The translations under genes and the position numbers were made by a program. 64,000 bases of DNA, taken from assembly GCF_000424545.1 (NCBI RefSeq), contig NZ_KE384206.1, positions 190,022 to 254,021 of the forward strand, given 5' to 3'. Below, in pieces: positions 1 through 64,000 of the stretch; the stretch's first letter is position 1, and every line of letters starts with the position of its first letter. The notes beneath the pieces are model-generated. The model saw only the letters and a program-made list of their open reading frames with translations, made no database searches and was not told the DNA's origin. Source of the DNA: Butyrivibrio sp. NC3005 (GTDB lineage: Bacteria; Bacillota; Clostridia; Lachnospirales; Lachnospiraceae).

Positions 1-453
1 GACAATTGCAACCCTCTGCTTTTGACCGCCAGATAGCTGTCTTGGATAACTATCTTTCTTTGAAAGAAGACCAACTTTGTTTAGAAGTTCTAATGCCTTC
101 TTAGTTACTTCCTTCTTATCTATCTTTTTCACCTTAACAGGAGCTAAAATCACATTCTGCAAAACAGTCATATGAGGAAACAGTTCATAACTCTGAAAAA
201 CCATTCCAATCTTTTCTCTGATTTTTCGAAGGTTATGTGCATCAGAATTAATCACTTCTCCATCTAGAATAATCTCACCTTCCTGTATATCTTCCAATGC
301 ATTAAGGCATCTTAAAAAAGTGCTTTTTCCGCATCCGGACGGTCCAACAATAACGAGTACTTCGCCCTTTTGTACAGATAAATTTAAGTTTTCGAATATA
401 ATTGTATTTTCGTATTTCTTACTTATATTTTTTACTTTAAGAATTTCACTCAT
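1..453 (-). CDS. Polar amino acid ABC transporter ATP-binding protein (partial, runs off left edge)
   Basis: This is the N-terminal 151 codons of an ABC ATPase of the GlnQ/TcyN class, which powers import of a polar amino acid at the inner face of the membrane. The ATG at 453 starts a protein with Walker A (GPSGCGKST) near residue 38, a Q-loop (VFQSYELFP) and the ABC signature (LSGGQKQRVA) where the window cuts it off; Walker B and the H-loop lie outside. It starts two bases after the upstream permease stop, so the two are translationally linked. It is the last visible gene of the operon that begins at the cysteine-rich leader near 3.7 kb. Cysteine or cystine as substrate is inferred from the binding protein. 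Confidence 0.93.
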   Translation of the reverse strand, partial: MSEILKVKNISKKYENTIIFENLNLSVQKGEVLVIVGPSGCGKSTFLRCLNALEDIQEGEIILDGEVINSDAHNLRKIREKIGMVFQSYELFPHMTVLQNVILAPVKVKKIDKKEVTKKALELLNKVGLLSKKDSYPRQLSGGQKQRVAIV

Positions 454-455
454 AA

Positions 456-1124
456 CTAAACTTTCCATTTCTTTTCTAAAAATCTTGAAAGTAGACTAAT
501 CGGCCAACAAGCTGCAAAGTACAGCAAGAATATTACCAAAAAAACCCAAAACGCAGCATTTGGGGATGCCGTTCTATTAGCTTCTATTATCTGCTGACCC
601 ACTTTTAAGACTTCTACAATTCCAATCATCATTACAAGACTTGTAGTCTTAATCATTCTGGTAATAAGATTAATTGATAAAGGTATAAGCATTCTTACCA
701 CCTGTGGCATAATAATATATCTGTATGTCATAAATGAACTAAGAGAAAGCGCTGCGCTGCTTTCATACTGTATCGTCGGAATGCTCTTTAACGCTCCTCT
801 TACAAGATCCGACATCTCAGCAGCACCCCAAAATGAGAAAACAATAATAGAAGCAGTTTCTGCTGATAAATTTATTCCTATTACTTTTGTTGAACCAAAA
901 TACACAATAAACAGAAGAACCATCTGTGGCATAATACGCACAATTTCCAAGTAGATTTTGGAAAAAAATAATACAACACGGTTATGCATAGCCATTAAAA
1001 TTCCCAGAATAATACCAAGTACCAAACTAATAGCAACTGATATCAAACTTATATTAAGTGCAGTGGAAAGCCCCTCCAAAAGCCTTAGCATATTACTACC
1101 TTTTAATAAAACTTCAAAACCCAT
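456..1124 (-). CDS. Polar amino acid ABC transporter permease (second permease)
   Basis: A HisM/GlnP-type integral membrane permease of about 222 residues with roughly five hydrophobic segments. The coupling-helix region, with its conserved Ala and Gly residues (ALSLSSFMTYRYIIMPQ), is present. I choose the ATG at 1124 (MGFEVLLKG) because GGAG lies just upstream; an in-frame start at 1184 would overlap the preceding permease and lacks a ribosome site. With the permease at 1147-1806 it probably forms the heterodimeric channel. It has a 22-bp gap to the upstream gene and a 2-bp gap to the ATPase. Confidence 0.93.
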   Translation of the reverse strand: MGFEVLLKGSNMLRLLEGLSTALNISLISVAISLVLGIILGILMAMHNRVVLFFSKIYLEIVRIMPQMVLLFIVYFGSTKVIGINLSAETASIIVFSFWGAAEMSDLVRGALKSIPTIQYESSAALSLSSFMTYRYIIMPQVVRMLIPLSINLITRMIKTTSLVMMIGIVEVLKVGQQIIEANRTASPNAAFWVFLVIFLLYFAACWPISLLSRFLEKKWKV

Positions 1125-1146
1125 TACTTTCACACTCCATTTTGTT

Positions 1147-1806
1147 TTAGCCGTTAATAGAAACCACTTTTTTCTCAATAACACTTCCTAGAAAAGATAC
1201 CGGAAGAAGCATTATTACATAGAAAATCACCAGTAAGAACAAAGCTTCTGTAGTATTGTAATAAAGTCCTATAAGGTCCTTTGCTCTAAACATCAAATCC
1301 ATAAGACTAATTGCAGAAAAAACACTGGTTTCTTTCAATAAAAAAATGACATTTGCCACAATCCCCGGTACACTTTTAGAAAAAGCCTGAGGAAGTATTA
1401 CATATATAAACATTTGAGTCTTACTAAAACCAAGTGCAAGTGAACTTTCAGTCTGAGATATAGATACTCCCTCAAGGCCGCTTCTAAAAACTTCTGCCAT
1501 GTAACTTCCACCAAGAAGTCCTAATCCAACAGCCCCGCAAGTGCCTGCTGATATCACGATACCTATCTTAGGTAGTCCAAAATATATGAAAAACAACTGC
1601 ACCAGTAAAGGCGTGTTTCTAAACAGCTCTATGTAAACTGCGACAATTTGTGAAAGAACAGGGATTTTGAAATGCATTATAAATGCTGATAATATACCTA
1701 TTACAAGCGAAAAAGCTATACCAATCCAACCAATTTTTACGGTAAGTAAAAAAGCATCAACATAAGTTGGAATATACGAAATTACAACATTAAAATCCAT
1801 CTTCAA
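1147..1806 (-). CDS. Polar amino acid ABC transporter permease (first permease)
   Basis: A 219-residue permease of the HisM/GlnP family with the N-terminal TM segment, the RNTPLLVQLFFIYFGLP stretch typical of this family and the cytoplasmic ESSLALGFSKTQMFIYVILPQA loop that contacts the ATPase. It lies 78 bp downstream of the binding-protein gene and just before a second permease. It is the partner half of the transmembrane channel of the predicted cysteine importer. Family assignment is secure; substrate is inferred from the binding protein and leader. Confidence 0.94.
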   Translation of the reverse strand: MKMDFNVVISYIPTYVDAFLLTVKIGWIGIAFSLVIGILSAFIMHFKIPVLSQIVAVYIELFRNTPLLVQLFFIYFGLPKIGIVISAGTCGAVGLGLLGGSYMAEVFRSGLEGVSISQTESSLALGFSKTQMFIYVILPQAFSKSVPGIVANVIFLLKETSVFSAISLMDLMFRAKDLIGLYYNTTEALFLLVIFYVIMLLPVSFLGSVIEKKVVSING

Positions 1807-1884
1807 AAACCCTTAATCCTTTATTTCAAAACTATTGTTTTGAAATTATTTTATAATCTAAAAAACACTTATCTTTAAACTTAC

Positions 1885-2790
1885 TTATTTGTTATCGCCC
1901 TGTTCAACAACAAGTGTATCCTCATAATCAGCACCATACGTATCAATAAGAGTCTTTTCATAATCAGCATGGAAGAACTTCTCTTTTCCAAGTGTAACAA
2001 GCTCGTCATTTAACCACTTAAGAAGTGATTCATTTCCCTTAGATACAGCTGGAGCAATCGTGTCCTGACTTCCAAGTGACGGAATACCTACTTCATAACC
2101 TTCATTTTCTTTAGCAAAGGCAATAACTTCTGTATTATCATTTGCCCACGCAATGCCAGTTCCATTTTCAAAAGAAGTCTTGGCTGCAGCATAAGTGTCA
2201 AACTTTTGAAGCTTTATATCCGGGTAGTTTTTCTCTAAAAAGGTCTCCGCAGTTGTACCAGAAATAACAATAACCTGCTCATCAGAAGAGACTTTTTCAA
2301 TATCTTTTATAACTTTATCCTTGTGTGAAACCACTCCAAGAGCAACATTCATATATGGAAGCGCAAAGTCAACCTTTTGAGCCCTTTCATCTGTCACAGT
2401 AAAGTTGGCAAGAACAATATCCACTTTGCCACTTTCAAGATACTCAACTCTATTTGCTGCTTCTGTAGAAACATAGTTTATCTCCACACCGAGATCTTTT
2501 CCGATTCTGTTAGCCAAATATACATCATATCCCTGATAATCACCATTTTCATCAACATATCCGAATGGATTTTTGTCAGAAAAAACTCCAATATTAATTG
2601 TTCCGCTCTTCTTGATTTCATCTAGTGTCCTGTATACCTTTCCGTTTGCCTTAAGTTTTTGCGCACCATTTTCTCCATTTGCAGCATCACTTTTTCCGCA
2701 AGCACCAAGCATAGACGCTCCAAGTACTAGCGCAAGTGCTCCTGTAATAATTTTTTTTGCCTTTATATTTTTAATAAGATTCTTTTTCAT
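1885..2790 (-). CDS. CjaA-like cysteine/polar amino acid substrate-binding lipoprotein
   Basis: A 301-residue extracytoplasmic solute-binding protein. A lipoprotein signal ends in a lipobox (LGACG) near residue 31, followed by a short Ser/Gly-rich linker and the SBP_bac_3 fold. The stretches GYVDENGDYQGYD, EAANRVEYLESGKVD and ANFTVTDERAQKVDF, together with the later GSQDTIAPAVSKG, follow the pattern I know from CjaA of Campylobacter, a cysteine-binding protein; this is from memory of the family, not a search. It feeds the two permeases and ATPase downstream. Cysteine or cystine specificity is an inference that the Cys-rich leader upstream supports. Confidence 0.92.
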   Translation of the reverse strand: MKKNLIKNIKAKKIITGALALVLGASMLGACGKSDAANGENGAQKLKANGKVYRTLDEIKKSGTINIGVFSDKNPFGYVDENGDYQGYDVYLANRIGKDLGVEINYVSTEAANRVEYLESGKVDIVLANFTVTDERAQKVDFALPYMNVALGVVSHKDKVIKDIEKVSSDEQVIVISGTTAETFLEKNYPDIKLQKFDTYAAAKTSFENGTGIAWANDNTEVIAFAKENEGYEVGIPSLGSQDTIAPAVSKGNESLLKWLNDELVTLGKEKFFHADYEKTLIDTYGADYEDTLVVEQGDNK

Positions 2791-2827
2791 AATTTAAATA
2801 TTCTCCTTCATCAACTTTTTAGTCCTT

Positions 2828-3448
2828 TTATAACAAGAACGGACTTATTTTTTCAATTATTGCCTTAGAAAGATTCCTGTGTCCCTCCTCATCCAAATGC
2901 TCCTCATCAATATGACTTGCCTTGGCATAATCAGAAGCTGCCAAAAAACTATACCCATTTTCTAAAGCAAACTCTTTATAGTATTTCTTAAGCTTGGTAC
3001 TAACCTTTACTGAATCTTTGTCAAATTCCGGATCTTTATCCTCTCTCCATACATCCTCACCAAGATAAATTGGAGATACAATCAAGATTTTGTCTGGCGG
3101 CAGGTATTTTACAATTTCACTTACACACAGTTTTAAACCACTGATTATCGTATATGCATTATTGTGAAATAAAGCCTTACAATCATTAGTTCCAAGCATA
3201 ACAATTGCATAGTCAATAGGAGTAATTGTTTCAAGTACCATCGGAAGAACATCAATTGCCTTTCTCAAAGGTCTAAGTTCATCTTCAAATACTGTAGTTC
3301 TTCCACAAAGTCCTTCCTCAATTACTCTTACGCCTTCTAAATTTTCCTGAATAATGCTAGTCCAGCGAATCCCCCATGGAAATCTATCTTTTGTACCAGG
3401 AATAAGCCCCCAAGTATTCGAATCACCAAATGCTAAAACATTTTTCAT
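2828..3448 (-). CDS. SGNH/GDSL-family hydrolase
   Basis: A cytoplasmic esterase or acyltransferase-type SGNH hydrolase of 206 residues from the ATG at 3448, which follows an AAGGTGG ribosome site; longer in-frame extension would run through the terminator upstream. Block I (FGDSNTWG, Ser nucleophile), block II Gly region (EGLCGRTT), block III (MLGTND) and block V (DEEGH, catalytic Asp/His) are all visible. The pattern resembles the Mycobacterium smegmatis acyltransferase/esterase group. It is the first full-length gene after the Cys-rich leader and lies 37 bp before the binding protein, so it is probably co-transcribed with the importer. Its substrate is unknown; removal of an acyl group from an imported thiol compound is only a guess. 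Confidence 0.9.
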   Translation of the reverse strand: MKNVLAFGDSNTWGLIPGTKDRFPWGIRWTSIIQENLEGVRVIEEGLCGRTTVFEDELRPLRKAIDVLPMVLETITPIDYAIVMLGTNDCKALFHNNAYTIISGLKLCVSEIVKYLPPDKILIVSPIYLGEDVWREDKDPEFDKDSVKVSTKLKKYYKEFALENGYSFLAASDYAKASHIDEEHLDEEGHRNLSKAIIEKISPFLL

Positions 3449-3462
3449 ATCCCACCTTCTTT

Positions 3463-3494
3463 CTGTCAGTTTGCATAATAAAACATGCTGACAG
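3463..3494 (-). promoter_or_regulatory. Inverted repeat just upstream of the SGNH hydrolase ribosome site
   Basis: The arms CTGTCAG (3463-3469) and CTGACAG (3488-3494) are perfect complements separated by 18 bases, with an inner ATGC/GCAT pairing. The hairpin ends only a few bases before the AAGGTGG ribosome site of the hydrolase. It could act in the RNA by controlling access to that site, or as a DNA operator. No protein is assigned. Confidence 0.4.
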
Positions 3495-3550
3495 CTACTC
3501 GATTTTACTTTGAAACATTTTGCAGTTAATAAATAATCAAGTTGTATAAA

Positions 3551-3579
3551 ACAAAAAATGAGAGAACATTGTTCTCTCA
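3551..3579 (-). terminator. Intrinsic terminator / candidate attenuator after the Cys-rich leader
   Basis: On the minus strand the stem TGAGAGAAC pairs perfectly with GTTCTCTCA (9 bp, 3-base loop) and is followed directly by six T residues. It lies 40 bases after the stop of the leader peptide and 100 bases before the first ATG of the importer operon. No separate promoter is evident between it and the SGNH gene, so it is placed to act as an attenuator. Confidence 0.8.
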
Positions 3580-3619
3580 GATACATAGACTTTGGCAAAA
3601 AATTTCAAAAACTATATCA

Positions 3620-3721
3620 TCAGCAACACGCCAACTTATCCGCCTCTCTATGTACCTGACAGTTATTCATTAAACAACAGCACATGCAACATGATGATTT
3701 AATAGACATTGTGTTTAACAT
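3620..3721 (-). CDS. 33-residue cysteine-rich peptide, candidate cysteine attenuation leader
   Basis: A short ORF that starts with ATG at 3721, eight bases after a perfect AGGAGG, and ends with TGA at 3620. The peptide has eight cysteines in 33 residues: CC at 11-12, CCC at 14-16, Cys21 and a terminal CC at 32-33. A consensus promoter lies 66 bp upstream and an intrinsic terminator 40 bp downstream, ahead of the cysteine-type ABC operon. A run of codons for the regulated amino acid, then a terminator, then transport genes is the layout of leader-peptide attenuation. There is no signal sequence, so a secreted peptide is less likely. The alternative is a small metal-binding or thiol-sensing protein. 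Confidence 0.75.
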   Translation of the reverse strand: MLNTMSIKSSCCMCCCLMNNCQVHREADKLACC

Positions 3722-3786
3722 AATCTTCTCCTCCTCTTTCACCTATCATTTTTTTAAATAGAATAGGGACTCATTTATTGAAAATA

Positions 3787-3815
3787 ATAATACTTACTTT
3801 TACATACTATGTCAA
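3787..3815 (-). promoter_or_regulatory. Sigma-A-type promoter of the Cys-rich leader and importer operon
   Basis: On the minus strand TTGACA (3815-3810) and TATTAT (3792-3787) are separated by exactly 17 bp. The predicted start of transcription is near 3780, which leaves about 60 bases of leader before the small ORF. It is one of the best matches to the housekeeping consensus in the window. Confidence 0.8.
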
Positions 3816-3895
3816 TAGGTTTATGGAAAAAAATCTATTTTTGCAAAAATAATATATCTCTAACAATTTGCTTTACCATCGTAAATCCCCAAAAA

Positions 3896-4366
3896 TCAAA
3901 TAATCTCTACCACTTCACCTATATACATGTCATGGTCTGGTTGATTCTCATAATACTGAGTTCTTATATCTTCCGGCATATTCTTAACATCTAAAGTCTG
4001 TTTAAAAAGCTTTTTACATACAAGCGTAACTTCTGCTTCTTCAAAAGTCATGGAATGCTCCAGCTGTTTTGGCACAAGACCTGAATCTTTCATCTTATCC
4101 ATATCTCTGCCTGACTTAGAGCCCAAAACAGCCAACGTTTTCTTATATTCATCAGAAAAGAAACTAATAGTAAAATAATCACTATTATCGATAAACTCAT
4201 GTGTATATCTTGTTGTTCTGACATAAACATTTGCAACTGGTTTGCCCCAAAGTGTTCCAAGACCTCCCCAGCTAATAGTCATGGTGTTAAATTTTTCTTT
4301 ATTGCCAGCTGTAAGTAGTGCCCATTTCTTATCATATTGTTCGAAAATATCTGTTTGAAAATTCAT
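3896..4366 (-). CDS. Flavin reductase-like (FMN-binding split-barrel) protein
   Basis: A 156-residue soluble protein of the flavin reductase-like domain family. The N-terminal segment KWALLTAGNKEKFNTMTISWGG is the typical first strand and FMN-phosphate contact region, followed by PVANVYVRTTRYTHEFIDNSDYFTISFF, in which RxTRYT and the FTI strand are family hallmarks. The length is full for the small single-domain group. It probably binds FMN and transfers hydride or senses redox state; its partner is not known. It lies 76 bp downstream of a PTS-type membrane gene, and the strong leader promoter begins just past its 3' end. I see no clear terminator between them. Confidence 0.88.
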   Translation of the reverse strand: MNFQTDIFEQYDKKWALLTAGNKEKFNTMTISWGGLGTLWGKPVANVYVRTTRYTHEFIDNSDYFTISFFSDEYKKTLAVLGSKSGRDMDKMKDSGLVPKQLEHSMTFEEAEVTLVCKKLFKQTLDVKNMPEDIRTQYYENQPDHDMYIGEVVEII

Positions 4367-4442
4367 ATTATGCTCCCTTCTTCAAAAACATATTTAATAC
4401 AATTTCATTCAATAATTTTATTAATCACCTGCAAAGATTTCC

Positions 4443-5534
4443 TTACGCAAGTTTCATATCTCCATCCTCGACCCATCCAAGTCTCTTTACAAAAGCATTA
4501 ATCAAAAGTGATAAAACAGCTGGAAGTATAATAGCTATCATCACAAGTCCAACCCAGTCAAAGCTTGTTACTGATGCCTTAACTCCTGCGTGAACATCAT
4601 TTACCCAGCCAGTGTACACGCCAATAGGACCGACCATTCCACATGTACCCATTCCTGATGATACAGGTGCACCATTCATCTGTAATTTGAACAGACATGT
4701 TGCAAGAGGCCCAGTTATAGCAGAGCAAAGTGTTGGAGCTATCCATATTCTAGGATTTTTAACAATATTTCCCATCTGGAGCATAGAAGTTCCAATACCC
4801 TGAGATACTAAACCGCCCCACTTATTTTCTTTAAAAGAAATAACTGCAAACCCTATCATCTGTGCACAACAGCCAGCTACAGCAGCGCCTCCGGCAAGAC
4901 CTGTAAGACCAAAAGCTGCACATATAGCCGCTGACGAAATTGGAAGAGTTAAAGCTATACCTACAAGAACAGAAACAATGATTCCCATGAAAAATGGATG
5001 AAGCTCGGTTGCCTTCATTATTACATCTCCAAGTAGCATCGCACCCTTTCCAAGTGGCGGGGCAATAAGCCAGGAGAAAAATACTCCAACTCCGATTGTA
5101 ACAAGTGGAGTTACCAGAATATCAACCTTAGTCTCTTTTGAAACAGCCTTACCAATCTCTGCAGCCAGAATTGTTACAAACAACACAGCCAAAGGGCCAC
5201 CTGCACCTCCAAGTGCATTTGCCGCAAAACCAACTGTAATCATAGAAAAAAGAACAAGCGGCGGACATTTTAGCGCATAGCCAATAGCTGTAGCCATGGC
5301 AGGACCACTCATAGCTGATGCAAGACCTCCAACGGTATATTCCTTCCCTGCTATTGTAGCTACAGTACTAAGAAGAAAACTAATCCCAAACTGTTTTCCT
5401 ATAGTATCTATAATAGTACCTATGAGAAGTGAACAAAAAAGTCCCTGTGCCATAGCACCAAGTGCATCAATTCCATAACGCTTCAAAGAAATCTCAATAT
5501 TTTTTCTCTTTAAAAAATCCTTAAACCTACTCAT
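4443..5534 (-). CDS. PTS EIIC-like integral membrane protein (PTS_EIIC_2 family)
   Basis: A 363-residue polytopic membrane protein with about ten hydrophobic segments and long glycine/alanine-rich stretches (ALGGAGGPLAVLFV, GLTGLAGGAAVAGCC). It matches the PTS_EIIC_2 family of orphan EIIC-like transporters, found in Firmicutes without cognate EIIA or EIIB subunits; none is encoded nearby. The C-terminal part has GAPVSSGMGTCGMVGPIG, a conserved Gly/Cys-rich loop of this family. Substrate unknown; a sugar or other small solute is possible. It is upstream of the flavin reductase-like gene and may be co-transcribed with it. Confidence 0.8.
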   Translation of the reverse strand: MSRFKDFLKRKNIEISLKRYGIDALGAMAQGLFCSLLIGTIIDTIGKQFGISFLLSTVATIAGKEYTVGGLASAMSGPAMATAIGYALKCPPLVLFSMITVGFAANALGGAGGPLAVLFVTILAAEIGKAVSKETKVDILVTPLVTIGVGVFFSWLIAPPLGKGAMLLGDVIMKATELHPFFMGIIVSVLVGIALTLPISSAAICAAFGLTGLAGGAAVAGCCAQMIGFAVISFKENKWGGLVSQGIGTSMLQMGNIVKNPRIWIAPTLCSAITGPLATCLFKLQMNGAPVSSGMGTCGMVGPIGVYTGWVNDVHAGVKASVTSFDWVGLVMIAIILPAVLSLLINAFVKRLGWVEDGDMKLA

Positions 5535-5837
5535 ATCCCTCTCTCCATCTAACGTTACTATTTACTTGAAATTATATCCTGTAACGAATCTAATTGAAAT
5601 TTAATGAAAAATTCACCCAACATTTCTTATATTATCATAGGTTCATGCTTTTGTCAGAAGCAAAAAGCAGGTCTTCACATTTTTTAATGAAAACCCGCTT
5701 TCTACTACCTCTTTATATATATCTTTTAAAAGCTTTAAAAAATCACAATCTATTGTACTTACAACACCTGTTGGTACTCAACATAATTTTCTTTACTTTT
5801 TCTTTACTTTTTCTTTCCTTTCTTCTGACTGCCCATA
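5535..5837. other. Intergenic region with no gene; imperfect terminator-like hairpin
   Basis: I see no convincing coding sequence here. On the minus strand an imperfect stem (AAAGCGGGTT paired across a loop with ACCTGCTTT, about 5660-5703) is followed by a short T run and may end the transcript of the MATE-GHKL gene. The rest is AT-rich and without repeats that I could match. Confidence 0.45.
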
Positions 5838-5878
5838 TGGTCTGGTACGGTTATTGTTTTCCTGGTGAAAACAATAAC
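5838..5878 (-). repeat. Hairpin copy of the dispersed GGTTATTGTTTTC repeat
   Basis: GGTTATTGTTTTC pairs with GAAAACAATAAC across a 5-base loop and overlaps the stop codon of the MATE-GHKL gene. Read on the minus strand, the hairpin and the next bases (CAATAACCGTACCAGACCA) match the segment at 28032-28075, including 19 identical bases outside the stem. It is therefore a piece of a dispersed repeat as well as a possible transcript end. Confidence 0.65.
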
Positions 5879-7611
5879 TAAGGATTATTCCAGCTTACAA
5901 AAATCATATTTTGGCCAAAAGAATATCTATACTCTAAATTATCGCAATAATGAAATACAAGTTTTAGTCCTGTTTTCCTTTTCTTTTCAGAAAAAGATAC
6001 AGGATCAAATGGTACTCCAGCATTTCTAAGAGAAGCTGTCACCTTATTTTCATGAATCATTACAGTTAAATCCATATAGGCATCATCTTTGCATCCAGAA
6101 TAACTAACTATATTCATCATTAGTTCATCGAGGCAGTGAATAATACTACTTTGAAAATCTCCAGTATCATACTCATTCAAAAAGCCTATAAGATATTCTA
6201 TAGCTTCAGCCTTATCATTCATATTACATTTAATAGAAATATCGAATTTCTTTGCTACAGGAGAAGTTCTTGGTATCAGTGATATTAATCTTAGCTGTCC
6301 CTTGGATTTCAGGAATATAACCGTTGTATCTGCAAAAAAAGTCAAAAGACTAAGAATAGTAGTCAACGGAAATGCGAGCCAGATTTTATCTGGAGAAAGA
6401 AAATGCTCTGTATTAGCAAAGGAGGCAACAATTGAGAGCAAAATAAGTAGTGTATTAACTGATGAAATTGTCTGATGTCCTAATACTGTATGAAGATATA
6501 CCATAGACGAAATAATGCCAAGAGAAAACAGCAATATGCATATCATTGGAATTTTTTCTCCTGCAAGTGCTATTTTTTCAGCGGTATCAGCGCCAAACAT
6601 TAGAGCAAGCTGTTTTCCAAACAAACCACCAATACAGAATATAGCTGGAGTTAAAATAGTCACAAAAAAGCCTCTCTTAAACAATACGCACATGCCATAA
6701 TCATCTTCCTGACCCAAAAGCATACCACCAATTGCTGCATAAGACATTCCAACGCCATTTGAAATAATACTTCCTATCGATACAATCGTATACCCTATAG
6801 ACATGACAAACATACCATCAGCGCCTTGATTTGCCATAATGTAATAGTTACATATAAACATAAGTGCCACTGAAGCAAGTTGTCCCAGAAAACCTGGCAA
6901 AGAATGCGCAAGTCCGCTTGCAAAATCTGCTGCCCACGTAGGACATAATGTCATCCGCATACCGCTTTTTTTATAAATATAATATAAATAAATTGCGTTT
7001 CCTGCCAGTGATCCAAATAAAGTTGCAAGGGCGGCGCCTTTTATATCCATCCCGAACACCTTTATGTTAAGAATATCAAAAAGAATATTTGTACCGGTTT
7101 TAACTATAGTGCCAACAGTTACTATTCTAGGATTTCCCATCACATCAACTAGCATAGATGTCCCGTTCTCAAAGATTAAGAGAATAGCACCCATCATTAA
7201 AACTGCTGCGTATTTTTCTGCCATGTCATATAGATTTTTGGCAACACACAGCTTTCCAACTATAGGCTGTGCAATACCTGTCATGGCAGCTATGCTGCTT
7301 AAGGCAATACCCACGATCAGCATGGAAATCATACTGACCGTGAATACCTCATTTGCCTTTTTCTTGTCCATGGCTCCTAAAAATTTTGCTATCTTCATAG
7401 CGGCGCCCTGTGACAATAGTATTCCAATTGCACTGATACAATTAACAATAGGCAAAACAACATTTATTGCTGAAAAGGCATCCGATCCTAATAAACGTCC
7501 CATCAAAATTCCGTCTATGATACTATTCAGATTCATCGCTGTCATAGTCATGATAGATGCACCCATATGAAATCTGAAACTCTTATCTATCAAATATGCC
7601 TTACGTTCCAT
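5878..7611 (-). CDS. MATE-family exporter fused to a C-terminal GHKL ATPase-like domain
   Basis: Residues 1-450 form a MATE (NorM/DinF-like) transporter with about twelve membrane helices, beginning MGASIMTMTAMNLNSIIDGILMGRLLG. Residues from about 465 to 577 form a soluble HATPase_c_2 domain like anti-sigma factor kinases: an N-box (HCLDELMMNIVSYSG), a PFDP G1-type segment and a GLKLV stretch near the end. The gene lies 51 bp downstream of the NRPS, so it is the likely exporter of its product. The ATPase-like domain could gate export or signal to a regulator by nucleotide binding or phosphorylation. MATE-GHKL fusions are known in Lachnospiraceae genomes; their role is not. Confidence 0.88.
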   Translation of the reverse strand: MERKAYLIDKSFRFHMGASIMTMTAMNLNSIIDGILMGRLLGSDAFSAINVVLPIVNCISAIGILLSQGAAMKIAKFLGAMDKKKANEVFTVSMISMLIVGIALSSIAAMTGIAQPIVGKLCVAKNLYDMAEKYAAVLMMGAILLIFENGTSMLVDVMGNPRIVTVGTIVKTGTNILFDILNIKVFGMDIKGAALATLFGSLAGNAIYLYYIYKKSGMRMTLCPTWAADFASGLAHSLPGFLGQLASVALMFICNYYIMANQGADGMFVMSIGYTIVSIGSIISNGVGMSYAAIGGMLLGQEDDYGMCVLFKRGFFVTILTPAIFCIGGLFGKQLALMFGADTAEKIALAGEKIPMICILLFSLGIISSMVYLHTVLGHQTISSVNTLLILLSIVASFANTEHFLSPDKIWLAFPLTTILSLLTFFADTTVIFLKSKGQLRLISLIPRTSPVAKKFDISIKCNMNDKAEAIEYLIGFLNEYDTGDFQSSIIHCLDELMMNIVSYSGCKDDAYMDLTVMIHENKVTASLRNAGVPFDPVSFSEKKRKTGLKLVFHYCDNLEYRYSFGQNMIFVSWNNP

Positions 7612-7662
7612 TCTCTATACCCCTGGTTTGAAGCTCGTCAACCGTATCAATGTTTGCAGTTA

Positions 7663-10600
7663 CTATTTGTCACTTGGTTCCAGCAACTTCTTTACCAAAT
7701 CCTGATAGAACGGATGCAATGAAGTGCTAGTAAATATACCACTATGAGAATAATCCTTAAACTCATGAATTTCTGCATCTGGCGCATAGAAACCAAGCGC
7801 ATCCATCTTATCCTTCATAAGTTTATCTGTAGAATTCTTGCATGCATTAAGGAAAATAACTTTTCCGTTATATGGGACAAGAGAATTCTCACAACAAATC
7901 TCATGAGTCATATTGGTAAGCTCAGTCAACATCTCAAGTTCTTCTTTGGTATATTCATGTTCCTTTTGCTCGAAAGAACCAATGATTTCCCTGAAATAGT
8001 CGGTTGTAACTTTTTCAGGTTGATGCTTACCGGCTTTAGGAAGAGTCGAATCGCCCATGATTGTAACAACCTTCTCTCCGGTCATCTTCTTGTAGGCCTG
8101 TGCCATACCAAATGCAAGTTCTCCACCAAAGCTAAATCCCATGAAGCCAAATATCTTCGCATCTTCGGGAATTAGAATCTCTGTACTTACAATATAGAAC
8201 GCTACTACATCATCATAATGTTCACCCTGGAATATCTTATCATAGTGATTCTGTACTGGTTCTATAACAACAAGGTTGAAATACTTACTCAAAAGCTTAT
8301 GTAAGTGTTCGGTATCACTCAAAAGAACAATTCCCTGAATGAAACAAAGAGTCGGCTTATTCTCATCATATTCTTCATAAAGCCATGAAATTCTTCTCTT
8401 TCCCTGAATAAATCCACGTATCGATTTATAACGCATAATATCTGATACACGAATCTTCATATTCAGTTCATCTGTTATCCTGCTGGCAAGAAGCATTGTA
8501 CTAAGTGAGTTGAGTCCTGCCAACGTAAGATCATCTGTTACACCAAACTCTTTTTCAGGAAGAATCTGCCTTGCAATTCTAAGGAAGTTCTCCTCAAGCC
8601 TATTAGCCGGTGGCTCATTCTTGAATCCAGCTGTAATCTCAGGTTCAGGAAGCTCTCTAATGTTAATCTTACCATTAGGAGTAAGTGGCATAGGATTCAT
8701 ACGAATATAGATAGTAGGTACCATATATTCAGTAAGAGACTCCGCCATGAATTTCTTAAGCAACTCTTCATCAATATCAGTATCTGATGAATAATACAGA
8801 ACAAGAGTATCCTTCTTTACCTGAGCACAAGCCATAGTAATTCCGTTATACTGTGCTGCTCGGCTTTCAATTTCTCCAAGCTCGATTCTAAATCCGTGAA
8901 GCTTAACCTGAAAATCTATACGTCCAGCATATACTATCTGATGATTTTTGTTGTAATATCCAAGATCTCCTGTGTGGTACATACGTATACCATGAACAAA
9001 CGGACAATCACCAAATACAGCCTTAGTCATATCAGGTCTATTCCAGTATCCATAGCCAACTTGAACACCTGCAATACATATTTCACCACGAACACCTGGT
9101 GGAAGAAGATTTCCATGTTCATCCACTATAAATACATAATTGTTAGGAACCGGTATTCCAATTGGAATAGTGTCATATTGTACTCCATCTTCCAATATGA
9201 AAATTACACTGTCACAGGTACATTCTGTAGGTCCATACAGGTTATAGACTTTGACACTATCACTTACAACACCGTTAAGAGCTTCTCCGCCGCAAGATAT
9301 AAATCTTTGCTTTAGTGGATAACCATTCTTCATAATCTTAGCAAGTGCCGTAGTATATCCACCGCCTGTTATTCTGTGCTCAGTAAGAAATTCAAATATT
9401 CTTCCTGGATCTTTTCTGATACTCTCAGGCATTATGTGAACTGAACTACCTGAGCAAAGCGGAGCATAATAATCTACAATGTGAGCATCAAAAGATAATG
9501 ATCTATGGCAACTAATCCTATCTTCAGGCGTAAGTTCAAACAACTTCCTCATAGAAATTGTATGGTTCATAAGACCCTTCTGATAGATTACCGCACCCTT
9601 TGGGGTTCCAGTTGAACCTGAAGTATAAATCATATATGCATAGTTATCAGGTCCTGTCCTATTAATATGCTCTGCCTTTGTTTGTAATATTTCAGGCATA
9701 ATATCATCTGTCAAAGTAATCTTTGCACCTGAATCTTCCTCAATATAGGCAATACGATCCTTAGGATATGCAAGGTCAATCGGAACATATGCAGCACCAG
9801 CTTTCTGGATACCCAAAATTGATACTACAAATTCCTTTTTCCTGTTCATCTTGATAGCAACAAAGTCGTTTTTCTCTATTCCCTTGGAAATGAGCCAACT
9901 TGCAACCTTATCAGAAGCCTGATCAAGTTCACCATATGTCATACTACTACTTTCGTCAGTCACAGCCTCAGCATCTGGACGTTCCTTAACCTGCTCTTCA
10001 AATAAATCAAGCCAGGTCTTTGAAGTATCATATTCAATTTCTTCGCCCTTGCACATTTCCATAACATTATGCATGTCATCTTCTGCAATCCTAGGAAGAT
10101 TTACTATTGGAGTATCAGGATTATCCGTCACCTCTCTTACAAGTACATCAAAGAGTTTACCTACAGCTTCAATTTCTTCCATACGATAATGCCTGCGATT
10201 GAAGGTGAGGTTAATACAAAGTCTTCCCTCCTTATCGATATACATTGCAGGGGTAACTTCATCAAAGTTTTCTTCTTTGAAAACCACAGGCTTAACAGAA
10301 AATGCATACTCAGCTTCATCGTCATCTTCAAGACCACTATCATAATTCTCAAAAGCAATAATATTTTGGAACAAGTCAGATCCAAGCTCACTTTGCTGCT
10401 GAATCTCTGCAAGCGGACAGAAATCATACTTATTACTTTGAGCTGCCTGCTTCTGAAGATTTCTTAACATCTGACGCGTTGTCGTATCAGGCTCAATCTT
10501 TACTCGTACAGGCACAGAATTTATAAACAGTCCTACAAGGTTGTTGACATCTACTGATGTGTTATCTCTACCAGATACAACTTTTGCAAATACAGAATCA

Positions 10601-13600
10601 TCTGTTCTGCTATAGGTCTGCAGAACAAGTCCCCAGCAAAGTTCGATACCATTACTTATGGTCGCTCCTTCGCTGTTGCAAAGAGCAAGGAATCTATCAG
10701 TAATGTCCTTATCAATAGTCGTAAGAACAGAGTCTTTTTTGCTCTGCTGATTAAGCGGAACATCTCCAAGTGATGGAATTTCCGTCTTAGTCTCGTACCC
10801 ATCAAGAAGATTTCTCCAATAAGAAAGTCCTTCTGCCTTATCTTTAGAGATAATCTCTCTTACAGCTTTTTCATACTTACCATTCTCAGGAGCACTATCT
10901 GTTGTACGTTTTCCGGTGATTTCTTCATTTAAGAATGTAAAGAAATCACTTGTATAGATTCCCATACACCATCCATCAACAATAGCATGATGAACAGCCA
11001 TAACAAGATAACAGCTCTTATTATCTTTCTTTGCACAGGTTAACTGGAACAAAGGCTTTCTTTGCAGTTCAAAGGCATCATTAAGAATCTGTATTCTTAG
11101 ATTCTCAACAGCCTTAACCTTATCCTGTTTTTTGCTCAAATCCACCATAGTAGGAACAAGTTTTCTGTCAATAATAGCCTGTCTAGACTTCTTTACACCA
11201 TCGTAGATTATCGCTGTACGCAGTACCTCATGCTTTAATGCAAGTCTGTCTAGTGCCAAAGACAGCTCCTCTTTAGTAGGTAATACATTTAGTTCCAATA
11301 TAGTAACAATTCTGTATGCCCAATCCTTAGGATTTGAAAGATACTTATACAACATACCTTCCTGCATCGAGGTAAGCGGATAAATTCTCTCGATTTTTTC
11401 TCCTCTGGAATCAAAATCTTTAACAACCTTTTTAAACTCTCTAGTTGTCCATTCTGTTTCACCAAAGTCACTTGCTGTAAACTGCTTTTCATTAAGCATA
11501 GACAAAAATGTAGCAATTTCAGACATATTGCTTAGTATCTTCTTTGTAAATTCCTCTATCTGCTTACTATCATAAAGCTTTGAATTATAAGTCACATAAA
11601 GGCAGAATTTACCATTTTCTACCAATGCATTAATGGATAATTCACAACCAAAGGTGTTCTTAGAAGAAACAGATGCACCTGTTTCAACATCTGCTATACC
11701 AAGAATTGCATCATCTGCTGCCTGTTCACTATCCATCTCACCAAGATAGTTAAAGCCAATACGTGCAATATTGTCACCACAGCTTGTAAATGAAGTTTTT
11801 CCATCAAGGAACCTTAGTACATTATATCCTACACCTTTGTTTGGTACTCTATGTAAAGTCTCCTTAACCTCACAGAAAGTATCCTTCAAATTACCACTAA
11901 TGTTCTTTAAAATAACTGGATATATAGAAGTAAACCAACCTACCGTTCTATCAGTTACAAGGTTTTCTCCTATATCTTCTCTGCCGTGCCCTTCAAGCTG
12001 AACAGATACACTTTTTTCTCCTGTCATCTTGAAATAGCTCATACCAACGGCTGTAAGAAGAGCATCATTAATATCAGCATTCATCATTCCAAAGTTAGCT
12101 TTAATAAACATGCTGGTAGCTGCTTCATCCATTACAGCAGAGGATAAGCTTATCTTTCTGTCATAGTTCTTCTCATTAGAGACTGGAAGACTCATCAGTT
12201 CGTTTTGAACATTTTCCCAATATGGTATTTCTAATGATAACTTATAACTCTCACGGTATTTCTGCAAAGCTTTCACATAGTCGTTATACGTGTTGGTCTT
12301 TGCAGGAAGATTAACCTTCTCGTTATTCTTTACATTTTTAATCGCTTCTTCAAGATCAGATGTAATAATACGCCATGAAACACCATCAACTACAAGATGA
12401 TGAACTGCCATGAAAAGATATTCCTGTGCGTTTACATGAATAAGCACGATACTCACAAGAGATTTAGTCACATCAATAGATGCCTGAATTTTTTCACAAA
12501 GTGCAGGAATCTCTTCCTTCGAATTAACTTCGATATCCTGAATAGTAAACCTTGTATCAGCAGGACGGACAAATAGACAATCATCCCTGCAAACAGCTCT
12601 TAACATATCATGCTGATAGAAAACTGCATTAACTGCCTCTTCAAGAACATTAATATCGCAATGCTCATTAAGTTTCCACAAAGTAGACTGAGCAAAATGC
12701 TGTTTATCAGGCAGTTCCAGGTACTTGAAATACTTAACAATAGCAGAATCAGGAACACTTCCGGTAAACGGACTTTGTGAAATAGAAGAAGCTTTTTCTT
12801 TTGCCTTAAGGACAGCTGCAATTTCTCTTACTACCTTAAGCTTCATGATATCTGAAACCTGAATCATGAAACCAGCCTGTCGAATAAGACTAACCATACG
12901 AATAGCTCTAATGGAATCTCCACCTATTTCGAAGAAATTATCCAAAGCACCGATAGGATCTGATGATCCTAAAACCTTCTGCATGCTTTCTGCTACAATC
13001 TTTTCCTCATCTGTCTCTGGTTCAACGTACTCAGCAGAACTTGACTGCATAAACTCAGGAAGAGCACTTCGGTCTATCTTCCCAATCGGTATCCTATCGA
13101 TGACGCTGTTAAAGCCTCTTTGCTTTATACCCATCGAAATATCGCCAATCTTCCTTGCACTTGTCATGCTTTCTGCTGCCTTGCAAACACATGAAACAAG
13201 CTGCTGCATATCCTCTTGTCCATAGGAAGTCTTATCATATTCAAGCATAAGAACATAATTGCCCTTATCCGGGTACATTGTTAGAAGTATCGGGAACTTA
13301 GCAGTATCAAGCGTTAACGGAATAGACTTCTGCGCATCAACCAACTCTTTGTCAGCTACTCCGCCTTGCCATGCAACCATAATATCCGCATGAATACGAT
13401 GCTTTTCAACTATCCTGGTATAAGGATAGATTTCACGCTCAAACGTCATCTGCAATTGTTTCTGCATAGCCTGTACGTAACCAGCCACCGATTCATCACC
13501 GTGACCATTATTATTCCATTCAAAAACAACAGGAAGAGTCCTTACATACATACCAACAGTATTCTGAAGCGCACTGTCAGCTGAACGACCATTACTGATA

Positions 13601-16600
13601 GTGACATACATTGGCTTATCTTCAAGCGTAATATTGTAAAGAACTTCAGCAAATGCAGCTTGCAAATAATTACCTGCTGTAACCGCATAACGCTTACAGA
13701 ATTCATCAATTGGCGCAGCATCTACCTTCTGAATAATCGTTCCTACCATATTTTTACTTGAATCCTTCTTAATATCAGGTTCTTTTGACAATGGATAGGA
13801 CGCACTTGTTACACCTTCAACAAGACTGTCGAAATACTTCTCAATCTCGTCAAAAGCATCGCTTTTTATAAATTCCTGTTCATATACAGCATAATCAAGT
13901 GCCGTAACAGTTTCTGCATTACTTTCAATTCCTTTAAGCTCAGAGCGCAAATCTTCAAGGAAAACAGCTGATGAAAGGCCATCATAAATAATATGATGAA
14001 TATCCATAAACAGATAAACTTTTTCCTTAAAAGTAAAAATCTTTATCCTGTAAAGCTTTTCATTTAAAAGGTCAAATGGAACAATAAGCTTCTGGAAAAA
14101 TTCTGCATCAGGACATGTATCAAGCTCGCTTATCTCAATATCCACCGCTTCATCCATAAACGGCTTTTGCATAATGTCTTCATCTGTTTGAATAATGCGA
14201 GTCTTCAAATATGGATGAAGTTCCATAGTCTTTCTAACAGCCTCTGCCAATTTGTCAGCAGTTATTCCAAAGAACTCATATACATTAGGAATATTGTACT
14301 GCGTAGTATCATGATTCATCTCAAAGTCAAGATAAACACCACGCTGATTCTCTGTAATAGGGTAAACATCTCTATCAGGATAATGGATCAAACGTTTATC
14401 TTCTGACGACGAAGAATCTTCTTTCTTACTACATGCAATAATCTCACGCACACTAGGATTCTTTAATATATCTGCAACTCTAAGCTTAATAGAAAGCTTT
14501 TCTTCAAGTGCAGCTGCAAGGCGCATTGCAGCAATAGAACTCATACCTTGTGAAATAAGGTTTGTGGTAACACCAAATTCCTTCATACCAAGAATGTCAG
14601 CCACTACCTCAAATACTTTCTTCTCTTCGTCAGTTTCAGGCGCAACAATTTCTTCTGAAACAGTTTCAGGTTCCGGAATAGCTCTTCTATCAACCTTACC
14701 ATTTGCATTAAGAGGCAAATCTTCAAGTCTCATATAGACTTGAGGAATCATAAATTCAGTAAGAGTCTCCGACAAATGTTTCTTAAGATCATCAATGTCA
14801 ATCTCTTTATCTGAAATATAGTAGCAACATAGCTGTGGATTCTTACCCTTAACATCAACAACAGCCTGAGTAATACCAGGATACGACAGTACTCTGTTCT
14901 CAATTTCACCAAGCTCAATTCTAAGTCCGCGCAGCTTAACCTGCTTATCTATTCTTCCAAGATAAACAACATTTCCATCATCATCCCAGCTTACAAGGTC
15001 ACCACTTCGATATGCTCTTACAGAAGGGCTGTCTTTTAAAGGTTTAAAGTTAATAAACTTCTCAGCTGTCAGTTCTTCTCTGTTCATGTAACCTCTAGTG
15101 ACACCCTGACCTGCAATAAGAAGCTCGCCTCTTGCACCTCTTGGAACAAGTTTTCCAGCCTGATCAATAATATATAGTTCATAATTTGACAACGGACGAC
15201 CTATAAGCCTTCCTTCAAAATAACCTGGTACATCATAAAATGTCGAAAACAGTGAACATTCAGTAGGACCATATACATTAAGGAATCTGAAGTCAGGAGG
15301 TGTAATAGGAGGCATCTTCTCACCACCTGTCGACAGATATCTTAGTGAATGGTTCATCTCACTTATAAGGCATCCAATTTGCGTAGTCATAAAAGCAACA
15401 GAGACGTTATTCTCTTCCATGTAATCATTCATGGCAAGAATATCCATTCTCATTGCTTCATCAAAAAGATAAATACAGCTTCCTGCAAGTATTGATGGAT
15501 AAAGATCTATCATGTGTGCATCAAAACCAAAGTTAGCATATCCAGCAACATGATCCTTCATCGTAAGCTCAAACTCTGTCACATACCAATGACAGAAATT
15601 AACAATACCGTAATGTTCCAAATCAACTGCTTTAGGTTTTCCGGTTGTTCCGGATGTAAAGAGGATTACAAGTCTGTTATGAGCATCTGGAGGAGTCAAT
15701 TCTTCAATTTCCTTATCAGTAACTTTAGGAAGAGTTTCTATATCTTTACTATAAAATTTTGCTCCTTTATATTCAGGTATCTTTTCCTCAATCAGATTAT
15801 TCTCTGAAAGTATAAGCTTTACACTTGCATCCTCACACATAAAGGAAAGTCTGTCTGATGGGAAATGCGGATCCAAAGGCATATATGCTGCACCTGTCTT
15901 CATTACAGACAAAGGATAGATGAGCATAAGCTCGGATCTGTTAATAAGCACACCAACATTCTGCTCTGGACCAATATGTGCAGTTTTATAAAGATGCACT
16001 GCAAGACGGTCTGTTATTTCATCCAGCTGTCTATAGGTATATGTTTTTCCATGGAAAACAAGACAAGGCGCATCCGGTGTTGCACTAGTCCTGTCCTTAA
16101 ATATCTTAAGAATAGTTTCTGTTTCATCACGTTCAAGTCTTTTACCAAAACCAAGCTTCATAAGCTCTTTTGTTTCAGCTTCATCTACAAGACACACATC
16201 ATTTAATTTGTCAGCTTTAACAAGTCCAAGTGCAGCTGCTGATATAGCTCTGGCAATAATGAGCATATCAGAAGCACTGTAGCGCATTCCATCATACTCA
16301 ACACATATCTTATAGTCATCCTTATCCGGATAAATAGTGACCATGATAGGGAACTTGACCGTATCTAATGAAAGCGGAATTTCTTTAGCTCCTTCAACTT
16401 CATTGGAAATACCACCCTGGAATGCAAAAAGTATTTCTACATGCAGTCTATATTTATCAACAAGCAAAGTATACGGAACCATTTCCCTTGAGTATATTTC
16501 CTGAAGCTGTCTGTGGGTTTCTTCCACATACATAGAAGCAGTTTTTGAATCTCCATCTCCAACGTAGGCAGCAGGAAGAGTCTTGACGAACATACCTACT

Positions 16601-19600
16601 GTATCCGCAAGTCTAATATCAGATCGTCCATTACTTACTGTAAGATATAAAGGTTTGTCTTCTCTTGACAAACGCTTCAGGCAAAGTGCAAATGCCGCCT
16701 GAAGGAAACTTCCCGGTGTAACTTCATGTTCCTTACAATAGTCATCAATCTGAGCCTTATTTACTTTATACTCAACATATCCGTTTTTCTTTTTGTCCGG
16801 AACTTCAGAATCAGGGTATACTACTACCTGAGATTCTGAAATCATATTTTCAAAAAATGCCTCATCTAGAGAATTATTACTTGATTCAAAATAATCCCTC
16901 TCGTAAACAGCATAATCATATGCTGTTATCTCTTCTCTTGACGGCTCTTCTTTCTTCATAACCTTTATAAGGTCATCAAAAATAATGGCTGTAGATAATC
17001 CGTCACAAATAATGTGGTGCATATCCATAAAGAGCCACGTCTTATTATTACAGCTAAAAAGCTCTACCCGGTAAAGGTTATCTGATAACAAGTCGAATGG
17101 CTTTACAAGACTTTGGAAAAAGTCTGTATCAGGCTCAAAATCAAGTTCCTTTATCACAATCTTTGGCTCTTCATCATCATGCGGAACCTGTACAACTTCA
17201 CCTAGAACCTTTGAAAGTCTCATCTTAAGATAAGAATGAGCATTAAACACCTTTATTAATGCATCTTGCAACACTTTAGAAGATGTATTTTCGAATAGAT
17301 AGACTCCTGGCATATTGTACTGAGTTGTCTCTCTATTCATATCCCAGTCAAGATAAACACCTCGCTGGTTCTCTGTTATAGGATAGTTTGGACGATTTGC
17401 TAAATGTTTTAAAACAAGCTTATCATCTTCATAATTACTCTCAAGGCTGGCGATACCACGTACAGTAGGATCTTTCATGATATCTGAAACCTTAAGATGC
17501 ATTCCCATTTCATTGGATAATGCTGCACTAAGACGCATGGTATCAAGAGAACTCATACCTGATGAAACAAGATTGGTGGTAACACCTATTTCACCAAATC
17601 CCAATACTTTTTTGACAATGCTAAGAATAGAAACTTCAAGGTCAGTTTCAGGAGCCACTATCTGTGCATCCTGAATAACAGGGTCCGGCAAAGCTTTAAG
17701 ATCAACTTTACCATTTAATGTAAGTGGCATACTATCAAGACACATATAAACAGAAGGAACCATATACTCAGCTAAAGTTTCTCCCATAAAGCTTCTTAAT
17801 GCATCCTCTGAAATGTCCTTTTCAGGTACATAATAAAGAACTATTCTATCTTTTTTTACCTGAGAAACAGCCTGACGAATACCATCATATGCCATGGCAC
17901 GAGTATCAATTTCTCCAAGTTCTATACGGAATCCATGGAGTTTTATCTGGAAGTCAATTCTTCCAAAATACTCAAGTTCGTCTCTAGAATTATACCTGAC
18001 AAGATCTCCTGTTCTATATATCCTTCTTTCCTTTCCATCAGGAAGGCATATCGTCTTAAAGACCTCATCAGTTTTCTCAGGAAGATTCCAATAACCTGCT
18101 GCAACCTGTGGACCACTAAGACATAGTTCACCAACTGCTCCTTTTGGCAAAAGGTTTCCGCAATCATCAAGAACAAGTGCAAGACAGTTATAAAGAGCTC
18201 TACCAATTGGTATATCCTTATGCATGCCTTTTTCAACTTCGCAATATGTAGCGTCTACAGTAAATTCTGTAGGTCCATATGTGTTATAAACGGTTCCTGT
18301 AATATTAGGTGTTGCAGTCATTTTTTCACCACCAAGAACCATATAATCAAGTTCAAGAGGCTCTTTATCATCACCAAGAAGCTGTCCAAACTGCGTAGTA
18401 TAACATCCACCGGTTATGCCGTTTTCTTTAATATAAGAACGCATAAGATAAATATCTTTACGCACAGATTCAGGCACAATATAAAGAGTGCCTCCCACCA
18501 TCAGTACCGGATATAAATCTTCTACCGATGCATCAAACGCAAAATTAGAATGACAAGCTATACGACTTTTTGAAGTATGTCCCCAACGATCTCTAATAAA
18601 AGAAACAAGATTAAGAACATTACTCTGACGAATTACTACGCCTTTTGGTCTTCCTGTAGAACCTGATGTATAAATAATATATGCATAAGAAGAAGGAGTC
18701 GTATAAATAACCGGCTCAGATACTTTAGTCTTTTTAGCAAGCTCTATAGAAGCATCATCAAGAAGCATTTTGGCTTTTGAATCATTAAGAATATAGTTTA
18801 TACGGTCTTCTGGATAGTCTGCATCTATAGGAATATATGCTGCTCCCGCTTTCCATATACCAAGAACTGCTGCCAAAAAATCCTTGGATCTCGATGTTTT
18901 AAGCGCTATAAAATCATTTTCCTTAACATCTTTATCAATAAGAAATTTTGCAACAGAATCTGATGCATTATCAAGCTGAGAGTATGTATAAGAACCATTT
19001 TCATCTACTACAGCAACGTTTTCAGGATTTTTTTCAACCTGCTCTTTGAAATAGTAAAGCCATGTTTTTGATTCATCGTATTCTTTGTGCTCACCTGTAG
19101 ATATTTTTAATAGTTCCTCAGCTTCTTTTTCACTTACAAGATAAATATCCTTTAGCTGCGCCTTTGGATTACTTATCATATTGTTAACTACACAGTAAAT
19201 AGCTCTTGCAAAGATTTTAACTGTTTCCAGACTGTTTACTGCATCAGAAGATTCAGCACAGATAGCATAATTATTGTCAATATTTTCAATATGAACGTTA
19301 ATATCTGTCTGCGCTGTTTTTCTCTCTATCTCTGTAACCTTATATTTATTATCTCCAATTTTCAAAAATTGATTAAACGGACGGAAGTTAAAAGAAACTC
19401 TTGGCACAATCCCAATCTCTTTATTAAGATGTGGGAACGGATATCTTCCCATAGAGTATGCTGTATCAGTATCTTCAACAATATCCTTGATTAAATCAAT
19501 CACCTTTTTTTCAGGAGAGATCTCAGCTTTCATTGCGACATTGTTAACGAACATACCCTGACAGCGCATCATTTTGCGATTAATTCGTCCATGGTAACTA

Positions 19601-20364
19601 GTGCAGTAAACAGGAGTTTTAGTTCTAGTCATTCTACCAAGGACAACAGCAAATGCTGCCTGGAAAAGAGCGTGTGCCTCCACATTGTTATCAAGACACC
19701 AGGCATCGCACTTTTCCTTGTCAAGCATTTCTGCGCTTGTGACCATTTTTCCAAGACAAGAGGTAATAGAAGACAGACTGCTAGATTCATCGTTTTTGAA
19801 CCTGTTTACAAAATAGTCACGACATTTAGCATATTCCTCTGTCTTAAAGAATTCCTGTTCTTCTTCAGCAATCTCGAAATATGATAAATCCGCCTTTTTT
19901 TCCTTCCCCTTAAGCGCAGACACAAAATCACGATCAATAAGAGTAAAATAACTAAGACCATCCATTATAAGATGATGAAAATCCATCAACATATGGAGCT
20001 TTTCTTCAGTCTTTATTAGCTCTATACGAAATAATGGGCTTCCATCTAATACATCAAAAGGACGCACGAATTCTGAATTAATATAATTCTCTGCTTCCCT
20101 TTCTTTCATTTGTTTTACGGGAATCTCTACTTTCATTTTGTCATCAGCAAACTGATATGGAGTTCCGTTTTCGTCTATTTCAAAACGATCCCGTAAAACA
20201 GGTGATGCCTTAATAAGCCTCTTCCAGGCATCTATGATGGACGCTGTGTCTTCATTAACATCAAGCACAGCCTGAAATGGAAGATTATACTGTGTACTGT
20301 CAGGATATGACTGACATTCCAAAAAAACACCTAATTGAACTTGTAAAAGTGGATATTTTTTCAT
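7663..20364 (-). CDS. Four-module nonribosomal peptide synthetase (lipopeptide type) lacking the third adenylation domain
   Basis: A 4233-residue NRPS. Domains by motif, with approximate residue of the motif: C1 (HHLIMDG, 128), A1 (YTSGSTGRPKG, 566), T1 (GMSSL, 938), C2 (HHIICDG, 1116), A2 (FTSGTTGKPKA, 1571), T2 (GMSSI, 1940), C3 (HHIIYDG, 2125), A10 remnant (GKIDRSALPE, 2426), T3 (GGDSI, 2482), E (HHLVVDGVSW, 2656), C4 (HHAIVDGW, 3126), A4 (YTSGSTGTPKG, 3581), T4 (GLNSL, 3950), TE (GFSFGG, 4078). C3 runs straight into the A10 scar, so module 3 has no adenylation core. Pocket residues by eye (235,236,239,278,299,301,322,330,331) are DAECVGTVD (A1), DAIFSGVLF (A2) and DAVGSGLCD (A4); I do not assign substrates. 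The N-terminal C domain plus the upstream ACP and ligase suggest N-acylation. Confidence 0.95.
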   Translation of the reverse strand: MKKYPLLQVQLGVFLECQSYPDSTQYNLPFQAVLDVNEDTASIIDAWKRLIKASPVLRDRFEIDENGTPYQFADDKMKVEIPVKQMKEREAENYINSEFVRPFDVLDGSPLFRIELIKTEEKLHMLMDFHHLIMDGLSYFTLIDRDFVSALKGKEKKADLSYFEIAEEEQEFFKTEEYAKCRDYFVNRFKNDESSSLSSITSCLGKMVTSAEMLDKEKCDAWCLDNNVEAHALFQAAFAVVLGRMTRTKTPVYCTSYHGRINRKMMRCQGMFVNNVAMKAEISPEKKVIDLIKDIVEDTDTAYSMGRYPFPHLNKEIGIVPRVSFNFRPFNQFLKIGDNKYKVTEIERKTAQTDINVHIENIDNNYAICAESSDAVNSLETVKIFARAIYCVVNNMISNPKAQLKDIYLVSEKEAEELLKISTGEHKEYDESKTWLYYFKEQVEKNPENVAVVDENGSYTYSQLDNASDSVAKFLIDKDVKENDFIALKTSRSKDFLAAVLGIWKAGAAYIPIDADYPEDRINYILNDSKAKMLLDDASIELAKKTKVSEPVIYTTPSSYAYIIYTSGSTGRPKGVVIRQSNVLNLVSFIRDRWGHTSKSRIACHSNFAFDASVEDLYPVLMVGGTLYIVPESVRKDIYLMRSYIKENGITGGCYTTQFGQLLGDDKEPLELDYMVLGGEKMTATPNITGTVYNTYGPTEFTVDATYCEVEKGMHKDIPIGRALYNCLALVLDDCGNLLPKGAVGELCLSGPQVAAGYWNLPEKTDEVFKTICLPDGKERRIYRTGDLVRYNSRDELEYFGRIDFQIKLHGFRIELGEIDTRAMAYDGIRQAVSQVKKDRIVLYYVPEKDISEDALRSFMGETLAEYMVPSVYMCLDSMPLTLNGKVDLKALPDPVIQDAQIVAPETDLEVSILSIVKKVLGFGEIGVTTNLVSSGMSSLDTMRLSAALSNEMGMHLKVSDIMKDPTVRGIASLESNYEDDKLVLKHLANRPNYPITENQRGVYLDWDMNRETTQYNMPGVYLFENTSSKVLQDALIKVFNAHSYLKMRLSKVLGEVVQVPHDDEEPKIVIKELDFEPDTDFFQSLVKPFDLLSDNLYRVELFSCNNKTWLFMDMHHIICDGLSTAIIFDDLIKVMKKEEPSREEITAYDYAVYERDYFESSNNSLDEAFFENMISESQVVVYPDSEVPDKKKNGYVEYKVNKAQIDDYCKEHEVTPGSFLQAAFALCLKRLSREDKPLYLTVSNGRSDIRLADTVGMFVKTLPAAYVGDGDSKTASMYVEETHRQLQEIYSREMVPYTLLVDKYRLHVEILFAFQGGISNEVEGAKEIPLSLDTVKFPIMVTIYPDKDDYKICVEYDGMRYSASDMLIIARAISAAALGLVKADKLNDVCLVDEAETKELMKLGFGKRLERDETETILKIFKDRTSATPDAPCLVFHGKTYTYRQLDEITDRLAVHLYKTAHIGPEQNVGVLINRSELMLIYPLSVMKTGAAYMPLDPHFPSDRLSFMCEDASVKLILSENNLIEEKIPEYKGAKFYSKDIETLPKVTDKEIEELTPPDAHNRLVILFTSGTTGKPKAVDLEHYGIVNFCHWYVTEFELTMKDHVAGYANFGFDAHMIDLYPSILAGSCIYLFDEAMRMDILAMNDYMEENNVSVAFMTTQIGCLISEMNHSLRYLSTGGEKMPPITPPDFRFLNVYGPTECSLFSTFYDVPGYFEGRLIGRPLSNYELYIIDQAGKLVPRGARGELLIAGQGVTRGYMNREELTAEKFINFKPLKDSPSVRAYRSGDLVSWDDDGNVVYLGRIDKQVKLRGLRIELGEIENRVLSYPGITQAVVDVKGKNPQLCCYYISDKEIDIDDLKKHLSETLTEFMIPQVYMRLEDLPLNANGKVDRRAIPEPETVSEEIVAPETDEEKKVFEVVADILGMKEFGVTTNLISQGMSSIAAMRLAAALEEKLSIKLRVADILKNPSVREIIACSKKEDSSSSEDKRLIHYPDRDVYPITENQRGVYLDFEMNHDTTQYNIPNVYEFFGITADKLAEAVRKTMELHPYLKTRIIQTDEDIMQKPFMDEAVDIEISELDTCPDAEFFQKLIVPFDLLNEKLYRIKIFTFKEKVYLFMDIHHIIYDGLSSAVFLEDLRSELKGIESNAETVTALDYAVYEQEFIKSDAFDEIEKYFDSLVEGVTSASYPLSKEPDIKKDSSKNMVGTIIQKVDAAPIDEFCKRYAVTAGNYLQAAFAEVLYNITLEDKPMYVTISNGRSADSALQNTVGMYVRTLPVVFEWNNNGHGDESVAGYVQAMQKQLQMTFEREIYPYTRIVEKHRIHADIMVAWQGGVADKELVDAQKSIPLTLDTAKFPILLTMYPDKGNYVLMLEYDKTSYGQEDMQQLVSCVCKAAESMTSARKIGDISMGIKQRGFNSVIDRIPIGKIDRSALPEFMQSSSAEYVEPETDEEKIVAESMQKVLGSSDPIGALDNFFEIGGDSIRAIRMVSLIRQAGFMIQVSDIMKLKVVREIAAVLKAKEKASSISQSPFTGSVPDSAIVKYFKYLELPDKQHFAQSTLWKLNEHCDINVLEEAVNAVFYQHDMLRAVCRDDCLFVRPADTRFTIQDIEVNSKEEIPALCEKIQASIDVTKSLVSIVLIHVNAQEYLFMAVHHLVVDGVSWRIITSDLEEAIKNVKNNEKVNLPAKTNTYNDYVKALQKYRESYKLSLEIPYWENVQNELMSLPVSNEKNYDRKISLSSAVMDEAATSMFIKANFGMMNADINDALLTAVGMSYFKMTGEKSVSVQLEGHGREDIGENLVTDRTVGWFTSIYPVILKNISGNLKDTFCEVKETLHRVPNKGVGYNVLRFLDGKTSFTSCGDNIARIGFNYLGEMDSEQAADDAILGIADVETGASVSSKNTFGCELSINALVENGKFCLYVTYNSKLYDSKQIEEFTKKILSNMSEIATFLSMLNEKQFTASDFGETEWTTREFKKVVKDFDSRGEKIERIYPLTSMQEGMLYKYLSNPKDWAYRIVTILELNVLPTKEELSLALDRLALKHEVLRTAIIYDGVKKSRQAIIDRKLVPTMVDLSKKQDKVKAVENLRIQILNDAFELQRKPLFQLTCAKKDNKSCYLVMAVHHAIVDGWCMGIYTSDFFTFLNEEITGKRTTDSAPENGKYEKAVREIISKDKAEGLSYWRNLLDGYETKTEIPSLGDVPLNQQSKKDSVLTTIDKDITDRFLALCNSEGATISNGIELCWGLVLQTYSRTDDSVFAKVVSGRDNTSVDVNNLVGLFINSVPVRVKIEPDTTTRQMLRNLQKQAAQSNKYDFCPLAEIQQQSELGSDLFQNIIAFENYDSGLEDDDEAEYAFSVKPVVFKEENFDEVTPAMYIDKEGRLCINLTFNRRHYRMEEIEAVGKLFDVLVREVTDNPDTPIVNLPRIAEDDMHNVMEMCKGEEIEYDTSKTWLDLFEEQVKERPDAEAVTDESSSMTYGELDQASDKVASWLISKGIEKNDFVAIKMNRKKEFVVSILGIQKAGAAYVPIDLAYPKDRIAYIEEDSGAKITLTDDIMPEILQTKAEHINRTGPDNYAYMIYTSGSTGTPKGAVIYQKGLMNHTISMRKLFELTPEDRISCHRSLSFDAHIVDYYAPLCSGSSVHIMPESIRKDPGRIFEFLTEHRITGGGYTTALAKIMKNGYPLKQRFISCGGEALNGVVSDSVKVYNLYGPTECTCDSVIFILEDGVQYDTIPIGIPVPNNYVFIVDEHGNLLPPGVRGEICIAGVQVGYGYWNRPDMTKAVFGDCPFVHGIRMYHTGDLGYYNKNHQIVYAGRIDFQVKLHGFRIELGEIESRAAQYNGITMACAQVKKDTLVLYYSSDTDIDEELLKKFMAESLTEYMVPTIYIRMNPMPLTPNGKINIRELPEPEITAGFKNEPPANRLEENFLRIARQILPEKEFGVTDDLTLAGLNSLSTMLLASRITDELNMKIRVSDIMRYKSIRGFIQGKRRISWLYEEYDENKPTLCFIQGIVLLSDTEHLHKLLSKYFNLVVIEPVQNHYDKIFQGEHYDDVVAFYIVSTEILIPEDAKIFGFMGFSFGGELAFGMAQAYKKMTGEKVVTIMGDSTLPKAGKHQPEKVTTDYFREIIGSFEQKEHEYTKEELEMLTELTNMTHEICCENSLVPYNGKVIFLNACKNSTDKLMKDKMDALGFYAPDAEIHEFKDYSHSGIFTSTSLHPFYQDLVKKLLEPSDK

Positions 20365-20383
20365 GAATCCCTCCTTATAAGGG

Positions 20384-22033
20384 CTAATTCAGTATTCTTT
20401 TTATTTTCTGCGTTGCAGTTTTCTCAAAAGGTTCATCTCTGAACGATAATTCATTTATTTTTTTCGTTGTAGAAGCTGTTTTGTTATATTCGTTCACAAA
20501 GTTTCTAACATATTCTTGCCCATCAGCAATCTTATTTGTTGTAATAAAATCCTTATCAAGATATATCATCGCAGCAATCTTATCTTCTTTTTCGTAAACG
20601 ACAACTTCAGCAATCGCTTTGCAATAATACAGCTTTGCTTCAAGCTCCTCAGCTGATATATTTTCTCCGTTTGAAAGAATAATCAGGTTTTTGATTCGTC
20701 CCGTAATTGTCAGATAATCATCTTCATCAAGAAAACCTAAGTCTCCTGTATGGAACCATCCATTTTTAAGTGCTTTTGCTGTCTCTTCTTCCATGTTGTA
20801 ATATCCCAGCATAACGCTAGGACCTTTGGCACAAATCTCACCGATTCCTTTTTCATTAGGGTTTTCTATCATAATCTCATGTCCAGGTAATGCCAAACCA
20901 ACTGTTCCCTGTTTAATATTTTCATCAGGATTAACTGCAAGTACAGGAGAACATTCTGTTATTCCATATCCTTCCTGGATTGGAATTCCAAAATCTTCAA
21001 ATCCCTTTATAACCTGCATATCTATTGGAGCACCTCCTGATATGATGCTTTTCAGCCTACCTCCAAATATTGTAAGATAAGGGGCAAACATTTCTCTTCT
21101 CTGTTCATAAGAAACATTCCCCTTTTCTTTATTATCAGAAATCATTTTCTTAACTTTTTCTTCATCTCCGGCTTTTCTTATTACCTGCCAGACTGCACCA
21201 TACAAGTTTTTTATAATCATTGGAACAAGGAACAAAATCTCAGGCTTTGCAACCTGAAAATCTGTTGTCATTCGTCTCATATTAAGACAAATATGCAAAG
21301 ATTTTCCTGATACAAGTGCAAGCAGCTGCGTCAATATTGCATATATATGATTAAGTGGTAATATATGCACCTGATCTTTGCATGTATCAACCAGATCTTT
21401 TACGCACTCACAATTCATTAAAAGATTTTTGCTACTAAGCATTACACCTTTACTTATTCCTGTTGTTCCAGATGTATACATAATCACAGCCACATCTTCG
21501 CTATTTATTTCATCATCAAGACAAGCTTTCTTGCCCTGATTAATCATCTCTCTGCCTTCTTTAGAATATTCATTTATTTTTTCAAATGGATACAACTTTA
21601 GATTCAATTCTTCTGCCAAATGTTCTACTGTCTTACTTAAGTCCGAGGAATAAAATACATCCTGACATCCACTTCGGGTAATCTGATCCTTAAGAATATC
21701 TTCACTGGCCGTTTTATCCAAAAGAAGAACAATGCAACTACAATACTGAGCACCATAAAAAGTCAAAAGCCATTCATAGCTATTAGAACCGAGTATTCCT
21801 ATTACCTTACGTTTTTTTCCGTATTCATATAACCATGTACCTACACCTTCAACAGCACTTAAAAAGTCTTTTGGCATAATGGTACTTTGCTCATTACTAG
21901 CATAATCAAGGAAAGTGTAAAGTGGTACTTTAGGCCTGTCAGAGCACATCTTTTCAAGCATGGTACGGAAATTATCAAAACCTAATGAAGGCTTTCTTCT
22001 TGGTACTGATGCATAGGTTTTAATATCAGTCAT
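20384..22033 (-). CDS. Acyl-activating AMP-ligase (FadD/FAAL-like) of the lipopeptide cluster
   Basis: A 549-residue ANL-superfamily enzyme that should adenylate a carboxylic acid and pass it to a thiol. Visible motifs are the P-loop (MYTSGTTGISKGV) near residue 184, GYGITECSP near 355, WFHTGDLGFLDEDDYLTITGR near 420 and the C-terminal lysine region (TATQKIKR) at the very end. It resembles long-chain acyl ligases rather than amino acid adenylation domains. It starts two bases after the ACP stop and ends 19 bp before the NRPS, so the ACP is the most likely acceptor of the acyl group. An acyl-CoA product cannot be excluded. Confidence 0.9.
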   Translation of the reverse strand: MTDIKTYASVPRRKPSLGFDNFRTMLEKMCSDRPKVPLYTFLDYASNEQSTIMPKDFLSAVEGVGTWLYEYGKKRKVIGILGSNSYEWLLTFYGAQYCSCIVLLLDKTASEDILKDQITRSGCQDVFYSSDLSKTVEHLAEELNLKLYPFEKINEYSKEGREMINQGKKACLDDEINSEDVAVIMYTSGTTGISKGVMLSSKNLLMNCECVKDLVDTCKDQVHILPLNHIYAILTQLLALVSGKSLHICLNMRRMTTDFQVAKPEILFLVPMIIKNLYGAVWQVIRKAGDEEKVKKMISDNKEKGNVSYEQRREMFAPYLTIFGGRLKSIISGGAPIDMQVIKGFEDFGIPIQEGYGITECSPVLAVNPDENIKQGTVGLALPGHEIMIENPNEKGIGEICAKGPSVMLGYYNMEEETAKALKNGWFHTGDLGFLDEDDYLTITGRIKNLIILSNGENISAEELEAKLYYCKAIAEVVVYEKEDKIAAMIYLDKDFITTNKIADGQEYVRNFVNEYNKTASTTKKINELSFRDEPFEKTATQKIKRILN

Positions 22034-22035
22034 AA

Positions 22036-22287
22036 TCAGTTCTCCATTTTATTCATGACAAGATCAACCACATCGCCTACAGTAACAATATCCTCCAAGT
22101 CTTCGTCTTCTATTACGATGTCGAATTCAACCTCTGCATCATTGATAATCGTCAAAAAGTCTAATGAATTAAAACCAAGGTCGGCAAGAAGCTGGCTGTC
22201 TTCATCAAAATCTCCAAGATCATTTTCCGTATGGCTTCTTAAAAACTCTGAAATTTCATCCATTAACTCCTGTCTCTTTGCATCCAT
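22036..22287 (-). CDS. Acyl carrier protein of the lipopeptide cluster
   Basis: An 83-residue acidic carrier protein. The phosphopantetheine site is LGFNSLDFLT with Ser at about residue 41; Asn replaces the usual Asp before that Ser. I choose ATG 22287 because AAAGGAGAT lies at the right distance; an upstream in-frame TTG would overlap the ribosome site. It is the first gene of the operon and is followed with almost no gap by the acyl ligase and then the NRPS. Its likely job is to hand an acyl chain from the ligase to the first condensation domain. Confidence 0.92.
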   Translation of the reverse strand: MDAKRQELMDEISEFLRSHTENDLGDFDEDSQLLADLGFNSLDFLTIINDAEVEFDIVIEDEDLEDIVTVGDVVDLVMNKMEN

Positions 22288-22370
22288 TAAGATATCTCCT
22301 TTCAAACAGTCAGTGATTAAATGTTGTATTAATCGTTTTTATAAATGCACAAACTGCGAAGCATATAATC

Positions 22371-22413
22371 ATTATATCATATATCGTTTATAGTTTGTTT
22401 ATTTTTCGTTTAT
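22371..22413 (-). promoter_or_regulatory. Candidate activator-dependent promoter with three 8-bp direct repeats, 11-bp period
   Basis: Read on the minus strand, ATAAACGA (22413-22406), ATAAACAA (22402-22395) and ATAAACGA (22391-22384) repeat every 11 bp, and a TATAAT (22376-22371) follows seven bases later. No TTGACA is present in the -35 place, which the repeats occupy. Direct repeats with an 11-bp period over the -35 region are the pattern bound by OmpR/PhoB-type winged-helix activators. The regulator is not identified. Confidence 0.55.
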
Positions 22414-22428
22414 TCGATTTTTACATTA

Positions 22429-22502
22429 GAAAAAAGCCTACTTGCATATGTAATATGTATCCAAAATTATGGAAACATATCACATATGCAAAATAGGCTT
22501 TT
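22429..22502 (-). terminator. Long intrinsic terminator between the acyltransferase and the lipopeptide operon
   Basis: A long imperfect hairpin (AAAAGCCTA and GCATATGT arms pairing with ACATATGC and TAGGCTTTT) is followed on the minus strand by a run of six T residues. It lies downstream of the acyltransferase stop and upstream of the lipopeptide operon promoter, so it insulates that operon. It could also stop plus-strand transcripts. Confidence 0.75.
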
Positions 22503-22540
22503 AAACAGCTCAAGTCATGTTTATATAAATAATCTTACTT

Positions 22541-23656
22541 TTAGTTCTTTGACATAATCAGCTTTTTTCTTCCTCCAAATACACAAGAAAAAATCTTTTC
22601 ATCCAACGCATTAATCAACAATCCAAGTGTCAATCCAATTGCAATGCAAATTACTCCTGATAATCCAAAATGATCTTTAAATACCGAAAAATAAACAACA
22701 TATACAAGTGGATGAATCAAAAAAATCTCCCAGGATGCCGTTCCGATTTTTTTAAAAATTTCAGATCTAATCTGTACACTATACTCAAGTGTAACAAACA
22801 AGCATAAGCATAATTCACAACATGTTACCTGAATCCACCAAAACTGATATCCTTTTGTAGTCGCAAAGAAAATTCCTAAAACCAATATCGTTAAAATAGG
22901 AATTAGAACTTTTTTAAATCTATTCACAAAATCACTAATCTTATCCTTGTACATACAATATGCAATACCTGTCACATATGCCAAGGAGCTATTAAACCAA
23001 TAACTTATACTATGTAACAAATATCTGTTAACCAGAATAAAAATAACTGTTCCGACAAAAAAGATTCCAACACCTATTTTCTTATTAGCACCGACAAATC
23101 TAAAACTAATCCAAAACAAAACTGTAAAAAGAAGAATTACTGCCAAAAACCATACAACACTCCACTCTGAAGGATTTCCTTTAATCTGTCTAAGTGTAAA
23201 CATTGCCTCAAAATATTCTGAAATTGAATGACAGTAAAAAATAGCATACACAGAATTCGTAATTACAAAAGGAAGTAATAGACGAAAAAATCTTTTTGGA
23301 AAATAGTTATCCCAAAACTTTTCTTCTTTTCTTTCTAACTGAAAAAATGATGCATATCCTGATAAGAAGAAAAATACACCTACGGCGATATATCCTACAA
23401 ACCAGTAATAAAACATCTTATCTGGTGTTTTTGTTCTAAGAGCAAAATGATGAATCATTACCACACAGGCAGCAATTCCTCGTAAATCCAAAGAAGTTTC
23501 TAGCGAAAAAACCTCTCTATTTTCTTTGTTCTCTCTAAAGAAAAACTTTTTTACAGAAACTACTATCAACAATGGAAGCACAAAAAAAGAAAGAATATAC
23601 ATAGGCCAAAGACTGCTCAACACATATTCTTTAGGAAAATAAAAAACAGAACGCAT
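22541..23656 (-). CDS. Acyltransferase family 3 membrane protein
   Basis: A 371-residue protein with about ten membrane helices of the OafA/acyltransferase 3 family, which move acetyl or other acyl groups onto surface sugars or peptidoglycan. The family's first signature is visible: RGIAACVVMIHHFALR, with the R/H and H residues of the proposed active site near residues 58-71. The next loop (GYIAVGVFFFLSGYASFFQLERK) is also typical. It is separated from the lipopeptide operon by a strong terminator and from the CooS-like gene by another, so it is probably monocistronic. Substrate unknown; acylation of the lipopeptide is possible but the terminator argues against co-expression. Confidence 0.88.
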   Translation of the reverse strand: MRSVFYFPKEYVLSSLWPMYILSFFVLPLLIVVSVKKFFFRENKENREVFSLETSLDLRGIAACVVMIHHFALRTKTPDKMFYYWFVGYIAVGVFFFLSGYASFFQLERKEEKFWDNYFPKRFFRLLLPFVITNSVYAIFYCHSISEYFEAMFTLRQIKGNPSEWSVVWFLAVILLFTVLFWISFRFVGANKKIGVGIFFVGTVIFILVNRYLLHSISYWFNSSLAYVTGIAYCMYKDKISDFVNRFKKVLIPILTILVLGIFFATTKGYQFWWIQVTCCELCLCLFVTLEYSVQIRSEIFKKIGTASWEIFLIHPLVYVVYFSVFKDHFGLSGVICIAIGLTLGLLINALDEKIFSCVFGGRKKLIMSKN

Positions 23657-23713
23657 ATCACAATTACCCCTTTTTAATTTTTTTATTGAACCTTACCCGT
23701 CCTCATTTGAGCT

Positions 23714-23745
23714 CAATAAAAGTGCCAATCCTTGAATTGGCACTT
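23714..23745 (-). terminator. Intrinsic terminator after the CooS-like gene
   Basis: AAGTGCCAAT pairs with ATTGGCACTT (10 bp, 6-base loop, 23720-23745), and TTATT follows on the minus strand. It sits about 65 bp beyond the stop of the CooS-like gene. Confidence 0.75.
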
Positions 23746-23811
23746 CTAGATAATAATAGCACATTTGTTTGTTTTTTCAAGTATAACTTATCAACTAACC
23801 ACAATATCAAA

Positions 23812-26010
23812 CTAGTCCCAACCAAGTTTCTTTCTTTTTTCCTTCATATCACTTACCATCTGCTTTGCAAGTGCAACAGGATCGGTATTAACATTCATCG
23901 TTGAACCAAGAATCTCTTTTGTTCCATGCTTAAGAAACTCAATAACATTTTTAGAGCCATAAATTTGAGCTTCAACACAGTGATATGAGTCAATACCATT
24001 TAATCTAAATCCCAGTGCCGCATCAATACCCTTTTCATTTCCCCATTCAGGAGATGAGAAGGCAAATGGAAGTTCATACATATTCTTATCAAGTGCTGTT
24101 GCAATTCCCGCAAATATTCCGCTAGATCTCGTATTATCAATACATTCGCCAACATGCCATACTGGAGGTAAATCTTCTCCAAGAAATTCTCTTAACTTTT
24201 CACCTGCTTTCTTATTCCCAGATACTGCACAATATCCAAGCTTCATCAAAGGAAACGATGCACATCCATTTGATATGATAAGAACATTGTTTTTAAGAAG
24301 TTCATCAGTTACATCTACAATGCACTTTTCATAAAGTACCTTAGGGTTATTACACCCAACCATATTTACTATTCCCAGTATTTTTCCAGACTTAAGTGCA
24401 TCAGCAAGTACCTTCATACTACCAAATCTCTTATAAATGTACTCAACTGAAAATCCCACTTCCGCCTCAACTTCAAATGGAGGAATATACACAGGAATAC
24501 CTTTTCTATTCTCGTAGCTTTCTATAGCGCGTCTTACGATTTTTTCGGCAAGAGCCTTGGTTTCACCGATATTGCTGTGATGATGATCGTATTCGTATCT
24601 TTCTGCACCAGGAAGACGAGCAGACTCACTTGTTGTTACAACAGTCGTCTTGAAACACCTTGCAACGTCCATTATAGATGGAAATACATCTTGCACATCT
24701 GCAACCCACAAATCTAGCGCTCCTGTACCAAGTACAAGCTCTGCTGAAACAGCATTTGAAAGTGGAATTACACCATTATTTCTATACATTGCAGAAAGTC
24801 CTGAACAGCAAATTCCATAGAACCTTATTCCTTTAGCACCTTTCGATTTTGCAAGCCCTATAAGATCTTCTCTTTTTCCTGCCTCTACTATCTGACTAAC
24901 CAAAAGAGGAAGATGACCGTGAACTGCGATATTTACATAACCTTTTTTTAGTGCGCCTATATTAACCTTAGATGTAACTCTATCACCAACACCAAAAAGA
25001 GAATCTGTTGCAATAGATGCTCCTACAACTCCAGAAAAAGTAAATGCAAGTCCGCATCTAAGAAACTGCTGCATTACACTTTTCCAATCCCCATCAGTTG
25101 CACATCCACTCTTGTGATAAGCTTCAAACACCTCATGATAAGCACTAATAGGCAAAATATCAAGTTCTTCCCACACTTTTTTTCTTTCAGGAAGAGCACA
25201 GGCACTTATTGTCTTGTACTCATCCGGGAGAGTTCTTGATAAATCTTCTAAAAGCACATCTGCCAAATCTTTTGCCACATTTTTGAGCTGCCTATTTTTC
25301 TGTCTTATTCCAAATGCTTCTGCAGTACTTCTTATTTTCTGTTCACCCAGTATCGGAATATCAAGTTTTCCCTCTGCTGCCCTTTTAAGCGCTAGCATAA
25401 CCTCTCTTGCATGCATGCCATGCTGCGCCACACCTGCTGCCGCTGAGCGAAGAAGATTCCTTGCAACGATTAAGTCTGCATCTGCTCCGCAAACGCCTTT
25501 AGGAGCCTTGGGCGTAATCCTGCAAGGTCCCATATTACAAATCTTGCAACACACTCCTGCAAGTCCAAAATTACACTGAGGCTTTTGTGCATCAAATCTA
25601 TCAAAAGCGGTATCAATCCCTAGTTGCTGCATTCTAATAAGCATTTGCCTTACAGCCGGATCCGGAGTTTTCTCTATTACATCTTCCTTTGAAGGAAATG
25701 TCTTGCGATACTCGGATACTGCATTCATATAGTCTTTGATGAAATCCTCAGGATTCTCCTCACCGCCATGCGCACTAGCCTTTAACGTAACAGTTGGAAT
25801 TCCATGTTCATCAAATCCTATCAGATTTCTGTGTGAATGAATATGTTCGTGCCCACTTTTGGAATGACCATGTGCATGATTATGCGTATCTTCATGAATG
25901 TGATCATGATTATGTTCATGGTCATGATTATGTTCATGGTCATGAATATGTTCATGGTTGTGCTTGTGTTTGTCCTCTGGAATATGTTCCTGTCTAGAAA
26001 AATTGCTCAT
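23812..26010 (-). CDS. cooS: CooS-like protein with His-rich N-terminus; one Ni,Fe-cluster cysteine is Asp
   Basis: A 732-residue homologue of the anaerobic CO dehydrogenase catalytic subunit. Residues 9-60 hold 22 histidines, an extension that most CooS proteins lack and which resembles Ni-binding tails. D- and B-cluster cysteines are present (146, 154, 155, 158, 163, 174). Aligned by eye to the Carboxydothermus CODH-II ligands, His364, Cys402, Cys553, Cys583 and Cys623 are kept, and the base Lys660 too. The position of Cys333, in the DVQ-C-P motif, is Asp441 here. A published deviant, CooS-V of C. hydrogenoformans, also lacks one such cysteine and holds a hybrid Fe-S-O cluster without CO activity, reacting slowly with hydroxylamine. 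So true CODH function is doubtful. No CooF, CooC or acetyl-CoA synthase gene is near. Confidence 0.9.
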   Translation of the reverse strand: MSNFSRQEHIPEDKHKHNHEHIHDHEHNHDHEHNHDHIHEDTHNHAHGHSKSGHEHIHSHRNLIGFDEHGIPTVTLKASAHGGEENPEDFIKDYMNAVSEYRKTFPSKEDVIEKTPDPAVRQMLIRMQQLGIDTAFDRFDAQKPQCNFGLAGVCCKICNMGPCRITPKAPKGVCGADADLIVARNLLRSAAAGVAQHGMHAREVMLALKRAAEGKLDIPILGEQKIRSTAEAFGIRQKNRQLKNVAKDLADVLLEDLSRTLPDEYKTISACALPERKKVWEELDILPISAYHEVFEAYHKSGCATDGDWKSVMQQFLRCGLAFTFSGVVGASIATDSLFGVGDRVTSKVNIGALKKGYVNIAVHGHLPLLVSQIVEAGKREDLIGLAKSKGAKGIRFYGICCSGLSAMYRNNGVIPLSNAVSAELVLGTGALDLWVADVQDVFPSIMDVARCFKTTVVTTSESARLPGAERYEYDHHHSNIGETKALAEKIVRRAIESYENRKGIPVYIPPFEVEAEVGFSVEYIYKRFGSMKVLADALKSGKILGIVNMVGCNNPKVLYEKCIVDVTDELLKNNVLIISNGCASFPLMKLGYCAVSGNKKAGEKLREFLGEDLPPVWHVGECIDNTRSSGIFAGIATALDKNMYELPFAFSSPEWGNEKGIDAALGFRLNGIDSYHCVEAQIYGSKNVIEFLKHGTKEILGSTMNVNTDPVALAKQMVSDMKEKRKKLGWD

Positions 26011-26059
26011 CCTTTTCTCCCACCTATAATTATTATTCTGTCACCAAAATCAAGAAGTC

Positions 26060-26342
26060 ATAGATTATTGTTTTTATATAGTCCGTTTTACTGTCTGTAT
26101 ATTTCGTCGCAGACACGCTTTCGCTTGACTATAAACGTAGTGGTACATAATGCGCTAAAAAACAGCGCATAAGTAAATGCGGCATAATTTAAACACTTTT
26201 AAATTATGTCGTCTGCCGTAGGCAGATTTAAAGGCATTATTTATGCCTTTAAACCCCAGACCAACGTTTATAAACAGTTCTGCTCATGAAATATTACAAG
26301 CCAGTAAAACTAATCTACTAAGTATTTAAAACAATAATCTAT
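26060..26342. mobile_element. 283-bp inverted-repeat (MITE-like) element, copy 1
   Basis: A 15-bp perfect terminal inverted repeat (ATAGATTATTGTTTT at 26060-26074, its complement at 26328-26342) bounds a 245-bp core that matches copy 2 (39684-39966) with about five mismatches and no gaps. The core folds into an outer stem (ATAAACGT/ACGTTTAT) around four perfect hairpins, with arms TGCGCT/AGCGCA, ATAATTTAAA/TTTAAATTAT, TCTGCC/GGCAGA and TTTAAAGGCAT/ATGCCTTTAAA. It has no ORF. It fills most of the gap between the ABC ATPase and the CooS-like gene. Confidence 0.75.
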
Positions 26343-26378
26343 AGGTTCTTGTTTTCATCAGGAAAATCAATAACCTAT
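26341..26378. repeat. Dispersed hairpin repeat next to the 283-bp element
   Basis: ATAGGTTCTTGTTTTC and its imperfect complement ending CAATAACCTAT form a hairpin. It matches the hairpin at 28026-28062 (one mismatch in the loop, one in the stem) and overlaps the end of the 283-bp element by two bases. Confidence 0.6.
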
Positions 26379-26424
26379 AATTTTTAACTGCCACCGTTTT
26401 TACGGATTACCGTAACTTTCGACT

Positions 26425-27198
26425 TCAAATAGAATATTCTATATTATCATCTGCCTTCATATTGAAAAGCTCAAAAATCTTATCTCTAACCTGCAAAAAA
26501 TCTCCGCTTGTCCTATCCCTATAATGATGAAGCGGCACTTTTATTACTCCCTTTATTTTACCAGGGTTAGGCGTCATAACAACGATTCTATCTGCTAAAT
26601 ACACCGCTTCTTCAATATCATGAGTTACGAAAATAATTGTCTTTTTCTGATTTCTGCATATATCAAGAATGTCATCCTGAAGCTTCATCCTGGTAATAGC
26701 ATCCAACGCTCCAAACGGCTCATCCATGAAAATAATATCCGGATCCACGCACAAAGCTCTCGCAATAGCAACCCTTTGTTTCATTCCACCAGAAAGCTGC
26801 CTTGGAAAACTTTTAGCAAACTTCTCCAACTTTACAAGTTTTAAATACTCATATGCTTTATCTTTTCGCTCTTTTCTTGATAATCTGCTGTTTTCTATTC
26901 CCAGCTCAACATTTTTCTGAACAGTTCGCCATGGAAGAAGACCATAATTTTGGAAAATAGTTACATTCTTTGTATTAGGTGCACTAACCTTTTTACCTTC
27001 TATCTCGATACTTCCTTTATTCACCAAATCAAAGCCTGCTATAGCATTTAACAGAGTACTTTTTCCGCAGCCAGACGGACCAAGAAGACATATAAATTCT
27101 CCTTTTTCAATATCGAGATTAACATTTTCCAAAGCTGTGAATTCTCTTTTGTTTTCTACAAACGTTTTTCCGGCATTTTCTATATGAATATAAGCCAT
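26425..27198 (-). CDS. NitT/TauT-family ABC transporter ATP-binding protein
   Basis: A 257-residue ABC ATPase of the SsuB/TauB/NrtD class. Walker A is GPSGCGKST near residue 41, the Q-loop is IFQNYGLLPW, the signature LSGGMKQRVAIARAL, Walker B IIFMDEPFGALD and the H-loop FVTHDIEEAVYL. Its start overlaps the permease stop at 27198, so the two are coupled. It completes a three-gene importer with the permease and binding protein upstream. The CooS-like gene follows after a 414-bp gap that holds a 283-bp repeat element, so co-transcription with it is uncertain. Confidence 0.94.
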   Translation of the reverse strand: MAYIHIENAGKTFVENKREFTALENVNLDIEKGEFICLLGPSGCGKSTLLNAIAGFDLVNKGSIEIEGKKVSAPNTKNVTIFQNYGLLPWRTVQKNVELGIENSRLSRKERKDKAYEYLKLVKLEKFAKSFPRQLSGGMKQRVAIARALCVDPDIIFMDEPFGALDAITRMKLQDDILDICRNQKKTIIFVTHDIEEAVYLADRIVVMTPNPGKIKGVIKVPLHHYRDRTSGDFLQVRDKIFELFNMKADDNIEYSI

Positions 27199-27959
27199 TA
27201 GACACTACCTCCCCACGCTCTTAAAATTCTCTTTTCTATCAATCCTAATGCAAAGTCTAAAATAAGCCCTATTATACCTATTACGAAGATAGTCGCAAGC
27301 AAAATATCTGCTCTTACGTTATTTCTGGCATCAATAATGCTGTATCCAAGCCCCGACGTAGCCCCTACCATTTCGCCTGCTACAAGAAATATCCATGCGC
27401 TTCCAAGAGCCAAATGAATAGCACTAGCAATCTGAGGAAATGCCGCAGGGAAGATAACTTTCCACATAAGCTGAGGCTGTTTTATTCCAAAGTTTTCCGA
27501 AACACGGTAATAGACTTTATCAATCCTTGATACAGCAGATACAGTAGCTAAAAGAACCGGGAAAAAAGCCGCAATAAAAATAATCACAATCGCAGGAACA
27601 TCGCCTATACCAAATAAAAGAACCACAAAAGGCATCCATGCCGTAGGAGAAATAGGTCTTAAAAGCTGTAATGTTGGATTTACATACTTGAATACCTTCG
27701 GAAGACTCCCAAGAATAAGTCCTATCAAAACAGCACTTGCAACCGATAATCCATACCCAATAGCAAATCTACCAAGACTCGTTGCAATCGACTTAATCAA
27801 AACTCCTGTCGTAATCATCTCAATAAGTGCATTTAAAGCCATTAAAGGAGACGGAAAAAGCGCTGGACTATAACTACTTATATTAAACAACAGCTGCCAT
27901 ATTCCTATAAGTATAAGAAGCGAAACTATTACATATTTAAGAGAAATAACTTTTTTCAT
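27198..27959 (-). CDS. NitT/TauT-family ABC transporter permease
   Basis: A 253-residue permease with six predicted helices of the SsuC/TauC type. The EAA-like loop that contacts the ATPase is visible around YRVSENFGIKQPQLMWKVIFPAAFPQIASAIHLALG, and the conserved GLGYSI segment follows. It lies downstream of the binding protein (separated by a 359-bp hairpin-rich repeat region) and overlaps the ATPase gene. Substrate unknown: this family imports nitrate, sulfonates, thiamine precursors and others. Confidence 0.93.
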   Translation of the reverse strand: MKKVISLKYVIVSLLILIGIWQLLFNISSYSPALFPSPLMALNALIEMITTGVLIKSIATSLGRFAIGYGLSVASAVLIGLILGSLPKVFKYVNPTLQLLRPISPTAWMPFVVLLFGIGDVPAIVIIFIAAFFPVLLATVSAVSRIDKVYYRVSENFGIKQPQLMWKVIFPAAFPQIASAIHLALGSAWIFLVAGEMVGATSGLGYSIIDARNNVRADILLATIFVIGIIGLILDFALGLIEKRILRAWGGSV

Positions 27960-28021
27960 AAATAAATCCTTTCGGTTTAGCAGACTCCTCCGCTACCCCA
28001 TTACTTTGGGAAGCGCCTTGT

Positions 28022-28297
28022 AAATCTATAGGTTATTGTTTTCATCCGGAAAATCAATAACCGTACCAGACCAAAATTTGTCGTTAAGACAAATTTTGTC
28101 CTGCGAAGCAGGATTCTTGCTGATGATTATCCTAAATCTCAGCAAGAATTCATGACTTCTTGTCACTTATATTCAGAAACTCGCATTTACTGCGAGTTTC
28201 GTGAGAACAAAAGTCAAGCGGCAAACTGGTCCAAGGCGAAGCCTTTTCAAATGGCCAGTTTGCGTAGTTTTTGGAACGCAGTGACAAAAATCTATAG
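28022..28297. repeat. Structured intergenic repeat element between binding protein and permease genes
   Basis: The gap 27960-28318 holds no gene but at least six hairpins in a row: GGTTATTG/CAATAACC, AAAATTTGTC/GACAAATTTT, CCTGC/GCAGG, ATTCTTGCTGA/TCAGCAAGAAT, AACTCGCA/TGCGAGTT and GCAAACTGG/CCAGTTTGC. AAATCTATAG stands at both ends as a direct repeat (28022-28031 and 28288-28297). The left hairpin recurs at 5838-5878 and 26341-26378, and the right end (TTGGAACGCAGTGACAAAAA) recurs at 39661. It behaves like a second dispersed element family, inserted inside a transporter operon. Confidence 0.65.
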
Positions 28298-28318
28298 CTT
28301 TTTACCTTGACTTTATCT

Positions 28319-29269
28319 TTACTCGTTTTCTTTATAAAAACTATCATCTACAAATTCCTCATATGAAGGTGGATTATCAAGCAATCCGTAACTAACAACT
28401 CTTTTCTGCAAATCCTCGTACATCTTTTTTGTAATTTCCAAATCTTTGTATGATATCCACTTCAAGGAAATATCCAGAACATCATCCTTTTGATTAAGAT
28501 ACTTTTTAGCAACTGCCTTTGCCGCATCACTTGTCAGATTATTACCTGCTTGTTTATAAGCATCTACAAATTTCCCTGCTTCAACAGCTCTTTTTGACAA
28601 AAAATCATCTGTAAGAACAAGTACGCAGCAAACAGAATCTTCCCAAAGTTCTTCTGATGTATACAGAACTTTTCCTGCCCCAATAGATACTCCCATGGCG
28701 CCAAAAGGTTCTGCAACACAGTATCCGTCAATTGTTCCTGCCGCAAGTGCTGATGGCATTTCAGTTGGCGCAAGCTCTACGATTTTCACATCATCAATTT
28801 TTAAATTATTCTTAGAAAGTGCATCATTAACAAGAATATTATGTGAAGACTGTCTGTGAGGAATTGCAATTGTCCTATTTCTAAGGTCAGCAGCATCTTT
28901 CACATCTTTAGATACGATAAGAACATTTCCATCCTTGTGACCAAGTGCAACTGCCTTTATTCCAATCCCTTCAGCTCTAGACTTCATAGCAAGCTCGATT
29001 AGAACAGATGCTCCATCCACTTTGCCTGAATTTAATGCATCCAGAAGTTCTGGCCAGGAACCATATTTTATAAGCTCGACTTTTATATCTTTATTGTTTT
29101 TTTCAAGCTCCTCAGCTTCTTCCAAAAGAGCCAGTGAATGAGTAATTGGAAGGTAAGCAATCTTAATAGTCTTTGCATTTTCGTTAGCACTTGATTTTTC
29201 TGCAGAGCACGCCATAAGCCCCACAGATTGAATTAAAACAAGCAATAAAATAAACAACTTTTTCATCAT
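28319..29269 (-). CDS. NitT/TauT-family substrate-binding lipoprotein
   Basis: A 316-residue periplasmic-type binding protein of the NMT1/SsuA fold, starting at ATG 29269 after GGAGGAG. The signal peptide ends in a lipobox (VGLMACS) near residue 20. The mature part begins KTIKIAYLPITHSLALLEEAEELEK and includes a KYGSWPELLDALNSGKVDGAS segment and PTEMPSALAAGTIDGYCVAEPFG, both standard for this family. It is the first gene of the importer operon that leads to the CooS-like gene. Ligand unknown. Confidence 0.92.
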   Translation of the reverse strand: MMKKLFILLLVLIQSVGLMACSAEKSSANENAKTIKIAYLPITHSLALLEEAEELEKNNKDIKVELIKYGSWPELLDALNSGKVDGASVLIELAMKSRAEGIGIKAVALGHKDGNVLIVSKDVKDAADLRNRTIAIPHRQSSHNILVNDALSKNNLKIDDVKIVELAPTEMPSALAAGTIDGYCVAEPFGAMGVSIGAGKVLYTSEELWEDSVCCVLVLTDDFLSKRAVEAGKFVDAYKQAGNNLTSDAAKAVAKKYLNQKDDVLDISLKWISYKDLEITKKMYEDLQKRVVSYGLLDNPPSYEEFVDDSFYKENE

Positions 29270-29281
29270 AGTCTCCTCCAT

Positions 29282-29535
29282 TTTGATTACTATCTAGATA
29301 CTTTCTTTTTAAGACCTTTCTTTTTATGGGCTTCCTTATTTAAGGTGCTATCTTTTTGGAATTTTGGGGAACCTTCACTTTTGCGCACTTTTATTTTTCT
29401 TTTGACAATTCCTTTATACCTTCTAGTTTAATAGGTTTAAAAGTGCCTAAAACGATTTTAAAACGAAAAAACATTGCATAGTTATGTATATTTATACAAC
29501 TTTTTTCATTTCCTACCGCTTCAATAGGATAATAC
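29282..29535. other. Intergenic region upstream of the NitT/TauT operon
   Basis: This stretch should hold the promoter of the importer operon, but I see no strong -35/-10 pair and no riboswitch fold that I recognise. It contains a GTATAAATATAC palindrome and AT-rich runs only. Confidence 0.4.
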
Positions 29536-29570
29536 CAAAATAAAAGAACTAGGTCAATAAGCCTAGTTCC
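29536..29570 (-). terminator. Intrinsic terminator after cobQ
   Basis: GAACTAGG pairs with CCTAGTTC around an 8-base loop, and TTTTATTTT follows on the minus strand. It lies about 75 bp past the cobQ stop. Confidence 0.75.
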
Positions 29571-29645
29571 TAAAGATTGTGATATTTGGTTATCAATAAT
29601 TTTTATAATGTCACTTATAAATATTCTTTTTATAAAAAACGTTTT

Positions 29646-31127
29646 TTAATTATGAAAAATCGTCTTTTTGATAAAGTCAAAATCCAGATTTTCCCTAAAC
29701 ACATCAGCTATATAATTAAGCTCATCTTCCTGCCTTGTCTTTGCAGACTTTAGCTTGAATTCTGGCTTAGTAAGTCCTTTTCTTTCAAACAAAATTTCTA
29801 ATAAACTATCTGTAAACTCCTCGCTGTCAAAAATTCCATGAAGATATGAACCCATAACATTTCCTTTTGAAAAAGTAACTTTATCTACTTTTTGTCCATT
29901 TTCAAAAGACCTTCCCATATGGATTTCATAACCTTCTACTCTAATCCCTGAGAGTTTATTCCATACGCCGCTCATATTATCTGTTACGGTAATTACCTGC
30001 TTTAGAACCTTCTCTTTGGCAAAATAAGTAGTCATAGGAAGGAGCGATAAACCTTCTACATTTCCTTTTGTCTCCGCTCCAAGTTCATCTACTATTTCGT
30101 TTCCGAGCATCTGAAAGCCGCCACAGATTCCTATAAGAAGAGCTCTCTTTGCTATACACTTTTTTATAGCTTCATCAAAACCATTTTTCTTTAACCACAA
30201 CATATCTTTTGTAGTATTCTTGGTGCCTGGAAGAATAATAAGGTCTGCATCCTCCAAATCTTCTGCGTTATCTGTATAGAAAAAGTCTACACTATCCAAG
30301 CCTTCAAAAACTTCAAAATCTGAATAATTGCTAAGATATGGAAGTTTAACAACTGCTATTTTCACAACATTTTCTGATAAAACAGTATCTTTTTTTCTTG
30401 TATACAATTTATCAGATAAGCTGTCCTCATCATCAAGCTTGTGATTTACATAAGGCAGAACTCCTGTAAACGGAACATCACAATACTGTTTGAACATAGT
30501 AAGTCCTGGTGTTAGTAAAGAAACATCTCCTCTGAATTTATTAATGATAAATCCTTTCACCCTATCTCTTTCTGCCGGTAAAAGAAGATTCATAGTGCCT
30601 AGAAGCTGTGCAAATACTCCTCCAAGGTCAATATTGCCCACCAAAAGTACAGGGGCATCCAGAATCTCTGCAAGCCCCATATTTACTATGTCATTTTCCC
30701 TTAAATTAATTTCAACAGGACTTCCCGCTCCTTCAATAACTATGATATCCGCATTTTGGGATAGATTATCATACGCACTTTTTATCTCCGGAATGAGACT
30801 TTTTTTCATGGAAAAGTATTCTGCTGCCTTCATGTTGCCGATAGACTCTCCATTTACTATTACCTGCGAAATAGAATTCCCCATAGGCTTTAGCAAAATA
30901 GGATTCATATCTGCGCTTGGAAGTTTGCATGCGGCAGCAGCCTGAACCACTTGTGCCCGTCCCATCTCTTTGCCATCTAAAGTCACAAAAGAATTCAAAG
31001 CCATATTTTGAGACTTAAATGGCGCAACGCTATATCCATCCTGATGTAAAACTCTTAAAATACCTGCAGTTACGATGCTCTTTCCAACATTTGACATCGT
31101 ACCCTGAATCATTAAATTTTTAGCCAA
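29646..31127 (-). CDS. cobQ: Cobyric acid synthase
   Basis: A 493-residue CobQ/CbiP that amidates the b, d, e and g carboxylates of adenosylcobyrinic a,c-diamide in vitamin B12 synthesis. The N-terminal dethiobiotin synthetase-like domain has the P-loop GTMSNVGKS at about residue 9 and the MNPILLKP segment near 75. The C-terminal glutamine amidotransferase domain has LPGTKNTTKD and the nucleophile motif ICGGFQMLG near 333, and a HMGRS/YLHGIF His near 430. The start is TTG at 31127, eight bases after GGAG. It follows the AGE-family gene by 15 bp. No other cobalamin gene and no B12 riboswitch are seen nearby, so it is an isolated step or part of a split pathway. Confidence 0.95.
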   Translation of the reverse strand: MAKNLMIQGTMSNVGKSIVTAGILRVLHQDGYSVAPFKSQNMALNSFVTLDGKEMGRAQVVQAAAACKLPSADMNPILLKPMGNSISQVIVNGESIGNMKAAEYFSMKKSLIPEIKSAYDNLSQNADIIVIEGAGSPVEINLRENDIVNMGLAEILDAPVLLVGNIDLGGVFAQLLGTMNLLLPAERDRVKGFIINKFRGDVSLLTPGLTMFKQYCDVPFTGVLPYVNHKLDDEDSLSDKLYTRKKDTVLSENVVKIAVVKLPYLSNYSDFEVFEGLDSVDFFYTDNAEDLEDADLIILPGTKNTTKDMLWLKKNGFDEAIKKCIAKRALLIGICGGFQMLGNEIVDELGAETKGNVEGLSLLPMTTYFAKEKVLKQVITVTDNMSGVWNKLSGIRVEGYEIHMGRSFENGQKVDKVTFSKGNVMGSYLHGIFDSEEFTDSLLEILFERKGLTKPEFKLKSAKTRQEDELNYIADVFRENLDFDFIKKTIFHN

Positions 31128-31142
31128 TGCTTTCTCCGATTT

Positions 31143-32369
31143 TTATATATATCCATCTTTAACTGCTTTGGCAATAGATACTCCCACTTCTTTGTTATAA
31201 GGAATAAGAGTTGCCTGCAAAGCATGATAAATATCTGATTTGCCCGGCCATACGGTTTCAAGAAGATTGTTATGTGAATCTAACTGATGAAACCATGAAC
31301 CATTTTTGTGATCTATTACAACATTATCGAGATAATCCATAAAATTTGAATAATCTTCTTTATATCGCTCATTTCCTGTAACCCTAAACAAAACAGAAGA
31401 AGAATTGATTGCCTCAGCAAGAGTCCAATGCATTCTGTCATGTACAATAGGCTGTCCATCCCATCCTGTTGTATAACATATTCCAGGCGCTCCATCTGCA
31501 TTCCATGCATCAGAAACTGCTGTATTGTAAAGATTTATAGCCGCATCTATATATTTCCTATCATCTGTCTCTGTAGCTTTGGCCCACTGAGTAATAAGCC
31601 TTGCCCATTCGATTCCATGCCCCGGAGTTGCACCATAGGGCTTGAATGGATCATCTTTTTTCTCCTTATTGCACTCAAGTTCTGCATCCCAGTTTTTTGA
31701 AAAATGCTCAGGAATACGCCAGTTATTGTCTTTTGCCCAGCAGATTACCCTGTCTATTATTCTCTTTGCCCTGTCTGCGTATTTCACATCTCCACAAGCA
31801 TCAAAAACAGCAAGAAAAGCTTCTACTGAATGCATATTTGCATTAAGACCTCTGTAGTCATCAAGAATGGTAAACTCAGTATTCCAGGTATCTACAGATA
31901 GTCCGATTTTTTCATCCCAGAAAAATTTGTCATAAGTTTCAAGTGCTATATCCAAAAGCCTGTCAGCACCTTCTATACCCGCAAGAACTCCAGACGTAGC
32001 TGCGAGTATCACGAAAGCATGTGCATAGCACTGCTTTGTAGGAAGAATAGTTCCATCTGCATTAATTCCTGCATACCATCCACCGTTTTTATCATCATAA
32101 AGTTCTGTCAAAAGACCATTGATAGCCTGCCCAGCAAGCTCTTTGGCACCTTTGTGACCAAGCATAGTACCAATACTATAAACATGCGCCATTCTGCTTG
32201 TTATCCAGGTCTCTCTAGGTCTGTCTTTCCAAGGTGTTCCATCATCTCCTAAATAATAAGAACTACCTTTAGGAGATGGGAAATTGTGCCCAAAGTTCAA
32301 AAGATTATCAGTACAGTTTCTAAGAAACTCCCTGTTTTCTTCATCATTAAGTATATATTTTTTGTTCAT
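31143..32369 (-). CDS. AGE-family aldose-ketose isomerase or epimerase
   Basis: A 408-residue (alpha/alpha)6-barrel enzyme of the N-acylglucosamine 2-epimerase family. PRETWITSRMAHVYSIG near the N-terminus, the PGHGIEWARLITQW motif (His and Glu) in the middle and KSDIYHALQATLIP at the C-terminus are the catalytic regions. The last motif is closer to YihS/mannose isomerase enzymes than to cellobiose 2-epimerase, so interconversion of a hexose and its ketose (mannose, glucose or sulfoquinovose with the matching ketose) is my best guess. There is no sulfoquinovose pathway around it. It is 15 bp upstream of cobQ. Confidence 0.88.
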   Translation of the reverse strand: MNKKYILNDEENREFLRNCTDNLLNFGHNFPSPKGSSYYLGDDGTPWKDRPRETWITSRMAHVYSIGTMLGHKGAKELAGQAINGLLTELYDDKNGGWYAGINADGTILPTKQCYAHAFVILAATSGVLAGIEGADRLLDIALETYDKFFWDEKIGLSVDTWNTEFTILDDYRGLNANMHSVEAFLAVFDACGDVKYADRAKRIIDRVICWAKDNNWRIPEHFSKNWDAELECNKEKKDDPFKPYGATPGHGIEWARLITQWAKATETDDRKYIDAAINLYNTAVSDAWNADGAPGICYTTGWDGQPIVHDRMHWTLAEAINSSSVLFRVTGNERYKEDYSNFMDYLDNVVIDHKNGSWFHQLDSHNNLLETVWPGKSDIYHALQATLIPYNKEVGVSIAKAVKDGYI

Positions 32370-32411
32370 TGCAATACCCCCTAAGATTATGTTTTCAATA
32401 AATTCTGTTTT

Positions 32412-32443
32412 CTGTTTGTATATTACGTCACAGACACGCTTTC
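32412..32443. repeat. Fragment of the 283-bp element
   Basis: Thirty-two bases here match the left part of the 283-bp element (copy 2, 39715-39746) with two mismatches. The remainder of the element is absent. The fragment sits between the AGE-family gene and rnhA. Confidence 0.6.
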
Positions 32444-32468
32444 ATGACAAAAAGCGTATTATACCAAC

Positions 32469-32963
32469 TCAACAAATACCGATTAAGTCTCCTCCATCAT
32501 CATGCAAAAGATTATCTCCATCTGCTGAAGTTGTTGCCAGTTCATCACATCGTTCATTCTCTGGATGTCCTGCGTGACCTTTAACCCAGTGCCACACGAT
32601 TATGTGACCATTCTTAGCCTTTAACAAGCGTTCCCAAAGTGCTTTATTAGCTACAGGCTTTTTGGCAGAATTAACCCACCCTTTTTTCTGCCAGTTCTCT
32701 ATCCAGTTCTGATTAAATGCATCAATAACATATTTGGAATCAGAATATAAATCAATGTGACACGGATGATTTAAAGCTTCAAGAGCTTTGATAACTGCAA
32801 GCAGTTCCATTCTATTGTTAGTAGTCTTATCAAAACCTTCTGAAAGTTCTTTTTGATAAACTTTACCATCTTTATCAACGAAGCGTAATATACTTCCAAA
32901 ACCGCCCGGACCGTTTGGATTTCCTCTTGCTGCTCCGTCGGTAAATATCTCAATATTCTGCAT
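32469..32963 (-). CDS. rnhA: Ribonuclease HI
   Basis: A 164-residue RNase HI that cleaves the RNA strand of RNA-DNA hybrids. The four catalytic acids are visible: Asp in FTDGAARGNPNGPGGFG near residue 8, Glu in NNRMELLAVIKAL near 52, Asp in LYSDSKYVIDAF near 74 and Asp in NERCDELA near 141. The handle region WQKKGWVNSAKKPVANKALW is of the E. coli type. It ends without unusual extension. It lies 12 bp downstream of a lipoprotein gene. Confidence 0.95.
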   Translation of the reverse strand: MQNIEIFTDGAARGNPNGPGGFGSILRFVDKDGKVYQKELSEGFDKTTNNRMELLAVIKALEALNHPCHIDLYSDSKYVIDAFNQNWIENWQKKGWVNSAKKPVANKALWERLLKAKNGHIIVWHWVKGHAGHPENERCDELATTSADGDNLLHDDGGDLIGIC

Positions 32964-32975
32964 AAATATTCCCTG

Positions 32976-33830
32976 TTACTTATTCTCTATAGCTTCACCG
33001 CTCATATCTTTGATGTAGAAGCCATTAGGATTATTCTCATCTACTACGCAGTAATATTTTGCCTTAAGCTCATATTTATCCCATTTATTGTTTTCTTCGT
33101 CATTCCAAGGATAATAATCAGCCTCGATAACAAATTCGCCATTACCGCTATCAACTATATTGACATCATACTTTGGATAAACCGTTCCCCAGTCACCAAG
33201 TGTAAGGCCAAAATTTTCATCATCAATTTTCTTTGCCTGCTGACCTGTATAATTGCTATAGTCAAACTTTTTGCCAAATAATTCCATCATAGCCTCTTCA
33301 ACATTGCCTCTCGGAATTATTGCACAGCCATTATCCTCTGAATACTCGAATTTGCTGTAATCATGACCAGCATAGAAAATAGATACTGCAACAGCTATAT
33401 CATCATCTAACGAAGAGTAGCTCTTAACTGATTCCATCATCCTAAGACCATTCCAATCTATGAAACGATCCAAACATTTTCTAACATTCTCCTCTGATGG
33501 AAGCTTAGCATTATTTACAACAGCTGTGGTGGCTTCATTTGCAGACGATACACTATCAGATGCATCAAGACTTGATGATGCACTATCAGATGTATTCTGA
33601 TTGTCTGTTGTTACAAGAGTACTGGCAGTATTAGAAGCGCTATTATCAGCCCCTCTCTCTTCAATTGCGGAGTTGTTGTCTCCAGAAAAGTTTACAGATG
33701 GAGTACTACAGCCTGCCATGCTCGCAGCTATCACAGTTCCTAATAAACTGGCAGCAAACATACCATACTTGTTTTTTACAGTTACTTTTCTAAGATCTTT
33801 TCTTGAGAATCTGTTATTTTCTTTTTTCAT
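32976..33830 (-). CDS. Predicted lipoprotein of unknown function
   Basis: A 284-residue exported protein. The start at 33830 follows GCGAGG and gives a basic N-terminus, a hydrophobic segment and the lipobox MAGCS near residue 41. A Ser/Asn/Thr-rich linker (about residues 45-110) resembles a cell-wall spacer. The folded part (110-284) contains YPKYDVNIVDSGNGEFVIEADYYPWNDEE and looks all-beta at the end. I do not recognise the family. A perfect 13-bp inverted repeat lies in its 5' leader. Confidence 0.8.
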   Translation of the reverse strand: MKKENNRFSRKDLRKVTVKNKYGMFAASLLGTVIAASMAGCSTPSVNFSGDNNSAIEERGADNSASNTASTLVTTDNQNTSDSASSSLDASDSVSSANEATTAVVNNAKLPSEENVRKCLDRFIDWNGLRMMESVKSYSSLDDDIAVAVSIFYAGHDYSKFEYSEDNGCAIIPRGNVEEAMMELFGKKFDYSNYTGQQAKKIDDENFGLTLGDWGTVYPKYDVNIVDSGNGEFVIEADYYPWNDEENNKWDKYELKAKYYCVVDENNPNGFYIKDMSGEAIENK

Positions 33831-33852
33831 ATTAACCTCGCTTTGTAAAGTT

Positions 33853-33889
33853 AATGCCAATCATTATTTCCTATTTAATGATTGGCATT
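33853..33889. promoter_or_regulatory. Perfect 13-bp inverted repeat upstream of the lipoprotein gene
   Basis: AATGCCAATCATT (33853-33865) and AATGATTGGCATT (33877-33889) are perfect complements with an 11-base spacer, 22 bp before the lipoprotein start. No T run follows on the minus strand, so it is more likely an operator or leader hairpin than a terminator. Confidence 0.5.
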
Positions 33890-33976
33890 CTCCATAACAC
33901 ATGTTTTATTATAGCACAAACAGTAACTTATTTTTCTACAGTTTTATCAAATTGTGATACATATGAAAGAATTGTT

Positions 33977-34270
33977 TCACATTTCTCCACCATCCCTATT
34001 TATCATCTCCATTATTTCCCTGTTTCGCTCTAGCATGTTATAGATACCATCTTCAGAAAGAACTCCCCTCTTCACATGTAAAGGAATTTCTCCTTTTTCA
34101 TCCATAGCAAAATCCTCTTTCCACTGCCTGCTGGAATAATATTTTTCTAATATCTGAACTTTTGACTGCAAACTCTTGTAATTCTCAATAGCGTTTTCTA
34201 AATATTCTTGAGCATTTTTAACTTCATCAAAAATCTTCTCATACTCTGATATATGTTTAAAATCCTTCAT
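33977..34270 (-). CDS. DUF4298 domain protein
   Basis: A 97-residue soluble, helical and highly charged protein of the DUF4298 family. The family pattern is visible: a coiled-coil-like N-terminus (DEVKNAQEYLENAIENYKSL), then LEKYYSSRQWKEDF, and the C-terminal KRGVLSEDGIYNMLERNREIMEMI. ATG 34270 is preferred over an upstream in-frame TTG. Function unknown. It lies between a lipoprotein gene and a Fur-type regulator, separated from the latter by a terminator. Confidence 0.85.
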   Translation of the reverse strand: MKDFKHISEYEKIFDEVKNAQEYLENAIENYKSLQSKVQILEKYYSSRQWKEDFAMDEKGEIPLHVKRGVLSEDGIYNMLERNREIMEMINRDGGEM

Positions 34271-34354
34271 AATAAAGTCCCATCTTCTTATCAATATACT
34301 CTACCTTTATTCCAGAGCTTGCTACTATAATACCACTAAAGGAGTTTTATTAAC

Positions 34355-34388
34355 AAAAAAACCTGCCCTAGTTTTCACTAAAGCAGGT
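34355..34388 (-). terminator. Intrinsic terminator after the Fur-type gene
   Basis: On the minus strand ACCTGC and GCAGGT pair, with an inner TAGT/ACTA continuation, and a run of seven T residues follows. It lies 12 bp after the stop of the Fur-type gene. Confidence 0.8.
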
Positions 34389-34400
34389 ACTTTTTACGCT

Positions 34401-34646
34401 TCACCTATTATCAGTAACCATCTTAATCATATCAACTCTTTCGACTGCGCCGATGTCTTCAAGCGCTTTTATCATACGATAGACAGTTGCTGTGCCTATA
34501 CTCTTATCTCTAGATCGCACAAGGCAGATGATATCTTTACATGATGCGCCATCGTTTTTGGCAATAACCTCTGCTACTAAAGCTCTTTGTTTTGTAACTC
34601 TAAAACCGCTTTTTCTCAGCGCCATAATCATCTGCTCATCACTCAT
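34401..34646 (-). CDS. Fur-family winged-helix domain without dimerisation domain
   Basis: An 81-residue protein that covers only the N-terminal DNA-binding domain of the Fur family: MALRKSGFRVTKQRALVAEVI (first helices) and GTATVYRMIKALEDIGAVERVD (recognition helix and wing start). A usual Fur or PerR has about 140 residues with His/Cys metal sites in a C-terminal dimerisation domain, which is absent here. ATG 34646 after GAGGTG is the likely start. The stop is followed quickly by a terminator, so it is not an obvious recent truncation. It could be a metal-independent regulator or a dominant-negative partner of a full Fur. Confidence 0.8.
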   Translation of the reverse strand: MSDEQMIMALRKSGFRVTKQRALVAEVIAKNDGASCKDIICLVRSRDKSIGTATVYRMIKALEDIGAVERVDMIKMVTDNR

Positions 34647-34810
34647 GCTACACCTCTTCAAGTTAATTTGTTAGTTCTTGCTAACCATATAACAAATTAC
34701 CATCAAATTGTCAAATTGTCAATAAATAATATTGATAATTATTTTCAATCTCGTATCATATATTTAGTGATGTTCTATAATAGGGTAAGGCTCTAGAAAC
34801 ATACAAAAAA

Positions 34811-36184
34811 TCAAGCCTTCTCAATTACCTTATTAGCCTTAAAAGCTCCCAAAATAAACAATGCAGCAATAAAACTCAAAATATCACTTGTAGGAGCAAC
34901 CATGGCTACTCCCACGAAGCCAAAAAGTCTTGGAAGTACCAAAACAAGAGGAATGAAGAAAATGCCTTGTCTTAGAATTGTTTCAAAGGTTGCTTTACCA
35001 AAATTTCCTGTGTTTTGCAGCATCATTCCCACCAAAATATAAAAACCTAGAAACGGCAGGGAAACTGTCTGCATACGAAGGATTTCAATTCCATAAACTA
35101 CAACACTTTCTTCTTTTGAAAAAGCTGACATAATAAATGGTGCACACCAAAATGATATTATTGCAAATACCAAAAGGTAAATTGTTGTTACTTTTACGCA
35201 AAAGTCAAATCCTTCTTTAACCCTGTTGTACTTTTTGGCACCATAATTGAACGCACAAACCGGTTGAAATCCCTGGCCAAGGCCTACTGCTATAGCATAT
35301 ATAATAAATATGTATCTGCTATTAACAGTAAATGCCGCAAGTGCTTCTTTTCCATATACACCTGCTGCCTGATTCAAAAGCGCACATGAAATAGATGTTA
35401 CCCCTTGTCTGATGAAATTAGGGCATCCTCCGTACACTACTCTTACTGTTTTCTTTACAGAAAAACAATCCATAATTAGTTTAAAATCAGGCTTAATCAT
35501 AGGCCCGATATTGCCAGTCTTCATAGAAGTTTTAAACAATACGACAAATCCAACAATCTGACCTATAGAAGTTGCAATTCCAGCTCCTTTTATTCCCATT
35601 CCAAGACCAAAGATTAGAATAGGATCCAAAACCATATTTAACCCCATGCCTATGATTAGTCCAAGAGCGCCCTCTTTGGCCTTTCCCTGAAGTCTTAACT
35701 GGTTATTAAGAGTAACAGCAGAAGTTGTAAACGGAACACTAAATAGAATTGGAAAAACGTATGTTGTACATGCACTCTGCAAATCCTTAGAAATCGCTCC
35801 TCCTAGAATTTTAATAAGGAATGGAAGAAATAAAAATCCGGCTAAAGCCACTATTAATCCGCAAAGTGCAGAAAGATAAAAACCAACAGTTGCAAATTTC
35901 TTTGCCTCTAATTCTTCCTTTTTACCCAGAAGGTTAGAAATAGAATTTCCAGAGCCATAGCCAAACAAAAATCCTAATGCCTGAACAACTGAAATAAACG
36001 AGAATATGACTCCAATTGCTGAAGTCATATTGCTGTTATTAAGTTTGCTGACAAAAAAGGTATCAGTCAGGCTGTACAAAGAAGTTATGAGCATACCTAT
36101 TATGGTAGGCAACGCCATTTTCAGGATAAGCTTTTTCACAGGAGTCTGCGTCATTTTTATATAATTATCTTCTAATTTACCCAT
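34811..36184 (-). CDS. MATE-family multidrug efflux protein
   Basis: A 457-residue MATE transporter with twelve membrane segments in two repeats, starting with the usual cytosolic MTQTPVKKLILKMALPTIIGMLITSLYSLTDTFFVSKL. Key segments are VNSRYIFIIYAIAVGLGQGFQPVCAFNYGAKKYNRVKEG in the second half. Such proteins export cationic drugs or metabolites in exchange for Na+ or H+. It lies 52 bp downstream of the PEP-utilising enzyme gene and in the same predicted operon as a TetR regulator, which supports a drug-defence role. Confidence 0.92.
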   Translation of the reverse strand: MGKLEDNYIKMTQTPVKKLILKMALPTIIGMLITSLYSLTDTFFVSKLNNSNMTSAIGVIFSFISVVQALGFLFGYGSGNSISNLLGKKEELEAKKFATVGFYLSALCGLIVALAGFLFLPFLIKILGGAISKDLQSACTTYVFPILFSVPFTTSAVTLNNQLRLQGKAKEGALGLIIGMGLNMVLDPILIFGLGMGIKGAGIATSIGQIVGFVVLFKTSMKTGNIGPMIKPDFKLIMDCFSVKKTVRVVYGGCPNFIRQGVTSISCALLNQAAGVYGKEALAAFTVNSRYIFIIYAIAVGLGQGFQPVCAFNYGAKKYNRVKEGFDFCVKVTTIYLLVFAIISFWCAPFIMSAFSKEESVVVYGIEILRMQTVSLPFLGFYILVGMMLQNTGNFGKATFETILRQGIFFIPLVLVLPRLFGFVGVAMVAPTSDILSFIAALFILGAFKANKVIEKA

Positions 36185-36236
36185 ATACACTCACTTTCTA
36201 ATTTCAAGAAGCATATGAAAGATTTTTTTACGAAAA

Positions 36237-38822
36237 TCATGACACTTTTTTGACCACTCCCAGATTTCCATCAATCGCCATTTCGTCTCCATCATTGCAG
36301 AAAGTTGTAGCGCACCCTGTTCCAAGAACAGCAGGAATTCCATATTCTCTTGCAACTATAGCTGCATGGCTAAGTGCTCCGCCTGTATCAGAGACAACTG
36401 CACTTGCAAGCGTAAATAGAGGTGTCCATTCAGGATCAGTATAGTGACAGACAAGAATGCATCCTTTCTTCATCTTGTAGAATTCATCAGGAGACAGAAT
36501 AACGCAAGCCTTTCCTGTAGCAAATCCGCTACTTCCACTAATTCCAGACAAACTGTTTTCATCATCATTTTCTTTTCCCAGCATAAGAAGATATTTTTTC
36601 TCATCTTCATAGATTTTTTCTGCAACAGGTCGTATCTGTTTTCTCTGCTTTATTTTCTCAATTAACTCTTCCGGAATAATGATGTATCCCATAGAATCCT
36701 GTTTTATCCTGGATAATTCGCTAAGAAACAGGTAGTGAAGATCATTAACATTTACACTTTCACTGTTAGTACTAATAGACTTATTATTTCCAAAAAACTT
36801 CTCTGTTGAACCATTTTTCAGGATTAATCCATCCTTCTCAATCATTTTAGTCAGTCTGTTATATATCTGCCTGCAACGATAAAACAGCGTTTCCCACATA
36901 TACTGAGAGCTTTCTCTGTATACATGTGCAAATCTGTAAAACTCTATCTGTTTATAAAGCTTTTCCCACTTTTTCTTGCTCATAGAATTTGCAAGACGTT
37001 TTTTAAGTTCCTCATATTTTGCAAGTCCATCTTCTAGAGATGTAGTGCGCTTGCCCAGAATAATCGCATTTACTACTGGAGTCAGCAGATAGATTACTCT
37101 ATCAGGTTCTTCAATAAGAGACGCTGATTCAAGTGCATAGCAGTTATTACTAGACTTCATTCCATGCTTTGACAAAAACAGATCAAAACTTTCTTTTAAC
37201 TGCGGATATTCTCCTATAAACCTATCGTAGGATGGATTCTCATTTAATAAATTTGCAGCACCTTTTGTTGTTATGACTTTAAGTGCAAGCTCCTCCATGT
37301 CGAGATTGAGCATGTAAGTCTCATAGGAAAGCCCCATCAAAATGTCATAAGTAGACAGCTTACTATCTACTTTCTTTAGACTTTTTTCTATTGACTTAGC
37401 TATGATTACACCAGGGAAAAGAGAATAGGAAAATCTTCCATAAGCACAGTCAGCCACCTGGTCAGCGCATCTATTAAGTGCACCTATAAGCTTTTCAAAA
37501 TTCATACTGCTTATATCTTCAGACATAAGTTCTTTAACCTGTCTTGAAGTCTTACGTTCATAACTTTGTCCAAGTCTCTTTATTTCTGCAGTATCCTTAT
37601 AGCTTTTAATTAGTTTGATTAATCTAAAAGCTTTAAGACTCAGAGTCTTTTTTCCATCAGGAAGATGAAAGATTCCAAGGTCGTTAACACAAAAATCAGC
37701 ATTTAAACCGATTCCATTCTCAGCAAAAATCCTTGTCTTCTGCTCATTGATTCTATTACTAAGATCAGAATCAAGCGGATAATAAACTGTTGGAGTTTTT
37801 TCCAGCATAAATATAAGGCTATCTTTTGTCAGCTTTGACAGCTTTTTATTTTGAATGCCTTTTTGACTTTCTTCGTTATAAAGCTTTTCCTGCCAAGGAG
37901 TTAGCTTATTTGACAAATTGATTGTGGTAATAGCACGACATTGCAGGATATAGATATTTCCACCCTTAATCGCCCACTCGATATCACATGGATGGTTATA
38001 ATGCTTTTCTATTTTTTTAGACAAGATGGTCAGTCTCTCTATCTCAGAATTTGTTAGAGCTTTTGCGCTCTTTCTTTTTTCATCGACATTAAGAGTAAGT
38101 GTTCCTGTTCCTTTTTGGTTATACTTTATTTCGATTTCTTTTGAAGCAATTGTTTCTCTTATGATATGCCCTGATTCATCACAGACATATTCATCAGGAG
38201 TAACACTTCCTGATACAACTGCTTCACCAAGACCATAGGAAGCATTTATTATAACTTCACTTCCTGTACCATTTGGATTTTGTGTGAAAAGAACTCCTGA
38301 CTTATCACTGTTTACCATTTCCTGAATTACAACTGCAAGAAAAACCTTATCTTTGTCATAGCCTTTATTCTTACGGTAGCTGATTGCTCTCTTGCCATAT
38401 AGTGAAGCATAGCACTCTTTAATCTTAGAAAGCACTTCTTTCTCACCAACAACATTTAAATAAGTCTCCTGCTGCCCTGCAAAACTTGCATCTGATAAAT
38501 CTTCTGCAGTAGCTGAAGATCTTACAGCACATGGGCCTTCCATTTTTTCATTAACAAATGAAACGATTTCTTTCTCAACATCTTCAGGGAAACTTCCGCT
38601 TACTATATCTTTTCTAAGAAGCATGCTGTCTTCAAGATACTTCTTACTATACGGATCTATATGGTTAAACTCCAAATACTCTTCGAAAGCTTTGCTTGTC
38701 AGCACCACTCCATTTGGTACCGGAAATGAATTTGAAGCCATTTCGCCAAGATTAGCTCCTTTTCCTCCAGCTATAGCTATGTCTTCTTTTTTTATTTCAA
38801 CAAATTCTTTTATATATTTCAT
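36237..38822 (-). CDS. PEP-utilising phosphotransferase, rifampicin phosphotransferase-like architecture
   Basis: An 861-residue protein with an N-terminal ATP-binding PPDK/PEP synthase domain (GGKGANLGEMASN, then RSSATAEDLSDASFAGQQETYLNV) to about residue 310. A long unrelated middle part (about 320-760) follows, and then a swivelling phosphohistidine domain (TDTGGALSHAAIVAREYG, His819) at the C-terminus. The PEP-binding TIM barrel of true PEP synthase is missing. That order and length match rifampicin phosphotransferases (about 865 residues), which inactivate an antibiotic with the beta-phosphate of ATP. The middle domain decides the substrate and I cannot identify it. The TetR upstream and MATE downstream fit a drug-response operon. 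Confidence 0.85.
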   Translation of the reverse strand: MKYIKEFVEIKKEDIAIAGGKGANLGEMASNSFPVPNGVVLTSKAFEEYLEFNHIDPYSKKYLEDSMLLRKDIVSGSFPEDVEKEIVSFVNEKMEGPCAVRSSATAEDLSDASFAGQQETYLNVVGEKEVLSKIKECYASLYGKRAISYRKNKGYDKDKVFLAVVIQEMVNSDKSGVLFTQNPNGTGSEVIINASYGLGEAVVSGSVTPDEYVCDESGHIIRETIASKEIEIKYNQKGTGTLTLNVDEKRKSAKALTNSEIERLTILSKKIEKHYNHPCDIEWAIKGGNIYILQCRAITTINLSNKLTPWQEKLYNEESQKGIQNKKLSKLTKDSLIFMLEKTPTVYYPLDSDLSNRINEQKTRIFAENGIGLNADFCVNDLGIFHLPDGKKTLSLKAFRLIKLIKSYKDTAEIKRLGQSYERKTSRQVKELMSEDISSMNFEKLIGALNRCADQVADCAYGRFSYSLFPGVIIAKSIEKSLKKVDSKLSTYDILMGLSYETYMLNLDMEELALKVITTKGAANLLNENPSYDRFIGEYPQLKESFDLFLSKHGMKSSNNCYALESASLIEEPDRVIYLLTPVVNAIILGKRTTSLEDGLAKYEELKKRLANSMSKKKWEKLYKQIEFYRFAHVYRESSQYMWETLFYRCRQIYNRLTKMIEKDGLILKNGSTEKFFGNNKSISTNSESVNVNDLHYLFLSELSRIKQDSMGYIIIPEELIEKIKQRKQIRPVAEKIYEDEKKYLLMLGKENDDENSLSGISGSSGFATGKACVILSPDEFYKMKKGCILVCHYTDPEWTPLFTLASAVVSDTGGALSHAAIVAREYGIPAVLGTGCATTFCNDGDEMAIDGNLGVVKKVS

Positions 38823-38876
38823 AGAAAACTCCTCTTATTTTGTATGAAAAAAATTTTAGTTTACAGTCTATACAAC

Positions 38877-39488
38877 TTAGCTTTTCGTAATAACATATTC
38901 TTCCACACACTTTGTAACATACAGTCTGAATACCTCGTCGAATCCATCCCCGATGATATCCATATTCATAAAAAGAATCATTCCCCCATTGACAGCTGCA
39001 CCAAGTTTTGAACGATTGAATTTGATGGGTCTTCCCGCTTTTTGAAAATAGTCTTCAAAGAAAGATATAAGCTGCATATATGTTCTTATAAGTGCCTCAT
39101 TTTTTGACTCTTCAAATTGAATCATGAGTTTCAAAGAATCACTTATTGTATTATTGAAAGCTTTATTAGGCTTTAGAATATTCATCTGTTCAATAACACA
39201 CTCCACTACAAATTCCTTGACATCTTTTATAGAATCTGGATCCATGGCTGCAAGCTTATTCATTAAAATCTCATTCTTCTCTCTGGCTCTTCTACCTATA
39301 AGTTCCTTTAGGACAGCTTCTTTATTGTCATAGAAATGATAAAAAGCACCAACCGATATACCTGCTGCATTTGCAATATCTCTTATGGCGACTTCTTTAA
39401 CACCATTTCTGCGAAAAGCCTCCAATGCCGCTTTATCAATTCTTTCTTTTATTTCTATTTTTTCTTCCTCTGTAAACGCTTTTCCCAT
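38877..39488 (-). CDS. TetR/AcrR-family transcriptional regulator
   Basis: A 203-residue regulator. The N-terminal helix-turn-helix is visible in RIDKAALEAFRRNGVKEVAIRDIANAAGISVGAFYHFYDNKEAVLKEL (about residues 17-65). The C-terminal ligand domain is helical and not assignable. It is the first gene of a run that includes the phosphotransferase-like enzyme and a MATE pump. A long nested dyad overlaps its predicted promoter, which points to autoregulation. Confidence 0.92.
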   Translation of the reverse strand: MGKAFTEEEKIEIKERIDKAALEAFRRNGVKEVAIRDIANAAGISVGAFYHFYDNKEAVLKELIGRRAREKNEILMNKLAAMDPDSIKDVKEFVVECVIEQMNILKPNKAFNNTISDSLKLMIQFEESKNEALIRTYMQLISFFEDYFQKAGRPIKFNRSKLGAAVNGGMILFMNMDIIGDGFDEVFRLYVTKCVEEYVITKS

Positions 39489-39564
39489 AAAATCCTTTCC
39501 ATCGCTTTAGCAGATAATCTACGTAAATTTTCAGCCGTGAACATTTTTCGTTCTGTTCATAGAT

Positions 39565-39636
39565 AATATATAACTGTGCAAAAAATAAGTCAATTCTACT
39601 TATTGACAACTTTTATCAATAAATAAAATTGACTTA
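39565..39636 (-). promoter_or_regulatory. TetR operon promoter with nested palindromic operator
   Basis: On the minus strand TTGACT (39593-39588), a 17-bp spacer and TATATT (39570-39565) form a promoter for the TetR gene. A nested dyad surrounds it: outer arms AAGTCAATT/AATTGACTT (39587-39595 and 39628-39636) and inner arms TTATTGA/TCAATAA (39600-39606 and 39616-39622). The -35 box lies in the outer arm, so a dimer bound there would block transcription. Confidence 0.7.
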
Positions 39637-39660
39637 ATCATTTATATAACCTTATGTACT

Positions 39661-39686
39661 TTGGAACGCAGTGACAAAAATCTATA
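39661..39686. repeat. End fragment of the second repeat family
   Basis: TTGGAACGCAGTGACAAAAA and six more bases are identical to the right end of the structured element at 28271-28296. The fragment abuts the left end of the 283-bp element copy 2, which suggests one element inserted into or beside the other. Confidence 0.6.
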
Positions 39687-39966
39687 CTTTATTGTTTTTA
39701 TATAGTACGTTTTACTGTTTGTATATTTCGTCGCAGACACGCTTTCGCTTGATTATAAACGTAGTGGTACATAATGCGCTAAAATACAGCGCATAAGTAA
39801 ATGCGGCATAATTTAAACACTTTTAAATTATGTCGTCTGCCGTAGGCAGATTTAAAGGCATTATTTATGCCTTTAAACCCCAGACCAACGTTTATATACA
39901 GTTCTGCTCATGAAATATTACAAGCCAGTAAAACTCATTTATCAAATATAAGTAACAATAACCTAT
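39684..39966. mobile_element. 283-bp inverted-repeat (MITE-like) element, copy 2
   Basis: Same length as copy 1, same core hairpins, with about 98 percent identity across the 245-bp core as counted by eye. The terminal repeats are less perfect (ATACTTTATTG on the left, CAATAACCTAT on the right). The differences from copy 1 fall in loops or outside stems. It fills most of the gap between the TetR gene and the sensor kinase gene. Confidence 0.75.
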
Positions 39967-39972
39967 GACTTC

Positions 39973-41397
39973 TTAAACAGTTACAACAAGTTCACATCTA
40001 GCTCCCTTTGTCTTATCAGAATTAGATAAAAGTAAACTTCCTTCATGCATTCCTGCTATTTGATTGGCAAAATATAAACCTATTCCATAATGACCGGAAG
40101 AAGTTCTGCTCTTATCATCCATGAAAAACTGCTCTGTTCCATGAATAAGCGCTTCTTTTGAAAAACCGCTTCCTGTATCTTCAACTACAAAGAAAAGTTT
40201 CCCATCTTTTTCCAAAATAGAAATATAGATTATTCCCTTCCTGTCTGTATGTTCAGTAGCATTCTTTACCAGATTCATAACTGCTCTTATATATGAATCC
40301 TCCATGATATAAACATAATCGCTTGTAACATCTTCTTTCCATTTAGCTTCGATTGCGCATACTCTGCAAAGCCCTGTAGTCTGATTTTTAATCTCCTGAA
40401 TAACTTTTTTTAATTCAACTTTTTCTCTTTTTTGATGAAGATAATCAGACGATTTACTTACTTCAATAAGAGTCTGTATATAGTTTTGAATCTGCAATGT
40501 ACTGTTTGAAATGTAATCAAGATAGCTTTTCTGTTCATCAGTAATATCGGTTTCCATAAGAAGTTCTGCGTTACCACGTACAATTGTAAGTGGAGTTTTG
40601 ATATCATGGGCAAGCGCTGAAATCTGCCTGTTTTTTTCCTGCTCAGCATTCCATTGATTTTCAAGTGAATCCTTAAGAGCTATTCGCATATCGTCAATTG
40701 AAACTAAACAGTCATCAATTTCCTTCACACCGCTTCTGGATATTTCAATATCCAGATTCCTATGCTTAATCTCATCAGTAGCATTAAGTACTGGCTTAAG
40801 CTTTTCCTTCATCTTTTTAACAAAGCGTAGAGATGTAAACATAATAATCGCAAATTGACCGATGATTACCAGTACAATCGTAAATTTCTGCGGCTCTATA
40901 AAATGCTGCCTTAAAAACTTCGATCTATATTGAGGTGTAAGTTCATAACGCAGAAAAACATTTTCATTTTTGGCGTAAATTACTTTATAAAAATAATTAA
41001 CAGAAATCTTTTGCGAATTCATGATATCTCTAGCACTTAACAACTCTTTTTCTGTCATGTTCGTTTCTTTAACTTCACCGTCCTTGGCAAAAATAGCGTA
41101 CCTGCTCAAAAAAGGCATCATGTCACTTGTGACTTCATCAGAATTAATTATCGATTCTATAGAATCATTTATACATTTTTCAGCATAATTTGCCGGATAA
41201 ACAGCTCCAGAATTAATTAAAATATCAAATATAATAACTGCTGATACCCCCAGAATAAGCAATAAACAAAGCATTCCAAATACATATCTTAAAAAAACAC
41301 TTCCCAGTGAAATGCTGCGCTTTAAAGGCTTATTAGTATGCTCTTTAGTTTTCTTTTTTACCTGTTTATCCTTTTGATTTTTTATTATATTCTTCAT
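39973..41397 (-). CDS. Sensor histidine kinase of the LanFEG-type resistance module
   Basis: A 474-residue membrane kinase. It has a basic N-terminus, a first membrane helix near residues 35-60, an extracytoplasmic part to about 180 and a second helix near 185-205. The HisKA box follows (SALAHDIKTPLTIVRGNAEL, His near 265), then the ATPase domain with NLVKNATEHTD and GIGLYFANQIAG. It lies 15 bp after the response regulator gene, in the same operon as a three-gene ABC transporter. The arrangement matches antimicrobial-peptide sensing systems such as CprABC-KR of Clostridioides difficile. Ligand unknown. Confidence 0.9.
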   Translation of the reverse strand: MKNIIKNQKDKQVKKKTKEHTNKPLKRSISLGSVFLRYVFGMLCLLLILGVSAVIIFDILINSGAVYPANYAEKCINDSIESIINSDEVTSDMMPFLSRYAIFAKDGEVKETNMTEKELLSARDIMNSQKISVNYFYKVIYAKNENVFLRYELTPQYRSKFLRQHFIEPQKFTIVLVIIGQFAIIMFTSLRFVKKMKEKLKPVLNATDEIKHRNLDIEISRSGVKEIDDCLVSIDDMRIALKDSLENQWNAEQEKNRQISALAHDIKTPLTIVRGNAELLMETDITDEQKSYLDYISNSTLQIQNYIQTLIEVSKSSDYLHQKREKVELKKVIQEIKNQTTGLCRVCAIEAKWKEDVTSDYVYIMEDSYIRAVMNLVKNATEHTDRKGIIYISILEKDGKLFFVVEDTGSGFSKEALIHGTEQFFMDDKSRTSSGHYGIGLYFANQIAGMHEGSLLLSNSDKTKGARCELVVTV

Positions 41398-41412
41398 TTG
41401 CGTTTTATTGTA

Positions 41413-42075
41413 TTATTCATCCCATTTATAGCCAATTCCCCATACAGTCTTTACCGGCATTATTTCATAAGGTGAAAACTTGGTTCTGATATTTTTTATG
41501 TGCGTAATAATCGTACTTTCATTACTATCACTATCAAATCCTAATACACTTTCTAATATCTGCTCCTTGGAAAAAACCTGTCCTTTATTTCTAGCTAGAA
41601 ACTCGCAAATATCATATTCAACTCTTGTAAGCGAAATCTCTTTATCATCAACTAGCATCTGCTTTTGTGAAAGATTAAAGCAGATGCGTCCAAAAACCAT
41701 TCTTACAGAATGTTCTCTATTTTCTCTTCTAAGATGAGCAGATATTCTAGCTCTAAGTTCCATAACACCAAAAGGCTTGCAAATATAATCATCTGCCCCC
41801 TTGGAAAGCCCCTCTACCAATGAATTTTCCTCTGTTTTAGCAGTTAGAAAAATGATAGGACAATCAGCTACAGTCCTTAATTTCGAGCACAATGAAAACC
41901 CGTCAATCCCTGGCATCATTACATCTAGAAGAATCAAATCGTACGAAGAAGCCTTATCAATATCTATTTCTAACGGATTGCTTATCTTTGTAATCACATG
42001 CCCATCTTTTTTCAATATATTTTCAATCATATTCAAAATTGCTACATCATCATCTACTGCTAAAATCTTTGTCAT
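41413..42075 (-). CDS. OmpR-family response regulator of the LanFEG-type module
   Basis: A 220-residue regulator from ATG 42075, which follows AGAGGAT; longer in-frame extension would overlap the upstream permease. The receiver domain has AVDDD near residue 6, the phospho-acceptor Asp in LILLDVMMPG near 50 and Lys in YICKPFGVMELRARI near 100. The winged-helix effector domain ends with VKTVWGIGYKWDE. It probably controls its own ABC transporter operon in response to a membrane-active peptide. Confidence 0.93.
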   Translation of the reverse strand: MTKILAVDDDVAILNMIENILKKDGHVITKISNPLEIDIDKASSYDLILLDVMMPGIDGFSLCSKLRTVADCPIIFLTAKTEENSLVEGLSKGADDYICKPFGVMELRARISAHLRRENREHSVRMVFGRICFNLSQKQMLVDDKEISLTRVEYDICEFLARNKGQVFSKEQILESVLGFDSDSNESTIITHIKNIRTKFSPYEIMPVKTVWGIGYKWDE

Positions 42076-42076
42076 A

Positions 42077-42808
42077 TTATCCTCTCCGGCCTGAAAAATT
42101 AGACGACCACGTCCAAAATACAATAAAGCTAACTACCGTGAAGATAATACAATATAATGCAACACTGTGTAAAGACGCATTTTCTGCATGATTATAAAAA
42201 GACTGCAAATATGTATAAGGTATCCTTCCTGTCCATGAAGATGGAGTATATTTCCATACTATTTCACCCATACCTGTTAAGAAAAGAACGCAGATAAGTC
42301 CTGAAACAATTCCAGCTCCAATTGAAAATTCTTTTCCAAAAGAAAATGCAAAAATAAGCTGCCAAATGTAAACAGAAATACTAAAAGCCCACATCATTAT
42401 TCCGCATATCGCACATTCACTAAAACTAATCATAACATGTTCATCTCTGCAGAAAAAAGTTCCAAAGATAAGAGTTGCTGTCATCACCATGCAAAATTCC
42501 AATATTAAAAGCGCTATCAGCTTTGCTGAAAATACCTTTGTTTTATTTTTATGTGTAAGGAGATTTTGAAGTTCTCCAGCATTTTCTTCAAGTTCAGCTA
42601 TGCATGCTGCAAAAATACCAATCAAAATCGGAAGTCCAAATCCAAGAGTTTCAAAAAAAGCTTCCACTTTGGATTCTTCACTATAAGAAGTGCCTGAATA
42701 ATATGCAAGGAAAACTACGCTAACAATAACAGGAATTAATAAATGCGCTAAAACAACAGGAAATTTACGCATCTTAAGAAACTCAGCCTGAATATATTTT
42801 ATCATCAT
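42077..42808 (-). CDS. ABC-2 permease, lantibiotic immunity type (LanG-like)
   Basis: A 243-residue membrane protein with six helices and the long N-terminal amphipathic start (IKYIQAEFLKMRKFPVVLAHLLIPV) typical of the MutG/EpiG class. A conserved SEESKVEAFFETLGFGLPILIGIFAACIAELEENAGELQNLL segment near residues 45-85 is a family hallmark. It starts within the stop codon of the LanE-like permease. The pair forms the membrane part of a peptide-antibiotic exporter. Confidence 0.88.
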   Translation of the reverse strand: MMIKYIQAEFLKMRKFPVVLAHLLIPVIVSVVFLAYYSGTSYSEESKVEAFFETLGFGLPILIGIFAACIAELEENAGELQNLLTHKNKTKVFSAKLIALLILEFCMVMTATLIFGTFFCRDEHVMISFSECAICGIMMWAFSISVYIWQLIFAFSFGKEFSIGAGIVSGLICVLFLTGMGEIVWKYTPSSWTGRIPYTYLQSFYNHAENASLHSVALYCIIFTVVSFIVFWTWSSNFSGRRG

Positions 42809-43551
42809 TACTTACTTGCGCTCCAATCTTTGCTAAAAAATAATACCAAAATGCCGATTATTAAAAAACAAACAAGAGATACTATCACACCCAAAAATAC
42901 ATCTGCAGTCCTCATCATTTCATTCCCAATTTCAGCTCTTAATCCGTTAGGAAGAACATGAATAAGCGGACACATTATTCTCATAGGAATAGCAAAAGGG
43001 ACAAGAAGCCATTTGCCAGTCTGTGAAATAATCGTGCCAGAAAAAGCCAAAAACATACTAAAAATAACTTCAACAATAAGTCCAAATTTCTCACTTATAA
43101 GTAAAAGTATCGGGATCTGCCACAACAAGGTTACAGTTAATAGAATGCTTGCTATAAATCCGCCTAGAACCGGCACAGTGCTTGTAAATATAAATCCCCC
43201 AATTGCAGCACCTGCAAATATAATTAAGTTGGAAGCCAAAATCATCAGGGCTATATAAATTATTTTCCCAAGAAAAAGCTTAGAACTTTCTGTTGTAAAA
43301 GTAAGAAGATTGTAAAAACCAATTTTCTTTTCTCTTATAATAGAAAGATAACAAATAATAGCCATGACTCCAGGAAGTATCATGGTATACCACCAGTTCC
43401 ATACACATTGCGCATATGTATCAGTCGTGCCAAGTGTAAGTATCGTAGCAAGAATAAATGTTACTATAGGAAATAACCACAAAATGTGCCTGCTTGCGGA
43501 TTTACGTGTCTTAATATGCTCTGCTTTTATAATCTTGATCATTTCAACCAT
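42808..43551 (-). CDS. ABC-2 permease, lantibiotic immunity type (LanE-like)
   Basis: A 247-residue membrane protein with about six helices. It begins IIKAEHIKTRKSASRHILWLFPIV, the same N-terminal pattern as MutE/EpiE permeases, and has YAQCVWNWWYTMILPG in the first outside loop. It overlaps the ATPase gene by 8 bp and its stop overlaps the LanG-like start. It works as the partner of that protein. Confidence 0.88.
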   Translation of the reverse strand: MVEMIKIIKAEHIKTRKSASRHILWLFPIVTFILATILTLGTTDTYAQCVWNWWYTMILPGVMAIICYLSIIREKKIGFYNLLTFTTESSKLFLGKIIYIALMILASNLIIFAGAAIGGFIFTSTVPVLGGFIASILLTVTLLWQIPILLLISEKFGLIVEVIFSMFLAFSGTIISQTGKWLLVPFAIPMRIMCPLIHVLPNGLRAEIGNEMMRTADVFLGVIVSLVCFLIIGILVLFFSKDWSASK

Positions 43552-44239
43552 TTGCTCTTACCACCTTCATGAATAAATCTTCCAAATCTGTGCCGCGCTC
43601 TAATCTGCCTTCATATCCTAAGACTCCATTTGAAATAATCCCAATGTAATCAGCCACATGCTCGATTTCTGACAATATGTGACTAGACACAATAACAGTT
43701 ATTCCACTATCTGCAAACTGTCGAATCATATTCCTTAATTCTTCAATTCCAATAGGATCAAGACCGTTTGTTGGCTCATCCAGAATTAAAAGCTTTGGAT
43801 TTCCAAGAAGCGCCATAGCAATTCCAAGCCTCTGTTTCATTCCAAGCGAAAACTGTGAGGCTTTCTTTTTGCCAGCATCAGATAAAGATACAATTTTTAA
43901 AACCTCATCAATTCTATCTTCACCTGTTCCTAACAAAAGTGCTCTTACTTTCAGGTTCTCTCTTGCAGAAAGGTTAGGATAAATCGGCGGATTCTCGATT
44001 AAAGCTCCTATATCTGATAGACAATTCCTAGACCATTTACTATTATCAAATAGTATTTCACCCGATGAAGGCTTGATAATACCTGTTATCATCTTTAAAG
44101 TCGTCGATTTACCTGCTCCATTTGGTCCGAGCAAACCATAAACTGATCCCTTAACTATATTTAGCGATACACCATTAACCGCTTTCTGCTTTTTATATGT
44201 TTTGCATAGATTTCTTGTTTGAAGCATTAATTCTTCCAT
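43544..44239 (-). CDS. ABC transporter ATP-binding protein, lantibiotic immunity type (LanF-like)
   Basis: A 231-residue ABC ATPase from ATG 44239, which follows AAGGAG. It has Walker A GPNGAGKST, the Q-loop ALIENPPIYPNL, signature FSLGMKQRLGIAMAL and Walker B LLILDEPTNGLDP, the BcrA/LanF type. It is the first gene of the five-gene module ATPase-permease-permease-regulator-kinase. No lantibiotic precursor or modification enzyme is nearby, so it is a defence module, not self-immunity of a producer in this window. Confidence 0.93.
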   Translation of the reverse strand: MEELMLQTRNLCKTYKKQKAVNGVSLNIVKGSVYGLLGPNGAGKSTTLKMITGIIKPSSGEILFDNSKWSRNCLSDIGALIENPPIYPNLSARENLKVRALLLGTGEDRIDEVLKIVSLSDAGKKKASQFSLGMKQRLGIAMALLGNPKLLILDEPTNGLDPIGIEELRNMIRQFADSGITVIVSSHILSEIEHVADYIGIISNGVLGYEGRLERGTDLEDLFMKVVRANG

Positions 44240-44438
44240 GTTGTTCTCCTTGATTATGACTTGTTTACTAAAATCTGTATTGCCTTTACTGTCATAAATC
44301 ATAACTGGAAAAAATAAAGAATTAATGAAGATTTGTAAATTTTTTAAAATCAAAGTCTGACATCGAAGATTTTAGGCAAGAAAGATACTTGTAAGCTTTG
44401 ATTATCCCATTACTGATTTCATAAAGACGACCTCCAGT

Positions 44439-45230
44439 TTAACTGGCAAGATCTCGTTTGTTATAGTTCCAAAAAGCAAATGCTGTGCAGCTTACAAGAA
44501 GAACAACCGCAACAATTATTGCTTTTGCGGACGTCGCTACATCTGTAAATATCTCTGAGGCATTACAATATGAATAAGGTCCTAGATACAGATACTTTTT
44601 AACGTCAGGAATAACGCGTCCCATTACATCATAGCAATAGCATAAAAGAGCAATGCCAAGACCAATACCCATTCTGTTCTTACCGGTAAGTGAGGAAACA
44701 CCAAAGCAGATGCCTGCTACCTCTGCGTTCATTAAAAGCTGCATTCCCATGAACCTGAAAAATTCATCCATAGGAATCTCTTCTCCAAGTATCTTAAAGC
44801 CTGTAAGGTAAAACAAGCTGCAGACTACAGTAAATACTATCAGCATAAAAGCTACACAAATACCCTTTGAAACAAGAATCTTACTTCTTGATAAAGGAAA
44901 AGAAAAGAGAAATTCTCCAGTGTGTGCATCCTCTTCCTTAGATATTATGTTGATTGCCACAATTGCTGCAAACATACCGCTTCCAAGACCATGAACTGCG
45001 CCAATCTCTGTGGCAAAATATCCCTTTAAGCTGGCGATACTAAGGGTGCTCATGCCAAAGGCTTCTGAAAAGGCTCCCATATTAGAAAAGGCATCGGCCA
45101 TATCCTTCATCTCGCCCTCCATGGACTGATATAGTAAAATACAAGCAAGTCCCATGGAACCTACAGATAAACTCCAGATTAGAAGACTCTTTATATTAAG
45201 CAAAAGCTCTCTTTTTAATACTGATCTCAT
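44439..45230 (-). CDS. ABC-2 type permease (large ABC partner)
   Basis: A 263-residue membrane protein with six helices of the ABC2_membrane type. It starts MRSVLKRELLLNIKSLLIWSLSVG and contains DAHTGEFLFSFPLSRSKILVSKGICVAF, the conserved cytosolic segment seen in many Lachnospiraceae ABC-2 permeases. It starts two bases after the upstream ATPase stop. Substrate unknown. Confidence 0.88.
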   Translation of the reverse strand: MRSVLKRELLLNIKSLLIWSLSVGSMGLACILLYQSMEGEMKDMADAFSNMGAFSEAFGMSTLSIASLKGYFATEIGAVHGLGSGMFAAIVAINIISKEEDAHTGEFLFSFPLSRSKILVSKGICVAFMLIVFTVVCSLFYLTGFKILGEEIPMDEFFRFMGMQLLMNAEVAGICFGVSSLTGKNRMGIGLGIALLCYCYDVMGRVIPDVKKYLYLGPYSYCNASEIFTDVATSAKAIIVAVVLLVSCTAFAFWNYNKRDLAS

Positions 45231-45232
45231 AA

Positions 45233-45928
45233 TTATTCCTCCTCGTCCTCATAAAAGCTAAGAAAAGTCTCATCATCGATGTGTGGTGTATTTAACATTG
45301 TTAGTCTTCCATCTCTCATAATGGCTGCATTTTTGCAGTATTTATCAACTTCAGATAATACGTGGGTCGACAAAAGACATGTAGCTCCTTCGTTTACGTA
45401 CTCATTTATAAGCTCAAAAAATTTCTTTTGCATAAGTGGGTCCAGGCCACCTGTGGGCTCATCAAAGATAAAGAGCTTTGGCCTATGCTGCATGGCACAT
45501 ACAATGCTGACCTTCTTTCTATTTCCTAGAGATAGCTGTTTAATTCGTTTATGAGTATCGACCTTAAGCCTTTCGCAGAGCTTTTCAGCTTCATAAGAGC
45601 AGTCAAGACATCTTACATCTGCTGCATATTTTATTACATCGCCAACTATCATAGAGTCATAGAACCAGGCTTCTGATGGCATGTAACCTACTTCTCGTAA
45701 TATCTTTTCATGATCTTTTACACTGTCCATTCCAAGGATTCTGATATTACCATTGTTTATTTTTAAAAAGCCAAGCATTGAACGGATGGTTGTGGACTTT
45801 CCTGCTCCGTTTGGTCCAAGGAATCCAAAGATGTCTCCCTTTTTAACAGTTAACGAAACGTCTATTACCCCCCTGCTCTTTCCGTAGTTTTTGGTAAGAT
45901 GATTTATCTCAATTACGTTTTCTTTCAT
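45233..45928 (-). CDS. ABC transporter ATP-binding protein, drug/peptide export type
   Basis: A 231-residue ATPase with Walker A GPNGAGKST near residue 39, Q-loop region VGYMPSEAWFYDSM, signature LSLGNRKKVSIVCAM and Walker B LFIFDEPTGGLDP, followed by LLSTHVLSEV. The asparagine in the signature (LSLGN) is a mild departure. It pairs with the permease downstream. A terminator separates it from the LytTR-DUF3021 pair upstream, which may still regulate it. Confidence 0.92.
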   Translation of the reverse strand: MKENVIEINHLTKNYGKSRGVIDVSLTVKKGDIFGFLGPNGAGKSTTIRSMLGFLKINNGNIRILGMDSVKDHEKILREVGYMPSEAWFYDSMIVGDVIKYAADVRCLDCSYEAEKLCERLKVDTHKRIKQLSLGNRKKVSIVCAMQHRPKLFIFDEPTGGLDPLMQKKFFELINEYVNEGATCLLSTHVLSEVDKYCKNAAIMRDGRLTMLNTPHIDDETFLSFYEDEEE

Positions 45929-46005
45929 AGCGCACCTCTCTTATATTTTGCTTTTACTTTATTTTCGAAATTACTGCCTTAAGACATCTTTATCATATAT
46001 GCAAT

Positions 46006-46032
46006 AAAAAACGGGAACAATATCTGTTCCCG
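46006..46032 (-). terminator. Intrinsic terminator after the DUF3021 gene
   Basis: CGGGAACA pairs with TGTTCCCG around a 5-base loop, and six T residues follow on the minus strand. It lies 28 bp past the DUF3021 stop and 80 bp before the ABC ATPase start. Confidence 0.85.
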
Positions 46033-46059
46033 CAAGATGCACTATTTAACCTCTATCAT

Positions 46060-46521
46060 TCACTTTTTGTGTTTAGTTTGAAAGAGCTTCAAGTCTTCGT
46101 TGAGCCTTTTGTCATCGATATTTCTTTTGCACTTGTATATAAAAAATACGCAAATATACATAATAATAATGTAAGCCGCAAGTAAAGCTGTCACAAAAAT
46201 GCTCTTGGAAAACCAGCCAAAAACGTAAGAAACACCGCAGTATAATGCGGTGCAAACAAGCATTCCCACAAGTTCTTTCCCACCGAGGCTGTCAGCCTCA
46301 TCGAAGTTCCAAAGAAGGTACACCTGAATATAGCCGATGATATAGCAGGTAAAAATAAGCTCTGTCATGTGAAGAATGCTGGCGTCGTATACACCGCCTA
46401 TAACTCTGTATACACAGTAAAAAAACAAAATTGCAAAAAAATACAGGCAGGCCTTAAATTCTATACCGATTTCCTTGGTAAGATAAAGCTCCCAGATCGA
46501 AACTCCTTTTTTATCCTTCAT
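46060..46521 (-). CDS. DUF3021 family membrane protein
   Basis: A 153-residue membrane protein with four helices of the DUF3021 family. Members are nearly always encoded next to a LytTR-domain regulator, as here, where it starts directly after that gene. The pattern KEIGIEFKACLYFFAILFFYCVYRVIGG, then a YIQVYLLWNFDEAD loop, fits. It probably holds the regulator at the membrane or inhibits it, like LytTR regulatory-system partners; that is inference from other members. Confidence 0.88.
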   Translation of the reverse strand: MKDKKGVSIWELYLTKEIGIEFKACLYFFAILFFYCVYRVIGGVYDASILHMTELIFTCYIIGYIQVYLLWNFDEADSLGGKELVGMLVCTALYCGVSYVFGWFSKSIFVTALLAAYIIIMYICVFFIYKCKRNIDDKRLNEDLKLFQTKHKK

Positions 46522-46971
46522 TTACCTGCCTCCTTTAAGTAGTCTTCTAAACTCAACGGCGTACCGCCTTGAAATAATTATGTGCTCATCGCTTTCCATG
46601 GTGGCATCAATCCTGTTAGACGACAGGCTTTTAAGAGCCTTAACACGGTTAACATTAATAATCATGGATTTACTGCATCTAAAAAAGCTCTCATCTCCAA
46701 TATCTGTGATAAAAGAGCTAAGACTCCCCTCGATTCTTACAGCTTTATCTCTTGTGTAGGCAAAGAGCTTATCGTCTACAGATTCAAGGTATAGTATGTC
46801 GTGAATACCTATGCTGACTTCACCCTGTTCTGTTTTGCCCCATAGCTTGTCTTGAGTTCTTTCAAGGATACCGATTATTCTTTTTATCTCAGGGGTAAGA
46901 GCCTTGTAGCGCAGAGTTACACTGTCCTCACCTTCTGTAATTCGTTGTATATCTACTCTCATAAACTCCAT
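46522..46971 (-). CDS. LytTR DNA-binding domain regulator
   Basis: A 149-residue regulator without a receiver domain. An N-terminal segment of about 50 residues is followed by the LytTR fold: GIHDILYLESVDDKLFAYT, FFRCSKSMIINVNRVKAL and IIISRRYAVEFRRLL. It belongs to the LytTR-DUF3021 pairs that sense membrane or growth signals. The ABC exporter genes downstream are plausible targets. Confidence 0.9.
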   Translation of the reverse strand: MEFMRVDIQRITEGEDSVTLRYKALTPEIKRIIGILERTQDKLWGKTEQGEVSIGIHDILYLESVDDKLFAYTRDKAVRIEGSLSSFITDIGDESFFRCSKSMIINVNRVKALKSLSSNRIDATMESDEHIIISRRYAVEFRRLLKGGR

Positions 46972-47096
46972 TATATCATGGAATTGCCTGCTTGCCTTGT
47001 AATTCGTTATTTAAGTTCTTTTAACAACTCTTGGGTTTTTCTAATGCTTGTCTAAGATTTTCAGTTTCTACTCAAGATATCTCGTGCTGCTTTTTC

Positions 47097-48782
47097 TTAT
47101 TGTTTTTTAACAAGCGCTGTCTTTCCACTAAACGCAAAGCCATAGCAATGTATCTTATCTAAAGGAAGTCCTAAAGATAAAAGTACCTCTCTATACTTTC
47201 TGTCTTCAATCTGTTTTAGCGCAGAGTTTGCAGCATCTTCGAGAGTTTTCTCTTGATCCATTATATCTAACACTTTAAATTCAATGATAATGCCATCATC
47301 CTTGTTTATATCTTTTGGCTGTAACATGACATCATATCTTCCAAATCCGCTTTCTCTATTAAAAGTTAGTAGATATCTATCTCCAAGATCCACCATAAGT
47401 CCCAAAACCAAACGATGATAAAACCTCTCAGGTTCTGCGTCAGAAGCAGTTACTCCACCATCAAAATAACTACATGTCTTTAGCAAAAACTTATTCAAAA
47501 ATTTATTCATTCCAGAAACTTCGCCAGCAAGTAAAGATTTGACAAACTCATTGTATAATGAACTTCCAGTTCCTCTAAACCAGCTCATTACCATCATTTT
47601 AAAAATCTTTGTAATTTCATAATTAGTCAATTTGAGCTCATATAAATCTCCTGTTTCTGATTCAGTTCTACTAACTATTTTCAAATAACCTGTTGCCTGC
47701 ATAAGGCTCCAAACTGCAATCTCATTATCCTGCATTTCTCCATATACAAGCTGCTCGTCTATTGGTTTAGTAATACTGCCGCCATTTAGAAGAATCTCAA
47801 AATTTTCTTTTATCGATGCATCTCCTGCTCTAACCAGCTTCGAAATCAATGAATTAGAGCTAGTATTAGCCCAATAAGGTTCATATTTTCCTTCTTGAAG
47901 GAAAGACAAAATAGACCATGGATTATAAATTTCATCTTTGCTTCCAAATTTAAAGCCGTCATACCATTTTTTTACTTTTTCTTTTTCTTTTGAATAACCA
48001 TAACTATCCAAGGCAAAGAAAACTTCTTCTTTAGTAAAACCAAAACAATCTGCATACTTATCAGATGAAACACTAATTATTTTCAAATTGTTCATATCAG
48101 AAAAAAGAGATTCTCTACTGATACGTGTTATCCCAGTTAGAAGACCCTTTAACAGATTTGGATTAGACTTAAGTGAAGTTCCGAACATATTCCTCATGAA
48201 ATCCACTAGTTTATTCCAATATCCATTCACATATGCTTCCTGCATTGGCGTATCATATTCATCTATCAGAATAATGGTTTTTTTGCCATAGTAATCACTA
48301 AGCCACTTACAAAAATACCCTAAGCAATTTGAAGCAATATCTGGCTTCATATCAATCGAAACTTTATCATAAAAATCCAAATCAGCCTGAGTAAGACTAC
48401 TCTTTATATTCTCAAATCGAGATAAAATTTTGTTAAAAATAATATTAAACTGCTTAAGTGCACTATCATAATTATCAGCTTTAATACTGGCAAACGAAAC
48501 AAAAAGAACCGGCCACTTACCACATTCTGCCATCATTAAAGAATCGTCACATATCTCTAAGTGTTCGAATAATCTTTCATTATTATCCTGTTCTATCGAA
48601 AAAAACTTTTCAACTGTACTAAGCATTAAAGTTTTGCCAAAACGACGCGGTCTTGTAATAAGCGTCACATCATCTTTACTATTCCACCACTTAGAAATAA
48701 AACGCGTTTTATCTATATAAAAAGCCTTTTCTTCAATAACCTTTTCAAAATCCTGTATGCCAAGACCTACTGTTTTCTCCAT
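47097..48782 (-). CDS. AAA-ATPase-like / PD-(D/E)XK nuclease domain protein
   Basis: A 561-residue protein of the AAA-ATPase_like plus DUF1703 (PDDEXK_9) architecture. The N-terminus has GIQDFEKVIEEKAFYIDKTRFISKWW and the P-loop-like RPRRFGKTLMLS near residue 45, with a Walker B IILIDEYDTPM near 170. The C-terminus has the nuclease-like motif GRYDVMLQPKDINKDDGIIIEFKVLD near residues 480-510, in which D, E and K are the PD-(D/E)XK residues. Such genes occur in many copies in gut anaerobes; their role is not established. Mobile or defence-related functions are often proposed. It stands alone, at the border of the glycan locus. Confidence 0.88.
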   Translation of the reverse strand: MEKTVGLGIQDFEKVIEEKAFYIDKTRFISKWWNSKDDVTLITRPRRFGKTLMLSTVEKFFSIEQDNNERLFEHLEICDDSLMMAECGKWPVLFVSFASIKADNYDSALKQFNIIFNKILSRFENIKSSLTQADLDFYDKVSIDMKPDIASNCLGYFCKWLSDYYGKKTIILIDEYDTPMQEAYVNGYWNKLVDFMRNMFGTSLKSNPNLLKGLLTGITRISRESLFSDMNNLKIISVSSDKYADCFGFTKEEVFFALDSYGYSKEKEKVKKWYDGFKFGSKDEIYNPWSILSFLQEGKYEPYWANTSSNSLISKLVRAGDASIKENFEILLNGGSITKPIDEQLVYGEMQDNEIAVWSLMQATGYLKIVSRTESETGDLYELKLTNYEITKIFKMMVMSWFRGTGSSLYNEFVKSLLAGEVSGMNKFLNKFLLKTCSYFDGGVTASDAEPERFYHRLVLGLMVDLGDRYLLTFNRESGFGRYDVMLQPKDINKDDGIIIEFKVLDIMDQEKTLEDAANSALKQIEDRKYREVLLSLGLPLDKIHCYGFAFSGKTALVKKQ

Positions 48783-48941
48783 TTATTTCCTCCAAAGACT
48801 AACCTGTATAGCTAAATTCGGAAAAACTCTGCATCCTCTATAATAATACAAGTATACTAAAACAGTAACAATATAAAAATGGTTTGGCAAGTGGATTCAC
48901 AAGACTTTGATTGTTAAATAAAACAGATATGACCATAAAAT

Positions 48942-50975
48942 TTATGATAATACATCCTTAATATCCGTCATTCTGCCAAAGAATGGATCCTCAACCTTGA
49001 GAGACAAAAAGTCTTCATCAGTAATTAGTACCTCATTGACTAGTTTTAAAATTTTTTCATCAAGCTTTTTGTTTTCACATCTTAAAGCTTCTGGAACAAG
49101 CTTTAAATATTTGTCAAAAAAAGTGTTGATTCCTTCTTGTGCTTTAATAATTACGCTAATATCACTCTTACTTCTGGTTTCACTTGCAAAAACAAAATTT
49201 CCTTCATCATCAAATTCCTGCATCTGGGAATATGGAGATGTTAGAATGGTTTCTAAAATGTAATAATTTTCAAATATTGCACTGGTGTTTTTTTCCTCAT
49301 CTGTATAAAAAGGTTCAATATCAAGTTTCTTATCCTCCATAAATTCAGGTTCCAATTGAAGGAAATAAAAGCCTTTAACATGTTGATTAAACAACTTTTG
49401 TAAATACAGTTGGCTAGTTCCCTTAGCCACAAAATCGAACATGGCAATAGGACTACTACTTAATTCAAGTTCATTAATATATCTACGATACCTTTCTCTT
49501 TGAAAAGCCGACTTACTGATAATCTCATTTATCCTTTCACTCTCCCCGACATTATTAGCTTTAATTCCAAAACGAGTTTCTAATGCCTTTTCTTTAGTTC
49601 CGAAATATTTCATGGTATCTACATATTCTATGTCACTTTCTTTCTCCATACCTGCCCGTATTGCCGCAGTTCTAGATGCCATAAAATAAACAGATTTAAC
49701 ATTCATTGCCAGTTTTCTAAATAATCTTCCTGGAAGATATCCATCTCTTGCACAAAAAAGAATCTGATTGTACCCTTCATGCTCTAAACATCTATTCATC
49801 CAAAGCACAAAATCAGTTATCATAGGAGCACAAAACAAATAACCTATTTGAAACGAACTTTCTACACAAAGTTTGCTTTCTGATGATTCAAAACAAAAAG
49901 CGTTGTTAAAAAGCTCTGATACAAATAATCCAACTTTTATTCTATCCGACATTGTCTTTATATCATCTTGTATTCCCAATTCTCCAAGATAATAGAACAA
50001 ATCAGCACCATTATATATTCTAAACGTATCAATTCCAAACTTAATTGCAGAATTGGTATCTGCAAATTCATCATCACCTATATGTAAAATACTATTATCA
50101 GGGTACTTGTTTTTTAATATTCTAAAAAGATTTTGAGTCTTTGATGTTCCATACTCGCAGGAAACAAAGATATTATCACAAACACTAAGTCCATTCTCAT
50201 TTAACAATGTTTTAATCTGTTCTAATGAGTAATAACTGTCCGTAGTAATAACAACCTTTTTTCCACTATTTATTAATGAATTGTACAGCGAAGAAATATC
50301 TTTTCTTATGCGTAGCGTACTAAAATCAAGTTTTCTTTCAATTTCTGCAAATTCTCTTGCCGAAAGAAAATTACCACCCGTTTTTACCAGCATAAAACTA
50401 TATATTTCTTCTAAAGTTGGAGCATATTGTTTTGACAATTCCTTTTCTGAATAAAGACGATATTTAGAAAACTCAGGGAAAAAAATCCCTTGTTCTTTAA
50501 GAAAGTACTTCATCAAATCAAAAATATCAGTATATGAAAAAACGCACCTTGTAACTAATGTATCAAATAAATCAAAACTTATTATATCTGCCTTTTCGAT
50601 TTTTTCTAATAAAGTTTGCTTTCCTTCAACCTTCAAATTTGAAAAATCAAAAGAAGCTTTTCTTTCTTCTAGAAGATTATTACCTCGAACATCATATAAT
50701 AAAATACTATTTTGTATACAAAATTCTGATATTCTCTTGGTAATGGCCTTACATGATCCAGGGCGAGCCACGACGATAATAAGAGATACATTATAACCTA
50801 TTATTTCATCTAACGATAGAATAGGATAACCATACATTTCACCGCTTGTTCTAAATCCATCAAGAAGACAAATGATATTCAAGTCCTTTCCATCATTTGA
50901 AAGAAATCTTTGAGTTTCAGTTCCAAGACCATATATAGCAATTTTTCTATCACCAAACTCCTTAAACTGACTCAT
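48942..50975 (-). CDS. HAD-superfamily protein with N-terminal Rossmann-like module (COG5610-like)
   Basis: A 677-residue cytoplasmic protein. Residues 1-110 form a small Rossmann-like module (KIAIYGLGTETQRFL, then an ICLLDG strand end). A HAD domain follows (SFDLFDTLVTR near residue 135, TTDSYYS near 245, HIGDDEFADTN near 295), then a C-terminal part of about 330 residues with FCARDGYLPGRLF that is common to HAD proteins of polysaccharide loci. I prefer ATG 50975 over 50981 for its spacing to AAGGTGG. The role is probably phosphoryl transfer in surface glycan assembly. It is the last gene of the locus in the direction of transcription. Confidence 0.82.
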   Translation of the reverse strand: MSQFKEFGDRKIAIYGLGTETQRFLSNDGKDLNIICLLDGFRTSGEMYGYPILSLDEIIGYNVSLIIVVARPGSCKAITKRISEFCIQNSILLYDVRGNNLLEERKASFDFSNLKVEGKQTLLEKIEKADIISFDLFDTLVTRCVFSYTDIFDLMKYFLKEQGIFFPEFSKYRLYSEKELSKQYAPTLEEIYSFMLVKTGGNFLSAREFAEIERKLDFSTLRIRKDISSLYNSLINSGKKVVITTDSYYSLEQIKTLLNENGLSVCDNIFVSCEYGTSKTQNLFRILKNKYPDNSILHIGDDEFADTNSAIKFGIDTFRIYNGADLFYYLGELGIQDDIKTMSDRIKVGLFVSELFNNAFCFESSESKLCVESSFQIGYLFCAPMITDFVLWMNRCLEHEGYNQILFCARDGYLPGRLFRKLAMNVKSVYFMASRTAAIRAGMEKESDIEYVDTMKYFGTKEKALETRFGIKANNVGESERINEIISKSAFQRERYRRYINELELSSSPIAMFDFVAKGTSQLYLQKLFNQHVKGFYFLQLEPEFMEDKKLDIEPFYTDEEKNTSAIFENYYILETILTSPYSQMQEFDDEGNFVFASETRSKSDISVIIKAQEGINTFFDKYLKLVPEALRCENKKLDEKILKLVNEVLITDEDFLSLKVEDPFFGRMTDIKDVLS

Positions 50976-51001
50976 TATCATCCACCTTCTGACTTATCTT
51001 A

Positions 51002-51679
51002 CTAATAATGTGAATGCATATTCCATGAAAACTCTGGATTTGTATAAACATTATAACCTTTCCCAAGCTGCGCGATATCATCTTTGGTCAGTCCCATTTT
51101 CCATAGAACATACATAAGTGACTGTTGGTCTCTCTTTACTCCTAACATGTACTCAGTATACCAATTTGAAAAAATATTTTTGGCATCATCATTATGAAGA
51201 TCAGTTATAATAACTGTGCACTCAAATAAACCATATTCTCTAGGCAATCCTTCTTTTATATATCTGTCAATCTCTTTTTGAGACTTTTTTAAATCTATAA
51301 CGCCTAACCACGAAAGAAAAATGCTCTCAGTATAAACACAATTACTACATCTATGATGATGCATTGCTATTCCATTTTTACCAAGAATAGAAACATTATG
51401 CGAAACCGGAGCAACTATTTGCACTGAACCATCATAATAAATTGAATAATCATATTCTGCAAAAATAGAAAATGGATGAAATTTGCAAAAACGATTTTTG
51501 TCTTTTGCTGTCATATTTATGTCAGGAACAACTGTGTTAACGTCTATCCATTTAGTATTTTTTCCATAGTCTTGTTCCTCATCAGATATAATAAAATAAT
51601 CACAGTTATCTTCAATAACAAGAGGTTCTCTGTACTTATCATATGCTCCTACAATACAAGTATATACTGCAATTTTCAC
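51002..51679 (-). CDS. DUF616 (TOD1/MUCI70-type) glycosyltransferase
   Basis: A 225-residue glycosyltransferase-like protein of the DUF616 family. It starts KIAVYTCIVGAYDKYREPLV, the family's opening strand, continues with DYFIISDEEQDYG and contains a DGSVQIVAP segment in place of a DXD motif, and MHHHRCSNCVYTESIF. It probably moves a sugar in the surface-polymer pathway; donor unknown. It follows a stand-alone Rossmann-like protein by 4 bp. Confidence 0.85.
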   Translation of the reverse strand: MKIAVYTCIVGAYDKYREPLVIEDNCDYFIISDEEQDYGKNTKWIDVNTVVPDINMTAKDKNRFCKFHPFSIFAEYDYSIYYDGSVQIVAPVSHNVSILGKNGIAMHHHRCSNCVYTESIFLSWLGVIDLKKSQKEIDRYIKEGLPREYGLFECTVIITDLHNDDAKNIFSNWYTEYMLGVKRDQQSLMYVLWKMGLTKDDIAQLGKGYNVYTNPEFSWNMHSHY

Positions 51680-51683
51680 ATTT

Positions 51684-52094
51684 TTATCCTTTCCAAACAG
51701 GAAGTTTTTGATAATCGCTTAGCATCTTGGCACCATAATAATATTCAAATACCATTTCCAATTTAGTGAGTTTTCGAAGTGTACATACATGTAGTTTGCT
51801 GTTTTGACTCAACTTCTCTTCGATCTGAGAATCATATGGATTATCCACTAGTACAAAGACTAATATATCCTTGCTGGATTCTAATAAATCTTTCAAAAAA
51901 ATCCCTTTCATTCCTTCAATTGTCGTGTTATTCACTTTGTCATCATTACCATCTGAAAATAGATTTGCATGTAGGTTAAAAATACCAGGAACCTCTTCAT
52001 AAAGCTTCATTCCCAAGTTCCCTAGCCCATATACACATACTTGCCATTTTTCTTCGATGGCTTTGTCAATTTGTTTTTGAATATTATTCTTCAT
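51684..52094 (-). CDS. Stand-alone Rossmann-like module protein
   Basis: A 136-residue protein that consists almost only of the small Rossmann-like module shared by several proteins of this locus: a glycine-rich loop (WQVCVYGLGNLGMKLYE) near residue 20, an Asp-ended strand (LFSDGNDD) and a hydrophobic strand (KDILVFVLVDNPYD). I know no specific function for it. It may bind a nucleotide or dock onto partner enzymes. It is 4 bp upstream of the DUF616 glycosyltransferase gene. Confidence 0.75.
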   Translation of the reverse strand: MKNNIQKQIDKAIEEKWQVCVYGLGNLGMKLYEEVPGIFNLHANLFSDGNDDKVNNTTIEGMKGIFLKDLLESSKDILVFVLVDNPYDSQIEEKLSQNSKLHVCTLRKLTKLEMVFEYYYGAKMLSDYQKLPVWKG

Positions 52095-52171
52095 TTTCTA
52101 TAATCCCAAAAATATAAACATTCAAAATTGTAAACTACCGATACATGTTCGTATTTATTCATAAGTTCATT

Positions 52172-53089
52172 TTATCCATTACGTATAATATTGGTGTATT
52201 TATTCCAATATTCATTATTTATTTTCCTGGCAAGTCTAAATCTATCATTCCTTATTATATCTTTGTGTTGTGTAACACCACTATATAGAAGTAATATTCT
52301 CCTAGGCATTCTTTCATAACTCTCCTCAATATTCATAATTACTCTTTGAAAAACTTCTCCTTTGAACGGATTATACATATTAAAAATTGTATATGTATCA
52401 AGTTCAGTAGTTAATTTACTTGCATCATCATTAAATAATTCATAATGATTAATGTTGCACTTTTTCAAATTTGAAATTCCTATTTCATACAACTCTGAAT
52501 CATATTCTACTCCACCTATTCTATTTACTCCATTTGACGCAAATAAAATTAAAGCTCCTCCCTTTCCAAAACCAAAGTCAAAAAAATTTTCACCATCAAG
52601 GTAAAGATTATCAATTACATCTAAGAGAGCATAGTCACATCCATATGAATAAAAAAGATTATCATTCTTTGAGTTGTAAACTGGTTCACATATATCTGTT
52701 CCATAATAAAAATCCAACCAATCATAGTACGAAATTTTTTTGCAATATGTTGTCCCAAGCCATTCTCTAATCCATATATATGAAAAATTCCTTTTAAAGC
52801 CATGGTTTTCAAGCATTTGAGATACTTCTAATTCTTCTTCAAAATCACATATAACAAAATAATCAAACTCAGATAACTCATCAAGTATAAAAGACTGATA
52901 CACATGCATTTGAGTAGGAATATCAGCTTTATTATCAATAATGACATCTATTATTCTATTTTTCCGTCTAAAATAATGCGTAAGAAATTTACCACTGCTA
53001 CCATATCCCCACAACACTATTCTTTTACCATTAGATAATTTTAATGCATTGTCAATTCTTCTATCAAATTCCAACCACAGTTTATCCAC
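52172..53089 (-). CDS. Rossmann-like module fused to a SAM-dependent methyltransferase-like domain
   Basis: A 305-residue protein starting at GTG 53089. Residues 20-110 are the shared small module (KRIVLWGYGSSGKFL, then VIIDNKAD). Residues 150-305 look like a class I methyltransferase fold: NFFDFGFGKGGALILFASNG is the SAM loop region, GVEYDSELYEIG its acidic strand and YTIFNMYNPFKG the motif near the active site. The target is unknown; O-methylation of a glycan is plausible. A decayed transposase lies just upstream. Confidence 0.78.
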   Translation of the reverse strand: MDKLWLEFDRRIDNALKLSNGKRIVLWGYGSSGKFLTHYFRRKNRIIDVIIDNKADIPTQMHVYQSFILDELSEFDYFVICDFEEELEVSQMLENHGFKRNFSYIWIREWLGTTYCKKISYYDWLDFYYGTDICEPVYNSKNDNLFYSYGCDYALLDVIDNLYLDGENFFDFGFGKGGALILFASNGVNRIGGVEYDSELYEIGISNLKKCNINHYELFNDDASKLTTELDTYTIFNMYNPFKGEVFQRVIMNIEESYERMPRRILLLYSGVTQHKDIIRNDRFRLARKINNEYWNKYTNIIRNG

Positions 53090-53092
53090 TAT

Positions 53093-53280
53093 TCATCTCT
53101 CTCTATTCTTTTTTGTAGATGTTTTACAAAAGCCCCAGTAAATTAGGCATTTGTTAAAACAATTACTAGTTTCACAGCCTATCATTGCTTTGGTCTTATT
53201 CTTTTCTGTCTTTATATTATCAGCCCACTGATTAAATGTGTTGAATTACAGAAATGCTCCATAATGCAATCCCACATTCT
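53093..53280 (-). pseudogene. Remnant of an IS110/IS1111-type transposase
   Basis: On the minus strand, 53245-53093 translates to FNTFNQWADNIKTEKNKTKA followed by MIGCETSNCFNKCLIYWG. This follows the N-terminal pattern of clostridial IS110-family transposases (F...W...IK.E.NKTK.IIGMEPTGHYW.NL) with the active-site region mutated. Upstream bases to about 53280 continue the similarity (GIALWSIS) in another frame. The stop falls just before the methyltransferase start. The gap 53090-53348 holds nothing else that I recognise. Confidence 0.5.
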
Positions 53281-53348
53281 ATTTCTAAACTAAGAATATA
53301 TAGAAATTCAATCTAAATACAAGACTATATTTAATTCATAAATACAAT

Positions 53349-54446
53349 TCAAATTTTTTCTTCTCTAATACACAGTATTGAATCAGCCTGAATAAATGGT
53401 TTAACCAATTCATCCTCGCTAATCTCTTTATACTGCTCTTTTCTTGTGGCAACGATAAGAAAGTGCTTATTTGGAGTGTAATTTCTAAGTACATCTGCTT
53501 TTTTTATATCATAATCATCAGTTGGTTTGACAAAATTATCAATCAGACAAACTGGTTTTACTTGATACAATTCATATATTTTAGAAATAATATACTTCCC
53601 CCATGATCCTATTCCATAAACAATAATATTTTTTTCTTTAACAATCTCTTTTAACTTAGAAATATTATATTCAACAAATTCATAATCCTTCTTCTGAAAA
53701 ATAAAGCATGGCGCGTATTCTTTAATTTCTCCCCCAAATCTCCTCTTATAATCAGATATATTCGTTAATTCTTTATCATTACCTACATAAAATCCGCCCA
53801 AATCATAGCCAATATAACCCAGTTTCTTAAAAAAAATCATACATTTATAGTGTAAACATCCATTAGCTCGTCCTATTAATGCTGACCTATTATCTTCCCG
53901 AAAATGCGATGCTCCAAAAGTAAATGTCACAATTTTTTTATCATTATCTAAAAAATAACCATTCTGAACCAATAACGCTCCATCCTCATCTCGTATAGAC
54001 GCCAAAGCAAAACAACCAGACTTACTTGCGGCATCATATCTTTCAATAACAAAATCCGGAAGACCTTTTTCCTTTGCAAAAATATTGTAAAAAATTCTTG
54101 CCTCTTCAAGTTTTTCTATATCAGGATTAAGAATTATTTCTGTATCAAAACAATCTCTTTCTAATGCACGTCTAACTTCATATTTTCTGTTTTTATGAAA
54201 GCCATTAATAATATCACTTTCACTTTTGGAGATGTCAACCATTATTGAATAACTCGCTCCTTTAGAAAAATAAATTAAAGAACTTCCATATTTCGAAAAT
54301 ATCCTAGAGTCAATTTCATCCGCATAAAAAATAGTCAATTCGTCGCATGTTTTCATCTCCTGTTCAAACATTTCTTTATCTATTTTATTAAGGAAATATA
54401 AATGTCGTATATGACAACCTGAAGCTGTATATTCATACTTAATCAT
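53349..54446 (-). CDS. FemAB/GNAT-like aminoacyl- or acyltransferase with C-terminal Rossmann-like module
   Basis: A 365-residue protein from ATG 54446, whose ATGA overlaps the stop of the upstream frame. Residues 70-265 resemble FemAB-type GNAT transferases: HKNRKYEVRRALERDCFDTEI, then LVQNGYFLDNDKKIVTFTFGASHFR, then YDLGGFYVGNDKELTNISDYKRRFGGEI. These enzymes attach amino acids or acyl groups to cell-wall or glycan amines. The last 95 residues are the small Rossmann-like module (KNIIVYGIGSWGKYIIS, VCLIDN). The fusion places the module at the C-terminus, unlike its neighbours. Confidence 0.8.
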   Translation of the reverse strand: MIKYEYTASGCHIRHLYFLNKIDKEMFEQEMKTCDELTIFYADEIDSRIFSKYGSSLIYFSKGASYSIMVDISKSESDIINGFHKNRKYEVRRALERDCFDTEIILNPDIEKLEEARIFYNIFAKEKGLPDFVIERYDAASKSGCFALASIRDEDGALLVQNGYFLDNDKKIVTFTFGASHFREDNRSALIGRANGCLHYKCMIFFKKLGYIGYDLGGFYVGNDKELTNISDYKRRFGGEIKEYAPCFIFQKKDYEFVEYNISKLKEIVKEKNIIVYGIGSWGKYIISKIYELYQVKPVCLIDNFVKPTDDYDIKKADVLRNYTPNKHFLIVATRKEQYKEISEDELVKPFIQADSILCIREEKI

Positions 54447-54685
54447 ATTCGTTTTGTACCGACCCAAAAAAGATTAGGACGCCTCTCTAAGTTCATATTT
54501 TTTCTAAAAACTTTACTCTTTAATGTACCTTTATGTCTATCAGTTAACTTATCCTCAAATCTTCTAAACTGTCTATAAATCTGTCTCAGGCTCATATCCA
54601 AAATAGGTGGATGTTTTAAATACTTCTGAAACTGCCAAAAATCCGTCCCATGACACATGATTGTTTTATACTCATGTTCCTCCAT
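54443..54685 (-). pseudogene. 3' part of a frameshifted methyltransferase gene
   Basis: These 80 codons ([20 protein letters not shown] and on) continue the methyltransferase encoded just upstream in another frame. The upstream frame reads SVKSLKK then leaves the family pattern after a run of seven A residues near 54690-54696; skipping one A joins SLKK to LMEEHEY, as in methyltransferases of this type (HVxxxSxxSLxxLLxEHGF). The product may be made by slippage, or the gene may be broken. It is the reading frame coupled to the FemAB-like gene by an ATGA overlap. Confidence 0.65.
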
Positions 54686-55262
54686 GAGTTTTTTTCAACG
54701 ATTTTACCGAGTACCAATTAACATGTCCAACTCTATGATAGATAGTATTGCATTCTAGACAACATAATTCTGAAAACGCAAAATTTTCTTCATTTCGAGT
54801 TGTTATTAGAAATCTCCCACCAGGTTTCAAAACTCTATATATTTCATCCAGTACACCATCTATGTGTTCAGGTAAAATATGTTCAATACATTCAGTACAG
54901 GTGATTAAATCAAAACGATTATCTTCGTATGGCAATCTCCCACCGTCAAAAGTTCTGACCCCATGAAAATAAAAACTATTTCCACATCTATCTTTTGAAG
55001 CTGTTACTGCCTCTTTTGAAATATCAACTCCCCACACATTTACTTTCTTTTGGCAAAAACATTTCATGATATGGCCAAGTCCACACCCATAATCTAGAAC
55101 ATCACATTTGTTAATATCATTAACAAAATATGAACAAAACTCAACAATTGACTCTCCAACTTGATATCCAAAATAATTTGCTTCACTTTGAGATGTTGTT
55201 GCCAAAAAATCTTGTAATCTATTTAATTTTTCAACATTCCATACTATGTGCTTTCTTTCCAT
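54672..55262 (-). CDS. SAM-dependent methyltransferase (class I), 5' part of a frameshifted gene
   Basis: A 196-residue product of a class I methyltransferase. [17 protein letters not shown] is motif I near residue 60, [11 protein letters not shown] motif [44 protein letters not shown] motifs IV to VI. The fold is nearly complete, but the frame ends with THGGT and a stop just where the C-terminal helix should follow; the next frame (54443-54685) carries that part. The start ATG 55262 overlaps a remnant of a Rossmann-like module, so an ancestor may have been a module-methyltransferase fusion like the gene at 52172-53089. Confidence 0.8.
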
Positions 55263-55369
55263 CCTAATCTTCCGACTTTCGCTCCTGCTCCAAAAACATA
55301 GATATCTCTATTTTTTATATCATTATAAAAATCACTCCACTTATTTTGACCATAATCCCATATAAACAT
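55244..55369 (-). pseudogene. Remnant of the Rossmann-like module upstream of the methyltransferase
   Basis: A 41-codon frame from ATG 55369 includes [17 protein letters not shown], the glycine-rich loop of the module found in six neighbouring proteins, and then stops inside the start of the methyltransferase in another frame. Only the first strand and loop are left. It may be a truncated fusion partner. Confidence 0.5.
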
Positions 55370-55532
55370 TCACCATTACTTTCCTGTGTTCTTATCTACC
55401 TACGATATACTTTGATTAAAATACGTAAATTTTATATTCGAAACTATATAATTAAACCAATTCTTTTTCCAAGCGAAGGTATGCAATTTTTTATAAGAAC
55501 ATCAACACATAATTTCTGTTCAAACATCTTAT

Positions 55533-55601
55533 TTAAAGCCCATCAATTACTAAACAAGCAGCAGAATCATGATATAACCCAGATATTCCTAAAATATTCA
55601 T
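55533..55601 (-). pseudogene. Remnant of a NodU/CmcH-type carbamoyltransferase
   Basis: A 22-codon frame starting at ATG 55601 reads MNILGISGLYHDSAACLVID and stops two codons later. This is the highly conserved N-terminus of O-carbamoyltransferases (ILGIS..YHDSAA.LV.DG). The rest of a 550-residue gene is missing. The gap 55263-55615 otherwise shows only the module remnant at its other end and AT-rich sequence without recognisable genes. Confidence 0.6.
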
Positions 55602-55615
55602 ACTTACATCTCTTA

Positions 55616-56785
55616 TTAAAATAATTCAGTCCAATGACGATATATTCTACTTGATTCAAATTTCTTCGATCTATTTTCAGACATTCTACTATACTTATCT
55701 TTTATCTCTTCATCTATTAACATCCTTACAATTGCTTTTCCTAAATTTTCCTCTTCCTTCGAAAGTTTTTCACATACGTCAACCTTTTCAGATGTAAACC
55801 CATTTGTCTTGATTCCATATTGGCATAGTTTATATCCATCATCTTCACGTAATACTTTTCCCAAAATATCCTGAACACCTCCTGGAGAGTTTGTGCATAC
55901 AACAGGAATTCCACATACCATTGCTTCAATTATACTATTACCAAAACCTTCTACTTTAGAAGCCATTACAAAACAGTTTGCATCACCATATTTTTCCCAT
56001 ACATTTTTGCAGAATCCAACAAATTCAACATTCTTTTCAATTTTCATTTTCTTTGCAACAAAACGTAAATAGCGTTCATTATCTCCTTTTCCAGCGATTA
56101 TAAGTTTAGCACTTGGTATTTTATCAACTACATATGAGAATGATCTTATTATCCTATCTTGCTGTTTAACTGGTTCTAATCTACCAACGGTTAATACTTT
56201 TTTCTCTTTCGAATTCTTTTTTTCTATAATGTGGGACGGTACTTTAGAAATATTTACTGAATTATATATAATTGTGATTTTTTTCGGAGATACGCCATAG
56301 CTATTAATCATATCTTTCTTAGCATATCTACTCATAACAACTATTTTGCACGGAAGTGAATAAAAAAAATGAATTATTTTCTTATTGTAAAGATAACGAT
56401 TTAAATCATCTCTATGAGACAATATTGTGCATATCCTTACTATGACTTTTTCTCCACGCTGTGAGAGAATATTTAAATAATTACATTCTTCCATAAAACT
56501 TATAGACACATCAATGTGATATTTTCTTTTTAATTTTCTAATTATCAAAGACATCTGTATTAAGCGCATGAAAAAAGCTTTCATGTCACCTCGAAATCCA
56601 CTTGTTATTGATTCAAGCCCTGTATTTATTTTTTCTCCCTTGACTTCGTACACATCCTTTAAATGAGAATTTAGAAGAAAGAAATAAACATTTTCTCCTT
56701 TTTCTGTGTAATAGTCACCTAGATTCTTTGCAACTTTTTCTGCTCCGCCACCTCCAAGTGAAGGAACCATTATAGCAATATTCAC
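55616..56785 (-). CDS. Glycosyltransferase family 4 (GT-B)
   Basis: A 389-residue retaining glycosyltransferase. The N-terminal Gly-rich loop (MVPSLGGGGAEKVAKNLG) near residue 8, the linker KVLTVGRLEPVKQQDRII near 195 and the C-terminal donor-binding motif (ASKVEGFGNSIIEAMVCGIPVVCTNSPGG) with its E-x7-E acids are all present. It probably extends the surface polysaccharide using a nucleotide sugar. It overlaps the upstream deacetylase gene by 4 bp. Confidence 0.93.
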   Translation of the reverse strand: MNIAIMVPSLGGGGAEKVAKNLGDYYTEKGENVYFFLLNSHLKDVYEVKGEKINTGLESITSGFRGDMKAFFMRLIQMSLIIRKLKRKYHIDVSISFMEECNYLNILSQRGEKVIVRICTILSHRDDLNRYLYNKKIIHFFYSLPCKIVVMSRYAKKDMINSYGVSPKKITIIYNSVNISKVPSHIIEKKNSKEKKVLTVGRLEPVKQQDRIIRSFSYVVDKIPSAKLIIAGKGDNERYLRFVAKKMKIEKNVEFVGFCKNVWEKYGDANCFVMASKVEGFGNSIIEAMVCGIPVVCTNSPGGVQDILGKVLREDDGYKLCQYGIKTNGFTSEKVDVCEKLSKEEENLGKAIVRMLIDEEIKDKYSRMSENRSKKFESSRIYRHWTELF

Positions 56786-57723
56786 AGTATTTTCCTCATA
56801 TTCTCAACATATTGTGAAAGTGTCACACCTTCATAGTGGTAAGAAATCTTCTCAAACAATTGTTCCAAATCATCATAAAGAACTTCAATATCATTTTCTG
56901 TTAAAAAATTGGGACTTCCTGCTCTCATTAATTCTGAAGAATGAAGCATAAACTCAAGATAATCTCTTTTTTCTTCGGTACACTTATCAACTAAATAATT
57001 TAAATCTTTTATGTTATGTCGATAAGGTCTTAATTCTATTAACTGCTTATTTTTATATGCTGTTGTAAGAGGAACTTCTATCAATCCACTTTTTCCTTCT
57101 TTACCTATATTAAACATACTAATTTTATAAGCTTTATTAGGAAATCTTCTATAATCAATTCCATGGCTTCCTTCTGTTAAACCTGCATTGAAAGTCCAAT
57201 CTTTGCCAGGAATCACACTACAATCAGCAATGTAACCATGTTTTTTTAAAATAGCCAAATACTTCCTGTCGATATACCATCTTCCACTTCGATGACTCTT
57301 AGGTATTACTCCAAATGAATCCTGAATTTTATGTGTTATCACTTTAACTTTATCTTCTATTACGCTAGTTGGATATTCTCCTATGTATGGATGATTTCCT
57401 CCTGTTTCTTTTCCTCTCTTTAGATTATAAAAAGGCGGGATTGTCCAAGCGTGCATATGCATACCAATTTCAGCATTTTTCTTTTTGATACATTCATTGG
57501 CTAAATCAACGAATGGGCTCGGAGCACACATCTCGTAGTCAACTAAATATGTCGGCTTATATCCATACTTTTCACAAAGTCTTTGAAATCGTTCTATGTA
57601 TGAGCTATTTCGTATTGTAATTCTGTTTTTTACAGAATTCTCAGTCCAAGTGTTACGATTCCAAATATAATCACCTTCAGTATCTATGGTGATAATAAAA
57701 CTTTTCTTTTTAATGTTATCCAA
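56782..57723 (-). CDS. Polysaccharide deacetylase-like (NodB fold) protein
   Basis: A 313-residue cytoplasmic-type protein of the polysaccharide deacetylase superfamily. Motif 1 is TIDTEGDY near residue 12 (second Asp replaced by Glu), motif 2 AEIGMHMHAW near 88 (two His for the metal), motif 3 SHRSGRWYID near 143 and motif 5 EFMLHSSEL near 257. No signal peptide is visible, so it may act on a precursor in the cytoplasm. It is coupled to the GT4 gene. The E for D change in motif 1 is seen in related families and may not abolish activity. Confidence 0.85.
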   Translation of the reverse strand: MDNIKKKSFIITIDTEGDYIWNRNTWTENSVKNRITIRNSSYIERFQRLCEKYGYKPTYLVDYEMCAPSPFVDLANECIKKKNAEIGMHMHAWTIPPFYNLKRGKETGGNHPYIGEYPTSVIEDKVKVITHKIQDSFGVIPKSHRSGRWYIDRKYLAILKKHGYIADCSVIPGKDWTFNAGLTEGSHGIDYRRFPNKAYKISMFNIGKEGKSGLIEVPLTTAYKNKQLIELRPYRHNIKDLNYLVDKCTEEKRDYLEFMLHSSELMRAGSPNFLTENDIEVLYDDLEQLFEKISYHYEGVTLSQYVENMRKIL

Positions 57724-57778
57724 TTGCTAATACCTTTTCCTTTGATTCAAGAAACACTGTCCAAATATTAAAATAGTG

Positions 57779-58387
57779 CTATATACCATAATTTGACAAT
57801 ACAATTTCTTCAAGTCCATTTTTCTTTATCCATTCGCGACTTCGAAATTTTGAAATCACAATTCCTCGATTACTCCATTTAAGAAATGGTAAATCAGAAA
57901 TACTATCAGAAAAACTCACAGAATCTTCTATTTCGCATTTATCAAAAAATTCGTTTAGTCTTTGAACTTTTTCCTCTGAAATGCAATCTCTATTACTAAT
58001 CGTCCCTAAAAAGATTTCATCTTGGTACAAAAAATCGTTTGCTATAATGCCATTTACTTTAAATTCTTTAGCAAAAAAATCAATATAAACACTATACCCT
58101 GCACTTACAATATAAATTTCATATCCTGTATCCTGATATTTCTTTATAAAATCGATAACTACTGTTTGTAGTCCTGGTTTAATCATCTCAAGATAATATC
58201 TCTCGGCAAAAAATTCTATATCAGACTTTTTTTCTCCTTTTAGACAATTCAATAACTGAAATTTATCATAGTTCTTATTCCTAAGATTTTCTCCATATCT
58301 CATCTCCGCATAATAAATAACATAATTATCAGCGGTTTGAAAATTCACAATTGTATCACAAAAATCAAAGAGTGCTATTTTTCTCAT
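57779..58387 (-). CDS. HAD-IB phosphatase (SerB-like)
   Basis: A 202-residue HAD hydrolase. Motif I is LFDFCDTIV near residue 7 (DxDT), motif II IYIVSAGYS near 100 and motif III/IV SFSDSISDLPFLKWS near 165. This is the SerB-like IB subclass, which acts on small phosphate esters. Its start lies 23 bp inside the end of the aminotransferase gene, so the two are translated together and may do consecutive steps (a phosphorylated amino compound made, then dephosphorylated). Confidence 0.88.
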   Translation of the reverse strand: MRKIALFDFCDTIVNFQTADNYVIYYAEMRYGENLRNKNYDKFQLLNCLKGEKKSDIEFFAERYYLEMIKPGLQTVVIDFIKKYQDTGYEIYIVSAGYSVYIDFFAKEFKVNGIIANDFLYQDEIFLGTISNRDCISEEKVQRLNEFFDKCEIEDSVSFSDSISDLPFLKWSNRGIVISKFRSREWIKKNGLEEIVLSNYGI

Positions 58388-59474
58388 AATCTAACATCAA
58401 TTCGTAAACATATTCCATTTGTTTTTTTAATCCAATTGTTATACGGATACATCTATTAAGCTCTGGTAACTGGCTCAATTCTCTTACATATACATTATGA
58501 AAATTAAGAAATTTAACAAGTTTCTTTTTCTCTAACTCATTACAAATCTCAAAAAGCACAAAATTCGTAGTACTAGGGTATACCTTTGTTACATAAGTCA
58601 ATTCCTTTAATTTGACTTCAAGCCATTCTCTTGCTTTAGTAACATCTTCAACATAGCGTTCCATATAAGAACTATCTTCAAGTGCTGCAATTGCAGCTTC
58701 CTGCGCAAAAGTTGAAATTGACTTTTTGTTTTTTATCATTGATATCTCATTTATGTTATTTGAAGATGAAACAAGATATCCAATTCTAAAATTTGCAAGC
58801 GCAAAAGCCTTCGAAAAAGTTCTGCTAATCATCAAATTATCATATTTTTCTATAAGATTACATATGGATTCACCTGAGAATTCAACGTATGCTTCATCAA
58901 TTAAAAATAATGTGCCTGCATATTCTCTTATTAATTCTTCAACTATACAATTATCAATTTTCTGACCTGTTGGATTATTAGGATTACAAAAATAAACAAA
59001 TTTAGCTTCGGTTTCCTTTATTGTTGAAGATAGTTCTTTAGCGTTAAAAATCATATTTTTCATTATATAATAATGAATATCTGCTCCTGCTATTTCGGCC
59101 GTTAGCCTAAAATTATCATACGATGGCCATACTATAACTACTTTGTCTCTTTCTCTCAAAAACATTTTTACTACATATTCATGCAATGCGTCAGAAGATG
59201 CAAACGTTTGAACACAATTTTCTTTGCAACCTACATATTTTGCTATAGCTGAAATAAGATTATCATTATCTGTATTTGGATATAGATTATAAAATGAAGC
59301 TTTTTGAGCAAGTTTAAGAATTCTTTCCTTAACATAATCGGACGGCCCAATAGTTGACTCATTCCAATCTAATTTTAAGAAAAAATTATCTCCATCAACT
59401 ACTCCTTTTTTCCATACTTCGTGACTAACCGAATTACCATATGGTTTTATATTCATCAGATAATTTTTCATCAT
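58365..59474 (-). CDS. HisC-like class I/II aminotransferase (PLP)
   Basis: A 369-residue PLP enzyme of the histidinol-phosphate aminotransferase group. Visible are FCNPNNPTGQ near residue 160, LIDEAYVEFSG near 190 (PLP ring Asp and Tyr), the Schiff-base lysine in SRTFSKAFALANFRIGYL near 220 and the C-terminal RITIG Arg. There are no histidine genes around, and the overlapping HAD phosphatase points to an amino sugar alcohol or amino alcohol phosphate for decorating the glycan. Its start shares a base with the stop of the TupA-like gene. Confidence 0.88.
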   Translation of the reverse strand: MMKNYLMNIKPYGNSVSHEVWKKGVVDGDNFFLKLDWNESTIGPSDYVKERILKLAQKASFYNLYPNTDNDNLISAIAKYVGCKENCVQTFASSDALHEYVVKMFLRERDKVVIVWPSYDNFRLTAEIAGADIHYYIMKNMIFNAKELSSTIKETEAKFVYFCNPNNPTGQKIDNCIVEELIREYAGTLFLIDEAYVEFSGESICNLIEKYDNLMISRTFSKAFALANFRIGYLVSSSNNINEISMIKNKKSISTFAQEAAIAALEDSSYMERYVEDVTKAREWLEVKLKELTYVTKVYPSTTNFVLFEICNELEKKKLVKFLNFHNVYVRELSQLPELNRCIRITIGLKKQMEYVYELMLDYEKNSTL

Positions 59475-60697
59475 TATTTACCTTCCAAAACAAGTTTTTC
59501 TCCAAAAATACGATCATATTCTTCCGGATCAAACCTATTATAGCCTCCACCATGATAAAAAGTCACCTCACCACAATATAACTTTCCATCAAGATCATAA
59601 AAATCAACCCTTACATAAGGACTCTCTTTAGCAATACTTTTCCCAATATCAATCATCTTATCAAATGTCTTTGGACAATCAATTTCTGGGCCATTTAATA
59701 CCTCCCTACCTTTAGTGTGTGAACACCATGCAAAGTCAAGTTTTTTCCATTCCATGTTATACATTTTCCTATAATTTAAGCCTTCTCTATCTATGCTACA
59801 ATATACAAACTGTGGAATTCCATTCAAAAAATGAATCTTATAGTCATTCGGTAGTTTTCCATCTTCTGTTAGTAGCAGTTTTTCTGCCATAATGACAGGT
59901 TCAATATTCTTATAACACCATTCTCTGTCCATCCAATAATAGTTATATTTCAGGCATTTAGAAAAATGATTTTTTATATAATTCCAATCAACATTACTCT
60001 TGTCTCGTATAATCTTTACATCTCCACTACCAGCATTACATTTCAGTACAAAAGGAATATCCGGCATGTTTTCTATCTTAATATCATCAACGCAATCACT
60101 TACAAACAATGTTGGTATGACATATTCCTTTCCAAAATTTTCCTCAAAATAGTTTTTTACTTTATATTTATCCGCTAGTAACGTATAAATATCCTTGCGA
60201 TTGTTAACTTTAAGCCATTGTATTTTTTCGTTAAGTGTTACAGGATTATCAATATCAAACTCATAACCACGTTCTTGAACAAATCTATATTCTAGATACT
60301 TTTTGTCATTGAGAAAATAATCAAATCTACTTCTAATACTTTCATTTTTCACATTTTCAAGATATTCTGGTATTTCACTAAACCATCCATCTTCAAATAG
60401 CCAATAATAATCATTTATTCCGTTGTTTTCCAATATTTCACAAACTTCTTTACCACTATTTCCACCAACTGTAACAAACACGAAATACTTATCCTTATTT
60501 TTCAACAAATAATCAAAATTAAAAACATCTATATTATTGCATTTTCCAGATATCTTACTATCAATATAGCAGGATACTTGGAAACCCAAATCAGTTACTA
60601 TCTTCATTCCCCAACCTTGTCCATATTTTCCAGCTCCATAAAGACAAACTTCTTTAGTAATTGATTCTTCAAGTTGAAAAAGTTTTTCACAATCCAT
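59474..60697 (-). CDS. TupA-like ATP-grasp ligase with N-terminal Rossmann-like module
   Basis: A 407-residue protein from ATG 60697 after GGAGAG. Residues 10-110 are the small module (KEVCLYGAGKYGQGW, CYIDSK). Residues 120-407 match the TupA-type ATP-grasp family of teichuronopeptide synthesis: NPVTLNEKIQWLKVNNRKDIYTLLADKYKVKNY, IPFVLKCNAGSGDVKII (ATP-binding lysine and Gly-rich loop) and YVRVDFYDLDGKLYCGEVTFYHGGGY (metal-binding acids). It likely adds an amino acid or other carboxylate to a polymer by an amide bond. An upstream part of the frame lacks a ribosome site. Confidence 0.87.
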   Translation of the reverse strand: MDCEKLFQLEESITKEVCLYGAGKYGQGWGMKIVTDLGFQVSCYIDSKISGKCNNIDVFNFDYLLKNKDKYFVFVTVGGNSGKEVCEILENNGINDYYWLFEDGWFSEIPEYLENVKNESIRSRFDYFLNDKKYLEYRFVQERGYEFDIDNPVTLNEKIQWLKVNNRKDIYTLLADKYKVKNYFEENFGKEYVIPTLFVSDCVDDIKIENMPDIPFVLKCNAGSGDVKIIRDKSNVDWNYIKNHFSKCLKYNYYWMDREWCYKNIEPVIMAEKLLLTEDGKLPNDYKIHFLNGIPQFVYCSIDREGLNYRKMYNMEWKKLDFAWCSHTKGREVLNGPEIDCPKTFDKMIDIGKSIAKESPYVRVDFYDLDGKLYCGEVTFYHGGGYNRFDPEEYDRIFGEKLVLEGK

Positions 60698-60797
60698 ATT
60701 TTCTCTCCATTCTCTATATTTTTGTTCTTTTATAATTATTTGATTCTTATTTTGATTGAAAAATATATAACTAAAACTCATATAATTTTTCTGCATT

Positions 60798-61274
60798 TCA
60801 CATTCCAAAAACCACGTCATCAAGAGATATTATTGGACACGAAACTAGTGACACTAATTTTTCCTCAATATCTGTAAAATAATAGATTGGTGTCACTACT
60901 ATTACATCAACTTCTGGTAACCTGCCTTCAGGCTTTTTCACTTCAATATCTGAATAAATAGTCTCTGCGTTTGCATCTATTCCATATACAACATTTATAC
61001 CTGTTCCATCTAATTCATTTTGAAGAGTTATTCCAGTGTGATGCATTCCATATATTGCAATGTTCTTATAACCATGTTCTTTAAAATATTCAGAAAGATT
61101 TCTGCCTTTTTGTTTTAGCTGCATCCATTCATTCATCATAAGATACGATTGCCAGTACTTATTTGAGTCTTGTGTATTGTTATTAATTTTAAAGCTTCTC
61201 ATCTTTGATCTTGTAATAAAGCCCAAGCAAAAAGCTGACAGTATCTTAATCCAAATTATTGCCTTTTTCTTCAT
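60798..61274 (-). CDS. Membrane-anchored Rossmann-like module protein
   Basis: A 158-residue protein with a short basic N-terminus and a hydrophobic stretch (IIWIKILSAFCLGFI), then a linker and the small module (KNIAIYGMHHTGITLQNEL near residue 72, VVYGIDANAE, VDVIVVTPIYYF). In the Gly-rich loop, two His residues replace the usual GxG second half. It starts before the end of the beta-propeller gene (4-bp overlap). Function unknown; it may tether partner proteins to the membrane. Confidence 0.72.
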   Translation of the reverse strand: MKKKAIIWIKILSAFCLGFITRSKMRSFKINNNTQDSNKYWQSYLMMNEWMQLKQKGRNLSEYFKEHGYKNIAIYGMHHTGITLQNELDGTGINVVYGIDANAETIYSDIEVKKPEGRLPEVDVIVVTPIYYFTDIEEKLVSLVSCPIISLDDVVFGM

Positions 61275-62290
61275 ACTGAAAGTCCTTCTTGATATTCTAT
61301 ACTTTGCAAAAGGTAATCAACTTCTCCACGTGTTCCTTCATTAAAAGCTTTGTATATCAGGTTATTATTTTTATCAATCCAAACAATAGGTTCACCCTTT
61401 TCTTTTCCTGGAAAAATAATTGCATCCTCGCTCTCTATACACCCTCTATATGCTGTGATTTTTGATGGTTCATGTGTCCTACTTTTTTCCCTCCATTCAG
61501 TCAAAGAAAACTGAATTATAAAGTCTGCATCAATCCCCATAAACCAAAGACAATCTTTCATTTTACCTACATAACTAAAGTAACTTACTCCTTCAAAATC
61601 AATTGATTGTCCGCATTTTCTATAACCTGAGAAATCACTTTTAATTTCTATAAATTCAGCTTTTTCCAAACAAGGAACAACATATAAATGTCCTTCATAA
61701 ATAATCAGTTTATTATATGCATACCTAGCTTCATCCCAACTTATTGCTTCTACTTTATCAGAATTCAAATCTATTCTAATTAGATATTTATTGCAATCAG
61801 GACAAATATATAACCAATCATTCATTATAATTCCGTCATTAAAATGATATTCATACTCAGTTTTAGTAATATATTTTTCTGGTATATCAATATACCTTTC
61901 TATAACACCTTCTTTACTTACAACTATCACATATGGATAAGCGCCTGGCACTATATAATACTTTCCTTTATGAAACAATATTTTTGAAAAAACTCGATTA
62001 TTACCTATCGTATTATATCCAGAAACATTTTTTATTATTTCTTGTCTAAAAGATTTGTTCTTAACATTGTATATATCAAAGAAACCACCATCTTCTGGTA
62101 CAAACCAAATTTCATCGCCAATACTCCCCGAAGTTGTATGAATAATCTTCTTTGGAAAATTTCCCAAAAATTCAATTTCTTCCCTATCGAAGTCTACTCT
62201 ATATAATGCATTTCTATCCGATGCAGAATAGTAAAGCCAATTATCAATCTTTACACCTGTTCTAAATATGCAAGAATTAACAGTTTGCAT
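61271..62290 (-). CDS. Predicted beta-propeller protein
   Basis: A 339-residue protein from ATG 62290 after AGGAGG. It shows about six repeats of the pattern hydrophobic strand, W/Y, then Asp/Asn-rich turn (for example KIDNWLYYSASDRNALYRVD, IGDEIWFVPEDGGFFDIYN, MNDWLYICPDCNKYLIRIDL, YEGHLYVVPCLEKAEFIEI, MKDCLWFMGIDADFIIQF). This indicates a beta-propeller of the kelch or quinoprotein type, without a signal peptide. I do not know its role; such proteins bind partners or sugars. It is the first complete gene of the glycan locus, directly after the TnpB-like gene and its RNA-like tail. Confidence 0.72.
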   Translation of the reverse strand: MQTVNSCIFRTGVKIDNWLYYSASDRNALYRVDFDREEIEFLGNFPKKIIHTTSGSIGDEIWFVPEDGGFFDIYNVKNKSFRQEIIKNVSGYNTIGNNRVFSKILFHKGKYYIVPGAYPYVIVVSKEGVIERYIDIPEKYITKTEYEYHFNDGIIMNDWLYICPDCNKYLIRIDLNSDKVEAISWDEARYAYNKLIIYEGHLYVVPCLEKAEFIEIKSDFSGYRKCGQSIDFEGVSYFSYVGKMKDCLWFMGIDADFIIQFSLTEWREKSRTHEPSKITAYRGCIESEDAIIFPGKEKGEPIVWIDKNNNLIYKAFNEGTRGEVDYLLQSIEYQEGLSV

Positions 62291-62355
62291 TATATTAAGC
62301 CTCCTGTGAGAGAAAAAAACTTCATTAAACAATATATAGGATATAATATTAAATT

Positions 62356-62542
62356 CCGGTCATCCTTCGATGATAAGGCTTACACCCTTCGCTCCCATTC
62401 ATATTAGCTAAACAGCTGATACTGCAGGGTCTTGGCATACCCGTTACACGGATTTTCCATCCGTCTGCTAATGCCGTTTTTGTAAAGCTTTTATATATCT
62501 ACAGAATCACTTTTGGTCCGATTCAATCGGTGAAATACGCTC
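62356..62542 (-). ncRNA. Structured 3' segment of the TnpB-like gene, candidate omega-like guide RNA
   Basis: Directly after the stop codon the minus strand holds a series of short hairpins: CCGATTGAATCGG, CGGAT/ATCCG around GGAAA, GGGT/ACCC, AGCT/AGCT and TCATC/GATGA near the end. A structured tail 3' of tnpB is where IS605-type elements encode the omega RNA and their right end. The scaffold seems to end near 62356, so the next bases (62355-62336) would be the guide. That guide lies in the 5' leader of the beta-propeller gene. This is inferred from position and folding only. Confidence 0.45.
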
Positions 62543-63994
62543 TCACGTATTTATCCTTTTGAGATTCTTATTGATACCTGATTTTTGTTGTCCACGTGAT
62601 TTAGCATTTATGGCAGTGTTTTGTCTTTCATGTATTTCCAAACCACATGCTGGACACTTGATAATATCTGATACTTTTTCTTTATTGTTATCCTTTTCCT
62701 TAACTCTTACCTTTGTTGTATTGTCCCATTTAAATCCGCATCTGCTACAAGTCTTCGCTGTACCTTCTGCTAATACCCACACAAGTTCAATAGCGTTCTG
62801 CTGACACTTTTTTTCTATGCTGTCATATATCATACTTCTTTGCCATGTTAATAGCTTATAATTTATATTCTTTCCATATACAAGCCTAGTATTCTGAGGA
62901 AGCTTTGGAATATAGATTATCTTTGGCTTTTCAGTTTCTATAAGTCTCTTTACTTCATGATTTATATAGTTTTGAATCTTTTCTTTTTGTTTATGTTTAT
63001 TTGCATTATACTTTTTATATCCTTGATTTTCCTTTGTATTCAGACTTCGTTTCCTACTAGTTTCGCGAAGCCATATGCTATATGATTCTTGTAATTTGCC
63101 ATAGTCTATTCCATAACTATTGCCATTATCTGTTGTAAGCATTGTCTCAATTCCTGGTGCAATACCTACTTCATTTACATAATCTTCATGCTTTTTCACT
63201 GCTACGTTTATTGGAACTAACAGTTCTATGGACTGGTTATCTATATCAAGCTTTACGACAATCTGTCTATCTGTAGTAATGGTATCTGTAAGTGGTATGA
63301 AAACACGTTTCATTTTCACAGATGATGCTAAATATATGCCATGATTTTCATATCTATAGCCTCTATAATCTACCGAAAACACTGTATTTATTTCTGTATG
63401 AAGCTTTACGCTGTGTTTTCTATACTGCCGTCTAAGATAATTATTTAGTTTGTTAGTATCAACTTTTTCGGATAATTCTATATAAGATTTTTCTAACTTT
63501 TTTGGAATAACAATGTTTTTATGCTCTAATATTGGAAATAGAGCCTGATCTACTCTAAGAACGTAATTAAGGTAATGTCTGTCATCTTCTGACATATTTT
63601 CGTTACTATAAATTGATTTTAGAATCTTCTTTTTACACTTTTCTAATGCTCCTCTGATATCTCCAAGAGCATCATATATTGCATTTTGAAAATAAACTGA
63701 TGGAAGATTTATCTGTTCTCTATATCCTTGCGCTATTAATTCTTTCTGCACTTCATATCCTGGTGTTATCTTAGATAGAGAATGAATTCCTCCATAGCGG
63801 CAATATATATAATTTTTCACGATTTGGTAGCTTTTTGCGATTTGCTTAAGCTGGGCCATATCTTCCTTAGCTATTGATTCTTTATTATATTGATGAATGG
63901 TTCTACATACTTTTTCTTTGGTCTTACCATTTTTTGAAATATCATTCACCTTCTTTTTACGAATTTGTGGGACTTTTTTGAAACTCTTTCGCAA
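62543..63994 (-). CDS. TnpB-like (IS605 OrfB) protein lacking canonical RuvC catalytic residues; may extend past right edge
   Basis: At least 483 residues. The N-terminal part has the clostridial TnpB pattern (VCRTIHQYNKESIAKEDM, YCRYGGIHSLSKITPGYEVQ). The C-terminal zinc ribbon is intact (CSRCG at 416-420, CPACG at 447-451). In RuvC-I the usual GID is VGIAPG (Ala279 for Asp); in RuvC-II the usual IED is YIPKL (Pro363 for Glu); in RuvC-III the usual RDxNA is ERQNTA (Arg457 for Asp). So nuclease activity is doubtful. Some exapted TnpB proteins (TldR) lost catalysis and became RNA-guided repressors. The frame stays open to base 64000, and the first available start is TTG 63994, so the true start may lie outside. 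No TnpA is visible. Confidence 0.85.
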   Translation of the reverse strand: MRKSFKKVPQIRKKKVNDISKNGKTKEKVCRTIHQYNKESIAKEDMAQLKQIAKSYQIVKNYIYCRYGGIHSLSKITPGYEVQKELIAQGYREQINLPSVYFQNAIYDALGDIRGALEKCKKKILKSIYSNENMSEDDRHYLNYVLRVDQALFPILEHKNIVIPKKLEKSYIELSEKVDTNKLNNYLRRQYRKHSVKLHTEINTVFSVDYRGYRYENHGIYLASSVKMKRVFIPLTDTITTDRQIVVKLDIDNQSIELLVPINVAVKKHEDYVNEVGIAPGIETMLTTDNGNSYGIDYGKLQESYSIWLRETSRKRSLNTKENQGYKKYNANKHKQKEKIQNYINHEVKRLIETEKPKIIYIPKLPQNTRLVYGKNINYKLLTWQRSMIYDSIEKKCQQNAIELVWVLAEGTAKTCSRCGFKWDNTTKVRVKEKDNNKEKVSDIIKCPACGLEIHERQNTAINAKSRGQQKSGINKNLKRINT

Positions 63995-64000
63995 AATAGC

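Follow-up and report, generated by a model that had tools for sequence, protein, structure and literature searches.

Ribosome-mediated attenuators of the trp/his type consist of a leader ORF with control codons, an antiterminator sharing the 5' arm of the terminator, and an intrinsic terminator. The ilvB uORF of Corynebacterium has been described as an attenuator of this type (PMC11109978). Polycysteine leaders of mycobacteria are cited as leaderless and as acting by translation attenuation (PMC13236596). The cysteine genes of Clostridium perfringens are under the control of Cys T-boxes, and the authors of that study leave room for further mechanisms in clostridia (PMC2940859).

We analysed a stretch of 64,000 nucleotides of Butyrivibrio sp. 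NC3005 (contig NZ_KE384206.1, positions 190,022 to 254,021; hereafter the window), in which an earlier note had proposed a Cys-codon leader attenuator in front of a cysteine-type importer. Comparison of homologous operons supports this prediction, and we consider it likely that the leader controls transcription by ribosome-mediated attenuation, sensing charged tRNA-Cys, so that the cell would probably make its cysteine importer only under cysteine shortage.

Leader region and importer operon

The features of the locus are collected in Table 1. The consensus promoter, the AGGAGG site, the ORF of 33 codons, eight of them for Cys, and the 9-bp terminator with six T residues, all described in the earlier note, were found on the minus strand. 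The promoter is the best of six promoter-like sites in this A+T-rich stretch, where 3.1 were expected. Cys codons of the leader ORF begin at 3691, 3688, 3682, 3679, 3676, 3661, 3628 and 3625, i.e. in the order CC, CCC, C, CC. The terminator (3579-3559: nine pairs, a loop of 3, then TTTTTTG) is located between the leader ORF and the first gene, and was the one terminator-like site found, shuffles giving an average of 0.1.

Table 1. Features of the leader and importer locus (window coordinates)
Feature	Position	Strand	Basis or remark
CCTATTGACATAGTATG, a possible repressor site that overlaps the promoter	3803..3819	-	motif; putatively Rrf2/CymR-type
Promoter TTGACA-17-TATTAT	3787..3815	-	11/12 consensus matches
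Shine-Dalgarno AGGAGG of leader ORF	3730..3735	-	sequence; 8 nt before ATG 3721
Leader ORF, 33 aa, eight Cys codons	3620..3721	-	ORF listing; peptide MLNTMSIKSSCCMCCCLMNNCQVHREADKLACC
Control codons Cys-Cys-Met-Cys-Cys-Cys	3674..3691	-	sequence
Region 2, putative 5' arm of the antiterminator, within the ORF past the Cys run, UCAGGUACAUAGA	3647..3659	-	complementarity
Region 3, putative antiterminator 3' arm, UCUAUGUAUCUGA	3577..3589	-	overlaps terminator by 3 nt
Intrinsic terminator, then six T	3553..3579	-	stem 3579-3571 with 3567-3559
SGNH/GDSL hydrolase, first structural gene	2828..3448	-	PF13472
Substrate-binding protein (family 3), cysteine type	1885..2790	-	PF00497; 2yjp and 1xt8 best in PDB
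ABC permease 1	1147..1806	-	PF00528
ABC permease 2	456..1184	-	PF00528; listed from GTG, true start probably inside
ABC ATPase, extends beyond the window	1..468	-	ORF; Walker A and signature motifs by eye

Within the 3.87-Mb genome the CC-x-CCC codon pattern occurs in the leader, in four overlapping frames of a single TGY repeat, and nowhere else; as a genus-wide leader finder it was rejected as unspecific, with matches in 78 of 79 genomes. The leader peptide had no Pfam or NCBIfam match, and a peptide search against the other 78 genus genomes returned no clear homologue (best E 0.002). Matches up to E 1 came from 38 of the 79 genus genomes, the window's own among these, and 21 of the other loci, scanned for short Cys-rich ORFs, contained no recognisable leader, so that peptide homology within the genus was abandoned as a guide.

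The closest sequence relatives of solved structure of the binding protein are 2yjp and 1xt8, which we take to be Ngo2014 and CjaA, both cysteine binders; the cystine profile NF008426 also matched, with a score far below its cut-off. The earlier note had the leader standing before a CjaA-type importer: the operon and its CjaA-like binder are indeed there, but the first gene is the SGNH/GDSL hydrolase. A hydrolase gene lies beside the importer in 15 of 117 loci (tblastn; one genome counted twice, one copy cut), and in several relatives it immediately precedes the binding protein gene. In locus L148 it is placed behind the ATPase.

Upstream of the leader, on the same strand (3896-7611), the window contains a flavin-reductase-like gene, a gene for a membrane protein of the PTS_EIIC_2 type and one for a MATE transporter. 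These are followed at 7663-20364 by an ORF of 4233 residues with repeated adenylation-like and condensation-like stretches, by eye apparently a large nonribosomal peptide synthetase.

Putative antiterminator helix

The earlier note reported no clear antiterminator, only a weak pairing of AGAGAG of the ORF with the 3' terminator arm. The latter is missing from the predicted folds and was rejected as an antiterminator, whereas a different and longer pairing was found: positions 3659-3647 pair with 3589-3577 in an ungapped 13-bp helix. Its score was reached by 0 of 4000 codon shuffles, and twice in 4000 when one or the other of the two stretches was shuffled by dinucleotides. Scoring was ungapped, gapped RNAduplex scoring having been uninformative and therefore replaced.

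The helix covers the first three of the nine bases of the terminator arm, or six bases (five of them paired) if the two pairs past a G-G mismatch are counted, and in the predicted fold an 8-bp terminator hairpin can coexist with it. As the overlap is only 3 nt, the strength of the window antiterminator is uncertain. The parts of the leader, their order, the 13-bp helix and its placing, as well as the covariation in relatives (see below), can be read directly from the DNA.

Leaders at homologous importer loci

With an alignment of ten binding proteins, 80 importer loci, mostly of Lachnospiraceae, were retrieved, and up to 900 nt upstream of each was read. A candidate Cys leader is present in 44 of them, and 35 of these 44 have a significant antiterminator helix (codon-shuffle p <= 0.05), which comprises 9-15 bp and begins 6-20 nt (mostly 9-13) past the last Cys codon of the run; its 3' arm begins 11-60 nt past the stop codon and belongs, by eye, to the 5' arm of the terminator. 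A typical peptide is MKTFAINYNSMCMCCCRMLFSRACMKTGCLAHLSCTCTD (L108), and CUCCCGGGCA with UGCCCGGGAG is an example of the two arms. In L088 and L126, for instance, the element has the whole terminator arm in common with the antiterminator. The helix was not significant in nine of the 44 leaders (L087, L110, L114, L135, L148, L133, L070, L071 and L073). The search upstream of homologous operons, which the earlier note had recommended, thus returned leaders that combine a Cys run, a terminator and, within the ORF, an antiterminator arm showing compensatory changes.

In 36 of the 80 loci no candidate leader was seen in the upstream stretch read. Five of these had less than 600 nt upstream; in one of the five, L099, the terminator of the family is visible close to where the contig ends. 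In seven (L077, L079, L091, L098, L103, L109 and L141) a short Cys-containing ORF was judged to be no leader. Homologous operons without the ORF, or without conserved Cys codons, had been named in the earlier note as evidence against attenuation; the former are thus common, but the Cys run is kept wherever a leader exists. Since many homologous operons are leaderless and the antiterminator is not favoured in the stalled folds of five of 34 relatives (see below), the element seems to be a frequent but replaceable layer of control.

The importer is present in 35 of the 79 genus genomes, and of the 36 genus importer loci read, a Cys leader judged plausible stands immediately upstream in 7, namely at the window locus (L001) and in L008, L183, L199, L203, L205 and L206. 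No leader was seen at the Pseudobutyrivibrio loci carrying the hydrolase gene. In genome G048 the element precedes metY and the importer comes after.

Other arrangements were also noted. L112, L114 and L135 have a second leader type, MCMMMCGC(I/M)LQ, with another antiterminator arm, significant in L112 only. In L070, L071 and L073 a short uORF MRNTCFCC(I/M)KGTxY lies 43-154 nt before the binding protein, with a Cys run and no significant helix. L132 contains a seven-codon uORF, MKGCCCR, just before position 5378 of that locus, whose stop codon overlaps the hydrolase ATG, as if for translational coupling.

Covariation in the leader RNA

The helix table had 47 rows, of which seven were dropped (L067, L148 twice, L133, L070, L071 and L073) and six more kept out of the alignment (L112, L114, L125, L135, L138 and the window). 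The resulting alignment, A2, is limited to 34 leaders of the CRM type. The shuffle controls given below ignore relatedness, and A2 includes near-identical rows (L105, L108 and L124; L127 and L128).

The antiterminator of A2 is 92.7% paired, and 7 of its 11 pairs show changes on both sides (27 cells). Four of the five measures were reached by none of 500 shuffles and the fifth, the number of further pair types, by 66; pairing falls to 52-55% when the helix is slid by one column, and RNAalifold gives the antiterminator as the consensus structure of A2 unprompted. The antiterminator is a covarying alternative stem of the kind that the earlier note had proposed to look for. In 13 of the 34 rows a change from Arg CGG to Gln CAG accompanies a C-to-U change in the terminator arm. 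The terminator itself is 90.4% paired, with changes on both sides in three of eight pairs, a value reached by 97 of 500 shuffles.

Two further hairpins are found in A2. P2, inside the ORF, is 82.8% paired, and 7 of its 10 pairs are changed on both sides, a count that none of 500 shuffles reached. P3, after the stop codon, is 74.5% paired (2 of 500 shuffles), with both-side changes in five of six pairs (reached by 154 of 500). In L100 and L118 the nucleotides of P2 are kept despite a shifted reading frame, which argues that this part is selected as RNA. By analogy with the pause hairpin of trp, P2 may time the polymerase against the ribosome. A hairpin of region 2 with the CCGGG directly behind it in the ORF was rejected, its covariation not exceeding that of shuffles.

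Directly behind the Cys run, CGAATG (Arg-Met, A2 columns 19-24) is identical in 34 of 34 CRM-type leaders, even though Arg has six codons, and no partner for base pairing could be assigned to it.

Covariance model and distribution of the element

A covariance model, R1, was built from the 34 leaders of A2, i.e. with the window left out. It matches the window leader end to end (3688-3552) with 20.1 bits and E 0.0028 in 64 kb. This is the best R1 match of the genome, the runner-up having 13.8 bits, with a modest genome-wide E of 0.17; under the stricter filters of a scan of 397 genomes of the family and of a scan of 79 genomes of the genus the window leader was missed. The R1 alignment puts UGCAUGUGCUGUUGUnnnAUG of the window on the family Cys run, and in its register (a structure-fitted alignment) 9 of 10 antiterminator pairs form, three being changed on both sides relative to the consensus and one being broken. 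The window leader has a G+C content of 0.36, compared with 0.38-0.56 in A2.

The CGAAUG behind the Cys run is absent from the window, which has TTAATG (Leu-Met) there. Some weaker R1 matches are likewise without Arg (e.g. MMCCLM in G428 and MCMCWM in G336), and thus CGAAUG appears to be usual rather than defining. Hence we take the window copy to be a divergent, A+T-rich relative of a family occurring in Lachnospiraceae and some other Clostridia.

In the family scan R1 gave 62 matches in 46 of 397 genomes, the window's own being among the 351 unmatched under those filters. In a sample of 391 genomes of the class it matched 15, of which 14 lie outside the family (three of these weak); in the genus, with E values up to 0.1 accepted, 14 of 79 genomes were matched. 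Genes for the synthesis or uptake of sulphur amino acids, encoding MetY, the Cys importer, CGL/CGS-like proteins, CysK, MetN-like proteins or SAM synthetase, follow 49 of the 62 matches. The first ORF behind the match is MetY in 26 cases, a Cys binding protein in 11, CGL/CGS-like in five, GST-like in five, MetN-like in two and a permease in two; CysK, a cystine-type binding protein, SAM synthetase, a cyclase, an SDR, a LysR and an M20 peptidase occur once each, and four are unlabelled. These labels are rough: they were given by BLAST of the first ORF of at least 90 aa against reference proteins (five from the window, others from the same loci), the first ORF is maybe not the first gene, and the ATPase label is loose. 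As for the profiled references, MetY and CysK scored above the NCBIfam cut-offs, and the CGL/CGS, MetN and cystine-binding profiles matched below theirs. Two genomes carry two elements each, about 2 and 3.5 kb apart, respectively (G101:C36:73603-75495 and G450:C9:61113-64702).

Proposed mechanism and predicted folds

In the attenuator that we propose, RNA polymerase would make the Cys-codon ORF with a ribosome following it. When Cys-tRNA is scarce, the ribosome would stop on the CC-M-CCC run and leave region 2 free to pair with region 3, taking the base of the terminator stem; with this antiterminator formed, transcription would enter the hydrolase-importer operon. When Cys-tRNA is plentiful, the ribosome would pass region 2 and reach the stop codon, where it would cover regions 2 and 3 or stand between them; their pairing being hindered, the 9-bp terminator would form and transcription would end. 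We infer both the response to cysteine and cysteine as the substrate of the importer.

Folds were predicted leaving out the RNA behind the ribosome front and assuming a 10-nt footprint. With the ribosome stalled at Cys 1-5 of the window leader, the helix has predicted values of 0.87-0.90 and the terminator base of 0.39-0.51. With the ribosome at Cys 6-8 or at the stop codon the terminator base reaches 0.93-0.94, region 2 being excluded by construction; region 2 is located about 25 nt upstream of the stop codon and may have become exposed again, and termination in the stop folds presumes that the ribosome hinders its pairing with region 3. The antiterminator dominates in the fold without a ribosome (0.99). 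Among the 34 relatives, the antiterminator exceeds the terminator in 29 stalled folds and is not favoured in five (L097, L105, L118, L127 and L128), and with the ribosome at the stop codon the terminator is above 0.5 in 33; L096 was kept in these folds although its terminator is misaligned in A2.

Promoter motif and a second Cys-rich uORF

The CCTATTGACATAGTATG motif at the window promoter resembles CCTATTGACATAGTAGG of relatives, which occurs with or without a leader, and a pattern search found the motif in 44 of 126 upstream stretches (some loci counted twice). In two leaderless relatives, L064 and L091, a divergent gene encodes an Rrf2-family protein (PF02082 above its cut-off); against the CymR profile these proteins score 80 and 95 bits, below the cut-off of 195. 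The window promoter thus carries a putative Rrf2-type operator.

The window's own genome contains a second Cys-rich uORF, MCMELSQHHVRKNRMCICCWIEKMLKPNC, located before metY (L340:1361-1450; G000:C10:96305-96394) behind the motif CCTATTGATTTGGTAGG. No terminator was seen at this uORF, and its fold is no better than shuffles.

Alternative explanations

In the strongest competing explanation the window leader is a relic attenuator that has lost most of the overlap between antiterminator and terminator and allows near-constant partial termination, control by cysteine being exerted by a repressor at the promoter. Such decay would fit the 3-nt overlap, the terminator base that stays at 0.39-0.51 in stalled folds, the CCTATTGAC motif of the promoter, found in leaderless relatives as well, and the majority of genus relatives, which have no leader. 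However, the helix has been kept despite sequence drift, as three of the ten pairs in the R1 register have changed on both sides and yet pair while one is broken, no shuffle out of 4000 that preserved the codons matches it, and both the Cys run and the terminator are intact. We therefore regard a relic as unlikely. It is considerably less probable still that translation of the leader acts via Rho, decay or re-initiation, by exposing or hiding RNA, with the terminator serving mainly as a boundary: the window and 35 of 44 candidate leaders combine a terminator with a matched antiterminator, and the latter covaries beyond shuffles (the terminator's own three of eight pairs do not, with 97 of 500), although Cys uORFs without a detected antiterminator in L070, L071, L073, L132 and before metY of the window's own genome would fit such a mechanism.

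With eight Cys in 33 residues and a Cys run kept by relatives, the ORF might also encode a working peptide that binds thiols or metals. This we consider very improbable, since its C-terminal half is kept as nucleotides while the frame shifts in L100 and L118, the P2 hairpin there shows covariation at 7 of its 10 pairs, which none of 500 shuffles reached, and neither Pfam nor NCBIfam contains a match. Hardly credible at all is a chance cluster of Cys codons next to an ordinary terminator, despite the lack of a clear peptide homologue in the 78 other genus genomes (best E 0.002), given the statistics of the antiterminator and the R1 match. Attenuation responding to charged tRNA-Cys is thus the reading that we retain.

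Comparison with known systems

Rfam 15 at the gathering score gave no match in the window; ten leaderless relative loci gave a single tRNA, and eleven loci that carry the element or a related one gave nothing. A T-box was rejected on the same basis, as neither the window nor any of these 21 relative loci had an Rfam T-box match at the gathering score. Our literature search, which covered few subscription papers and included PMC11955535, PMC6429828 and PMC2864571, disclosed no Cys leader attenuator in Lachnospiraceae.

On balance, we lean towards a broader interpretation, namely that the leaders form an uncatalogued leader-peptide regulon of Clostridia which senses charged tRNA-Cys and jointly controls cysteine and methionine synthesis and uptake; Clostridium perfringens relies on Cys T-boxes instead. 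The hairpin inside the ORF, conserved across frames, would time polymerase and ribosome, and the window copy would be an A+T-rich offshoot with an antiterminator partly rebuilt from other pairs. If so, a leader reading tRNA-Cys, with a covarying antiterminator, before metY, cysK and importer operons would constitute a non-T-box mechanism in Lachnospiraceae genomes that Rfam did not cover in our scans, and the element would point to a link with cysteine for transporters and enzymes whose specificity is unknown.

The Cys T-box of Clostridium is similar in that charging of tRNA-Cys controls cysteine genes through premature termination, but there the T-box RNA itself binds the tRNA (PMC2940859). 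Regular leader-peptide attenuation is described in Firmicutes for the His leader peptides before hisS/hisZ in bacilli, which differ in the amino acid, histidine, and in the genes (PMC2965389). Of the published systems in the texts consulted, the cysS motif uORFC-8-2 and the polycysteine leaders of Actinobacteria come closest. The former, from Rhodobacterales, is likewise a candidate for ribosome-mediated attenuation and combines tandem Cys codons with an intrinsic terminator (PMC8632094). By its description it is set apart from the present element, as it belongs to Alphaproteobacteria, is restricted to cysS and has two Cys codons inside the first stem (PMC8632094). The leaders of Mycobacterium and other Actinobacteria are also Cys-run ORFs before cys operons; in contrast to ours, no conserved terminator hairpin is reported for them in the relevant parts of PMC1262725.

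Attenuation by a ribosome is, as a kind, textbook knowledge, and the Butyrivibrio leader shares with the trp/his systems a control-codon ORF and an intrinsic terminator, and has a putative antiterminator that overlaps the terminator by 3 nt. Unlike them, it uses cysteine codons and places the 5' arm of the antiterminator inside the ORF, about 25 nt before the stop codon in the window, and its relatives carry a conserved in-ORF hairpin between this arm and region 3. The family of Cys leaders appears to be new.
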